In this document: positions 1 to 48,975 of the stretch, piece by piece
Layout: each line of letters starts with the position of its first letter
Numbering within the stretch: position 1 is the first letter of the stretch
DNA from: Armatimonadota bacterium
GTDB lineage: Bacteria > Armatimonadota > UBA5829
DNA length: 48,975 nucleotides
NCBI GenBank assembly: GCA_012522575.1
Contig: JAAYKE010000139.1
Coordinates: 1-48,975, forward strand
Reading direction: 5' to 3'
The notes under the pieces: model-generated
Seen by the model: the letters and a program-made list of their open reading frames with translations, nothing else
The model's database searches: none
Told to the model about the DNA's origin: nothing
Translations under genes and position numbers: made by a program

Positions 1-83
1 AACGTCAACCCTTGTCATTTCGAACGCAGTGAGAAATCCGCTTTTTCGGTTGACGGTTTGCGGTTCACGGTTATCAGTTAATG
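1..83 (-). repeat. Partial copy of the dispersed intergenic repeat, cut by the window edge
   Basis: Read on the minus strand this segment matches 35300-35380 closely: short AACCG-type heptads, then AAAAAGCGGATTTCTCACTG, then GTTCGAAATGACAAGGGTTG. On the plus strand it carries four CGGTTNN heptads at about 47-75. It has no coding potential. The repeat lies in intergenic DNA, like all other copies in the window. Confidence 0.75.
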
Positions 84-108
84 TGAATAGCATAGGTAGC
101 ATCATTAC

Positions 109-189
109 CTAACCTCTAACCTCCAACTTCCAACTTCTAGACCCTAACCTCTAACCTCTAACTTCCAACTTCTAGACCCTAACCTCTAA
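109..189. repeat. Heptanucleotide tandem array with a 35-bp higher-order period
   Basis: The stretch parses without slippage into 7-bp units (CTAACCT, CCAACTT, CTAACTT, CTAGACC). Five heptads make a 35-bp block seen at 109-143 and again at 144-178, each ending in CTAGACC. The same heptads occur in reverse orientation at 9418-9452. It resembles the short tandem heptad repeats known from some cyanobacterial genomes; function unknown. Confidence 0.85.
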
Positions 190-217
190 AGGGGCCGGTG
201 CGCATACCGGCCCCTTT
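188..217. terminator. Hairpin 3' of the alpha-mannosidase gene
   Basis: AAAGGGGCCGGT pairs perfectly with ACCGGCCCCTTT around a GCGCAT loop. It lies 14 bp past the mannosidase stop codon. The flanking A and T triplets are short, so it may be a weak, bidirectional intrinsic terminator. Confidence 0.6.
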
Positions 218-230
218 GTTTGCTATAGCA

Positions 231-3080
231 TTAGCCTATCTTAACTGTCGACTGGCCGTAAGCCGGCAGGCTCACTGAGACCACGTCTCCTGTCATTTTG
301 GCCGTGTTTTTGGAGACCGGACGCTCCAGAATGTCGGTTTCGACTGCGGAGGAATCCGGTTTGACGAGGTCCGTTATCCTGACCTTGGCAGTGGTCTTTT
401 TGCCCTCCATATCGAAGAGCCGAACGACCAGTCCCTTGCCGCCTTCCGCCTTCTTCACGGTAGAGCAGAACACACCCGGAGTCAGCACTTCAACGAAGCT
501 CTTCTGTGCGGGCAGTTGACCTTTCTGGACGCCGATGCTGGCGATGGCCATAGGTGAGTTGAACTGCTCGCCAAGCTTTGTAGCGGCGCTGATGTCGCAG
601 CCTCCGATGTGCGGGGTAACGGCGAACTTGATCTCATGGTCGGCAACCTCCGGAAGCGGGTCCGGATCGTAGCTGGATCGAATCAAGGTCAGCCGCAGAG
701 TGTCATCGACGCAACTGTGACCATACTTGCAATCGTTGACCAGCGTGACTCCGCGCTTATCATCGGAAAGATCGGCCCACTTGAGCGCGGGGATCTCCTG
801 CTTGCTTTGCTGCCGGGTCTGAGAACCGAACGGAATCTCGTATCTCGGCGTGCCGTTTTCGACATTGATCGGGAATGCCGCGCGAAGCATCGGAACTCCC
901 CTCTCCGGCGTGCCGATCTCGACCCATCGCATGTTTAGCTTGAAGTCAACCTGCCTTGAAGCGGCGTTGAGGCCGATTTCTACCGCGATAGTCGATTCGT
1001 TATACTTCCGCTCACTTCTGAAGGCGACGCGATTAGGCCCGTTCTGGCTGATATAGAGCTTGCCACCCTGCACCAGAGGCTCGACCTTGGCGATCTGGCC
1101 GATGGCCCACGCGCTCATCCCGCGATGAACCTCCGTATAAGTCTCGATAACGCCCATCAGCTTGCCCTCAGGAACGTAATCATAGCCGGTCTCCTTGTCG
1201 ATGAGATGCTTTATCGCACCGGAGGCGAAGTCCAGCTCAACGCGCAGGTATTCGTTCTCCATCACGCCGGAATCGTTGATCTCAACGATCATACACTCGG
1301 TTCCGTCAGGGAAGCTGCGGTCGATTCTGGCCGCTCCGCCCGCCGGTGTGTCGAGGTCGCTGTCGATTGCATAGACTTTGTATCCCATCGCAGGAACATC
1401 CGCCTTGAACGCGATTGTGGCGAACTCATGCGCCCAATAGTGACCTCTGCCGACTACCTGGCCTCGGATAGAGTTGCCGTCAGCATCCTTGACTATCACG
1501 CGATCATCGGCGATTGGCTTGTTCCAGACCTTTGCATAGACTGTCTCACTGCGATCCCAGGGTTTCTGGTTGTAGATCAACACGGGTTCTGCGGAAAGCG
1601 CGCCAGCGTTCCAACCGGTGACCCTGCCGGGCACTGCAGGATCTCCTGCCCCTGCCCCGAGTCCATCCCCTAAAGACGCGCCGAACATGGATTCATCGGT
1701 CGGCGCGGCAAATGAAGTATCAATATTCGAACCCAGTTTGCGCAGCGCACGAGTGCTGACGGTGTTTGCCGCCGCCTGAATCTCCTGGAACAGACCCTGA
1801 GAATATTCATAGGTGGCGTGCACGCCCGAACCCGGCAAAATGTCGTGGAAATGATTGAACAACGCATGCCGCCAGGCGGTAAACAGCGTGTCGAACGGAT
1901 AATCCATCTTCGCAACGCTTCCGGCTATCAACGCCATTGTCTCAGCTTCGGGAAGTATTATCTCGCTGACACGTGTCGCTCGCTTGATGTTGCTCTGCGA
2001 GGTGTAGCAGCCCTCAAAGGTGAAGTTGAGGTCCTCATCTACCACCGGCAAATCGACATCCGCTTTCTCCACTGCATCGAAGAAGGCTCTGGTGGAGCTA
2101 TGCTTTATGGTGGGGAAAACCGGCCAGTCGCATATCTCTCTGAACTTGCGCAGGTCCCGCCGAGTGGGGCCGCCGCCGTGGTCGCCGACTCCGTAGACAT
2201 ACATATAGTCTTTGAGTCCCGTTTCGGATGTGAAATTGACGAGCATCGCGGCCATATCCGCCGGGTCTATCGGGCCATTGTAGACATACTTGTCGCGATC
2301 CTTGAAAACATAGATTTGGGATCCGTCCGGCGATCGCCATTTGAAGAGCCACTTATGCGGCGCGGTGCGGTGCAGGTAGTAGCGATTGACCCCGGCGCGA
2401 GCGAGAATCGACGGCACGGTGTGCGCGTGGCCAAATGTGTCCGGCGACCAGTCGATTTTTACGTCCTCCGGGTCGAGGCCGAACTTATCTTTCATATACT
2501 GGCGCGTATATAGAAAGTGTCTGCACAGCGATTCCCCTGAGACGAAGTTCTTTTCGCCTTCGACCCATGTGCTGGCGGTGACCTCCCACCTGCCCTCCTT
2601 GACCCGCTTCTTGATCATGTCGAATATCTCCGGGCAATACTGCTCCATCGCAAAATAGGTGGATGCCTGACTTTGCGAGAAGGTGTACTCCGGGAAATCC
2701 TCCATGAGCTGGTTCATTGTGGTAAAGGTGTCGTGGGTGACGTTGACCGTCTCCGGCCAGTTCCACATCCAGTTCATGTCTATGTGCGCGTGCCCACAGA
2801 CGTGGATGGTGTAGGTTTTGGCGACCTTTGCGATGGCAGCCAGCATATCCTCTGCTTCGCCGACTGCTTTTGTGCAATCGAAGCTTGCGGAGGTCATCTG
2901 CTTGTTGACGTGCTCAATAGCTTTTACTATGAGCTTTTTCCAGTCCTCTTTGCCGAGCGCCTTTGCAAGGGCTGCGGCAAAATCCGTTTCGATTCGGAAG
3001 CGATCCAAAATCGCCTGTCTTGAGCCTCTTGACTGGTTTAGCTTATGCTGAGCCAGTTCGAATTGTTTGTCGAATGACAT
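231..3080 (-). CDS. Glycoside hydrolase family 38 alpha-mannosidase
   Basis: Retaining alpha-mannosidase of the GH38 family, which removes alpha-linked mannose from glycans using a zinc-dependent active site. The protein has 949 residues from the chosen start. The N-terminal catalytic domain shows the zinc motif CGHAHID (about residues 95-101). It also shows the nucleophile motif WSPDTFGH, followed by a GDHGGGPTRRD stretch and FNHFHDILPGSG further on. The C-terminal half is the usual beta-rich mannosidase region. An ATG 35 codons upstream is also open, but the one at 3080 follows AGGAATGCAGAC and fits the family N-terminus, so I chose it. No signal peptide is visible, so the enzyme is probably cytoplasmic and acts on imported oligosaccharides. 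It is transcribed divergently from the lar operon, with its own promoter and a palindrome near the transcription start. Confidence 0.93.
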   Translation of the reverse strand: MSFDKQFELAQHKLNQSRGSRQAILDRFRIETDFAAALAKALGKEDWKKLIVKAIEHVNKQMTSASFDCTKAVGEAEDMLAAIAKVAKTYTIHVCGHAHIDMNWMWNWPETVNVTHDTFTTMNQLMEDFPEYTFSQSQASTYFAMEQYCPEIFDMIKKRVKEGRWEVTASTWVEGEKNFVSGESLCRHFLYTRQYMKDKFGLDPEDVKIDWSPDTFGHAHTVPSILARAGVNRYYLHRTAPHKWLFKWRSPDGSQIYVFKDRDKYVYNGPIDPADMAAMLVNFTSETGLKDYMYVYGVGDHGGGPTRRDLRKFREICDWPVFPTIKHSSTRAFFDAVEKADVDLPVVDEDLNFTFEGCYTSQSNIKRATRVSEIILPEAETMALIAGSVAKMDYPFDTLFTAWRHALFNHFHDILPGSGVHATYEYSQGLFQEIQAAANTVSTRALRKLGSNIDTSFAAPTDESMFGASLGDGLGAGAGDPAVPGRVTGWNAGALSAEPVLIYNQKPWDRSETVYAKVWNKPIADDRVIVKDADGNSIRGQVVGRGHYWAHEFATIAFKADVPAMGYKVYAIDSDLDTPAGGAARIDRSFPDGTECMIVEINDSGVMENEYLRVELDFASGAIKHLIDKETGYDYVPEGKLMGVIETYTEVHRGMSAWAIGQIAKVEPLVQGGKLYISQNGPNRVAFRSERKYNESTIAVEIGLNAASRQVDFKLNMRWVEIGTPERGVPMLRAAFPINVENGTPRYEIPFGSQTRQQSKQEIPALKWADLSDDKRGVTLVNDCKYGHSCVDDTLRLTLIRSSYDPDPLPEVADHEIKFAVTPHIGGCDISAATKLGEQFNSPMAIASIGVQKGQLPAQKSFVEVLTPGVFCSTVKKAEGGKGLVVRLFDMEGKKTTAKVRITDLVKPDSSAVETDILERPVSKNTAKMTGDVVSVSLPAYGQSTVKIG

Positions 3081-3109
3081 GTCTGCATTCCTACCAGATG
3101 CGTAATATT

Positions 3110-3124
3110 TTGGCACAATGCCAA
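3110..3124. promoter_or_regulatory. Candidate repressor operator, perfect palindrome
   Basis: TTGGCACAATGCCAA is a perfect 6-3-6 inverted repeat. It sits immediately downstream of the proposed mannosidase -10 element (3127-3132), where a repressor would block transcription start. The form resembles sugar-responsive LacI/ROK-type sites; the regulator is not in the window. Confidence 0.45.
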
Positions 3125-3126
3125 CA

Positions 3127-3155
3127 ATTATTATTTTGCCGCCAACGCCCGACAA
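3127..3155 (-). promoter_or_regulatory. Probable sigma-70-type promoter of the alpha-mannosidase gene
   Basis: On the minus strand TTGTCG (3150-3155) is followed after 17 bp by AATAAT (3127-3132). This matches 4 of 6 and 5 of 6 consensus bases. The start would fall at about 3120, inside the palindrome at 3110-3124. Confidence 0.5.
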
Positions 3156-3166
3156 TCCTGCTATGT

Positions 3167-3195
3167 TTGACAATATAACTCTCAAGGACTATAGT
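3167..3195 (+). promoter_or_regulatory. Strong sigma-70-type promoter of the lar operon
   Basis: A perfect TTGACA at 3167-3172, a 17-bp spacer, then TATAGT at 3190-3195. Transcription would start at about 3202, giving a 110-nt leader before larE. The promoter is back to back with the mannosidase promoter. Confidence 0.75.
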
Positions 3196-3201
3196 CTAAT
3201 T

Positions 3202-3291
3202 AGCGCTAAGAGCGCCATCGACTGGCCAAAACCGGCACAGTCTCAAGCTGGATCAGCCCGCCGGGCCACTCGCGTGGTGGCCTTTTCTTTT
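3202..3291 (+). promoter_or_regulatory. Attenuator-like structured leader ahead of larE
   Basis: The leader holds three helices. The first is GCGC-TAAGA-GCGC (3203-3215). The second is GACTG/CAGTC (3220-3224 with 3238-3242) with an inner GCC/GGC. The third is an intrinsic terminator, GGCCAC (3264-3269) with GTGGCC (3277-3282), followed by TTTTCTTTT (3283-3291). TGGCC at 3223-3227 can also pair with GGCCA at 3264-3268, which would break both the second helix and the terminator. That arrangement is expected of a riboswitch or attenuator. It matches no riboswitch consensus I can recall with confidence. Its position before nickel-cofactor genes suggests a metal or cofactor ligand, which is inference. 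Confidence 0.5.
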
Positions 3292-3312
3292 AGGGCTGGG
3301 GGTAGTAAATTT

Positions 3313-4152
3313 ATGGGTGATTATAAGAGCCTGGTCGCCATGATATCCGAGATGGATGGGGTGGTGATCGGTTATTCCGGCGGGGTAGACAGCACCCTCG
3401 TCGCTAAAGCTGCAACCGATGCCCTTGGACAACGAGCCGTATGCGTCCTTATCGATTCGTTTTTGATACCGAAATCAGAAATTGACGACGCGGTAATGAA
3501 CGCCACAAAACTGGGGTTGAACCTGGTCAGGAAAAAAATTGACGCACTTGCCATAACCAACCTCTCCAGAAACGAACCCGACAGGTGCTACTTCTGCAAA
3601 AAGGCGGTATTTTCCGATTTGCTGGAGATCGCCAGAGAACGCGGATTGCAATACGTTTTGGACGGCACGAACATTGACGATGAGTCGGACTTCAGACCCG
3701 GAGCCAGGGCGGTCAGCGAACTCAATATCAGAAGCCCGCTCAAAGAGCTTGGCTTCACAAAGGAACGGGTCCGCGAGATATCGCGCGATCTTGGGCTGCC
3801 TACCTGGGATAAGCCGTCTTATGCATGCCTGGCATCGAGAGTGCCTTACGGCACAGAATTGACGCTGGAAGTCCTCGGGCAGGTTGAGGCTGCTGAGTGC
3901 ATCTTGCATGAGTTGGGCTTTGTGCAATGCAGGGTCAGGCATCACGGAGATATAGCCAGGATAGAATTGATGCCCGAAGATATGGTCGCGATTTTGACTA
4001 CGGAGTCCCGCAACCTGGTATTGCACAGATTTCGGGCGCTGGGATATAGATATATCACCCTTGATCTGGCGGGATACCGCACTGGAAGTATGAACGAGCC
4101 GCTTGTTAACGGCAGCAATAATTTCAAGGAATGGGGAATCGGAAACAGGTAG
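3313..4152 (+). CDS. larE: LarE, ATP-dependent sulfur-transfer enzyme for nickel-pincer cofactor
   Basis: LarE adenylates the pyridinium dicarboxylate made by LarB and inserts sulfur to form the pincer thiocarboxylates. The 279-residue protein has the PP-loop SGGVDS at residues 22-27, as in ATP pyrophosphatases. It carries cysteines at 92 and 95 in RCYFCKK and at 172 in ACLASR, the position of the sacrificial cysteine in Lactobacillus plantarum LarE. The two extra cysteines suggest the variant proposed to use an iron-sulfur cluster rather than sacrificing its own sulfur; this is inference. The ATG at 3313 follows a GGGGG-rich stretch and gives the family length. The frame is open 65 codons further upstream, but that part runs through the promoter and terminator. 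First gene of larE-larB-larC. Confidence 0.92.
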   Translation: MGDYKSLVAMISEMDGVVIGYSGGVDSTLVAKAATDALGQRAVCVLIDSFLIPKSEIDDAVMNATKLGLNLVRKKIDALAITNLSRNEPDRCYFCKKAVFSDLLEIARERGLQYVLDGTNIDDESDFRPGARAVSELNIRSPLKELGFTKERVREISRDLGLPTWDKPSYACLASRVPYGTELTLEVLGQVEAAECILHELGFVQCRVRHHGDIARIELMPEDMVAILTTESRNLVLHRFRALGYRYITLDLAGYRTGSMNEPLVNGSNNFKEWGIGNR

Positions 4153-4169
4153 GCAAGTGATCGGACGGG

Positions 4170-4198
4170 CGCGAAGAGGCATATTTTTCGCGATGCCT
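4170..4198 (+). promoter_or_regulatory. Two mutually exclusive hairpins between larE and larB
   Basis: CGCGAA (4170-4175) can pair with TTCGCG (4187-4192), or AGGCAT (4177-4182) with ATGCCT (4193-4198). The two 6-bp stems interlock and cannot form together, because no loop remains to span the first. They lie about 35-60 nt before the larB start, in the 80-bp larE-larB gap. This may be a translational or processing switch. Confidence 0.35.
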
Positions 4199-4232
4199 GA
4201 CACGACTTTTCACCAGGCGGTCTGTAAACACC

Positions 4233-5000
4233 ATGGACTTAAAGCTGCTAAGGCAACTGCTGGAAGATATCAAAACCGGCGAGATCGCCGTCGATGATGC
4301 GATGCGCCGGCTGCGTTCGCTGCCATACGAAGATATAGGTTTTGCCAAGCTGGATAATCACCGCAGGCTGCGCAATGGCGTGGCGGAGGTGGTTTTTTGT
4401 CAGGGCAAAACTACCTCGCAGATTATTGAAATCCTGCAACGACTTTCCGCGCAAAACTCCTGCGTGCTCGCTACGCGGTGCGATAAAGAAGTCTACGAGT
4501 CGGTTAAATCGCACATTCCGGACTCCACTTTCTATGAAGCGGCCAGAATTATCGTGACAGGCTCCCCTGAACGCAGTGAGCCTGAGCTTGCCTCCGACAA
4601 AAAATATGTGATGACACTCTGCGGCGGCACGGCCGATATTCCCATAGCCGAGGAGGCCGCGGTGACTGCGACCGCGCTTGGGAGTCGGGTTGAGCGGGCG
4701 TATGATGTGGGAGTCGCGGGTCTGCACAGGCTGCTGGATCAGAAGGATAGAATCCTTGGCGCAAACGTGCTGATTGTGTTGGCCGGCATGGAGGGCGCGC
4801 TGGCCAGCGTGGTCGGCGGACTGGTTGACAGGCCGGTTATTGCGGTTCCGACGAGCGTTGGTTATGGCGCGAGCTTCGGAGGATTGGCGGCCCTGCTGGC
4901 GATGCTGAACTCGTGTGCGGCCGGAGTCAGCGTGGTCAACATAGATAATGGATTCGGCGCAGGATACCTGGCGCACATGATCAATGACCCGCAAAATTGA
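4233..5000 (+). CDS. larB: LarB, nicotinate adenine dinucleotide carboxylase/hydrolase
   Basis: LarB carboxylates nicotinic acid adenine dinucleotide and cleaves it to pyridinium-3,5-biscarboxylic acid mononucleotide, the first step of nickel-pincer cofactor synthesis. The 255-residue protein has the PurE-like C-terminal half typical of the family: GGTADIPIAEEA at about residue 130, AGMEGALASVVGGL, PTSVGYGASFGG, and a closing NIDNGFGAG. The N-terminal helical part is also usual for LarB. The ATG at 4233 is preceded by a weak, distant AGGCGG, so translation may depend on larE or on the hairpins upstream. It lies 80 bp after larE and 28 bp before larC. No lactate racemase larA is present in the window. 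Confidence 0.93.
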   Translation: MDLKLLRQLLEDIKTGEIAVDDAMRRLRSLPYEDIGFAKLDNHRRLRNGVAEVVFCQGKTTSQIIEILQRLSAQNSCVLATRCDKEVYESVKSHIPDSTFYEAARIIVTGSPERSEPELASDKKYVMTLCGGTADIPIAEEAAVTATALGSRVERAYDVGVAGLHRLLDQKDRILGANVLIVLAGMEGALASVVGGLVDRPVIAVPTSVGYGASFGGLAALLAMLNSCAAGVSVVNIDNGFGAGYLAHMINDPQN

Positions 5001-5028
5001 ATAAGAAGCGCAAAGAGGAGCGGACGTG

Positions 5029-6246
5029 ATGAGAATTGCCTATTTTGACTGTTTTGCAGGAATCAGCGGTGATATGACCCTCGGGGCTTTGGTCGATGCG
5101 GGAGCTGACTTCGAAGCTCTGAAATCTGAGCTTGCAAAGTTGCACATCCACGATTTCGAGCTTAGCAGCGAAAGGGTTATGAAGCGGGGAATCGCTGCCT
5201 GTGATGTTATGGTTCACACCCATCACCATCATCACCACGACGAAGGTCATCACGGCCACTCACACGGCAGATCGTTTACCGATATCAAACATATTATCTC
5301 CGAGAGCAAGCTGTCCGATCGGGTGAAACGAGACTCGATTGCTATATTCGCTACCCTTGGCGAGGCCGAGGCCAAAATCCACGGCTCCACTATTGACAGC
5401 ATTCATTTTCATGAAGTGGGAGCGGTGGACGCGATAGTCGATATAGTCGGAGCGTGCATCTGCCTGGAGCTTCTTGGAATAGAGAAGTTATACTGCAGCC
5501 CTGTTCCCACATTTACCGGCATGGTGGAGATCGCTCATGGCAGGTTCCCTCTTCCTGCGCCGGCCACAATGGAGATTCTCACATCCAAAGGCGCGCCCTG
5601 GCGTGAACTCGGCATAGAAGGAGAGATCGTCACCCCCACCGGAGCAGCGATTGTGGCGACGCTGGCGGAGGGCTTCGGCTCGATGCCTGCTATGAACATA
5701 CAATCCACAAGCTATGGCGCAGGCAAGCAGGACTTTGGGATTCCCAATGTGTTGCGCGTGGTCGTCGGGGAAACCGAGGCTGCTGCGGATGGTGAATCTG
5801 AAGCGGTCGATGTCGTCGTGATTGAGACTAATATAGACGACCTCAGCCCGCAGATATACGAAGTCGTAACGGATAAGTTGTTCGATGCCGGCGCGCTCGA
5901 TGTCTATATGACTCCCATTGTTATGAAGAAAAGCCGCCCGGCAACTCTGCTTTCGGTGATATGCGAGCCGAGGTTGATCGACGCCCTCAGCCGGATCATT
6001 TTTGAGGAGACAACCTCCATTGGATTGCGCATAGACGAGCGCAAGAGGATCTGTCTGCAAAGAGAAATTAGGAAGGTGCAAACGGAATATGGGACGATAC
6101 GAATGAAGGTTGCGAGCCGGGATGGAAAAACTCTGAACGTGCAGCCGGAGTTTGAGGATTGCAGGTCTGCCGCAACAAAACTCGGCATGCCCGTCAAACG
6201 AATCAGGGACGCAGCGATTGTGGCGTTTTACGAAAAGGGTGACTGA
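5029..6246 (+). CDS. larC: LarC, nickel insertase for the pincer cofactor
   Basis: LarC is the CTP-dependent cyclometallase that inserts nickel into the pincer nucleotide. The N-terminal DCFAGISGDMTLGAL motif is characteristic. A histidine-rich loop (about residues 63-79, HTHHHHHHDEGHHGHSHG) is the expected nickel store or delivery site. Here one uninterrupted frame of 405 residues encodes both halves. In L. plantarum the two halves are joined by programmed frameshifting. A GTG at 5026 directly precedes the ATG at 5029; the ATG has the better spacing (8 nt) from GAGGAG. It ends 24 bp before the next gene, which may share the transcript. Confidence 0.95.
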   Translation: MRIAYFDCFAGISGDMTLGALVDAGADFEALKSELAKLHIHDFELSSERVMKRGIAACDVMVHTHHHHHHDEGHHGHSHGRSFTDIKHIISESKLSDRVKRDSIAIFATLGEAEAKIHGSTIDSIHFHEVGAVDAIVDIVGACICLELLGIEKLYCSPVPTFTGMVEIAHGRFPLPAPATMEILTSKGAPWRELGIEGEIVTPTGAAIVATLAEGFGSMPAMNIQSTSYGAGKQDFGIPNVLRVVVGETEAAADGESEAVDVVVIETNIDDLSPQIYEVVTDKLFDAGALDVYMTPIVMKKSRPATLLSVICEPRLIDALSRIIFEETTSIGLRIDERKRICLQREIRKVQTEYGTIRMKVASRDGKTLNVQPEFEDCRSAATKLGMPVKRIRDAAIVAFYEKGD

Positions 6247-6270
6247 TATCTTGCCAACGAGGGTTATACT

Positions 6271-9189
6271 ATGCTGAAGAGGTTATCATTGCTTGTGGTC
6301 TGTGCGTTTGCAGTGACTGCTATTACCGTAGTAGTGGAGGGTAATCCTGTGATTAAGAAAGCTGTAACCACGCCGTCGGGATCGGAGAAAGCCGGGCAGC
6401 GGCCGTATGAGATGGTTGGGCGCGAGGATGTTCGCGCTCCGCTTGTGGATTTTCAGGATATAAGCGGCTGGACCGTCGAGTGCTATAACGACGCGGATGC
6501 CGAGTTCGCCCTGAGTCGCGAGCAGAAGATGTGGGGGGAGTTCACGGGGAAGGTCACATACACGGGCAAGTCCGACAACGGAACTGTAATACTCCGCGCG
6601 CCGAAGCCGATCCCCGTAGAATCGTTCAACTGCATCAATATGTGGCTGAACGGCAACGTTTGGGAGTGGGCTCCTGAGCCGGGTTCGCCGTTTTTGACGG
6701 TCTCGGTTATATTGGTCGACTCGGATGGCAACGAAGAAGCCGTCGCACATAATAAAGTGCGATGGAAGGAATGGTGGCTGACCCACGCCAAGTTTCCAAA
6801 GCCATTGAAGGGAAAGAAGGTCAGCGCGATCAAGTTCGAGGGCATAAATAATCCGGAGGCGCGGTCGATTTATCTCGGCGGGCTGTATTGTTATACCGAA
6901 GAACTCAAAGAGTTGGTATTTGAGCCGCGACCCGCCAGAAACCTCACTTTGCTGCCGGGTCAGAGCCAGGGATTGAACGGAACCGGCCCCGGCAAGCTGC
7001 CATTCCCAACCAGAGAGCATACGATTCTGCCCTCTCTTTATGCTGAAGACTACAAATCTACTCTGAAACAGACCGCTGCCGAATCCTTTGAATTCGTATA
7101 TAAGGACAGCGACACGGAGATCAAATATGTCTATGATCCCGCGACGGGCAAACTTGGCGAAATAGTGGCTTGGGTAGATGGGAAGCGTTTTTGCAGGCCG
7201 ATGAGCGCAGGCGGGATAGAAATTGACGGCGAGGTGGCCTCAGGAAAGCTCGTTGGAGCCGAAGTAGATGGCAATGAACTGCGCGTCACATTCGACCTCG
7301 AAAAGAATAAGCGCCCTGTTAGAGTTGAATATATTATGAGGCTGTGGCAGAAGTCGCTGGTGATAGACTTCATCTGCCGTGGAGGTCGAGCGACAGGGCT
7401 GGCGTTAGGCGGCATTGACGGCGTTGCCAACCCGCGCATATTCCCGATTCCCTACCTCAGCTTCCACTGGCAGCAAAGACCAAGGTTTTTGTGTGCCGGC
7501 GACGCGGATAACCCGATATTCCAGACGGTGTGGGTGGACTGGTATCGATCCAACGCATCGGAGATGTATACAGAACAGTGGGTTGCGGAGGATTCCGCCA
7601 AGATCAACGGTGGAGTGCGATATAAGCCCAAAACCGATGGAAGAAGAAACGATCTCTATGAGCGCGTCTTTTTGACCATCTCCCCAATATATGAGGAGAC
7701 GCTGCCTACCATAGCTAACCCACCCAGCCCGCACGGTAAGATCGCCGGTGAAAGGCTGTGGCAGGAGAGTTGGGGGCCGGCGGAATATGCAAAAGAGATG
7801 GAGCGCGGTCGAAAGCTGCGATCCTACGGCATCGAGAAGCTGACCCAGTGTAACCACGAAATAACCTGGCGCGACGGCGGGGAGAGCTTCACTATGCGCT
7901 CAAAGGCGGCTCCGAGCAGAGGCGGCGATGAAGCGCTTATGAAATATGTCGCCCACCAGAAGTCTCTGGGATGGCTGTCCGGGTTATATACAAACTACTG
8001 CGATATGGCTCCGGTCAACGAGAACTGGAATGAGGATATGCCGCAGTTTACGCCGGAAGGGGACTGGCGACCGGCCTGGCCTCGCAATTATGCGCTGAAA
8101 CCCTCGCGAGCGGTGGAAATGGACGCGAAATACGCCAAACTCATCAAGCAGAAATACGGCTCTAACGCTGCCTATACGGACGTCCACACCGCTGTGCCGC
8201 CGTGGAACTACTGCGACTACGATGCGCGAGTGCCGGGCGCAGGGACCTTCGCGGCGACGTTTTATGCTTATGGAGAACTGCTGCTTAACGATCAGAAGGT
8301 ATATGGGCCGATCTGGTCGGAAGGGGCGTATCAGTGCTTCTACGCGGGGCTGGCGTCGGGTAACTATGGCCTGATGTATGATGACTCCAACCTTTCCAAA
8401 GAGCCGCTGAATGTGGCGTTTGATTTGCTGAAGATTCATCCGCTGGAGTGTGACATCGGAGTGCCGTGGAAGGGACAGTTCTTCAGGGAGCCTGGATGGG
8501 AGAAGCCGGAGGTTATCGAGGCCAGCGTCGATCATTTTATCGCGGCTACAATCGCCTACGGCCACATCGGCTATCTGGTCGAGGAGACGCACGGCATCGA
8601 GAAAGCGTGCAGATCATATTATATGCTCCAGCAGCTTCAGAAGAGATATTCGATGCAACCGGTGAGCAAAATCGAATATGCCGATGAGAATGGGACGATG
8701 GTATCGGTGTCGCACGCCATTTCGAAGGATATAATCAATCTCTCCCGTCTGCATGTATCGTATCAAAGCGGGCTGGAGATATTTGTCAATGGCTCGGACA
8801 GAGTGTGGACAGTCGAGGGCAGGCAGCTTCCGAAGTGGGGCTGGTATGCACGGGACAAAAAAGGCGACTTCATCGAGTTCTCGGCGTTGGTCAACGGCCA
8901 CCGGGTGGATTATGTGACATCACCTGACTATGAATATCTCGATGCCCGAGGAAAAGTGACCAGCCTGGGAGGAATCATTGCCAGCGGAGCCGTGGCCGTG
9001 CTGAGAAACAGCGATAAGACTGAGGTCATCGATATCCTAGGCAACGACGAGATCACTCTCAAATTAGACGCAGATAAATGCATCGCATACGACGGAGACG
9101 GCAAGAGCCTGGGATCCGCCAAGATCAAAAAAGCCGGCCCGCTGGTGACGATTACTACGCTAAAAGACGCTCGGAAATACGTGCTGTAG
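6271..9189 (+). CDS. Large secreted protein, putative TIM-barrel glycosidase-type enzyme, family not recognised
   Basis: 972 residues with a hydrophobic N-terminal signal (LLVVCAFAVTAITVVV), so probably exported. Residues about 40-210 look like a beta-sandwich carbohydrate-binding region. The centre is rich in aromatic and acidic residues (for example ITWRDGGESF, WSEGAYQCFYAG, GLMYDDSN), as in TIM-barrel glycoside hydrolases. A beta-rich tail follows. I cannot assign a CAZy family or name catalytic residues. The ATG follows a CGAGGG at suitable spacing. It lies 24 bp after larC and may be read through from the lar promoter, although its function seems unrelated. A hairpin follows at 9229-9261. 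Confidence 0.75.
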   Translation: MLKRLSLLVVCAFAVTAITVVVEGNPVIKKAVTTPSGSEKAGQRPYEMVGREDVRAPLVDFQDISGWTVECYNDADAEFALSREQKMWGEFTGKVTYTGKSDNGTVILRAPKPIPVESFNCINMWLNGNVWEWAPEPGSPFLTVSVILVDSDGNEEAVAHNKVRWKEWWLTHAKFPKPLKGKKVSAIKFEGINNPEARSIYLGGLYCYTEELKELVFEPRPARNLTLLPGQSQGLNGTGPGKLPFPTREHTILPSLYAEDYKSTLKQTAAESFEFVYKDSDTEIKYVYDPATGKLGEIVAWVDGKRFCRPMSAGGIEIDGEVASGKLVGAEVDGNELRVTFDLEKNKRPVRVEYIMRLWQKSLVIDFICRGGRATGLALGGIDGVANPRIFPIPYLSFHWQQRPRFLCAGDADNPIFQTVWVDWYRSNASEMYTEQWVAEDSAKINGGVRYKPKTDGRRNDLYERVFLTISPIYEETLPTIANPPSPHGKIAGERLWQESWGPAEYAKEMERGRKLRSYGIEKLTQCNHEITWRDGGESFTMRSKAAPSRGGDEALMKYVAHQKSLGWLSGLYTNYCDMAPVNENWNEDMPQFTPEGDWRPAWPRNYALKPSRAVEMDAKYAKLIKQKYGSNAAYTDVHTAVPPWNYCDYDARVPGAGTFAATFYAYGELLLNDQKVYGPIWSEGAYQCFYAGLASGNYGLMYDDSNLSKEPLNVAFDLLKIHPLECDIGVPWKGQFFREPGWEKPEVIEASVDHFIAATIAYGHIGYLVEETHGIEKACRSYYMLQQLQKRYSMQPVSKIEYADENGTMVSVSHAISKDIINLSRLHVSYQSGLEIFVNGSDRVWTVEGRQLPKWGWYARDKKGDFIEFSALVNGHRVDYVTSPDYEYLDARGKVTSLGGIIASGAVAVLRNSDKTEVIDILGNDEITLKLDADKCIAYDGDGKSLGSAKIKKAGPLVTITTLKDARKYVL

Positions 9190-9228
9190 GAAGTATTTCA
9201 TATATAATTCTTTCAAGCGCAGATAAGA

Positions 9229-9261
9229 TCGGGATGGCAGTCTCTCAAACCGCCATCCCGA
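9229..9261 (+). terminator. Hairpin terminator after the secreted glycosidase-type gene
   Basis: TCGGGATGGC (9229-9238) pairs perfectly with GCCATCCCGA (9252-9261). It lies 40 bp past the stop codon. There is no clear U-run, so termination strength is uncertain. Confidence 0.55.
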
Positions 9262-9365
9262 CTTCACATGGCCGGATTTTCAGTCACCGATTTTCCGATC
9301 CGGAACCCCTGCATGTAATACATATAGTGTAACAGCCTCGTAAATGATGACTACCCCTGCCCACG

Positions 9366-9452
9366 GTATCCAATCTCCGTCCCGGACTAGGCTGGGACAG
9401 AGGCCAGCCACTACGGTTTAGAGGTTAGAAGTTAGAGGTTAGAGGTTAGAAG
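9366..9452. repeat. Partial dispersed repeat followed by a heptad array
   Basis: 9372-9413 repeats the module TCTCCGTCCCGGACTAGGCT plus GGGACAGAGGCCAGCCACTA seen at 30421-30460 and 40921-40960. GGCTGG/CCAGCC forms a small hairpin. From 9418 to 9452 come five heptads (TTAGAGG or TTAGAAG), the reverse complement of the array at 109-189. Confidence 0.75.
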
Positions 9453-9480
9453 AGTCGAGGGGTTTGGAGAAATACGAGAA

Positions 9481-9515
9481 CTATACTTCGGGACAGAGAC
9501 TGTCCCGAAGTATAG
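9481..9515. other. Perfect 16-bp inverted repeat
   Basis: CTATACTTCGGGACAG and its exact reverse complement are separated only by AGA. It lies between the heptad array and the 3' end of the large cysteine-rich gene. Such a long perfect stem could act as a bidirectional terminator or a cruciform; there is no U-run. Confidence 0.8.
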
Positions 9516-9541
9516 TAGGTTGGGGGCTGAAGAAATCTCAT

Positions 9542-9573
9542 GGAATGGGGCAGAAACGAGCCTGCCCCATTCC
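9542..9573 (-). terminator. Hairpin after the DUF11-like repeat protein gene
   Basis: GGAATGGGGCAG pairs over 12 bp with CTGCCCCATTCC. It sits 20 bp beyond the stop codon of the minus-strand gene ending at 9594, so it probably ends that transcript or stabilises its 3' end. Confidence 0.6.
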
Positions 9574-9593
9574 GGGCTTATCTGTCTATGACC

Positions 9594-12500
9594 TTATGGA
9601 TGCAGTAGCCCTAACACGTTCTGTATCCAGGTCACGTCTGCAAGAATCTTGCAACAGGCAGGATTCTCACAAGTATTGGCTATGCCCGTCCCCTCGCCGC
9701 CTATCAGCGGTTTGGTCGGAGCGAAGAACTCTATGCAATGATTCTCCACGAGCAACTGGAAGTCAAGCAGTTTTTCGCTTGCCATCGCGGTGTTGTTCTG
9801 TGCGATGAGATCAATAACCTCGTCGATATCCGCCAGCAGCCTCACATACAGAGCCTCATCGGAGATGAGAGGAACCTGGTTGCTGCCAAGCGGCAGTTGA
9901 TGGTATAGAGCCAGCAGCTTCTTAAGATCAGGAAGGCTGGTATCGACTTTAAACGAGAATGCCTCGACGTGCGACATAGTAGCCGGCTTAGGGCCATCCT
10001 CATCCGGATCCCACGGCTGATCCGTATCATAATATACAGTCAGCGTGAATGTGGTTCCGGGCAGCTCATACATCAGCGGCCACCAAAGCTGAATTTTTGG
10101 CAGCGACTGAATAATGTCCACTCCGGGATACTCATACGGGCAATCCGGTGACAGATCCTGATGCTTTCTGAGGACCACGTTTTTCAACGTATACGGAACG
10201 TTGTCACCTGCAGCAGCAACCCAGTTGCTCCACTGGCTGTCGCCAGGATCAATGGCGAAGACTCCAGGGACTGCGGTTATATTGTCTCCAATGATACCGC
10301 CGAATCCGGTCTGGACGCCATTGAGAGGATCGCAGGAGAGTCCGCAGAATACCTGCTTGAGCGTCGGCGGACATACCACCACCAGCGCATCGCATACTCC
10401 GGTATTAATGTTCTTCTCGCCGCATACTCCGTCCTGGCTGGCTATTCCGCAAGCCGAGAACTCATTGAGCCACGTATCGACTCCAGCCGGGCAAAGCACA
10501 GCCTGGTCGAACAGCAACGGCCCAAACACATGACAAACCCGCTGACCCGGCTTCAATACCGTGCTGCCATTAAGGGACTGCAGCTCGGCCAGCATCGCCT
10601 GGTTGACATCCTCCCCTGTCCCCGGAACCAAAGCATCGAAGTTCGATATCTTCGGATCCAGGAAGTTCGGACAAGCAGATGTGCCGGCATTCGCAAAGTC
10701 CACATCCACCTCGCCCGTGTTTATCACACAAGTCTGGAAGTATGCATACTTCTGCGGATGCATCGGGTCTGCCGCATCCAATACCTGGGATGAATTCGTC
10801 ATATCCCAATTGTCAGCGACCGATTTTTCGCAGTCTATTTTCGCAACCAATAGATCTACGGTTGCAGTCACAGGTCCCACAGTCACTTCGGCCCCGGTGG
10901 CGCACATTCCGGCAGCGGATGCCGAGTTGACGATATCATCGGTCAAGCCGATTGCTGAGAAGCCAGGGTTGGTTTTTACCTTGCAGACCAGGCACTTCTC
11001 TTCGCCCGCCTCCAGGGTTCCAACGTTCCACTGGCCGTCGTTGATAATGCAATTGGCAATGGCAACGCCATCGACCTTGCATTCCACGCAGCCGCTGTAT
11101 GCCTCGTTGGGCAATACGATGGCGTCTGTAACGACGACATCATTAATAGTTATCGAACCAAGGTTCTTGACACAGACCTTGAAGTAGACATCACTGCCTG
11201 CAATCGCCTGCACGCTGTCGGTAAACGGCCCTTCCTCAGAGCAGGAAGCCTGCTTTGTGATGTGCAGCCGACACGGGCAACATATCTCGACTATCGCAGA
11301 ACAGCCCTCAGTGGAGATAACTTCACCGCCACTTGGAGGCAGGCATACTTCAGGATCGGTCGCAAGTCCGCAGGCGGTAAATGTGTTCGCCCACTCTGAC
11401 TTGGTCAAGCAAAGCGTTTCCTCGTCGAAAGTGACAGCAACCTCAATGCAAACCGATTGGCCTGCCGGCAGTATGCCGTCGGTCAGTTTGGCAAGGAACG
11501 TTTTGGCTACGCTAAACGGATCCACCGCCTGTGTCGCCATTCCGCCCGGCAGACTTGCTGAGATACCCATAGGCGGGTTATCCAGAAGAGAATCGGCAAA
11601 GTGCGCATCGCAATCGCCTTTGGTGAAGTCGATCGCAATGTCACCTGTGTTGTTGACGCACAACTGGTAGTAGAGCGTTTTTACTCCAGCATCACATTCC
11701 GGGCCGCCCAGATCGAAGAAGTTTGTTGCATTGGTAAAGTCAAGGGTATCGTTTACCAGCTTCGTGCATTCGATCTTGGGGACGAGCACGTTGACTGTTG
11801 CGCTGGAAGGTCCGGCGTTGGCAGTCAGACCGGATGTCACCCCTACCCCACTGGCGTTTGCAGTGTTGGTAGCGTCGACATCAGTGCCCATCGGCTCGAA
11901 ATCAGGATTAGTCTGGAACTGGCAATAGTAGGTCTTGCTCTGACCAATAGCCAGGTTTCCTACGTTGATATCGCCCGGTATGGAATTGTCATCCGTGCAG
12001 CACGAGCCGCAAGGCAACAGGGCGGAATTGTCCATTTCCAGGGTGTCGGTGATGACCACATCCTTCAGGTCATCGCAGCCGGTGTTGGTTACGGTCAGCT
12101 TGAAGCAGACAAAACCTCCACGCAAGACATCCACCGACGACCCATAAATGCCGTCTGCGCAATCCTCGTCATAACAGGCTACTTCTTTGGTTATTGTAAG
12201 CGCCGGCTGGCAGCATACATTGACAGTAGTTGAGCAGGAATCTGTAGAAACCTGCATTGTTCCGCATATATCCTCGTCGCCGGCAGCGCCGGTAGCCGAG
12301 AAGTTGTTGGTGATTACGCGTGTGTCGTTTTTGCACAGCTCACACTTGTCGAAATCAAGCCCAACAACTATGCACACCGTATCACCGGAGGCAAGGATGC
12401 CATCAGCGAGTTCGGGCTGCGCCCTGAACAGAGCACAAACATCGGCGGGCAGTCCGGTTATGCCTGCAAATGAGCTTTCAAGCAGGGAACTGGAGATGCC

Positions 12501-14921
12501 GCACGACCCCGAAGCGCCGAAGTCAACCGGCGTCTCACCTGAGTTGGTGATGCACAGTTTGTAGTAGACCTGAGCCACGTTGTCGCCACTGCAGGGAAGA
12601 TCCAGAGCGTTGGTGGCTGCGTCAAAGTTATCCGAATCGCTGACCAGTGCGCTGCAGGTAATCGAAGGTATATCGACGTTTACAGATGCGATAGCCGGGC
12701 CATCGCTGACCTGCAGGCCGGATGTAACGCCCGTAGCCGACACGGATGCGACGTTGGTGGCATCGACAGTGGTGCCGGTTTTGGCATAAGCCGAGTCGAT
12801 CCGGAACTTGCAGTGGTAGGTATAGCTTGCGCCGATAGCCAGATTGGGGACATCAAACGTGCCGGGGATGGTCTTTCCGTCCGTGCAGCACGAGTCGCAG
12901 GCAATCAACGCATTGTCATCATTGGGCAGCAGATCATCAGTTATCGTGATACCCTGAAGATCGTCACAACCGGTGTTGGTGACCACTACCTTGAAGCAGA
13001 CATAATCGCCGGGCAGGGCGTTTACGGAGTCTCTGTAGTCTCCCTGCGCGCAGTCTCCATCTTCGGTGGTGCAGGCTACCTGCTTGGTAATCTCAATTGA
13101 CGGCTCGCAGCACACATTGACCGTAGTGGTGCAAGTGTCGGTGCTGACATTAGTGGAGCCGCAAAGTCCGAGATCGGCAAGTCCGGTTGCGTTGAAGTTG
13201 TTGGTTATGGTCCTGGTATCGTTCTTGCACAACGCGCATTTATCGAAACCAAGAGCTGGAAGCTCCACACATACCTGTGCTCCCGGAGCCAGAATGCCGT
13301 TTGTGAGTTGCGCTCTAAACGCAGCGCAAATATCGATCGGCAGCCCCGATATGCCTGCAAATGAGGAATCCAGCAGAGAATTTGTGATCCCGCAAGGACC
13401 GGAGGTGCCGAAACTGATCGGAACCTGCCCGTCGTTGGTGATGCACAGCTTAAAGTAGACATCCGCCACGTCATTGCCACAAGGCAGATCAAGCGTGTCG
13501 CTGGCATTGGTAAAGTCATTGCTGTCGCTTACGAGCGTAGAGCAACGGATCGATGGCTTAAGCACGCTTACCGATGCAAAATCAACGTCTGTTACGACTG
13601 TTTCCGAAAACTCTCCCTTTCCGGTTACAGTCGCCGTGTTTATGCAATCCGCCGCCACCGTGCTAAAGCTGCAGGTATGGATGAATTCGGCGCCGGAAGC
13701 CAGGTCTCCAACGGCTATGGTATCGCAGTTCGTAGTGCCACCGCTGCAGCCTACATCGGTGATTGTGACGTCGGTGAGGTTCTCATTGCCACAGTTGATC
13801 ACTGTAAGCCTGAAGTAGATCGGGTTGCCGGCAAGAATATCCACGTGGGATATCTTGTGGTATACGCCCGATCCGTCATTGATCAGATCGATGCCCGCGC
13901 CGCCTTTTGTCGTCGAAACCTTAAACGAGTTGGCAGTTGAACCTACTACGTAGTAAGGCGTCGTCGTATTTATGCCGGTGGTGGTCTCGATAGTATCAAA
14001 TCTGATATGGTCTCCATCGACCAACCCATGCGCAGGCGCATTTATCGTATCAGGCGCTTCAGCGAAGGTGCACGGCATTTCCGTGACAGGCACGAAAGGC
14101 CCCTCTTCGGAACAAGCGACCTCTTTGGTGATGCTAATACACGAATTACAGGACAGTTCTATGAGCTGTTCTGTCGTATCTTCATCGCACAGGTCGCCAG
14201 GGCCACCGCTCCTTGTTTTGAGCAGAACCGGCATATCGGCTCCGGCACCAGGGAATGCAGCACGAATGCCGCATATCTTTACCTCGATATCCTTCTCAGT
14301 GCCCGGATAGTCCGGAGCAACCCTTGGGCCTTTGAACCAGGTCGCTTCAACCAGGTCAAACGTCGAACCATTATTCCTGACCGTAATGTCAGGGTTGGCG
14401 CCACCGCTAAAGTCAGAGATAATGACCTTGAAGTTTTCGGTGAAATTGTCGAAATTAGTCTGGCCGACTCCGAACATAAAGACATATTCTTCATAGTCTT
14501 CATCTGAGAACTGAGACTTCAGAGTAGCCGGCAATGCTTGTTCTTTTTTGGTTATATGACCGTCGTCATTCATATCCCAGGCTATTGCGTCATCGTGAAG
14601 CTTCAGGCCGATATACAGGCAGTCAGTCGCGCAGTCATAGACCCAATAGACTTTCTCCACATTAAAACCCGACGGTGAAAATGTGCTGGGTTCAATATTA
14701 AAGCAGGCCTTCCCCATTGGCTCGTCCCGACAGCCAGGCGGGTTGCTTGCAAACTGCGATTCAAGCTGCTGATCTGTAGTGTCCACTTGTGAGAACACAC
14801 CTGGACCGACAAAATCGGCGGCCACGTTCCCTGTGAACGTAATCAAGTCCGCTGAGGCGGGCATTGCTAATGTCGCAAGCAATAGCGCCGCGACAATTAC
14901 AATGCAACTTTTACTATTCAT
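9594..14921 (-). CDS. Giant secreted cysteine-rich protein with four DUF11-like tandem units
   Basis: 1775 residues. A clear signal peptide ends at about MPASA (residue 24). An N-terminal domain of about 230 residues contains a calcium-type DMNDDGHITKKE loop. Four tandem units follow. Each unit has a DUF11-like half opening with ITKxVAC and containing VTNTGCDDL, and a second half with CITNxG, SLLxSSFAGIxGLP and FDKCxLCKNDTR. The last 256 residues form a domain shared with the neighbouring gene at 15423-17801. The first unit carries an insert resembling beta domains of phage tail proteins. I chose the ATG at 14921 because GAGGAG precedes it and it begins the signal peptide; the frame is open further upstream. 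Probably a surface adhesin or sheath-like protein stabilised by disulfides; exact function unknown. Confidence 0.85.
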   Translation of the reverse strand: MNSKSCIVIVAALLLATLAMPASADLITFTGNVAADFVGPGVFSQVDTTDQQLESQFASNPPGCRDEPMGKACFNIEPSTFSPSGFNVEKVYWVYDCATDCLYIGLKLHDDAIAWDMNDDGHITKKEQALPATLKSQFSDEDYEEYVFMFGVGQTNFDNFTENFKVIISDFSGGANPDITVRNNGSTFDLVEATWFKGPRVAPDYPGTEKDIEVKICGIRAAFPGAGADMPVLLKTRSGGPGDLCDEDTTEQLIELSCNSCISITKEVACSEEGPFVPVTEMPCTFAEAPDTINAPAHGLVDGDHIRFDTIETTTGINTTTPYYVVGSTANSFKVSTTKGGAGIDLINDGSGVYHKISHVDILAGNPIYFRLTVINCGNENLTDVTITDVGCSGGTTNCDTIAVGDLASGAEFIHTCSFSTVAADCINTATVTGKGEFSETVVTDVDFASVSVLKPSIRCSTLVSDSNDFTNASDTLDLPCGNDVADVYFKLCITNDGQVPISFGTSGPCGITNSLLDSSFAGISGLPIDICAAFRAQLTNGILAPGAQVCVELPALGFDKCALCKNDTRTITNNFNATGLADLGLCGSTNVSTDTCTTTVNVCCEPSIEITKQVACTTEDGDCAQGDYRDSVNALPGDYVCFKVVVTNTGCDDLQGITITDDLLPNDDNALIACDSCCTDGKTIPGTFDVPNLAIGASYTYHCKFRIDSAYAKTGTTVDATNVASVSATGVTSGLQVSDGPAIASVNVDIPSITCSALVSDSDNFDAATNALDLPCSGDNVAQVYYKLCITNSGETPVDFGASGSCGISSSLLESSFAGITGLPADVCALFRAQPELADGILASGDTVCIVVGLDFDKCELCKNDTRVITNNFSATGAAGDEDICGTMQVSTDSCSTTVNVCCQPALTITKEVACYDEDCADGIYGSSVDVLRGGFVCFKLTVTNTGCDDLKDVVITDTLEMDNSALLPCGSCCTDDNSIPGDINVGNLAIGQSKTYYCQFQTNPDFEPMGTDVDATNTANASGVGVTSGLTANAGPSSATVNVLVPKIECTKLVNDTLDFTNATNFFDLGGPECDAGVKTLYYQLCVNNTGDIAIDFTKGDCDAHFADSLLDNPPMGISASLPGGMATQAVDPFSVAKTFLAKLTDGILPAGQSVCIEVAVTFDEETLCLTKSEWANTFTACGLATDPEVCLPPSGGEVISTEGCSAIVEICCPCRLHITKQASCSEEGPFTDSVQAIAGSDVYFKVCVKNLGSITINDVVVTDAIVLPNEAYSGCVECKVDGVAIANCIINDGQWNVGTLEAGEEKCLVCKVKTNPGFSAIGLTDDIVNSASAAGMCATGAEVTVGPVTATVDLLVAKIDCEKSVADNWDMTNSSQVLDAADPMHPQKYAYFQTCVINTGEVDVDFANAGTSACPNFLDPKISNFDALVPGTGEDVNQAMLAELQSLNGSTVLKPGQRVCHVFGPLLFDQAVLCPAGVDTWLNEFSACGIASQDGVCGEKNINTGVCDALVVVCPPTLKQVFCGLSCDPLNGVQTGFGGIIGDNITAVPGVFAIDPGDSQWSNWVAAAGDNVPYTLKNVVLRKHQDLSPDCPYEYPGVDIIQSLPKIQLWWPLMYELPGTTFTLTVYYDTDQPWDPDEDGPKPATMSHVEAFSFKVDTSLPDLKKLLALYHQLPLGSNQVPLISDEALYVRLLADIDEVIDLIAQNNTAMASEKLLDFQLLVENHCIEFFAPTKPLIGGEGTGIANTCENPACCKILADVTWIQNVLGLLHP
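10365..14138 (-). repeat. Four tandem protein-coding repeat units inside the giant secreted protein
   Basis: The units begin at ISITKEVAC, IEITKQVAC, LTITKEVAC and LHITKQASC. Each has a second half starting with a C..LV.D-type motif (for example RCSTLVSDS, TCSALVSDS, ECTKLVNDT, DCEKSVADN). The middle two units are the most alike; the fourth is the most diverged. The first is longest because of the insert at 13851-14063. Confidence 0.8.
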
Positions 14922-14967
14922 GTCCTCATTTCTCCTCTCTTTCACACTTATTCGTGGAATGACTATA

Positions 14968-15051
14968 CTGGATGCACCCAAAATCGGTGCACTGGAATAC
15001 GCTGACCTCTCGCTGTGCGTCTGCATGCTTGACAGAGCAGCAGGCATCCAG
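14968..15051 (-). promoter_or_regulatory. Candidate structured 5' UTR element of the giant secreted protein gene
   Basis: On the minus strand CTGGATGC (15044-15051) pairs over 8 bp with GCATCCAG (14968-14975) and closes an 84-nt region. Inside are GCACC/GGTGC and ACGC/GCGT pairings. It ends about 46 nt before the start codon. It matches no RNA family I recognise. Confidence 0.35.
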
Positions 15052-15177
15052 CATCATACCGGAGGCTGCGGGAGATGGGCGATTCCATTTTCTTCCCAGA
15101 ACGGGACCGTGAGGAGAAATTCAATTTAGCGCGGCTTCGGTAACCTCTCTCTAGTGGAAACCATTCTGCGCTATCGT

Positions 15178-15203
15178 GGCGGGGAGGCTGCAACCTCCCC
15201 GCC
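15178..15203 (-). terminator. GC-rich hairpin between the two giant secreted protein genes
   Basis: GGCGGGGAGG pairs perfectly with CCTCCCCGCC around a 6-nt loop. It lies downstream of the gene ending at 15423 and of the structured RNA at 15241-15346. No U-run follows on either strand, so it may block or pause transcription rather than terminate it fully. Confidence 0.5.
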
Positions 15204-15240
15204 CGTCTCACAAACGAACCCGTGTGATCTATATTCTATT

Positions 15241-15346
15241 GTCTCAACAAACGGGTTTTCACCCTTAGCGTTTTGCTGTCTATGCGCAATCGACCATTTT
15301 CCTGCGAAACTTCCACCAGTTTTCGCTACGGTCGCCTGGCTGAGAC
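15241..15346 (-). ncRNA. Candidate structured RNA (leader or small RNA), about 106 nt
   Basis: The outer helix GTCTCA/TGAGAC (15341-15346 with 15241-15246) closes the element. Inside, CGACC/GGTCG (15291-15295 with 15330-15334) encloses GCGAAA/TTTCGC (15304-15309 with 15321-15326). A further hairpin reads GGGT-GAAA-ACCC on the minus strand (15253-15264), a GNRA tetraloop that favours this strand. A good promoter at 15356-15384 would start transcription about three bases before the outer helix. It contains no obvious gene and matches no family I know. It may be the 5' leader of the gene starting at 14921, or a free small RNA ended by the hairpin at 15178-15203. Confidence 0.45.
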
Positions 15347-15355
15347 TTCAAAGGG

Positions 15356-15384
15356 ATTATGATAGCATTCTGCGACTACGTCAA
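15356..15384 (-). promoter_or_regulatory. Sigma-70-type promoter ahead of the structured RNA and giant protein gene
   Basis: On the minus strand TTGACG (15379-15384), a 17-bp spacer, then CATAAT (15356-15361): five of six consensus bases in each box. The start at about 15349 leaves a 5' UTR of some 430 nt before 14921. Confidence 0.6.
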
Positions 15385-15422
15385 TACCAGTTTTTCACCG
15401 GTAGCGACGCAGCGGCTTCCCG

Positions 15423-17801
15423 CTACCACTTAAACACCCCTAAAGCATCAGCGATATAGTCAGCGTCCGCAAGGATTTTGCAGCACGCCGGATTCTCCAG
15501 CGTATTGCGTATTCCCAACTCGGCCACGCATTCTCCGCAGCCGACAGTAACACAGTTGTTTTCAACGAGCAAAATAAATTCGTTGAACAACTCCGCCATC
15601 GCAGGATCGGATGGATCCATTGATCGCAGCCTGTCAATGTCGTCGAGCAAGCGATTATACAGCGTTTCGCTGGAGATCAGCGGAACCTGACAGCTTCCGG
15701 CGGGCAGTTGGTGGAAAAGCCTTATAATGCCCTCCAGACTGTCGAGAGTCGCGTCGACCTCCCATGTCCATATATCTTGCTCAGTAGTATACGGCGCATC
15801 ATCAAGCTTGTAGCTTATGGTAAGCGTCCAGTTGGTTCCCGGAAGCTCGTACATAAGCGGCCACCAGGTGCGTATGCCTCTGTAACCTTGCTGCAGCACC
15901 GATTTACCCCCGATGGGAGTGGTGCAAACATACTCCGGCACTACCTTACGCAAACTGGTATTTGTTACAGTATACGGCTTGTTTTGTTGCGCGGCGGTCA
16001 CAAAGTTCGACCAATTCGACCCACCAGGGTCGAATGACAACACTCCCGGCACCGCGGTAATAACATCCGGCCCCGTAAAGCCATTTACTCCGGCGAATTT
16101 ACGGATCGGCTCACAAGCGCCGCCGGGATAAGCCTGCAGCAGCTTGAACTTTTTGACCTGCGGTTCGGATATTGGGGTAATCGTAAGGTCATAGAGCACA
16201 GGTGATGGCGCACCGGGGGTCCTCTCGAAGTTCACTGTCACTTTGAGATAGCGTCCCATCGGAGTCGCCGCCAGCGGCGCGCCATTGACAGCAATTTCGA
16301 CATCAGAGAACGAAACAAGGTCCGAAGAACTTTGCACGCTCACGGCAAGGGTAGCGCCTTCATATTCGCCGCTATCCGGATTACCAGGCTGATCGTTCCA
16401 GGAGACCTTATCCCAGATCGTGTCGTTTTCCTTGCCGTCATAGACAACCGTCCAGACGCCTTCGTTGTTGGCGACACACCCGTGAATTGACCCATTCATA
16501 TCGCTGTAGGCGTAGTGGCCAACAGATAGAAGCAGTTTTTTGTTTATATCAAAGGCATTGGTTTCGGGATTGATGCGGATAACGTGTTCATCCATTCGGT
16601 TGCAAACCCAAACGTTGCCGTCAACGTCCACGGAAACCCCGGAAGGCTCCGCGCCCGTCTCATCAATCGTTGCTTTCAGAACGCCGCTGTTGTCATAGCG
16701 TGTAATGTTGTCGATGCCCGAATTGGCCACCCACACATCATTATCATCCGTACACGCCACGCCCCGGCTTCCAACCAGCCCCGGCAGACTTTTGCTCCAG
16801 TCAACAGTCTTATTTACTATGTCAATGCGACTCATCATGCTGGTTGTGTAACCCGTGACAAACAGATGATCGAGTTTGTCGAGCGCCAACCCGTAAGCCA
16901 TGTGCGGCAGGGGAGGGAGCCGGTCGATAGTGGCCGGATCGGTGGTAGGATCAATCCGCACCACGTCGCCCTCATCCCTGCCCACCGACCATATCGCGCC
17001 AAACCTGTCTATTGCGGCCCCAAATGGCCTGTGCGGCGCAACGTTAACCTGCTGATCTATAGTAACCATTGAAGGCAGAGCCGGCGGTTGTGCGCCGGTA
17101 ATATGGAAGAACCTGTTTCGCCCCTTGCTGCCAACCCATATATCGTCATTTTCATCTTTGGCTAACGCACACGGAGATGTGCCTCTGCCGTCGTCCGGAT
17201 CATACGGTCCGGCATAGGTCCCCGGATAATACACCCCTTCGTTTCTGGCGACAAGCACGACCTCGTAGAGCACGCACTCGTCCTCACCCCAGGGCAGTAT
17301 CTCATCATCGCTTATATCGCCATCGCCGTTGATATCGGTCGATGTCTGCACGATTCCATCGTTGTTTCGGTCTATCCACTGACCAGCCTCGACCAGGCCA
17401 ATCTTAACCACTGTTCCCGCAGTTCTGTTTGCAACCCAGCAACTGCCGTCACTGCACACGGTGGTACGGGATGGCCATCCGAAGTTTTGTTCTCCTGAAT
17501 AGGGAAGCTCCGGCAACTCAGGGGGCACTACTCTGTAGCGTCCGAGTTCTTTGCCGGTGGTGGCACAGACTTTGGATATGGTGCCATTTTCGTTGGGCGC
17601 CCACAAAAAGGACTGGGTCCTGCAGTCATCAGGCACGAGTTGAAGCTGATCGGGTATGGAGGCACACTCCACTCCCTGCAGGGTCCCAGTCAAAAAATCA
17701 GCGCTTGTAGTATAGGTACGTTGTGCAATGCTGCTTCCGGAGACAGCCATTGCCAGCAAGAGCGCGAGGCCCAGGCTTATATAATTAGCCTTAAATGTCA
17801 T
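15423..17801 (-). CDS. Secreted beta-propeller (NHL/Vgb-like) protein with the shared C-terminal domain
   Basis: 792 residues from the chosen start. A signal peptide (LGLALLLAMAVSGSSIAQ) leads into a series of about 45-residue repeats with motifs such as GIDNITRYDNSG, DDNDVWVANSG, VDVDGNVWVCNR and DENDDIWVGSKG. These indicate an NHL or virginiamycin-lyase-like beta-propeller. A calcium-binding-type stretch DINGDGDISDDE lies within it. A short beta-sandwich region follows, then a C-terminal domain of 239 residues shared with the gene at 9594-14921. Starts at 17801, 17807 and 17828 are all possible. GAGGAG lies 9 nt from the ATG at 17801 but only 3 nt from the one at 17807, so I prefer 17801. 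Extracellular; role unknown, possibly surface attachment. Confidence 0.82.
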   Translation of the reverse strand: MTFKANYISLGLALLLAMAVSGSSIAQRTYTTSADFLTGTLQGVECASIPDQLQLVPDDCRTQSFLWAPNENGTISKVCATTGKELGRYRVVPPELPELPYSGEQNFGWPSRTTVCSDGSCWVANRTAGTVVKIGLVEAGQWIDRNNDGIVQTSTDINGDGDISDDEILPWGEDECVLYEVVLVARNEGVYYPGTYAGPYDPDDGRGTSPCALAKDENDDIWVGSKGRNRFFHITGAQPPALPSMVTIDQQVNVAPHRPFGAAIDRFGAIWSVGRDEGDVVRIDPTTDPATIDRLPPLPHMAYGLALDKLDHLFVTGYTTSMMSRIDIVNKTVDWSKSLPGLVGSRGVACTDDNDVWVANSGIDNITRYDNSGVLKATIDETGAEPSGVSVDVDGNVWVCNRMDEHVIRINPETNAFDINKKLLLSVGHYAYSDMNGSIHGCVANNEGVWTVVYDGKENDTIWDKVSWNDQPGNPDSGEYEGATLAVSVQSSSDLVSFSDVEIAVNGAPLAATPMGRYLKVTVNFERTPGAPSPVLYDLTITPISEPQVKKFKLLQAYPGGACEPIRKFAGVNGFTGPDVITAVPGVLSFDPGGSNWSNFVTAAQQNKPYTVTNTSLRKVVPEYVCTTPIGGKSVLQQGYRGIRTWWPLMYELPGTNWTLTISYKLDDAPYTTEQDIWTWEVDATLDSLEGIIRLFHQLPAGSCQVPLISSETLYNRLLDDIDRLRSMDPSDPAMAELFNEFILLVENNCVTVGCGECVAELGIRNTLENPACCKILADADYIADALGVFKW

Positions 17802-18003
17802 TGCCATACTCTCCTCTTGACGAGCCAATCCTACTAGCCCATGGCTCGCGGCTGCTTTGATCCATCCTGGAGAGTCGGCCCCGCACTCGTGAGCACGCTA
17901 TGCAGCCTTAATCATGGCTGCGTAGGCCGACACAAGCGCCAGCGCCGTGGAGACTTGGGAAGAAGAGGTACGGCATTGCGCATCCGTATTTAAATCTGAA
18001 TGC

Positions 18004-18032
18004 AGTATAGCTATAGCTTACGGAGTTGTCAA
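18004..18032 (-). promoter_or_regulatory. Strong sigma-70-type promoter of the beta-propeller gene, with long leader
   Basis: On the minus strand TTGACA (18027-18032), a 17-bp spacer, then TATACT (18004-18009). The start near 17997 gives a leader of about 195 nt. That leader includes GAGCCA/TGGCTC and GCAGCC/GGCTGC hairpins and a GTCGGCC/GGCCGAC pairing. No known riboswitch was recognised in it. Confidence 0.72.
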
Positions 18033-18083
18033 GGGATTTGTGCGTTATAAATTAAAAAAGGTAATACTAATTAGCTATAATCA

Positions 18084-18974
18084 TCAGGGGGCGATCTGAA
18101 GCGCGTTCATAAGCTTGATCATAGCCGGCGCCAGCAGCACCACAAACATCGAGGGCAATATGCACACAACCATCGGGAAAATCATCTTTAACGGGAGGGT
18201 GGCCGCCTCCTCGCGCGCGCGCAGATTTCGCTGGACTCGCATACTATCCGATTGTTCTCTGAGAACATCGACGATACTGACACCCAGTTGCTCGGCCTGA
18301 TAAAGGGCGGCGACGAATATGCTGAGCTGTTGCAGACCGACGCGCTGGGAGGTGTTTCTGAGAGCATCCATTCGACCGGTTCCGATGGCAATATCATCAA
18401 GGGTTCTTTTGAACTCCGCAGCCACCGGCCCGGACATTCTCTGCACCACCTGATCCATTGCGCCATCCAGCCCCAGCCCCGCCTCCACGCAGACCACCAG
18501 CAGATCAATGGCATCCGGCAGCACTCGGAATATCTGCCTTTGCCGCTCGGCTATTTTTCTGGAAACTACAGCTTTGGGCAGCAAAATACCGGCGATAAAT
18601 GCCATCGCCACTATCAACTGGAACTGCGGAGTCTGTATACTCAAGCTGCGACAGGCAAAAAATGCCAATGCCGGCAGGACGACAAAGCTCACTATGCGAC
18701 AGACCACAAAGGCCGCGGAGCTAATGCTCATACCGGCCCTTTCCAGTTCCGCCGCCGTCGCCTTCATAGCCGTGCTTGGGATAAAACGAGCGACAAAATC
18801 GCTCAATTTATTCCACAACGGAATAACCAGCCGCTGCCACAGCGAGGTTTCCATATCCACGGCCATTGGAATGCCGAGTCTCTCGCTTCGAATTGCGCTT
18901 TCACCGGCGCGGGTCAGTCCCAGAATAAATAAAAAGACCGTCGCCGCGCATAATATACTAATAAGAACCGGCAA
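18084..18974 (-). CDS. tadC: TadC, inner-membrane platform protein of the Tad pilus
   Basis: TadC partners TadB to form the inner-membrane platform (type II secretion F-like domain) that assembles the Flp pilus. The 296-residue protein has an N-terminal membrane segment, a pair of central hydrophobic segments and a C-terminal one. A GspF-like cytoplasmic stretch lies between them (RQRQIFRVLPDAIDLLVVCV, VEAGLGLDGAMDQV). The region RVQRNLRAREEAATLPLKM near the end is typical. It starts 17 bp after tadB and is the last gene of the operon. Confidence 0.9.
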   Translation of the reverse strand: MPVLISILCAATVFLFILGLTRAGESAIRSERLGIPMAVDMETSLWQRLVIPLWNKLSDFVARFIPSTAMKATAAELERAGMSISSAAFVVCRIVSFVVLPALAFFACRSLSIQTPQFQLIVAMAFIAGILLPKAVVSRKIAERQRQIFRVLPDAIDLLVVCVEAGLGLDGAMDQVVQRMSGPVAAEFKRTLDDIAIGTGRMDALRNTSQRVGLQQLSIFVAALYQAEQLGVSIVDVLREQSDSMRVQRNLRAREEAATLPLKMIFPMVVCILPSMFVVLLAPAMIKLMNALQIAP

Positions 18975-18991
18975 TTTTGAACATGCCCTTT

Positions 18992-19962
18992 CTAGAAGTC
19001 AGTTTTCAGGATGCTGCGTATAATCAGGATGCCGACTATCTGAAGCGTGATCGCGCATCCGACAAGGATTTGCCCTACAGTATTAGTGAACAACACCGAT
19101 GCATAGTCCGGGGACATATAAAACAGCACCCCCGTTAACAAAAACGGCAACAGGGATAATATCACACCGGACATTCGCCCTTCGGCAGTAAGCGCGCTCA
19201 CTTCCCTTTCGAGACGCACCCTCTGTCTGATCATAGAGCTGATGTTGTCCAGAACCATAGACAGATTGCCGCCTACCTGCCTGTTTATAGTAACGGCCAC
19301 AGTCACCAACTCCAAATCGTAGCTGCACATCTTGTCAACCATTCTCTTCAGCGAGTCGTCCAGCGACAACCCAACCCGCATATCAGCCAACACTACTCTG
19401 AATTCATCGGATATCGGTTTGGGCATTTCATCTCGCACCATCGCAGCCGCCCTTTCGAACCCTGCGCCGCTCCTCATCGCCGATGCGATCAGTGAAAGCG
19501 CGTCCGGCAACTGATTATTGAATGCAACTACCCTTTTGGCGCACCTGTTTTCAAGATATGCCCAGGAGGCCAATATGCCTGCCAGCAGGCCGATAAACTG
19601 CATGCCCGGCAGTTTTTTCAACCAAAGCGCAAATATAACGGCCAGCAGTATGGAGACGGCGCTGCTTATTCCGACATATTCACTCGGCTTAAGCTCAAGG
19701 CCCGCTCTATCAAGCTTGACCATCAACCTGCGCGCCCATCCGTCGGCTATCGCACCTCGAGACAACTCTTCGTCGGCCTCGTCCTCGACCCGATCCGCAG
19801 CTTCGCCGGGTATCCCTGCTTTTACGGCCTGGTCTTTACTCCGACGCCTGTTGATGCGATCCCCAATCCACCAGATAGCATAACCCGCAAGCAGCCATCC
19901 CGCGATAATGGCCGCGATCAGTCCATAGCTCGATTTAGCTAAAGCAAGGGGCATAGTCATTA

Positions 19963-19966
<4 letters not shown>
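18992..19966 (-). CDS. tadB: TadB, inner-membrane platform protein of the Tad pilus
   Basis: About 324 residues. It has an N-terminal membrane segment, two hydrophobic segments in the middle, a cytoplasmic GspF-like domain (NNQLPDALSLIASAMRSGAG, RMVDKMCSYDLELVTVAVTI) and C-terminal membrane segments. It acts with TadC and the CpaF ATPase. Several starts are possible: GTG 19972, ATG 19966, ATG 19960 and ATG 19954. I chose 19966 because the ATG overlaps the cpaF stop codon in ATGA, the usual coupled arrangement, but 19960 has the better spacing from GGTGGA. Confidence 0.88.
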
Positions 19967-21300
<1,334 letters not shown>

Positions 21301-21323
21301 GCCAGTCTTTCAACCCCCTCAAT

Positions 21324-22460
21324 TTATTCCTGTCCCGAATCGGGCATCAGTTGCGATGGTTCCTCGGCCAGTATATTGGCAAGCTGATGCAGCGCATTTG
21401 CGAGCTTTGTATTGCCACGCATCGGATCCCCTGCCAGATTGCGCTGGTTTGGAAGCATGGCTTGTATTTTGACGCCAACCGCCTTCTCTATCTGATCTTG
21501 CGAAATTGAATCGTGCCTTGACACCCTGTTTACCACAAGTTTGACCTGCTCCAGGGGTATATATCTCGGCGCAACGGTGTCGAGCAGCCTTTTTGCGTCA
21601 GTTACCGTTTGCACTTCGAATCTATTTGTAACGATTATCAGCTCGTGGATCAGCGATATGACCCTCAGAACAGGCTCGTGCATAAGAGGTGGCAGGTCGA
21701 TCAGCACAAACCGGTAGCCCTTTTTCAATTCGTGGATTATGTTTTCCAGCAAATCTCCGCCGAGTGCGTCCAGAGGACTAATCACGATAGAGCCTATCAG
21801 CACTTTAAGCCCGCTCTGGTGATCGGACATATACGATTGCAGAAGCTCGAGGTCAATTTTTTCGGCCTGCAGCTCGACCAACGGCCTCGGATCCTCTATG
21901 CGCAGCATAGTTGAGATGTCGCCGAACTGAGTATACATATCCAGCAGGACAACCTGACCGGGGAATTTCTGATGCAGGCAAAGCGCCAGACCTGACGCAA
22001 CCGTGCTTTTCCCTATGCCCCCTCTGCCCCCTGTAACCGCGATTATATTGCAGGGCGGCGCGAGAGGAGGCATAGGAGGGTCGTATATGTCCTTGATAGT
22101 CGAAAGAAGCGCGGAATCAATCTCAGTCGACGACAGACACGCGGAAGCTCCGGCAAGCATCGCCTGCTTGGTCATATCCGGGCTGACATCCCCGTTGCCA
22201 ATCAGAATGCCCTTCACCGCAGGCACATATTGCCGAATCATCCTGGTCGTTTCCAGGCCATTATAAATCGGCAAATCCAGCATTACCACGGCCACGTCGT
22301 GTTTGCGCACACCCGCCGTGTGGACGGCTTCCTGCCCATCAACCGCTACGCCCGTGACGATGCAATCCTTTGTCGAGGTCAACACCCGACGCAGATGATC
22401 TCGAACAGCCCTGTCCCTGGCGGCCACCAAAACCCGTATGCTTTCGCTTCTTTCACTCAT
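21324..22460 (-). CDS. cpaE: CpaE/TadZ, receiver-ParA-like localisation ATPase of the Tad pilus
   Basis: 378 residues. The N-terminal 125 residues form a response-regulator-like domain that keeps an aspartate in VVMLDLP (Asp62), the usual phosphoacceptor position. TadZ homologues often lack it. A proline-rich linker leads to a MinD/ParA ATPase domain with the deviant Walker A TGGRGGIGKST (about 143-153). TadZ places the pilus machinery at the cell pole or other sites. The start at 22460 has a weak ribosome site. It lies 22 bp after cpaC. Confidence 0.92.
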   Translation of the reverse strand: MSERSESIRVLVAARDRAVRDHLRRVLTSTKDCIVTGVAVDGQEAVHTAGVRKHDVAVVMLDLPIYNGLETTRMIRQYVPAVKGILIGNGDVSPDMTKQAMLAGASACLSSTEIDSALLSTIKDIYDPPMPPLAPPCNIIAVTGGRGGIGKSTVASGLALCLHQKFPGQVVLLDMYTQFGDISTMLRIEDPRPLVELQAEKIDLELLQSYMSDHQSGLKVLIGSIVISPLDALGGDLLENIIHELKKGYRFVLIDLPPLMHEPVLRVISLIHELIIVTNRFEVQTVTDAKRLLDTVAPRYIPLEQVKLVVNRVSRHDSISQDQIEKAVGVKIQAMLPNQRNLAGDPMRGNTKLANALHQLANILAEEPSQLMPDSGQE

Positions 22461-22482
22461 AACTACATATCACCATCGCCTG

Positions 22483-24279
22483 TCAGTCGCCATCCTGCGG
22501 GACAGGTATCGGAGCATTTGCATCTTTTTCTATCAACTGCGGCGTAACCACAATAATAAGCTCGGTCTGCCTCTCTACGAAATTCTTGCTCTTAAACAGC
22601 TCTCCAATTACCGGTATTTTGCTCAACAGAGGAATCTGACTGACATATTTCGTGACGTCACTTGACAGCAGCCCGCCAATAGCAAGCGCCTGGCTGTTCT
22701 GAACGTGAACAGTCGTAGTCGCACGACGCACCGTCAGCGCGGGAACCGTAATCCCGCCCGTCCGGACACCATAATTGGGATCGTTGTTGATTCCGCTTAC
22801 CTCCGGGGTCACTGTCATTGAAATGCGATTATCATCGCCGATCTTCGGCCGCACAGTCAACTGGATCCCGAACGGCTTATATTGAACCGTAATCGACGAT
22901 ACGCCGATGCTGGAGTTTTGCGCTATCGGAACGGGCAACTCCCCGCCGACCAGAATGCTCGCCGAATGCCCGTCCGCTATCAACAGCTTAGGTTCGGACA
23001 GTATGCGAGCGTAGTTATTCGTGACGAGAGCGTTGATTTGTGCGGCAAACGGCAGTCTGCTGAACGAGTTAAGCCCGTCTTTGATAGGAATGCTGCCAAT
23101 GCCGGATGCCGTATCACCGGCATTTTCCAGGGCAAAAAACGGCTGAGCCTCAAACTTCCCGCTGATGGCAGATCCCCAATTGACTCCGAGGTCCTTGAGT
23201 TTGCTCTTATCTACCTCCAAAACCTGCGCGGTGACCAAAACCTGCTTGGCTGTGGCCAGATCGACATTGAGCACCGCCACGACTCGCGGCCCATTTGGCA
23301 CACGTCCCGAAAAAACGCTGCGAACGGCGGTCACTTCCTGTCCGACCACTACTCCGCCATCCTCGGTTGTATTGACCTCGGTTTTGGCCCGGTCTATTGC
23401 ATCAGGGACGGTCATTGACACAGCCCCCGAAAATCCCGTCTGCGCATCGCTTTTCGAGGCCGCTCCGCTGCCTGACGTCGTTTGGAGTTCGCCGACATAG
23501 GCTCCGATAATATCCCGAATCTTGAGCACTTCCGTCGTAGTCGGCACATCGCCGGTTATCAGCACGGTGTTATCCGGCAGTTCTTTGAAGGTGAGCGCCG
23601 GATTATCGAGAATCGCCTTCAACGACTCAACTACCGCCTTTGACTCGACAGTATCGCGCTTGACAAGGTTCAAAACCTTTAAGCCCGTGCCCTGCGCGAT
23701 ATATTCGGCTCTTTTAATCTGCTCCTCGCTTTTCGCCGTGCCGGACAGCATTATTCCGGTTTGGCTGGCTTGCACGCTAATGGTTGACACGCCGATCTGC
23801 GCGCAAATATCCGCTGCGACAGCCTCCGGTTCCGGTTTGGGCTTAATGACGGTTACATAATAGGTCACAGGCTTCCAGATGGCATCCCAGATGCGCACAA
23901 CGGCCTTGCCCTCCGCTTTGGCGTTTAGAATCACCTCGGTTTGCGAGACAACGACTAAATCTACTATATCCGGCAGGTTGACTGCTGCACGGGTGATCCC
24001 GCTGCCTGTCAGCAAAATCGACGCGCCAGGCTCAAGGTTTTTATGTGCGATTGCATGCGGAACCACCGGATCGTTCCTGTCCAGATCCGCATCTTCCGCC
24101 AAACCACGATTAACATCAGCCTTTGCAATGCCCTTGCCGTCCGGCCCGATCTCGGAAACGGTCGCCACAACGCCGGATTCCTGAGCATACGCAAACGCAT
24201 ACGGCGCCAGACTAATGATAACGGCAAAACACACTATTAAAACGCTTCGCATCCCTTTGCCGGCCATAATTGATCTCAT
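22483..24279 (-). CDS. cpaC: CpaC/RcpA, outer-membrane secretin of the Tad pilus
   Basis: 598 residues. A signal peptide (SVLIVCFAVIISLAPYAFAYA) is followed by a pilus-assembly N-terminal domain (about 55-150: GSGITRAAVNLPDIVDLVVV) and two BON/N1-like modules. The C-terminal secretin channel shows VLVTAQVLEVDKSKLKDLGV, LSEPKLLIADG and VPLLSKIPVIGELF-type motifs. The presence of a secretin implies an outer membrane. The start at 24279 follows GGGAGGT at 9 nt; ATGs at 24267 and 24252 are less well placed. Confidence 0.94.
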   Translation of the reverse strand: MRSIMAGKGMRSVLIVCFAVIISLAPYAFAYAQESGVVATVSEIGPDGKGIAKADVNRGLAEDADLDRNDPVVPHAIAHKNLEPGASILLTGSGITRAAVNLPDIVDLVVVSQTEVILNAKAEGKAVVRIWDAIWKPVTYYVTVIKPKPEPEAVAADICAQIGVSTISVQASQTGIMLSGTAKSEEQIKRAEYIAQGTGLKVLNLVKRDTVESKAVVESLKAILDNPALTFKELPDNTVLITGDVPTTTEVLKIRDIIGAYVGELQTTSGSGAASKSDAQTGFSGAVSMTVPDAIDRAKTEVNTTEDGGVVVGQEVTAVRSVFSGRVPNGPRVVAVLNVDLATAKQVLVTAQVLEVDKSKLKDLGVNWGSAISGKFEAQPFFALENAGDTASGIGSIPIKDGLNSFSRLPFAAQINALVTNNYARILSEPKLLIADGHSASILVGGELPVPIAQNSSIGVSSITVQYKPFGIQLTVRPKIGDDNRISMTVTPEVSGINNDPNYGVRTGGITVPALTVRRATTTVHVQNSQALAIGGLLSSDVTKYVSQIPLLSKIPVIGELFKSKNFVERQTELIIVVTPQLIEKDANAPIPVPQDGD

Positions 24280-24335
24280 TTATTGCGCACCTCCCAGTGC
24301 CAGACAGATCGCTTTCGCGATTTGCTCTGCCTCAG

Positions 24336-25187
24336 CTATCCTTTGCTGACGACTTCCATGGTCTTTACGTTACCTCGAATAACCTCTACAGTGGGCAAAG
24401 CTTCGGGAACGATTTGCGTGTCTTGTCCTATTCCTATCAATTCCTTGACAGATTGAGGGGGCAGGCCGCCACTAATCGGCACGCTGCGCACTACGGCGGG
24501 TTTAGGTTGCTGGCTTTCCTTGATCGTCACCGGAGAAGTTGTAGCAGTGTGCCGCAGCGCCTCCCTGCTTGAGTCTCCCGGATTGCGAAGCACCAGCCGG
24601 AGTTTGCCCTGATTATCGGCCAGAGTGACCAATTGGGCCTCCTCCGGGCTGACAATCAGCGTAACGGTCTTGCGCTCCGGTTGGGCGGTCTCCTTTGTGC
24701 TAGCCTGAACTTTTTCACCTGCTGCCAAAAGCTCGACGTTTTGCAGGATGGTCTCGGAATATGCCCGTTCGCCGCGATTATAAGTGGCAACCACATCCAC
24801 CCGATCCCCAGGCTGTGCAAAGCCGCCCACGTTTATCACGGCGTCCACCCCGACCGAAACCGCGCGCATGCCGTCGGGCACACGAGCGGACAGCCCGGAA
24901 GGACCAAGCTGGCCAGGCTCGAAAAACGCACCCATAGCAATATCGCTGAGCGCGATTTTGCCTACCACAGAGTCCGCCGACACCTGTGTTTTACCGTGCA
25001 GGTGGATCGCTTTGAGCGTCACCATATCCCGTGTGATCAAATCTCCGCGAGATATCGAAACAGCAGCAACCGCAGTCTCAACCTTTGGACGTTCGCGGGG
25101 GACATATTTCCAAACAACCAGGCCGGTTATTACCGCCAATAATCCAGCCAGCAAGAGTACGTTTCTTTTAGTCCAGTTTTTGCCCAT
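24336..25187 (-). CDS. cpaB: CpaB/RcpC, periplasmic Tad pilus assembly protein
   Basis: 283 residues. It has an N-terminal membrane anchor (NVLLLAGLLAVITGLVVWKY) and a SAF/beta-clip domain (VSISRGDLITRDMV, VGKIALSDIAMGAFF). It also has the family motif GMRAVSVGVDAVINVGGFAQ and PGDRVDVVATY. CpaB works with the secretin. The frame is open 17 codons upstream, but the ATG at 25187 follows AGAGGAAG and begins the membrane anchor. It lies 83 bp after the TadG-like gene. Confidence 0.92.
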   Translation of the reverse strand: MGKNWTKRNVLLLAGLLAVITGLVVWKYVPRERPKVETAVAAVSISRGDLITRDMVTLKAIHLHGKTQVSADSVVGKIALSDIAMGAFFEPGQLGPSGLSARVPDGMRAVSVGVDAVINVGGFAQPGDRVDVVATYNRGERAYSETILQNVELLAAGEKVQASTKETAQPERKTVTLIVSPEEAQLVTLADNQGKLRLVLRNPGDSSREALRHTATTSPVTIKESQQPKPAVVRSVPISGGLPPQSVKELIGIGQDTQIVPEALPTVEVIRGNVKTMEVVSKG

Positions 25188-25270
25188 AGTCTTCCTCTGG
25201 CCCGCAATACGCGGGCAAAATCCGCCTGCCGGTCTCATTCACGCAGCCGACGCACCTCACAACTCCGCCG

Positions 25271-26473
25271 CTAATATCTCGATAGCGTTGTGCCAAAATC
25301 ATACAACATTACTTTGCTAACCATACTCGTAGTGTATCTTGGTTTGATCTTAAGGTTCCAGCGCACTCTGTCATTTGTGTTAAAACACGACAGCAGGACA
25401 AAGTCTATGTTGCCCGTCTGCGCATCATATCTTGTTACAAATAATGGCGCGAAACCGCGCACTTTGTAGGTCCCATCGGCCTCTGATGTCTCATCTATTA
25501 TAAGAGTCATCACAATTCTGTCGTGATCAGCAAAAGTCGTGTCTTCGCCGACTTGTCGCCAGTTATCGTAGGCTCCATTATCGACGCCGGGGTCTGCTCC
25601 GAACCGATCCTGCAGGGCCGTGTATGTGGCGCTGCCAAAGTTATCCATTCGGCTAATCGGAGCTACAAACGATGGCAATTTTGCCGTTTCCGGAGGCTCA
25701 GCCGGGAGATCGGTTCCCATTTCGATCGGATCCGCATCGCCCGCAAGTCGATTTTCGTATCCGCCGGGCAGTTCCACAGCTATGATTTCGAATGGCATTG
25801 AGCCGCCTGCTTCTCCGGGGACAAGCAAGCGTCCTGGCATTTCTTTGCCCACCGGCGGCCCTTCTCCCGCACCCGGCGGCGGAAATACCGTTTTATATTT
25901 TATCGCCCAGGGCACATAATTGTAGGTCAACCTCGGCACGGAGTAAAGCCTTGCGACCGCGGTTGCGCTGACCTCCTGGCGGCCCATTCCAAGGATTTTG
26001 CCAAATGTCATATCCACAGGGATAGTGCAGTAGGTTTGAACGGATACGTTAAAATCTATTTCGCCCCAGGCCGGAAAGTCAAGCGGCGGATTGAGGGAAT
26101 CATTGCGTATAAAATGGTCGTATCCGATCCCGCAAAACATCGGCTTCAACCCCGGAACCTGCATAATGCCCGCAGATCTGGTATCTTCTCCGACTGTCAT
26201 GCTGGGATATGCGGCGAAGAGGTAGCTTGAAACCTTCTCGATTTCGAACGTTACTGTATCCTCTTGCACTCCGGAGTGTGCGTAGTTATTGATGGCGGCA
26301 AGGGAGGATACGGCGCACTGGTCGGCGATGTTCTGCGCGTTTTGTCGTGCGACGTAAAGCAATCCGATATCTATGACAAGGGCAGCCATTGCCAGCAGGG
26401 CGGTCAATGCAATAGCCACCATCAGCATCACAGCGCCGGACTGTGTGCGTCTTGTATGAAATACTTTTCTCAT
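25271..26473 (-). CDS. TadG-like protein with Tad/TadE-G N-terminal helix
   Basis: 400 residues. The N-terminus has a short positive stretch, then TQSGAVMLMVAIALTALLAM and VIDIGLLYVARQNAQNIAD. This is the signature of TadG-like proteins (Tad_N domain), which are membrane-anchored and decorate or help assemble the pilus. The rest is a beta-rich extracytoplasmic region without a domain I recognise. It is 13 bp after the TadE-like gene. Family assignment is firm for the N-terminus only. Confidence 0.82.
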   Translation of the reverse strand: MRKVFHTRRTQSGAVMLMVAIALTALLAMAALVIDIGLLYVARQNAQNIADQCAVSSLAAINNYAHSGVQEDTVTFEIEKVSSYLFAAYPSMTVGEDTRSAGIMQVPGLKPMFCGIGYDHFIRNDSLNPPLDFPAWGEIDFNVSVQTYCTIPVDMTFGKILGMGRQEVSATAVARLYSVPRLTYNYVPWAIKYKTVFPPPGAGEGPPVGKEMPGRLLVPGEAGGSMPFEIIAVELPGGYENRLAGDADPIEMGTDLPAEPPETAKLPSFVAPISRMDNFGSATYTALQDRFGADPGVDNGAYDNWRQVGEDTTFADHDRIVMTLIIDETSEADGTYKVRGFAPLFVTRYDAQTGNIDFVLLSCFNTNDRVRWNLKIKPRYTTSMVSKVMLYDFGTTLSRY

Positions 26474-26486
26474 TTTCCTGCCGCGC

Positions 26487-26927
26487 CTATTCCTTTATGT
26501 GGACCCCTGTGCCCTTTAGATTGACTTCGTCAGGCAATCCCAGCAGTTTGCCGGCAACGGTACTATGCCTGTAGGTCAGGGTAACTTCCATGTTATGCAG
26601 GATAGGAACTTCCGGCTTATCGCTATCGGAATGGACGTCGAACGTGAACTCGAGTTTATTGTCTTGCGGTCCCAAGTCCAAGCCCAAATCCCTTGCATCT
26701 GCCTTCGCCCGACTTTCGATTGTCCCCTCATCGGTGCCTAACGCATAGCTTCTTGCAGCGTTTTTGGCCAGATGCGAAATCGCCAAAGAGTTCTTCAGCA
26801 TCAAGCCCATATCGATCATGCCGAAGACGAGCAACATCAACACGTTGAGGGCTATCACCATTTCGACCATAGCCGCCCCTCTGCGCGCCATCCGGGCGCC
26901 AGATTTTCCTGCGTGTATTTTCAGCAC
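26487..26927 (-). CDS. tadE: TadE-like minor pseudopilin
   Basis: 146 residues. It has a type IV-like N-terminus, ARRGAAMVEMVIALNVLMLL, with a glutamate five residues after the glycine, as expected for cleavage by the Tad prepilin peptidase. A beta-rich tail follows. It starts at a GTG (26927) preceded by AGGAG at 5-6 nt. It is separated from the Flp pilin by a hairpin that probably lowers its expression relative to the major pilin. Confidence 0.85.
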   Translation of the reverse strand: MLKIHAGKSGARMARRGAAMVEMVIALNVLMLLVFGMIDMGLMLKNSLAISHLAKNAARSYALGTDEGTIESRAKADARDLGLDLGPQDNKLEFTFDVHSDSDKPEVPILHNMEVTLTYRHSTVAGKLLGLPDEVNLKGTGVHIKE

Positions 26928-26947
26928 GATTCTCCTACTAACAAATT

Positions 26948-26976
26948 AAGCGCGGCAACCCAAAGTCGCCGCGCTT
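26948..26976 (-). terminator. Hairpin between the Flp pilin and tadE
   Basis: AAGCGCGGC pairs perfectly with GCCGCGCTT over 9 bp. On the minus strand it is followed by AATTTGTT. Placed just after the major pilin gene, it likely acts as a partial terminator or RNA stabiliser, allowing much more pilin than assembly protein. Confidence 0.65.
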
Positions 26977-26988
26977 TTCAATCTAATA

Positions 26989-27168
26989 CTAATCGCCGGC
27001 TTCCGCCACTTTTTCGCCCGCTGTAGTTACTTTGTCTCTTATGGATTCACCTAGAAAACCCCAAGCTGCAATAGCAACGATAGCAACCAAAGCGAGAATA
27101 AGTCCGTACTCGACCATGGTCACGCCTTCCTCTTCTTTCACGAATCCCATCAATTTCTTCAGCATCAT
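26989..27168 (-). CDS. flp: Flp major pilin precursor
   Basis: A 59-residue protein. Its core is GVTMVEYGLILALVAIVAIA, the Flp signature: prepilin cleavage after the glycine, glutamate at +5 with tyrosine next, then a hydrophobic helix. The leader MMLKKLMGFVKEEEG is positively charged and short. The ATG at 27168 follows a perfect AGGAGG at 6 nt, the best ribosome site in the operon. It lies between the peptidase that processes it and tadE. Confidence 0.95.
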   Translation of the reverse strand: MMLKKLMGFVKEEEGVTMVEYGLILALVAIVAIAAWGFLGESIRDKVTTAGEKVAEAGD

Positions 27169-27230
27169 CTAACACCTCCTTTTTTTTCGTGGTCTCTCTC
27201 CCTACATATCTTATATGACTGAACTCTATG

Positions 27231-27743
27231 TCAGCGTATTGCCATCCAGAACAAAGCCCCTGCCGCAATTGCAAGCGAATAGGGCAATCTAGTCTTTTTC
27301 CCGTCTATGGCTCCTGCGTGGACCGATTTCGCCGCGGCCATTTGCATAAATCCCGGCCCAATTTTTCGTAAACCGGATTTAAGCCCAAACGTCATAGTCA
27401 GCGCAACCAGAGCCATAACTCCTCCGGCTATCGCGCTTCCGGCCAATATCAAGCCCACGGGTTTGATGCCGGTTATGGAACCGACGCCGGCCAGCAGTTT
27501 GCCATCCCCTGCGCCGATAAAACCGATCATATATCCGACCAGCCCCGCGCCCAGCATAACGCCGAAACCTTTGAGGCTGTCGATAATCCCGGCTCCCCCT
27601 CTTGTATGAAACGCAAGCACGAAGCCGACGAGTATTGCAGATGCTGTCAGCCAGTTCCACACTTTACGATATCTAATATCAGAAAATGCGGCAACCCCCA
27701 GGACGACTATGAGAACATAATCCGCGATATGCAAATTCATCAT
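27231..27743 (-). CDS. cpaA: TadV/CpaA prepilin peptidase
   Basis: 170-residue A24-family aspartic peptidase that cleaves Flp and TadE-like prepilins. The two active-site aspartates are visible in FSDIRYRKVWN and GAGDGKLL. Five or six hydrophobic segments span the protein. Starts at 27743 and 27740 are both possible. First gene of the Tad operon, about 40 nt behind its promoter and 62 bp before the pilin. Confidence 0.93.
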   Translation of the reverse strand: MMNLHIADYVLIVVLGVAAFSDIRYRKVWNWLTASAILVGFVLAFHTRGGAGIIDSLKGFGVMLGAGLVGYMIGFIGAGDGKLLAGVGSITGIKPVGLILAGSAIAGGVMALVALTMTFGLKSGLRKIGPGFMQMAAAKSVHAGAIDGKKTRLPYSLAIAAGALFWMAIR

Positions 27744-27788
27744 AGCCTGCCCCGTGCATATCGCTGTTGATGGCCAAACCCCATAGTG

Positions 27789-27817
27789 AGTATATTCGAC
27801 AATAGCCCTGCTGTCAA
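27789..27817 (-). promoter_or_regulatory. Strong sigma-70-type promoter of the Tad operon
   Basis: On the minus strand a perfect TTGACA (27812-27817), a 17-bp spacer, then TATACT (27789-27794). The predicted start near 27782 lies about 40 nt from the cpaA start codon. Confidence 0.75.
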
Positions 27818-28091
27818 TAGTTCAGCACGCAATTTTTCAGTATTTCGACAACGCTAGTAACGACATCATCGTTGTGTAGACGATAAATGCCGACGGTGAC
27901 GTGATTTTAAGACATACATGCACGACTGGCATGGGTTTGGTGAATTACGCCACACTTACGCCATATATGACCGACCCGATATGACTTCCAGTGTATTGTA
28001 CCACCCAAAGAGTGACTATGCAACGCTTGATTCAATACCCGAAATCAGCGACATTAAAACACAACAATAATATGCGGATATGTCTGCCGCC
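27818..28091. other. Intergenic region between the Tad promoter and the transporter gene
   Basis: No plausible gene, repeat or clear terminator was found. The DNA is more AT-rich than its neighbours and includes the 3' end of the transporter transcript. Confidence 0.5.
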
Positions 28092-29420
28092 CTACTGGGC
28101 TGTCGTCCTGTAGGCGTTCCAGGCAACTGCAAACAGCAACGCAGCCATAGCCGCGCAACCTGTCAGCATCGCGAATACCGGGCTCCAATCGTTGGCTTTA
28201 ACCAGCGACCCTACGCCCCATCCGGATATGATTCCGCTCATATAACCAAAAAAACCGGTCACGCCGATAGCAGTTGCGGCGGCCCTTCGGGTAGCCAGAT
28301 TTGCCGCGATGACGCCGACCAGCGCCTGCGGACCATATACAAACAGCCCGACCCCGCATAGCAAAGCCGCGTTGACGAGCATAGAATGTGACTGCAGCTT
28401 CCAGAAATACATCATACACAGCGTGCAAAAGATCATACTGAAGAAGCACGCGCGGGCGGCTCGACCGTGAAATACCCTGTCGGCGAGCCATCCGAACGTC
28501 AGCATGCCGGCGACTCCGGCAAACTCAACTCCGAAGACAAATAAACCTGAATGTTTTATATCAACCGAGCGAGCTTCGCTTAGAAACGTCGGCAGCCAGT
28601 TCAGAATGGAATAGCGCACGGTGTAGAGGAAAAAGTTGGCTATGCTTATCACCCATATCATCGGGTTGCAAAATACGTTTTTTATGACAAACTGACGGAA
28701 TCCCGGGTCTTTTTCGGTAGCGGATTCCTCCGGCGCTTCGTCCCCTCCGGTATAGACCTCCACAGCAGGCAATCCCAGCGATGCAGGGGTGTCTCTCAGC
28801 CTGTTTAGAAGAAAGACAACTCCAAGTATGGCAAGCCCCGCCGGAACCCACAGCACCAGCCGCCAGTTGTAAGTCGCCAGCCACGCACACAGCAGCGCAA
28901 CGAGCATAGCTCCGATTGAATGCGAGGTATTCCAGATAGAGAACTTGACACCGCGCTCCTTTGGAGAGAACCAATGGGTCAGCGCCCGCGCACACGGCGG
29001 GAAACCCATCCCCTGGAACCAGCCGTTTAGCAGCCAGAATATCCCGAAAGCAATCGACAAGCTGCTTAATCCGAACGCTATGTTCATTATCGCGGACAAA
29101 AGCAGCCCGGCAGCCATAAAGTATCGGACATTGGCTCGATCACCAAGCAAACCGTTTGCGAACTTGGACACTCCGTAGAGCAATCCGTGCAGGGTCAGAA
29201 ACAAGCCGAGGTTGGCCTTGCTGATGCCCAGCTCTCTCTCAATTCCGGGCAGGGCAAATGCAAGGTTGGTGCGGGTAAAATAGAACAGCGCATAGCCGAT
29301 CAGCGTGGCATACATCATGCGAATACGCCAGTATCGATACAAGCTGTCGACTTCTTTCGGGTCCTCTATTTGCGGTATGGGTTTTGCGGGACGAAAGAAA
29401 TTTATTATCGCGTTTATCAT
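28092..29420 (-). CDS. glpT: Organophosphate:phosphate antiporter family transporter (GlpT/UhpC-like)
   Basis: 442 residues with about twelve membrane segments, major facilitator superfamily, organophosphate:phosphate antiporter branch. Family marks are FYFTRTNLAFALPGIERELG near the start, NGWFQGMGFPPCARALTHWF, and YTVRYSILNWLPTFL in the second half. It overlaps the secreted GDPD gene by 4 bp (ATGA), which strongly suggests that it imports the glycerol-3-phosphate released by that enzyme. GlpT is therefore more likely than a hexose-phosphate carrier, but the substrate is inferred. Confidence 0.88.
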   Translation of the reverse strand: MINAIINFFRPAKPIPQIEDPKEVDSLYRYWRIRMMYATLIGYALFYFTRTNLAFALPGIERELGISKANLGLFLTLHGLLYGVSKFANGLLGDRANVRYFMAAGLLLSAIMNIAFGLSSLSIAFGIFWLLNGWFQGMGFPPCARALTHWFSPKERGVKFSIWNTSHSIGAMLVALLCAWLATYNWRLVLWVPAGLAILGVVFLLNRLRDTPASLGLPAVEVYTGGDEAPEESATEKDPGFRQFVIKNVFCNPMIWVISIANFFLYTVRYSILNWLPTFLSEARSVDIKHSGLFVFGVEFAGVAGMLTFGWLADRVFHGRAARACFFSMIFCTLCMMYFWKLQSHSMLVNAALLCGVGLFVYGPQALVGVIAANLATRRAAATAIGVTGFFGYMSGIISGWGVGSLVKANDWSPVFAMLTGCAAMAALLFAVAWNAYRTTAQ

Positions 29421-30328
29421 TTTTTGGTCCTCTTGTGATAATTTCGCATCACCTCAAGGGCCACGTGCGGATCGTCGCTGGCGAAAGAATCAAGCCCCAG
29501 GTCTAGCAGCATTTCATAGGCGCGAGGGTCATCGGAGCCTCTCACCCAGGTCTGGAAGAGAATGCCCCTGGATTTTAACTCCTTTGCCACTTCTCGAATG
29601 AACGCAGATGACGGCGAGAACGGGTCGGCAGAGTTTAGATCGCCGACGACTATATGAACCTGAAGCTGAGTCAGGCATGCAAAATCGGCCTTGCGCAGAT
29701 CATCTATGCGCTTTCGCAGAGCAGATTCCTCTCCTCCCATCCACAACAGAGTTTGGGAGGTCGGCAGCATTTTCTTCCACGCTTGATGGTGCTCATAGTG
29801 TGTCGATGCCAGTATAAGCTGATTTTGTATGCCGCGCTGGTATGCCATTTTCGCCATTTTTTCGAGCGGGACCTCTTTGACATCCAAATAGAGCCATCTC
29901 TCCGGGCGGCCCTTCATCTCGTCGAAGACCTCGTCTATGCGCGCCATCCGCTCCCCTTTGTACTTTGTCCCTTTGTATTCGCCAACATCCAGAGAGGATG
30001 CCACAGCCCAGGACAAATCGTTGACGCTTTTGGCTTTAATATCCTCCGGCGCACCCGGTGCAAGTCGTTTCAGATTGTTATCGTGAAATGCGACGATGAC
30101 GCCGTCCGTGGTAGCTCGAACATCGGCCTCCGGGACAGTGCCCATTTTCCACGCCAACTGAAACGTTGGAAGGGTGTTCTCCGGGGCCAGGTTCCCGGCT
30201 CCTCGGTGCGATTGAATAATAAACTCCGCTCCGGCAGGCAGATTGGCCGCAGACAAACCCGCAGCAAGCAGGCAAATAAGAGCGGGAACGAGCACAACGA
30301 CATGATTTGGGCAAATCGCTTTAATCAT
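29417..30328 (-). CDS. Secreted glycerophosphodiester phosphodiesterase (copy 1)
   Basis: Hydrolyses glycerophosphodiesters to glycerol-3-phosphate and an alcohol. 303 residues: signal peptide (VVVLVPALICLLAAGLSA), then the GDPD catalytic motif SHRGAGNLAPENT with the conserved His-Arg and Glu. EADVRATTDG and VAFHDNNLKR follow. The C-terminal TIM-barrel end reads FQTWVRGSDDPRAYEMLL. The ATG at 30328 follows AGGAG at 8 nt; a TTG at 30334 is less likely. It is translationally coupled to the transporter gene. It is paralogous to the gene at 30716-31621. Confidence 0.93.
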   Translation of the reverse strand: MIKAICPNHVVVLVPALICLLAAGLSAANLPAGAEFIIQSHRGAGNLAPENTLPTFQLAWKMGTVPEADVRATTDGVIVAFHDNNLKRLAPGAPEDIKAKSVNDLSWAVASSLDVGEYKGTKYKGERMARIDEVFDEMKGRPERWLYLDVKEVPLEKMAKMAYQRGIQNQLILASTHYEHHQAWKKMLPTSQTLLWMGGEESALRKRIDDLRKADFACLTQLQVHIVVGDLNSADPFSPSSAFIREVAKELKSRGILFQTWVRGSDDPRAYEMLLDLGLDSFASDDPHVALEVMRNYHKRTKK

Positions 30329-30376
30329 TAACAATACTCCTGTATCATATAACTACTACTATGAACCCCGACAAAC

Positions 30377-30662
30377 GTAACAGATAACGAATGATGTGTA
30401 CTCCTGTCCGTAGTGTCCGATCTCCGTCTCGGACTAGGCTGGGACAGATGCCATCCACTACACTTGAATGCGTCAAGTAAATTGTCATTCCGAGGCAAAT
30501 GCCGAGGAATCTGCTTTTTCCCTTCTCTTTTCCGGGTTTCGCTTCTTTCGAGTTTTCGCGATTTCCGGAAAAGCAGATTTCTCACTTCGTTCGAAATGAC
30601 ATAGTTTGTGTGGCTGGGACAGAGGTCAGCCACGACAACCACTCACGAAGAGTGAGTTGTTA
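30377..30662. repeat. Full copy of the dispersed intergenic repeat
   Basis: About 286 bp, nearly identical to 40877-41162. Modules: TCCGATCTCCGTCTCGGA hairpin; GTCATTCCGAG...GAGGAATCTGCTTTTTC (30483-30520) and, inverted, GGAAAAGCAGATTTCTCAC...GAAATGACA (30567-30601), which form a long imperfect hairpin; GGCTGGGACAGAGG; and a terminal ACTCAC/GTGAGT hairpin (loop GAAGA). The first inverted unit resembles REP-like elements common in other phyla. It contains no open frame of note and lies between the two GDPD genes. Confidence 0.88.
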
Positions 30663-30715
30663 CCGACAAACTTGCATGTTTTATACGACATACAGGCGGG
30701 CTGTTCCTGCAAACA

Positions 30716-31621
30716 TTACCTGGCCGCGTAGTGTTCCCGCATCACCTTGAGGGCCACGTGCGGATCGTCACTTGAAAATGAATCGAAGCCCACTTCCAGC
30801 AGTTTTCTGTATGCGTCCGGGTTATCTGATCCGCGAACCCAGGTTGAATATAAAATCCCTTTCGATTTTACCTCCCTTGCAACCTCTCGAAGAAATGCCG
30901 ATGAAGGCGAGAATGGTTCTGTGGAGTTGAGGTCTCCTACGTGGACGTGTATTTGAAATTGCGTAAGGTCTGCAAAATTGGCCCTGCGCAACTCCGCGAC
31001 CCGCTTTCGCAATACGGACTCCTGGGCTCCCATCCAAAGCAAAGTCCCCGATGTCGGCAGCATTTTCTTCCATGCGCGAATATCTTTATAATCGGTCGTT
31101 GCGAGTATAAGCTGGTTTTCAATTCCGCGGCTGCGCGCCATTTTGGCCATTCTTTCCAGGGAGACGTCTTTGACATCGAGGTAGAGCCAGCGATCCGGAT
31201 GGCCTCTCATCTCGTCAAAGACTTCGTCAAGTCGAGCTATGCGCTGCCCTTTATACTTCTCACCCAGGTATTGGCCAACATCCAGCGTCGAAACAACAGA
31301 CCACGATAAATCTTTTATGCTCTTGGATTTAATATCTTCGGGAGCACTGGGAGCAAGTCGTCTGAAGTCGTTGTCATGGAATGTGACAATAACTCCATCT
31401 GAGGTTGTGCGGATATCGGCCTCGGGGATCGTGCCCATTTTCCAGCCAAGCTGAAAAGATGAAAGGGTATTTTCCGGAGCAAGATAACCCGCGCCTCTAT
31501 GCGAGACAACAATAAACTCAAATCCCGCGGGCATAGTGTCTGCACATAAAACGCTGACAAACGAGGATAAAACAAAAGGGATAAGCATCAATGCGGAAAT
31601 AAGACCGATCTTTCTAATCAT
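30716..31621 (-). CDS. Secreted glycerophosphodiester phosphodiesterase (copy 2)
   Basis: 301-residue paralogue of the gene at 29417-30328. Shared features are a signal peptide (IRKIGLISALMLIPFVLSS), VSHRGAGYLAPENT, EADIRTTSDG, VTFHDNDFRR, and the closing STWVRGSDNPDAYRKLLEVG and FSSDDPHVALKVMRE. I chose the ATG at 31621 because it begins the signal peptide; the frame is open a further 46 codons upstream without a ribosome site. The two copies look like a tandem duplication separated by the dispersed repeat. Either different diesters or simple dosage could explain the pair. Confidence 0.9.
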   Translation of the reverse strand: MIRKIGLISALMLIPFVLSSFVSVLCADTMPAGFEFIVVSHRGAGYLAPENTLSSFQLGWKMGTIPEADIRTTSDGVIVTFHDNDFRRLAPSAPEDIKSKSIKDLSWSVVSTLDVGQYLGEKYKGQRIARLDEVFDEMRGHPDRWLYLDVKDVSLERMAKMARSRGIENQLILATTDYKDIRAWKKMLPTSGTLLWMGAQESVLRKRVAELRRANFADLTQFQIHVHVGDLNSTEPFSPSSAFLREVAREVKSKGILYSTWVRGSDNPDAYRKLLEVGFDSFSSDDPHVALKVMREHYAAR

Positions 31622-31752
31622 ACATTTCACTCTCAGCATAGATAATTGCAACACGGCCAACCAATTGCTGTATACGGCAATGGCGCAGGCTATTCCTCTG
31701 CCGGCAGGAGATTCTGTCGAATCGACTTTGTGCCGTGCGGCACATTGTGGGT

Positions 31753-31782
31753 TTGACACTGTTTATTGCGGCATGGTAGACT
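31753..31782 (+). promoter_or_regulatory. Probable promoter of the isocitrate dehydrogenase gene
   Basis: TTGACA at 31753-31758, an 18-bp spacer, then TAGACT at 31777-31782. The start near 31789 leaves a short leader containing GGAGGT. Confidence 0.55.
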
Positions 31783-31814
31783 CACTGCGACACATTTATA
31801 TGGAGGTCAATTAG

Positions 31815-32960
31815 TTGGCACACAGGATCACACTAATACCCGGTGACGGAACCGGCCCGGAGATTACCGAGGCTACTCGGCGGGTTATAGACGCTACCGG
31901 GGTTGCGATAGAATGGGAAGTGAAGGAAGCCGGCGTGGATGTTATGGACAAATACGGCACGCCGCTGCCTGATGAGGTACTCGAGAGCATCCGGCGCAAT
32001 AAAGTAGCCCTCAAAGGCCCGATTACCACCCCGATCGGCAAGGGATTTCGCAGCGTAAACGTTGCGATGCGCAAAGAGCTTGATCTATACGCCTGCGTCA
32101 GGCCGTGCAAGTATTATCAGGGGATTCGCTCTAAGTATCAGGACGTTGATCTGGTGGTGGTGCGCGAGAACACGGAGGACCTCTACGCGGGAGTCGAGTT
32201 TGACCTTGGAACCGACGAGGCGAAGGCTATTATAGATATGAGCGGCGGCAAGATTCGAGAGGACTCCGCCATTTCCATTAAGCCGATCTCTGTGACAGGC
32301 ACGCGAAGGATCGTCAAGCTCGCCTTTGATTACGCCATCGCAAACGGTCGCAAGAGCGTAACTGCGGTCTGCAAGGCCAATATAATGAAATATACAGACG
32401 GCCTGTTTTATCGAGTAGCTCGCGAGATTGCAAAGACCTATGGCGCGACGTTTGAATGGAGTGATCTGGAGCCGGAAAAAGGTGACGAGACGATGCAGGC
32501 TGAGGCAGGCAGGGGAGCCGGAATTGTCTATCAGGAACGGTTGGTGGACAATATGTGCATGCAGTTGGTGCAGAAGCCGGAGCTTTATGACATTTTGTGC
32601 ATGCCCAACCTGTATGGCGATATTTTGTCTGACGTGTGCGCGGGGCTGATAGGGGGATTGGGAGTTGCTCCCGGCGCAAATATCGGAGACCAGGTGGCGT
32701 TGTTTGAGCCGACTCATGGCAGCGCGCCGAAATATACCGGCCAGAACAAGGTCAACCCGATCGCGATGATCCTGTCAGGGATGCTGATGCTGCGGCATAT
32801 CAACGAAAACGACGCAGCAGACAGGCTGGAGATGGCCGTAGCCAAGGTTATTGCCGACGGCAGGGATGTCACATACGATATGAAGCCCGACCGCAACGAC
32901 CCGACCGCTGTTGGAACAAGCGAGGTTGGGGACGCGATTATTCGGGAATTGAAGAAGTAG
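31815..32960 (+). CDS. icd: Isocitrate dehydrogenase, NADP-type coenzyme motif
   Basis: Oxidative decarboxylation of isocitrate to 2-oxoglutarate in the citric acid cycle. 381 residues of the isocitrate/isopropylmalate dehydrogenase family. [21 protein letters not shown] (Ser at about 80) is the isocitrate-binding segment and separates it from isopropylmalate dehydrogenases. [15 protein letters not shown] carries Lys306-Tyr307, the pair that binds the 2'-phosphate of NADP in the E. coli enzyme. NAD-dependent members have Asp-Ile there. The length is that of the short NAD-type subfamily, so this is an unusual mix. It starts at TTG 31815, 8 nt after GGAGGT. Monocistronic. Confidence 0.88.
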
Positions 32961-32971
32961 ATATTTTCGAT

Positions 32972-33031
32972 CAGGTGGCGGTCTGCGCGCTGGGCGGCCT
33001 GTACACTGGGCGGCCAGCACACTGCCACCTG
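32972..33031 (+). terminator. Terminator-like inverted repeat after icd
   Basis: CAGGTGGC (32972-32979) pairs with GCCACCTG (33024-33031). Between them are two direct TGGGCGGCC units. A TTTGTATT stretch follows. Plausible but weak terminator. Confidence 0.4.
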
Positions 33032-33119
33032 TTTGTATTCCTCTACTCCGCTATTTACTGTCCCCGTTTTTCAATCATCTGTGTTATCATTTGCACAACA
33101 ATTTGCGTGAGGTGTTGCG

Positions 33120-35156
33120 ATGACTTTGTGCGTTGTGGTTGTTTTGATTCTCGTTATCTTTTCTTCCGCTGCTATTTCCGATGTGCCTGCGTCGCAGGTA
33201 TTGGATACGGGCAAGCTTCGAGTTTCCTTTGATTCTTCGGAGGCAAAGGCGCTGCTTTCGGAGATCAGTATTCCGGGAGGGCGAAACTTTATCGTTCAAC
33301 CCACCGATTTGCTATGGAGAATTGCGCTGAGATCGGAGGATGCCGGGATAAGCGCGCTCGCGAGCGCGGATGCTACGCTCGTCGGCGTCAAATCTGCGTC
33401 CGGCAAGTTGACCTTGACCTGGCGGGCTGACAATGCAATGGAGGTTGCGGTCTCCATTCGAGCGCCAAAAAACAGTTCTGTGTCCTATTGGTCATTGAAT
33501 GCGAAAATGCTCGATGGCCGGCAGGTAGACCGCTGCGATTTCCCTCTTATGCCGACTATTTCCTCTGAGTTGGGAAATAAACTGGCGGTTCCGATCGGCT
33601 GGGGAATTCAATACAATATGACTCCGGGTATGACTTATCAGGCGACAAGCCCGTCGATGTCCGCTGCGATGCAGTTCGTGGCGTTGTATGGAGTCAACGA
33701 TGCGCTTTATCTGGGCGCTCACGATCCCAAGGCAAACCACAAGGTATTTTCCGTCAAGGCGGAAGAAAAAACCGTTGAGTATAATTGTCAGAACTGGCCG
33801 GGTTTGGCGGAAAAGGGCGGCGGCGAGTATAAGCTGCCGTATGAGGCCGTAGTGGGAGTAGTCAACGGCGGATGGTATGAAGCCGCTCAGTTGTATAGAG
33901 AATGGGCGCTGACCGCTCCGTGGAGCAAAGCCGGCCCGATATCGAAACGACCTATTCCTCAATGGCTGAAAGATACGGATTTGTGGCTCAGAGTGGAGTT
34001 TGGCTACGAGGGCATAGCGGATTTTTGCAAGCAGGCTCATGAATATTTCGACGTGCCGACCTCGCTGCACTGGTATAAATGGCACGAGATACCGTATGAC
34101 ACCCTGTATCCGGACTACTTCCCCACCCGACCGGGCTTTGCCGAAGGCGTAAAAGAGCTTCAATCTATGGGCTTCCACGTGATGCCATATATCAACGGCC
34201 GCATAGTAGACCCTAACTCCAAGGGCTGGAACGAGGAAGGCCTCTCCAAATCCGCTGCACGGCAGGAGAATGGAGATCCTTATACAGAAGTGTATGGATC
34301 GCAGGTTCCTTTGAACTCGATGTGCCCTTACACCACTGCATGGCACGATAAAGTGAGCTATCTAGTCGAGCGGCTGACACATGAATGCGGAGTAAACGGA
34401 GTTTATATCGACCAGATCGGCTGTGCGCATGCGTATCGTTGTTATGACAAGAACCACGGCCACCCTCTAGGCGGCGGGCATTTCTGGGTAGATGGGTATA
34501 GAACGCTGCTGGATAAGGCACGTGCGAAGCTGCCGAAGGATAGAATGTTCACCACTGAGGAAAATATCGAGTGCTTTATCGATAAGTTCGACGCGCTACT
34601 CATAGTGAACACGCCGTGCAACTCATACAGCGCCGTGATTCCGCTCTTCCAGGCGGTATATTCGGGCAGGGCGATTACTTTCGGGTTCCAGTATATCGGC
34701 AGGGAGGATATCCAGCGCTCGACTCCGTTCAGAGCAAAGATGGCGCGGGAGTTTATATTTGGAGCGCAGATGGGCTGGGTTCTGGCGGAACAGTTGATGC
34801 AGCCGGAAGCCGAAAAAGAGCGGGATTTTGTGCGAAACTTGGCCAGATGCAGAGGCAAGGCGCATAAATATCTGCTCGAAGGCCGATTCCTCGGGCTGGT
34901 GGATGTCAAGGGAGATAATCCGAGGGTCAATTTCACGGCCCCGGCTCCGTTTGGCGGGGAGTATACGCTGGATATGCCGAGCGTGTTCGGAAGCGCATGG
35001 GAAGCGGAGGATGGCTCCATCGCTGTCGCGCTTTCGAATATGTCCGACGAGCCGCGCAAGGTGGAGTTCTCGGTCAGGGGAATAGATAAGGTCGAGAAAG
35101 CTACCGTGCTGAAGAGAAACGGCGCGGTCATCGAGATGAAAGGGCCGACGAAGTAG
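33120..35156 (+). CDS. Secreted DUF6259-like glycosidase-type protein
   Basis: 678 residues with an N-terminal signal (VVVVLILVIFSSAAIS). A beta-sandwich region occupies the first 280 residues. A TIM-barrel domain follows, with LHWYKWHEIPYDTLYPDYF, MGFHVMPYINGR, GVNGVYIDQIGCAHAYRCYD and GHPLGGGHFWVDGYR, which I recognise as DUF6259-like. The aspartate in VYIDQIG is a candidate catalytic residue by analogy with related barrels. A small beta domain ends the protein. The ATG follows GAGGTG at 5 nt. It is monocistronic, with a strong terminator at 35227-35253. Substrate unknown; a polysaccharide-degrading role is inferred. Confidence 0.82.
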   Translation: MTLCVVVVLILVIFSSAAISDVPASQVLDTGKLRVSFDSSEAKALLSEISIPGGRNFIVQPTDLLWRIALRSEDAGISALASADATLVGVKSASGKLTLTWRADNAMEVAVSIRAPKNSSVSYWSLNAKMLDGRQVDRCDFPLMPTISSELGNKLAVPIGWGIQYNMTPGMTYQATSPSMSAAMQFVALYGVNDALYLGAHDPKANHKVFSVKAEEKTVEYNCQNWPGLAEKGGGEYKLPYEAVVGVVNGGWYEAAQLYREWALTAPWSKAGPISKRPIPQWLKDTDLWLRVEFGYEGIADFCKQAHEYFDVPTSLHWYKWHEIPYDTLYPDYFPTRPGFAEGVKELQSMGFHVMPYINGRIVDPNSKGWNEEGLSKSAARQENGDPYTEVYGSQVPLNSMCPYTTAWHDKVSYLVERLTHECGVNGVYIDQIGCAHAYRCYDKNHGHPLGGGHFWVDGYRTLLDKARAKLPKDRMFTTEENIECFIDKFDALLIVNTPCNSYSAVIPLFQAVYSGRAITFGFQYIGREDIQRSTPFRAKMAREFIFGAQMGWVLAEQLMQPEAEKERDFVRNLARCRGKAHKYLLEGRFLGLVDVKGDNPRVNFTAPAPFGGEYTLDMPSVFGSAWEAEDGSIAVALSNMSDEPRKVEFSVRGIDKVEKATVLKRNGAVIEMKGPTK

Positions 35157-35226
35157 GAAAGGAGATCGCGAAAGCCTGAAAGAAGCGAAATCCAGAAATA
35201 AAACGAGTAGTTTGGATTAGTATGGT

Positions 35227-35253
35227 GGCCGGGACTTCGCCCCGGCCGTTTTT
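35227..35253 (+). terminator. Intrinsic terminator after the DUF6259-like gene
   Basis: GGCCGGG pairs with CCCGGCC around ACTTCGC, followed by GTTTTT. A classical rho-independent terminator 71 bp past the stop codon. Confidence 0.85.
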
Positions 35254-35263
35254 AAAGGGTGTG

Positions 35264-35289
35264 GGGTGGTGATTCGGAGATCACCACCC
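35264..35289. terminator. Second hairpin in the convergent intergenic region
   Basis: GGGTGGTGAT pairs perfectly with ATCACCACCC around TCGGAG. It lies between the terminator of the plus-strand gene and the dispersed repeat, and may serve the convergent minus-strand operon ending at 35445. Confidence 0.5.
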
Positions 35290-35299
35290 ATCTAAGTGA

Positions 35300-35447
35300 T
35301 AGTGAACCGACAACCGATAACCGTCAACCGAAAAAGCAGATTTCTCACTGCGTTCGAAATGAGAAGGGTTGACGTTCGAAATGACATAGTTTGTGTGGCT
35401 GGGACAGAGGCCAGCCGCTTCAACCACTCGCGAAGAGTGAATTGTTA
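35300..35447. repeat. Partial copy of the dispersed intergenic repeat
   Basis: It begins with AACCG-type heptads (period 7). It continues with AAAAAGCAGATTTCTCACTG and CGTTCGAAATG, a GGTTGACGTTCG junction, then the GGCTGGGACAGAGGCCAGCC and CGAAGAGTGAATTGTTA modules. The last bases overlap the 3' end of the Gfo/Idh gene by a few nucleotides. Confidence 0.8.
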
Positions 35448-36518
35448 CATTAACTCTATAACGCTACCGGTCTTGACGCTCTCATGAACGGCTACGCCAA
35501 TTTTGGTGACCTCCAGGCCGTCTTCGCCGGATGGATATGTGCCCTGCAGACTCTCGATTGTAACGCCGTTTTTGATCGCCTGCACGTTGTAGGCGAAGTC
35601 CTCTATTGATTCGATGCCGTAACCCTTATAAATCGTCCGACCCTGTTTGTCTACGGACTCGCGGGTGAAGTTGTTGTTCCAGGTGCGCATACCCTCATCG
35701 ACCATGCAGGAACGTGACCCGCGATACTGAGTGTCTATCTCCCAAACGCCCTTGACGCCGACAAGTCGGATTTCCTGATTGACGATCGCCTCGAAGGACT
35801 TTGGCAGAATCCAGCTTGTAGCAAAGGTGAATACCGCTCCGTTTTCGAACTCCACGGTCGCGTTAATCGCATCCCAGGTATCCACGTTATATTCATCGCG
35901 CAACAATCCCTTGTGGCCCTTCGCATATACCGTTTTAGCGTTGGATTTGATTATCCATCGCACAAGGTCATAGAAATGCGTGCCGAGAAACCACGCAGGG
36001 CTGGAGGATGGAGCCCAGGCGGTCAGCCATTCGCTTGGAACCTCAATTCGATCCTCCATACATACCGAACCGTATAGAACCTTGCCCAACTCCCCGGCAG
36101 CCACCCGGCGCTCCATAGCCATGTGCTCGGGGTCATATCGCTTATGGAAGTCCACCTGCAGCAGGACGTTGGCTTTCTTTGCGGCATCGACCATCGCCCG
36201 GCAGCCTTCAACAGTGACATCGAGCGGTTTTTCTACGAGTACATGCTTGCCTGCCTCAGCCGCGGCTACTGTGATTGGCCTGTGCAGGTGATCGGGAGTG
36301 ACCACCGTGACCGCATCGATGCTCTTATCGGCAAACATCTCGTTGTAGTCTCGATAAACAGGGCAGCCGTAGTTGGCCTCGACCCACTTCGCACGCTCAT
36401 CGTTGATCTCAGCGACCGCGCCAAGCTCCGCCACACCGAGATACGATAGCTGCCTGAATGCGTTAAGATGGTTTACGCCGAATATTCCCGCGCCCACTAC
36501 TCCGACTTTGATAGGCAT
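35445..36518 (-). CDS. Gfo/Idh/MocA family NAD(P)-dependent oxidoreductase
   Basis: 357 residues. An N-terminal Rossmann fold carries GAGIFG at residues 9-14 and the family motif VEKPLDVT at about 95. A C-terminal Gfo/Idh/MocA alpha-beta domain follows (THFYDLVRWI, KGYGIESIEDFA). Such enzymes oxidise or epimerise sugars, inositols and related polyols; the exact substrate cannot be read from sequence. Its ribosome site GGAGGT lies within the 3' end of the preceding gene, and the ATG is 6 bp after that gene's stop, so the two are coupled. This suggests catabolism of a sugar released by the upstream glycosidase-like protein. Confidence 0.9.
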   Translation of the reverse strand: MPIKVGVVGAGIFGVNHLNAFRQLSYLGVAELGAVAEINDERAKWVEANYGCPVYRDYNEMFADKSIDAVTVVTPDHLHRPITVAAAEAGKHVLVEKPLDVTVEGCRAMVDAAKKANVLLQVDFHKRYDPEHMAMERRVAAGELGKVLYGSVCMEDRIEVPSEWLTAWAPSSSPAWFLGTHFYDLVRWIIKSNAKTVYAKGHKGLLRDEYNVDTWDAINATVEFENGAVFTFATSWILPKSFEAIVNQEIRLVGVKGVWEIDTQYRGSRSCMVDEGMRTWNNNFTRESVDKQGRTIYKGYGIESIEDFAYNVQAIKNGVTIESLQGTYPSGEDGLEVTKIGVAVHESVKTGSVIELM

Positions 36519-36524
36519 TTTTTA

Positions 36525-37127
36525 TTACCTCCAGACTATGGACAGTGTTACTGAATCCGGCTTGTTGTCGAAGCTGACGAGGCTGGTGTAGCCTTCCAAT
36601 TTAGTTTTTATGTCCCCGGTTGACTCATCAGCGCCGTTGCCCGCAATCAATTTCTTAAGATCAATCTCCTTATCATCAATCGAAATCGAGACGATATCCC
36701 CGAAACACCCCGGAGGCGTGAATACGCGAACCACGCCGCGTGTATCCTGAGGGCCGCTGAGTTTTATGCTGGCCTCGTGTCCTTTCATAGACATATCGTC
36801 GATTCTGCATGATGTATGGAGGATCTTGACCTGTCCCTGCATTTCATTTGATACGTCCTTATAAAGGGCGCATTTGCCAGCGGGAACGACAGGGTTTTCG
36901 ACAAGCTTAAGCTCAGGATTGAGGATGTCTATGTAGGAGCCGGTCAGTTTTTTCTCGCCGCTGAACACTCGCACGGCGACATAATCCCCTCGCCTGATTC
37001 CAAGGGCGTTGTTCTCTTTATATTCCAAAGAGGCTGCCTCACAAGCTGATTTCACTATACTGCGCAGCTTGTCCGCACCGGCAGCGGATTCTGCATACAC
37101 TGCAGGGGCTTCTATTATCGCTATGAC
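36525..37127 (-). pseudogene. C-terminal part of the glycosidase-like gene, separated by an in-frame amber codon
   Basis: This stretch continues in exactly the same frame as the gene at 37128-38597 immediately after its TAG stop, with 200 open codons. It begins VIAIIEAPAVYAESAAGADK and ends TSLVSFDNKPDSVTLSIVWR, a small beta-rich C-terminal domain. There is no convincing start or ribosome site at its beginning; the nearest in-frame GTG (37100) lacks one. It is best read as the lost or readthrough-dependent tail of a protein of about 690 residues. A single-base change, for example AAG or CAG to TAG, would explain it. Confidence 0.7.
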
Positions 37128-38597
37128 CTAACCCTTGCCCGGATCCTTCAACCTCGACAGCAAATCCTCAGTCGGCGACGCCATTCCACGCTTTGTCCAC
37201 CATTCAGGAAGTGCGTTGTAAGGATCCTCTCCGCCGAACAGCGCCAGCACTCCGCCCGCCTTGACCCATTCGGCCAAAGCCGCGTTTATTTCCGGTTTCA
37301 CGGGCTTCATAAGGTCGAACGTGAGAAGCAGGACCTTATATGGCTTTAGATAGTCTTTTTCGACCACGCGCTCAAGTTGGGCCACCTGAATCGGGATTCC
37401 CTTGTATACCAGAGGCAGTGTCATACCCCAGAAACTGTCGTAGTTGCTTGCGTGAGGAGTCGCTCGCTGCCAGGCCATCGAATCGGCGACAAAAGTGGCG
37501 ATCCCGCGAGTGCCCATATCGTATTGCACGGTTTTATGATTGTGCATATCTTGAAGCGTGTTAATTATAGAACTGATCTGCGTTGCGAACTCCCCTGGAA
37601 TGCGGCCGTAGATGCGGTTCGGCCAAGGCATGACTTCATAGGCATCGACCTCAGGAAATAACAGGGAGGCGACGAGAGTTTTTTCGTAATTGGAGTGATA
37701 GTCCTCCATAGTGCGGTCCTGATTATCCTCCAGCGGGTCCATCAAAAACCACATCTTTTTGCCGGTATCTCTGGCGAGGTTGTAGAGGTTGGAGTATTCG
37801 ATGAAGGCGGTCTCAAATGTGCGCTCTTCATTTTTGCCTTCATATTTGTTGGGCGTTCTGGCTGTGCCCGTCCACACCTGACCGATTATTTCCTGCAGGT
37901 TGGGCAGCATCATACACTCATAATGCGGGTAGACGATGTTCCAGCCGTAGTAGTTGACCGCGCTGTGGCAGGCCACCATCCTGCGGACGCTGCGTTTTTT
38001 TACGGCGGCGGCATCCATTATAGCCTTTACCATGTCATATTCCATTTTGGCCTTCAGCCGCTCGGACTTCCAGCGCGCCTCAATCGAGCTTTCCTGATCC
38101 TGCCAAGGCTCTTTATAGTGTTCCTGCCAGGCTTTTTTGAACGAATCGGAGTAGCCTGCCAAGGTGAAAAACTCCGGCTCCTCCGGGCAGACAGCCAGTG
38201 AACCGCGCTCTATTGCGTTGTCAAAAAACTTCACCGCTGCGTCAATTCTGCTTTTGGTGGGAACCATATAATAGCTGCCCGGGCCGCACGTGAGTATGAC
38301 TCCGTCCCTGGAAGTTTGGCCCTCGTGAGCGTGGTTTTTGATATAGTCTTCGCCCGTGCGGAATCCATACATCGTCTGCACGAGATAGCCCTTGTCCGCC
38401 CAGCTTTTTATGCGCTCGGCGTCATCGGAGTAGCAGATCACGGCGTCGGTTTTGATATCGTGGTCGGGTTGATATCCGCCGCCGGTTTGGAAAGTTGTGT
38501 AGGGCGACTGCGCATCTTTGGCATAAGGAGCCGCGCTCACGACAGGTGCGAAAGCCATAATGAGCATAGTGATGAGTAAAACTGTATGCATTGACAT
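37128..38597 (-). CDS. Secreted glycosidase-like protein, truncated at an amber codon
   Basis: 489 residues. A signal peptide (TVLLITMLIMAFAPVVSAAP) leads to a TIM-barrel-like region. This contains CPEEPEFFTLAGYSDSFKKA, where a glutamate could be the acid/base residue as in GH42-type enzymes. A Rossmann-like segment (VLLLTFDLMKPVKPEIN, WVKAGGVLALFGG) follows, resembling the beta-galactosidase trimerisation domain. The frame stops at TAG in the loop after that domain, and coding resumes at once in the same frame (see 36525-37127). The ATG at 38597 follows GGAGGT at 4-5 nt. The catalytic core is intact, so the shorter product might still work. It precedes the Gfo/Idh gene in an operon. Confidence 0.75.
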   Translation of the reverse strand: MSMHTVLLITMLIMAFAPVVSAAPYAKDAQSPYTTFQTGGGYQPDHDIKTDAVICYSDDAERIKSWADKGYLVQTMYGFRTGEDYIKNHAHEGQTSRDGVILTCGPGSYYMVPTKSRIDAAVKFFDNAIERGSLAVCPEEPEFFTLAGYSDSFKKAWQEHYKEPWQDQESSIEARWKSERLKAKMEYDMVKAIMDAAAVKKRSVRRMVACHSAVNYYGWNIVYPHYECMMLPNLQEIIGQVWTGTARTPNKYEGKNEERTFETAFIEYSNLYNLARDTGKKMWFLMDPLEDNQDRTMEDYHSNYEKTLVASLLFPEVDAYEVMPWPNRIYGRIPGEFATQISSIINTLQDMHNHKTVQYDMGTRGIATFVADSMAWQRATPHASNYDSFWGMTLPLVYKGIPIQVAQLERVVEKDYLKPYKVLLLTFDLMKPVKPEINAALAEWVKAGGVLALFGGEDPYNALPEWWTKRGMASPTEDLLSRLKDPGKG

Positions 38598-38691
38598 TAT
38601 TACCTCCGCGGAATTGTACCGCTATTGGAGAAGCATTGCAAATTTTATGTTCGATCGCGCCTGATAAAACAGAAATCGCATCAATTCGGGA

Positions 38692-38721
38692 TTGCTCACA
38701 GGGTTATGGATATGCTATAAT
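38692..38721 (+). promoter_or_regulatory. Probable promoter of the tRNA pair
   Basis: TTGCTC at 38692-38697, an 18-bp spacer, then a perfect TATAAT at 38716-38721. It lies 28 bp before the first tRNA. Confidence 0.6.
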
Positions 38722-38749
38722 CTTGGAGGACAGTTAGGTCTGACTGCAT

Positions 38750-38825
<76 letters not shown>

Positions 38826-38836
38826 TAAGTAAACGC

Positions 38837-38914
38837 GGCGGGAGTAGCTCAGTTGGTTAGAGCGCCAGGTTGTGGCCCTGGAGGTCGTGGGTTCAAATCC
38901 CATTTCTCGCCCCA
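38837..38914 (+). tRNA. tRNA-His (anticodon GTG)
   Basis: The acceptor is GCGGGAG with TTCTCGC, plus the extra 5' G (G-1) opposite C73 that identifies tRNA-His. The anticodon stem CCAGG/CCTGG has loop TTGTGGC. CCA is encoded. It is cotranscribed with the tRNA-Arg 11 bp upstream. Confidence 0.95.
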
Positions 38915-38918
38915 CTTT

Positions 38919-38955
38919 GAGCCGATCATCTTTTGGTGGTCGGCTCTTTATTTTT
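38919..38955 (+). terminator. Intrinsic terminator of the tRNA transcript
   Basis: GAGCCGA (38919-38925) pairs with TCGGCTC (38940-38946), followed by TTTATTTTT. Its A-rich upstream side may also serve the convergent gene ending at 38959. Confidence 0.8.
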
Positions 38956-38958
38956 GTT

Positions 38959-39852
38959 CTATGGCCTGATCAAAAGCCCCGCTACCGCCGCCGCCACATA
39001 GAGCAGAAGATTGATCAACATAGGCTTGTCTTTTATCAAAACCGCTTCCGGGCTGGCCCCGGCGTTGCTTGTGTGTATCAGCAGCAGATATCTGAACAAC
39101 CCGTATACTACAAAGGGAATAGTGATCATCATCGCCGGGTTCGGCTTGCCCGTGACCCTTGATACCGCGGAGAAAGTATACAGGCAATAGGCCATTAGAG
39201 TGGTCGACGCGGTCACGCTGATCATTTGATCGAGCATAGGAGCGGTATATTCGCCAAGGGTTTTGCGGTGGTTAGCTCCCCCTTCTTCGAGTGACATCAG
39301 CTCACCCCTTCGCTTTGCCAAACCCAAAAATAAAGCCAACAGGGTCGCGCACAGCAAAAGCCACGAAGAAATCGGAACCATAATCACCTTGGCGCCGGCG
39401 ACAGCCCTGATAACAAACCCGCCTGTAAGAGCCAGCACATCAACGATGACATAATGTTTGAGACACGCGGAATAGGAGAGGGTCAATATGATGTAAGCGA
39501 GAGTCAATATCCCAAACGGCGTATTTAGCGCGAACGCACACCATATCCCCGCCGCCATCAGCACAACCGCCGCCACAATGGCAGCCGGAACGGAAAGCTC
39601 ACCCGCGGCTATGGGACGCTTGCTTTTGCGGGGATGGAGTCGATCCTGCTCTCTATCGGCTATGTCGTTGACCAGGTAGATGGCGCCGGAAACACCGCAG
39701 AATACAGCAAATGCGGCTATCACAGTCAACAGTTCCTTAATAGTATGGCCCTGTTGAATGCTGAATATGAAGCCGACGAACAACAGACCGTTTTTGGTCC
39801 ATTGTGCTGGTCTAAGTGATTTTAGCAGTGCAATCAACACCGCGAATCGCAT
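38959..39852 (-). CDS. UbiA-family prenyltransferase, decaprenyl-phosphate phosphoribosyltransferase-like
   Basis: 297 residues with eight or nine membrane segments. The N-terminus [20 protein letters not shown] and the motif [20 protein letters not shown] with RPIAAGE match the branch that transfers phosphoribose to decaprenyl phosphate in arabinan-type wall synthesis. They do not match quinone-forming UbiA. The aspartates in NDIADREQD bind magnesium. It lies 10 bp after the PKD-domain gene. The acceptor and donor cannot be confirmed from sequence. Confidence 0.85.
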
Positions 39853-39862
39853 CCCCCAAACA

Positions 39863-40756
39863 TCAATCGGTAACCGATATTACAGTAGTCACCGTCACCG
39901 GGGCTTTGATGCCGTCGGCATCGCTTACTGTCAGCGTGACCGTATAATCCCCCCCGGTTTTATAAGTATGCTTGGCTATTCTTTCGGTAGATTCCGCAAG
40001 AATACCGTCGCTGCTGTCGAAATCCCATGCGTAGTTGAGCGAACTTACGCCTCCGGCAGCGTTAGCCACAAAATATTCCGTATATAAAATGGAGGTCGTT
40101 CTGGAGTCCAGCGGGTCGACTTTGATAGGATCCGTATCGGAGACCATTCTCATCAGTCCCAAAAAGACGGTGCCCGGGGAATCCGTAAAGATCATCAATT
40201 GCTTCATACGGAACTCGGTGATATCCGGGATCGACTTAAACTTCTCCAGTGGAACCGCCACCCGCATCCAGTTGTCGTCCTGATCGAGCGCAACGGTCGG
40301 CTCGACGGCCTCGACTGTCTGGCCTTTATCAGAAACAAAGACAAAGCGCACCTTGCTGGCCTTGGGCTTACGATATGGCTCGACATCGGACATCGCATAT
40401 TCGAATCCAGGCGCGGGATTGATAATCTGGCTTTCGTTGAAGAACAGCACAAACTGCACGTAGCGGGTCTTATCTATTCCATCTGTAAACAGCGTCACCG
40501 GCTCCCCGAATTCGATCCTGCCGCCGGAGTATAGACCCTGCGTGGTTACTTTGATCGACCAGCCGCCCTCGAAGATCATCTCCTTGGACTGCACCGCCGC
40601 GCCGCTCCCCCAGCCGCCAAGTATGATGCTGTCCTTCTCAGGCTCATCTCCCTTGAAAATTGCCACCTCTTTGGCAGGGGCCGCAGACAGCATCAAGGGA
40701 GCGACCATGCAGATCGCAATCACCGCGAATATCAGTCTAAAATGCAAACACCGCAT
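39863..40756 (-). CDS. Secreted protein with C-terminal PKD domain
   Basis: 297 residues. The signal segment is LIFAVIAICMVAPLMLSAAP. A beta-sandwich, carbohydrate-binding-like region follows (about 35-200; GGWSIKVTTQGLYSGGRIEF). A PKD domain closes the protein (YAWDFDSSDGI, KHTYKTGGDYTVTLTVSDADG). PKD domains occur in surface proteins that bind other proteins or polysaccharides. The ATG at 40756 follows GGAGGT at 8 nt; an upstream in-frame start at 40795 is unlikely. It is followed closely by the UbiA-like gene. Confidence 0.82.
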   Translation of the reverse strand: MRCLHFRLIFAVIAICMVAPLMLSAAPAKEVAIFKGDEPEKDSIILGGWGSGAAVQSKEMIFEGGWSIKVTTQGLYSGGRIEFGEPVTLFTDGIDKTRYVQFVLFFNESQIINPAPGFEYAMSDVEPYRKPKASKVRFVFVSDKGQTVEAVEPTVALDQDDNWMRVAVPLEKFKSIPDITEFRMKQLMIFTDSPGTVFLGLMRMVSDTDPIKVDPLDSRTTSILYTEYFVANAAGGVSSLNYAWDFDSSDGILAESTERIAKHTYKTGGDYTVTLTVSDADGIKAPVTVTTVISVTD

Positions 40757-40876
40757 TCGTATGGACCTCCATTGTAATTCTATAGACAGCCACATCCGCT
40801 GTCAAACATACAGCAAACAGCAGGCGGCTCACTTGTAATAGACGTTTTTGTTTATCGTCAATTCTTTGATATTTAT

Positions 40877-41162
40877 GTAACAGCTTAAGAATGAGGAGTA
40901 CTCCTGTCCGTAGTGTCCGATCTCCGTCTCGGACTAGGCTGGGACAGATGCCATCCACTTCACTTGAATGCGTCAAGTAAATTGTCATTCCGAGGCAAAT
41001 GCCGAGGAATCTGCTTTTTCCCTTCTCTTTTCCGGGTTTCGCTTCCTTAGATCTTTCGCGATTTACGGAAAAGCAGATTTCTCACTTCGTTCGAAATGAC
41101 ATAGTTTGTGTGGCTGGGACAGAGGCCAGCCGCTACAACCACTCACGAAGAGTGAGTTGTTA
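40877..41162. repeat. Full copy of the dispersed intergenic repeat
   Basis: It aligns without gaps to 30377-30662 over 286 bp. By eye the differences are few, mainly at the start, near 41045-41065 and around 41127-41135. The inverted GTCATTCCGAG and GTTCGAAATGAC units and the terminal ACTCAC/GTGAGT hairpin are kept. It lies downstream of ymdB and upstream of the PKD gene. Confidence 0.88.
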
Positions 41163-41196
41163 ACTATTTATTTCTGACGAGCCGTGCATCGCAGCT

Positions 41197-41979
41197 CTAT
41201 TCCGTTTCAGTAACCCGCTGTATCGAAACTGCCCGACCGGTCTGCGTATCGATATCGACAACGACCCCGTTAATAGACGCCGTCCCCTCGGCTAGTTGAA
41301 ACTTGCCGGGCACATGCGTCAGAAAGCGTCCTATTACCGTCGAATAGTCCATGCCGATCACGGAATATTCCACTCCGGTCATTCCGGCGTCCGTAATATA
41401 GGCGGTTCCTCCGGGCAACACCTTTTCATCTGACGTCTGGACATGCGTGTGTGTTCCAATCACAGCGGACACGCGCCCTTCCAGATATCGACCCATCGCG
41501 ACCTTCTCGGATGTAGCTTCCGCGTGCATATCGACCACAATGATTTTTGTGTGGTCCACTATTTCATCAAGCACGGAATCGGCGGCGCGGAACGGACAAT
41601 CGACCGCATCCATAAACACTCGTCCCAACAGATTGACTACCGCCACGCTTTCGCCGCCAAGCGTCTGATAGATTCCCCATCCGCGCCCCGGCACCCCCGG
41701 CGGATAGTTGGCCGGCCTTACGATCCTGATTTCATCGTCCAGATATGACCCAACAGATCGTTTGGCGAAAGTATGGTTGCCCATAGTCAGGACATCGGCC
41801 CCTGCCGCAAACAGCGATTTAGCGCACGGCTCGGACAACCCAAGCCCTCCCGCGGCATTCTCGGCGTTGACAATTGCCATCCGGCAATCGTATTTTGAGC
41901 GCAGCCCCGCCAGCATACCGTCTGCCGCCCGGCGACCGGGGCTGCCCATAATATCGCCTATAAAGAGTATTTTGATCAG
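41197..41979 (-). CDS. ymdB: YmdB-family metallophosphoesterase, apparent CTG start
   Basis: Calcineurin-like phosphoesterase of the YmdB (TIGR00282) family, a 2',3'-cyclic nucleotide phosphodiesterase in Bacillus subtilis. 260 residues. Ligand motifs seen are FIGDIMGSPGR, NAENAAGG, MGNHTFA, VDMHAEATSEK and IGTHTHVQTSD. The first ATG (41949) lies after the metal-binding Asp of FIGD and would remove it. The conserved N-terminus IKILFIGDIMG is encoded in frame just upstream. The only initiator-like codon at its head is CTG (41979); no ATG, GTG or TTG occurs in frame between it and rny. It lies downstream of rny, the usual order. Overall family call certain; start unusual. Confidence 0.88.
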   Translation of the reverse strand: MIKILFIGDIMGSPGRRAADGMLAGLRSKYDCRMAIVNAENAAGGLGLSEPCAKSLFAAGADVLTMGNHTFAKRSVGSYLDDEIRIVRPANYPPGVPGRGWGIYQTLGGESVAVVNLLGRVFMDAVDCPFRAADSVLDEIVDHTKIIVVDMHAEATSEKVAMGRYLEGRVSAVIGTHTHVQTSDEKVLPGGTAYITDAGMTGVEYSVIGMDYSTVIGRFLTHVPGKFQLAEGTASINGVVVDIDTQTGRAVSIQRVTETE

Positions 41980-42084
41980 ACTAGCCCAAACCTTTGCAAT
42001 TGCTGTATATGCGAATTGCGAGAGCGCGAATGGTTTTGCCGATCCCGCGCCCTCGCTTTAGTTGTCATTTCAAGGAGTATTGTC

Positions 42085-43626
42085 CTACTTGGCAAATTCG
42101 ATGGCTCTGGTTTCCCTGATAACCGTCACTTTAATCTGCCCCGGGTACTCCATTTCTTCCTCGATGCGCTTCGCCGTATCGTGCGCAAGCTTGACCGCCC
42201 CGTCGTCGTCGACTTCGGTCGGCTTGACCATAACCCGTATCTCTCGACCTGCCTGCACTGCATAGGTCTTTTCGACTCCATCGAACGAATCGGCGATAGT
42301 CTCAAGTTTTTGCAGCCGTTTGACGTAGGTCTCCAGGGTTTCGCGTCTTGCTCCCGGCCGCGCCGCCGATATTGCGTCCGATGCAAGCACCAGCACCGCC
42401 TCCACCGACCTCGGCTCGATGTCGTTATGGTGTGCGCCGACTGCATGACAGACCTCAGGATGCTCCCGATAGCGCTTGAGCAAATCCATGCCGATCAACG
42501 CATGCGGGCCTTCGACCTCGAAATCGACCGCCTTGCCGATGTCGTGCAGCAGCCCGGCCCTTTTCGCCAGCGGAACATTGACATCCAATTCGGCGGCAAT
42601 AGCTCCGGCCAGATGAGCCACTTCGACGCTGTGCTGCAGGACGTTTTGCCCGTAGCTTGTTCGGAATTTGAGCCTTCCGAGCAGTTTAATAAGCTCCGGA
42701 TCCAGCCCGGTGACTCCGGTCTCGAAAACGGCGCGTTCGGCAGCTTCTTTCATTTTGGCTTCGGACTCAATCTGGGCTTTATTTACCATTTCCTCGATGC
42801 GTCCCGGGTGGATTCTGCCGTCCATAATCAAACCCGAAAGCGCAACCCGCGCCACTTCTCTTCTGACCGGATCAAATCCGGATACCACCACCGCCTCCGG
42901 AGTATCGTCAATTATCAGATCGACTCCCGTCAGGGTCTCAAATGCCCGTATATTTCGGCCTTCCCGTCCGATGATACGGCCTTTCATATCATCTCCCGGA
43001 AGCGGCACGACCGACACCGTTGTCTCGGCAGCCTGATCTACCGCGCAGCGTTGAATGGCAAGGGTTATAATATCCCTCGCTTTTCGATCCCCCTGTTCTT
43101 TGGCCTGATCTTCGGCCTGTCTGATAATATGAGCGACTTTGCGCTCCATTTCCCGATCTATCTGTCTGAGCAGGATTTCCCTTGCTTCATCAGAATTCAT
43201 TCGAGCAATCCGCTCCAGTTCAGTCCTCTGCCGACCCATCATTTCTTCGGCTTCCTGGAGCCTGGTTTGCGCTTGGGTTTCTTTTTCTGCGACTCCCCGT
43301 TCTTTTCGATCCAGGTTTTCCAGTCTACGATCCAGTGTTTCCTCTTTTTGTGTCAGCTTTCGCTCTAACCTCTGGATTTCAGCCCTATTTTCTTTGTTCT
43401 CTCGCTCGATTTCGGCGCGTATTTTGAACGCCTCTTCTTTAGCTTCCAAAAGAACTTCTTTTCGCTTGGCCTCAATCTCCTTTTGGAGTTCCTCTTCACG
43501 GTCCGCAATTGCCGTTCTGGCATTTTTTATTTTAAGCAGATTCGGTGAAATGAACCAAAAATAAGTTGCGCCGGCGCTCGCCGCTATGACGACCAATCCG
43601 ACGATTACAGGTATCACAATGTTCAA
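42085..43626 (-). CDS. rny: Ribonuclease Y
   Basis: Membrane-bound endoribonuclease that initiates mRNA decay. 513 residues. It has an N-terminal membrane segment ([20 protein letters not shown]) and a long charged coiled coil (about 30-190). A KH RNA-binding domain contains [15 protein letters not shown]. The HD domain has the metal motif LLHDIGKA and downstream [11 protein letters not shown]. The start is TTG at 43626, 9 nt after a perfect AGGAGG. The length and order are typical. It precedes ymdB and follows recX. Confidence 0.97.
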
Positions 43627-43843
43627 TCTGCCTCACCTCCTGTTCTGAATTAGGACGTGAGGTAGAGCGAATATATATCAACTGACTCTCGCTTTGATGC
43701 ACATTCATTATTATCGGAGAAAATACGTCTCCTGGCTATACTACCGAAATATGATCTCGGTACCTCCTCTCGCCTCTGCAATTGAAAATATGCAGGTTTT
43801 GCCCTGCAGACTCAATCTAAAGTCATATATTGTCTTTGTTCGT

Positions 43844-44476
43844 CTACTGCTCGCTTAAAGGACATATCTCGTCGAGCACGCTCCTGATCGTATCCCAGTC
43901 AAACCCTCTTCTTTTTAGAAAAGAGGCCGTTTTATCTCTAAAACTACGATCACGATTATTTGATTTGGCTGCTCGATTGCAAGCCAATTCCAGCGCAAGT
44001 TCGGCCTCTGTATTTTTATCCAGACCCTCCAGGGCCTGTTCTATAACACCCGCTTCGACCCCTTTTGTGCGAAGCTCCCAGGCCAATCGTTGACGCCCCA
44101 TCGGCTTGGCGGCGGTGCGCGATTTGACCCAGTCCCGGCTGAACTTTGCGTCGTCTACTAAACCCATTCGGGCCAGTCTTTCAACTACTTCATCTACGAT
44201 ATCTTCCGGAAAATCATTCCCGCAGAGTCGCTTTCGAATCTCCGCCTCGGCCCGGTCTCTGTAGCCAATCAGCCTGAGCGCGCTTTCAAACGCTTTTCTG
44301 GCGGTCTCCTTTCGGATTACTTCCGCCAGCCGATCCGAATCGAAGCTCTGACCAACCCTCAGATTGAGGGCCGCAACCACATCCTGATGCGCTCCGACGA
44401 CGAACTGACCATCCACATAGATCGATCTCCTGTCGCCGCGTTTCGCCTGCGCCTCAATAGCTGTTATCTCTCCCAT
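43844..44476 (-). CDS. recX: RecX, regulator of RecA
   Basis: 210 residues of the RecX family, which binds RecA filaments and limits recombinase activity. Three-helix repeats are visible around RLIGYRDRAEAEIRKRLCGN, RLARMGLVDDAKFSRDWVKS and KTASFLKRRGFDWDTIRSVL. The N-terminal VDGQFVVGAHQDVVAALNLR segment is also seen in other phyla. It starts 6 bp after the recA stop, so it is surely cotranscribed. Confidence 0.95.
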   Translation of the reverse strand: MGEITAIEAQAKRGDRRSIYVDGQFVVGAHQDVVAALNLRVGQSFDSDRLAEVIRKETARKAFESALRLIGYRDRAEAEIRKRLCGNDFPEDIVDEVVERLARMGLVDDAKFSRDWVKSRTAAKPMGRQRLAWELRTKGVEAGVIEQALEGLDKNTEAELALELACNRAAKSNNRDRSFRDKTASFLKRRGFDWDTIRSVLDEICPLSEQ

Positions 44477-44482
44477 CTCGGG

Positions 44483-45490
44483 TTACTCTTCAGAAGCGTC
44501 CTCATCAGCCTCTGCGGTTGTCTGCCCTCTGATTTTATTTTCTAAATCCACCAGCAGTTCCGGGTTATTTTCCAAAAACGCCTTCGCATTTTCCCGTCCC
44601 TGACCCAGCCTGGTCTCGTCATAAGTGAACCACGTGCCCGTCTTTGTCACCAGCCCTAAATCGGTAGCCACGTCGAGCAGCCCGCCGCTTCTGGAGATGC
44701 CCTGGCTGAACATAATGTCGAACTCGGCATTTTTGAACGGCGGCCCGACCTTATTTTTGGCCACTTTTACTTTTACCCTTGTTCCTACTGCTTCACCGCT
44801 GACTTTCAGCGTTTCTATGCGCCTGACCTCCAGCCGCACGCTTGCCCAGAACTTGAGAGCGCGCCCGCCCGGGGTAGTCTCCGGATTGCCGAACATAACG
44901 CCGATTTTTTCGCGTATCTGGTTGATAAATACCGCCGCAGTATTGGATTTATTCAGTGAGCCGCCGATTTTACGCAGCGCCTGCGACATCAATCGCGCCT
45001 GCAGTCCCATGTGGGAGTCGCCCATATCTCCCTCTATCTCGGCTTTGGGCACGAGTGCGGCGACTGAGTCCAGCACCACAACATCGACCGCTCCGCTTCG
45101 CACCAGCGCATCGACAATCTCCAGCGCCTCTTCCCCTGTATCCGGCTGGGACACAAGCAGCGAATCGATGTCAACGCCCAACCGCGCCGCATAGGCCGCA
45201 TCGACTGAGTGCTCCGCATCAACAAACGCCGCCACACCGCCGAGTTTCTGCGCTTCAGCGACAATATGATAGGCCAAAGTCGTCTTGCCTGACGATTCCT
45301 GCCCATAAATCTCCGTAATCCTGCCTCTTGGTATCCCGCCGACGCCAAGAGCCATATCAAGTGAGATTGCGCCGGTGGGTATTACCGACGCATCGAACTG
45401 CGGCCTTTCTCCCAGCCGCATTATCGACCCGCGCCCGAACTGCTTTTCGATCTGCGAGAGAGCCATCTCCAGCGCTTTGTCTTTATCCAT
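44483..45490 (-). CDS. recA: Recombinase RecA
   Basis: DNA strand-exchange protein and SOS co-protease. 335 residues, slightly shorter than usual at the C-terminus. Walker A GQESSGKT lies at 63-70. [19 protein letters not shown] shows serine-valine where most RecA proteins have alanine-leucine. [40 protein letters not shown] and [17 protein letters not shown] are all canonical. The ATG follows AAGGAG at 7 nt. A 13-bp palindrome at 45514-45526 lies in its leader and might be an SOS operator. Confidence 0.98.
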
Positions 45491-45513
45491 CGCAAGCTCC
45501 TTCGAAATAGAGG

Positions 45514-45526
45514 TTCGGAGTCCGAA
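45514..45526. promoter_or_regulatory. Candidate operator palindrome upstream of recA
   Basis: TTCGGAGTCCGAA is a perfect 6-1-6 inverted repeat, 23 bp before the recA start codon. It is not the Gram-positive GAAC-N4-GTTC or the proteobacterial CTGT-N8-ACAG box. LexA sites vary between phyla, so a role is possible but unproven. Confidence 0.3.
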
Positions 45527-45586
45527 GTCCGACCCTGGTTATGTATCGCTATTGACGAGCCAATCAACTCATATACTTACTGCCGG

Positions 45587-46162
45587 TTAAGCCAGTTTAT
45601 GCACGCTCAGAGGAGTATAGATCGGCCCGCCCGACCGCAGCACGCTCTCCATTATCGTGATGCGATCGACACGCTGCACGCCGATATCCTCAGAATCTAT
45701 CTCGGGCAGCCCTTCGACAAGTCCCGGCGTCGGCTTTGATTCTCTAACTCTGCCGATGGTGATATGCGAGCGAAACGGCTTTTGTTCTTTTTCGAAGCCT
45801 TCGCGCGCCATAGCCTCTTCGATAGAGCCTGCCAGATCGACCAGTTGCTGACAGCCTTCTTTCACGCCGACCCATATCACCCTTGGCCGCCTCGGAGTCG
45901 GGAAGACGCCCATCCCCGATATATTCAGATCAAATGCCGTTATGCCGGAAGCCGCTTGATCGACTGCGGACTGTACAACAGCGAGTTTGCCGGGCGTGAC
46001 ATCGCCCAAAAACTTTAATGTGACGTGGAAATTGCCGGGTTGAACCCACTTCACATTGGAAGCGAGCTTCTTGGCGTGCTCCTGCGCTTCGGAGATCCTG
46101 TCACGAATCCCTTCATCCAGGCAGATCGCCACAAATGTGCGGATAACCTTATGGTTTCCCAT
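45587..46162 (-). CDS. thpR: RNA 2',3'-cyclic phosphodiesterase (ThpR/LigT)
   Basis: 2H-family phosphoesterase. 191 residues with the two HxT motifs in FHVTLKFLG and RSHITIGRV. FPTPRRPRVIWVGVKE and the closing GPIYTPLSVHKL are typical. It hydrolyses 2',3'-cyclic phosphates on RNA or nucleotides. I chose the ATG at 46162; a TTG at 46177 is also possible and neither has a strong ribosome site. It lies between cinA and recA. Confidence 0.93.
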   Translation of the reverse strand: MGNHKVIRTFVAICLDEGIRDRISEAQEHAKKLASNVKWVQPGNFHVTLKFLGDVTPGKLAVVQSAVDQAASGITAFDLNISGMGVFPTPRRPRVIWVGVKEGCQQLVDLAGSIEEAMAREGFEKEQKPFRSHITIGRVRESKPTPGLVEGLPEIDSEDIGVQRVDRITIMESVLRSGGPIYTPLSVHKLA

Positions 46163-46202
46163 TGTAAAGTGGCCCAAAGCCGGGTCGTTTGAACAAGCGG
46201 AT

Positions 46203-47438
46203 CTACAACAAATGCATCCTGAGCATATTCAACGCCGCCTGTGACGCCCTCAGCTTAATATCCAACCGGTTACCCGAGAACCGGTGTTCAAAGACGATAG
46301 TTTTGCCAGCCGCGCTCAAAGCCATATACACCAAACCCACAGGCTTTTCGGCTGTGCCTCCGGTCGGCCCCGCGATCCCCGTCACCGCGATCGCGATATC
46401 CGTTCCCGAAACTCTTCTGGCGCATTCGGCCATCGCGCAAGCCACCTGCTCGCTTACCGCGCCATTGTCTATTATTAATTGCTCGTCGACACCCAAAATA
46501 TCCTTCTTTGCCGAGTTGCTATACGTCACAAAACCCGCCATCAACGTCGCCGAGCTTCCCGAAACATCGGTAATTCTGTCGGAAATCAATCCGCCGGTGC
46601 AGCTTTCGGCAAGGGCGAGGGTCAATTTGCGCTGTGTCAGCAACTGCACCACTACTTTTTCGAGCGTTTCATCGTCGCGCCCAAAAATGCTGTCCCCCAA
46701 AATTGCCGACAGTTTGGCGTCCATTTCCGCTATCATAGCATCTGCCAGGTCGGCGCTTTCGGCTTTTGCAGTAATTCGGAGGTGAACTTCTCCGGCGCTG
46801 GCAAGCGGCGCAACCGTGGGGTTTGATCCATCGAGCAAATCGCCAACCATTTCGGCCACGCTCGACTCACCCAAGCCCGCTATTCTGAGTATCCTGGAGC
46901 GGATGACGCTTTTTATCTCGCCGACACACCCGCGCAAATACTCCACCACCTGCGAATCGACCATCTCGATGAACTCTCTCGGAGGGCCGGGCAAAACAAT
47001 CACGACTTTGCCCGCCGACTCGAATGCCGCACCGGGAGCAGTGCCGAGAGGGTTGTGAAGCGCCTTGCCGTGCACCGGAATCATAGCCTGCTTGAGGTTG
47101 GATTCCGGCATATCGATGCCGCGCGCCGCAAAAAATGAGCGCATACGCTGTGCGGATTCTTCGTGAAGAGCCATTTCATCGCCTAGCACCGCAGCGACGG
47201 TCTCTTTGGTCAAATCGTCTATCGTCGGCCCAAGTCCGCCGATGGTGAAGACTATGTCAGCGCGTGTGAGAGCCAGTTGCAACGCCTCGGCAAGACGAGA
47301 TTCGTTGTCCCCTACGGTTACGCGATAGTGCAGGTCAATTCCGAACTGCGGCAACAGTTTTGATAAATATGCCGCATCCGTATCAACGGTCTGTCCCAGT
47401 AACAACTCTGTCCCGACCGAAATAATCTCCGCCCGCAC
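46203..47438 (-). CDS. cinA: CinA-like protein (competence/damage-inducible, nicotinamide nucleotide repair)
   Basis: 411 residues. The N-terminal MoCF/MPT-binding domain has ISVGTELLLGQTVDTDA, FTIGGLGPTIDDLTKE and VVIVLPGPPREF. The C-terminal domain carries LAESCTGGLISDRITDVSGS and VTGIAGPTGGTAEKPVG, the nicotinamide-nucleotide amidase part. CinA acts in pyridine-nucleotide salvage and, in some bacteria, is induced with recA. The GTG at 47438 follows GGGGGAG at 5-6 nt and gives the family length; 32 further upstream codons are open but lack support. First gene of the block that leads to ymdB. Confidence 0.96.
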   Translation of the reverse strand: MRAEIISVGTELLLGQTVDTDAAYLSKLLPQFGIDLHYRVTVGDNESRLAEALQLALTRADIVFTIGGLGPTIDDLTKETVAAVLGDEMALHEESAQRMRSFFAARGIDMPESNLKQAMIPVHGKALHNPLGTAPGAAFESAGKVVIVLPGPPREFIEMVDSQVVEYLRGCVGEIKSVIRSRILRIAGLGESSVAEMVGDLLDGSNPTVAPLASAGEVHLRITAKAESADLADAMIAEMDAKLSAILGDSIFGRDDETLEKVVVQLLTQRKLTLALAESCTGGLISDRITDVSGSSATLMAGFVTYSNSAKKDILGVDEQLIIDNGAVSEQVACAMAECARRVSGTDIAIAVTGIAGPTGGTAEKPVGLVYMALSAAGKTIVFEHRFSGNRLDIKLRASQAALNMLRMHLL

Positions 47439-47778
47439 CTCTACTCCCCCTATTACTAATATTATTATAGCTGATGCCCTATGCGATGAGCAAGGAAAGT
47501 TGCAAAAGGGGTATAAGCTCACGAAGATGAGCATTCTTCACTGCGTGGCAATTGCCGTCTTTGTGTTGGCCTAGATTATCATTTGACTGCGGGCAGCGAT
47601 TGCTGGCCGCTAGCTCACGTCCGCAATGTTGCAACTGCCATCTACCTCGTCGCAACCCAGGGACCGATGCTATGAGTTTCCTTGAAACGGCCAATCATCT
47701 CATGTGCCGATAGTCGTTCGGTCAGACCATTGGGTGCATCTATTCTGACCTGACCTCTCTAGGTATCCAACACAGTAG
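47439..47778. other. Intergenic region between cinA and the DUF262/DUF1524 gene
   Basis: I see no complete gene, terminator or repeat. The middle (about 47570-47690) has a composition unlike the flanks and could be a remnant of a lost gene, but no frame is convincing. Confidence 0.4.
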
Positions 47779-48975
47779 TTAGACCGGTATCCCAACTGCG
47801 GCTGTCTCCTCCGCAGCCATTATTTCTCGCCGCACGTAAGCCTTGAATTCATCTACATCCGTAAAGTAGCGAAAGCCCGCTTTGTTGGCGGCATCCTCCG
47901 TTTCTTGGCCTTCGTTGATCAGCAACGCGACTGGCTGGCTGAGGCCCTCCTGGAGTCCGTTAGGCCAAGCGAGGTCTAGAACTGCAAGTTGCTGCCCAGT
48001 CTCAGGGTCTGTCAGGTCATAGACTATCTCGCCCTCCGGCAGCCCCTGCTTCGTAACCCAGTCAACACAATCGAATATTGCTTGTTCTTCGTCTTCCACC
48101 ACTGGCCTATCGCGTGTGGAATCTACGGCTCTTTCCATTACCGCAGTAGCAACTGCGGTCTCCGGCATCGTTCCAGAGAACAAGCTATCGAGAAACTCAT
48201 TGGCGGCATCCGCAAGTAGCTCGCGCCGTGCGGCAAGGAAATCCAGATAACGGTCTATCTGCCAAAGACCTCTGTCCATAGGAATCCATTGCGACGCGAG
48301 TGCACCTGGGTTTCTTCGCTCGACTTCCTCGAAATAATCCTCTGGCAGCTTATCCCCTATGCCGAGGTTGCTGTCCTGAGTTTGGAAGCAGAAGTTCGCT
48401 ACGGCGTTCACATCCCCGCGAGAATGGCCGCGTTTGTAAAGCTGCGCCTTGGGGAATATGTGGTGCACGTGCAGACTGCTGAACTTACCCAGCAAATTCG
48501 CGGAAAGCTCAAGCCCTGAGTCCCAATCTCTGGCTCCGTACACACGGGTCAGCATGTAAAGCAGGGGGTAGAACCTGGCTCCAAGGCTAGATCCTGAGAA
48601 ATCAACAGGACTGATACGCAGGTCGCCGCGATTCTTACGCAAGCCGTTGATAAGGGCGTCAAGACCGCCGGTTTCAATGAGGTCGAGGTCTTGATTGAGA
48701 ATGGTCTCCGTTGAACCAGCATAACGCCCCCACAAGAGCGTGTGTACGTACCAGTAGAGCAGTCTATCCCGGTCATGGTGATCTCCGACGCTACCTCCGC
48801 GCTCAGCGACGTAGCGCGCCAGCAGTGGCAAGCTGCCTTTGCTCCCAAGAACTCTATCGTGATCAAGCCCCAGACGTCCTGAGATCATGTTGATGATCAC
48901 GTCAACTGCCTTCTCGGCCCGCTTGAGACCGTCGGCTATCTCGGGGGTTCCAGTATCTTTGAGAGCAGAGAAGAG
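47779..48975 (-). CDS. DUF262/DUF1524 (GmrSD-like) nuclease, C-terminal part, cut by the window end
   Basis: The frame is open to the window edge (399 residues seen) and continues beyond it, so the GTG at 48900 is not the real start. Residues about 155-230 form the DUF1524 HNH-like domain with VHHIFPKAQLYKRG. The preceding region (LFSALKDTGTPEIADGLKRA onward) looks like the helical end of a DUF262 protein, whose ParB-like nucleotide-binding domain would lie outside the window. An acidic tail of about 110 residues follows the DUF1524 domain. Related GmrSD proteins restrict modified phage DNA. Likely an anti-phage gene; it is the only visible defence-type gene here. Confidence 0.82.
   Translation of the reverse strand, partial: LFSALKDTGTPEIADGLKRAEKAVDVIINMISGRLGLDHDRVLGSKGSLPLLARYVAERGGSVGDHHDRDRLLYWYVHTLLWGRYAGSTETILNQDLDLIETGGLDALINGLRKNRGDLRISPVDFSGSSLGARFYPLLYMLTRVYGARDWDSGLELSANLLGKFSSLHVHHIFPKAQLYKRGHSRGDVNAVANFCFQTQDSNLGIGDKLPEDYFEEVERRNPGALASQWIPMDRGLWQIDRYLDFLAARRELLADAANEFLDSLFSGTMPETAVATAVMERAVDSTRDRPVVEDEEQAIFDCVDWVTKQGLPEGEIVYDLTDPETGQQLAVLDLAWPNGLQEGLSQPVALLINEGQETEDAANKAGFRYFTDVDEFKAYVRREIMAAEETAAVGIPV

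Follow-up and report, generated by a model that had tools for sequence, protein, structure and literature searches.

The C-termini of two neighbouring secreted proteins encoded by an Armatimonadota bacterium define a real, new and uncatalogued protein domain family. We propose, with moderate confidence, that this module is a portable, non-catalytic, two-lobed extracellular domain with a putative role in binding or tethering. The two proteins, A and B, lie on a contig of 48,975 nucleotides that was analysed over its full length (the window), where the relevant features are the following:

9594–15047, minus strand: protein A, a 1817-aa open reading frame (ORF calling, Pfam and a full-length homologue in genome G020)
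10917–13832, minus strand: DUF11/DUF7507 repeat span of protein A, residues about 406–1377 (Pfam)
9597–10364, minus strand: C-terminal module of A, 256 aa (BLASTP against B and family alignment)
9936–10364, minus strand: predicted Ig-like beta half of the module in A, with the WWPLMYE motif and a conserved Cys at 10140–10142 (AlphaFold and fold comparison)
9597–9935, minus strand: predicted helical half of the module in A (AlphaFold, fold comparison and hhalign)
9735–9737 and 9651–9653, minus strand: conserved cysteines C220 and C248 (the latter of ENPACC) of the module in A
15423–17828, minus strand: protein B, an 801-aa open reading frame with a Vgb/NHL-type beta-propeller and the C-terminal module (ORF calling and Pfam)
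16560–17051, minus strand: best propeller match in B, Vgb_lyase, residues 260–423 (Pfam E 6.5e-11, which falls below the curated cut-off)
15426–16142, minus strand: C-terminal module of B, 239 aa (BLASTP against A and family alignment)
18084–27743, minus strand: complete Tad pilus operon with prepilin peptidase, TadE, TadG, CpaB, secretin, CpaE, TadA, TadB and TadC (Pfam and synteny)

The likely start of protein A is an internal ATG at 14921, which opens the signal-peptide-like MNSKSCIVIVAALLLATLAMPASA, and that of protein B lies near 17807, again with a signal-peptide-like N-terminus. From N- to C-terminus, A consists of an N-terminal region, the DUF11/DUF7507 repeats and the module. Comparison of A with B by BLASTP gives a single significant alignment, which pairs residues 1563–1816 of A with 563–800 of B (44% identity and 58% positives over 262 columns, E 8e-49). 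The homology of the two C-termini that the original prediction had read from the sequence alone thus holds beyond chance, and its boundaries for both minus-strand segments (256 and 239 aa) and all of its landmark motifs are recovered in A and B. At the DNA level 47 bases align, at 81%, and almost nothing else; with so little DNA similarity, the relation must be an old one at the level of protein rather than the product of recent copying. The parts upstream of the module give no significant alignment by BLASTP and were correctly described as unrelated: Pfam identifies DUF11/DUF7507 repeats in A and a Vgb/NHL/SGL propeller in B, the SGL and NHL matches lying above their curated cut-offs. Both proteins had been called giant, which is apt for A but not for B, at 801 aa. 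Elsewhere in the window, positions 6271–9189 of the plus strand encode a secreted-looking protein of 972 aa with no Pfam matches at E 0.001, and three adjacent plus-strand genes (3118–6246) resemble larE, larB and larC by eye (nickel-pincer cofactor synthesis), with no obvious larA beside them.

The module has no meaningful match in Pfam (four copies tested) or NCBIfam even at E 10, and its profile finds nothing below E 1 among the sequences of solved structures. It also lacks a heme or metal motif. The possibility that the shared segment is a known catalytic domain, which had been named as grounds for rejecting the original idea, therefore finds no support: no known enzyme family is matched in Pfam, NCBIfam or PDB sequences. 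Within the window's class the module occurs in 12 of 28 genomes, with 27 copies in total and between one and six in each genome that has it. The window genome itself (G000; 3.06 Mb in 189 contigs) carries four, namely A, B and two free proteins, 291 and 296 aa long, in which a signal-peptide-like N-terminus is followed by nothing but the module. Among named genomes, a scan located 12 loci, ten of them in Armatimonadetes records (isolates such as UBA5829, AS10tlH2TH_387 and SJ273), one in a Coriobacteriia-labelled MAG and one in another bacterial record. On the Coriobacteriia-labelled contig, which is 6.2 kb long (L035), the module is preceded by an ice-binding-like domain and DUF7507 repeats; transfer, misbinning and a mislabelled MAG are candidate explanations for this copy. 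The viral collection contains no relatives of the module.

Among the 291 genomes searched in the rest of the phylum, relatives are found in one only, G241, which belongs to another Armatimonadota class. Six of its secreted proteins (L145–L150) end in a sister module, the others being 50–56% identical to the first, and one of the six is free-standing, so that the pattern of free and fused forms is the same as in the window family. Profile comparison relates the two families with a probability of 93% and E 3.8e-7, and the sister module likewise has no match in Pfam. Its strikingly conserved motifs are GPGSGLNTNF, GNRALLFSPP, EYFSTVAAG.TQKPKI and DSDEEPIGCLLIE; the second Cys of the EEP-CL motif is kept and an obvious partner Cys is absent.

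The cysteines of the window family are informative about the end of the module. In the copies read, the CC pair is separated from the stop by 16–23 residues (18 in both A and B), and the module end is therefore strict. The view that the module ends in Cys-Cys is accurate as to conserved cysteines, but 18 residues follow the pair in A and B and near-invariance is limited to the second Cys. That residue, C248, and C220 are retained throughout the class, the one exception being a degenerate internal copy that has lost both. From this joint conservation and joint loss we infer a disulfide between C220 and C248, which probably staples the module.

AlphaFold2, run on 15 module sequences, predicts beta strands in residues 39–151 and helices in residues 152–264 (pLDDT 78, pTM 0.76). 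Predicted alone, the beta half is Ig-like; its best Z of 5.9 is in the range of common topologies, and it shares a general topology with Ig-like and fibronectin III-like domains but no sequence relation that we could find. For the helical half, VIA-align ranks residues 1323–1411 of 7nsn_A first (Z 11.3 over 87 residues, rmsd 2.4), where the next row scores 7.6, yet the value is under the ~13 advised for helical bundles and could be reached by a common arrangement. The matched region is the FHB domain of the Neobacillus novalis GH92 mannosidase (NnGH92; PDB 7nsn, residues 1321–1411), which is also a C-terminal accessory four-helix bundle, although the identity is 18% and the FHB is preceded by a CBM32 rather than by the beta half seen in the module. 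The source treats this bundle as accessory and assigns it no function, but its removal lowers yeast cell wall binding by about half and the Tm from 60 to 53 (PMC10167667). Foldseek searches of the whole model against the PDB and of the beta half against a viral library returned no hits at E ≤ 0.001.

The sequence pattern of the module also suggests a likeness to FIMAH (PF22888). FIMAH and the helical half are both small helical bundles at the C-termini of large secreted proteins, FIMAH in those of soil bacteria and Armatimonadota, and they have a similar helix order, in which one helix and a short linker lead into two long helices and a last helix. Compared by hhalign with six proteins of the phylum that contain FIMAH, the module scores 28.5, above the ≤17.3 reached by 200 column shuffles. 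The differences are that (i) the AQSGK loop is absent from the module, which has a long Cys-flanked loop instead, (ii) the helical half of the module always follows the beta half and (iii) the Pfam FIMAH model matches none of the four module copies and nothing in the entire window genome. The hhalign probability varies with the set of members used (53% with this set, 33 and 4% with two others), and because the other sets are weaker we call the helical half FIMAH-like rather than FIMAH. When solved structures were searched with a FIMAH profile, 7nsn was not retrieved. Our literature search found no paper on the FIMAH domain, on Tad pili of Armatimonadota or on DUF11 in connection with Armatimonadetes.

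The module is C-terminal in 26 of the 27 class copies. The exception, a 469-aa protein of genome G021 (C41), continues for about 200 residues beyond the module and is the degenerate copy that lacks both C220 and C248. At this locus (L094, 8799–11050) two adjacent, overlapping genes carry divergent copies. In at least 11 of the 27 copies, from at least nine genomes, a signal peptide and the module make up the entire protein. The fused copies have partners of the kind seen with accessory modules: Pfam identifies stalks of DUF11/DUF7507, an NHL propeller, an ice-binding-like domain, and SdrD_B repeats together with either an M6 or an M4 peptidase. Signal peptides were judged by eye throughout, and on that reading the proteins with the module would be exported by the Sec route. 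A maximum-likelihood tree cannot be reconciled with fewer than four switches between the free and the fused state and rejects a single clade of fused copies (p 8.4e-5), which together indicate that the module has moved repeatedly onto unrelated proteins; the four copies from the window's genus cluster together with moderate support (91/63). The picture of a portable, uncatalogued and lineage-confined module on differing secreted proteins is upheld. The further claim that it always sits at the extreme end of such proteins is right for 26 of 27 copies, but overlooks the many copies that are the whole secreted protein.

The function first suggested for the module was that of a sorting, anchoring or export signal. 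Here it would resemble a type IX cargo domain in a lineage-specific export system, recognised by an outer-membrane transporter or transpeptidase that retains or attaches the protein. Such a signal would be expected to sit almost exclusively at the C-termini of unrelated Sec-exported proteins, as the module does on peptidases, adhesin-like proteins and other cargo, and as type IX C-terminal domains and PEP-CTERM do on diverse secreted proteins; the lack of a known family for the module and the position of A and B after a Tad operon also suit this reading. Type IX C-terminal domains are about 80 aa long and PEP-CTERM about 25 aa, whereas the module is about 250 aa, is free-standing in at least nine genomes and is present in only one to six copies per genome. 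Its proteins lack, at their extreme C-termini, the PEP motif, transmembrane segment and basic tail of PEP-CTERM. Free proteins of signal peptide plus module occur in most module-bearing genomes, and the helical half resembles an ordinary accessory bundle of secreted enzymes. We therefore regard a sorting signal as unlikely, and as less likely than a binding or tethering module; anchoring through binding still agrees with these data.

A processing or transport gene accompanying the module was also expected, and none tracks it. Exosortase is present in 24 of the 28 class genomes whether or not they bear the module, which occurs in 12 of these 24 and in none of the four genomes without exosortase, numbers that are too small and phylogenetically non-independent to mean much. 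SprA_N, of the type IX system, has matches in 0 of 28 class genomes, with a control that is likewise silent everywhere. No transport gene is common to all module loci, and the Tad genes adjoin the module in two lineages only.

In both the window genome and its sister species (G001), tadC is immediately followed, on the same strand, by B and A, and in G020, from another family of the class, a full-length A homologue (33% over about 1680 aa) comes after the Tad genes, whose other side is flanked by two more module proteins. These positions could mean that A and B are adhesins that belong to the Tad machinery, as its cargo or at its tip, and dock to it by means of the module, an explanation we find quite improbable. 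Adjacency is confined to these three genomes and does not extend to most module genomes: six other Tad loci of the class (G008, G011, G016, G017, G026 and G027) have no neighbouring module protein, the six copies of G021 and the two of G004 exist without CpaB, and the free copies are located away from Tad. A link to Tad exists in two lineages but is not a general one. A genome-level association was also considered and rejected as unconvincing, CpaB being present in 6 of 12 module-bearing class genomes and in 5 of the 16 others.

Free copies are found instead in a cluster that is conserved over several genera and contains, in order, a PQQ propeller with a PEP-CTERM signal, the module, a protein of ~225 aa and a tetraheme cytochrome (L081, 3504–9159; also L083, L086, L087, L089, L090, L099 and L113). 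The propeller is divergent, of PQQ_2 type, with its PEP-CTERM signal at the C-terminus, and occurs in nine genomes. The ~225-aa protein occurs in ten genomes, has marginal or no Pfam matches and looks LolA-like by eye. The cytochrome, of ~485 aa, combines a weak metallophosphoesterase match at its N-terminus with four CxxCH heme motifs. PQQ-type propeller genes also adjoin module copies at two further loci (G021 C33 and G020 C19), and with only six PQQ_2 proteins in the window genome this adjacency is not due to chance. The cluster possibly encodes an extracellular redox or sensing complex. The free form might then work with the propeller, the ~225-aa protein and the cytochrome, the fused forms being derived, and the retention of the ~225-aa and cytochrome genes even in G017, a member of another family, would accord with this. 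The second free copy of the window genome and most fused copies nevertheless have other neighbours, and heme or metal motifs are, as noted, absent from the module; we find this explanation very improbable.

The binding or tethering role that we infer best accommodates the free and fused forms, the low copy number and the accessory type of the helical bundle. In our model, proteins would be exported by the Sec route and the module would fold beyond the inner membrane, with an Ig-like beta-sandwich in front of a small FIMAH- or NnGH92-FHB-type helical bundle, stapled by the disulfide. Where it ends a DUF11 or SdrD-like stalk, a propeller or a peptidase, the module may hold its carrier to the surface, the matrix or a partner protein, and the free secreted form would be the same unit acting alone. 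The exosortase-type (PEP-CTERM) PQQ propeller encoded beside the free form is the first candidate partner. A plain binding domain would not call for so strict a C-terminal position, which is compatible with a sorting role as well. It is conceivable, though very improbable, that the module is the recognition domain of a so far undescribed Armatimonadota system for surface assembly. Free copies would then form or nucleate a layer on the outer surface and capture C-terminally tagged enzymes and stalks by module–module contact, and in some lineages Tad pili would take part.

An uncatalogued domain superfamily of at least 33 copies can now be annotated, and it connects hypothetical secreted proteins of a phylum that is hardly cultured. 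It also points to a testable, conserved cluster of propeller, module, ~225-aa protein and cytochrome, and to a Tad-linked giant protein. If the module does tag proteins for surface assembly, it would represent a new sorting route.
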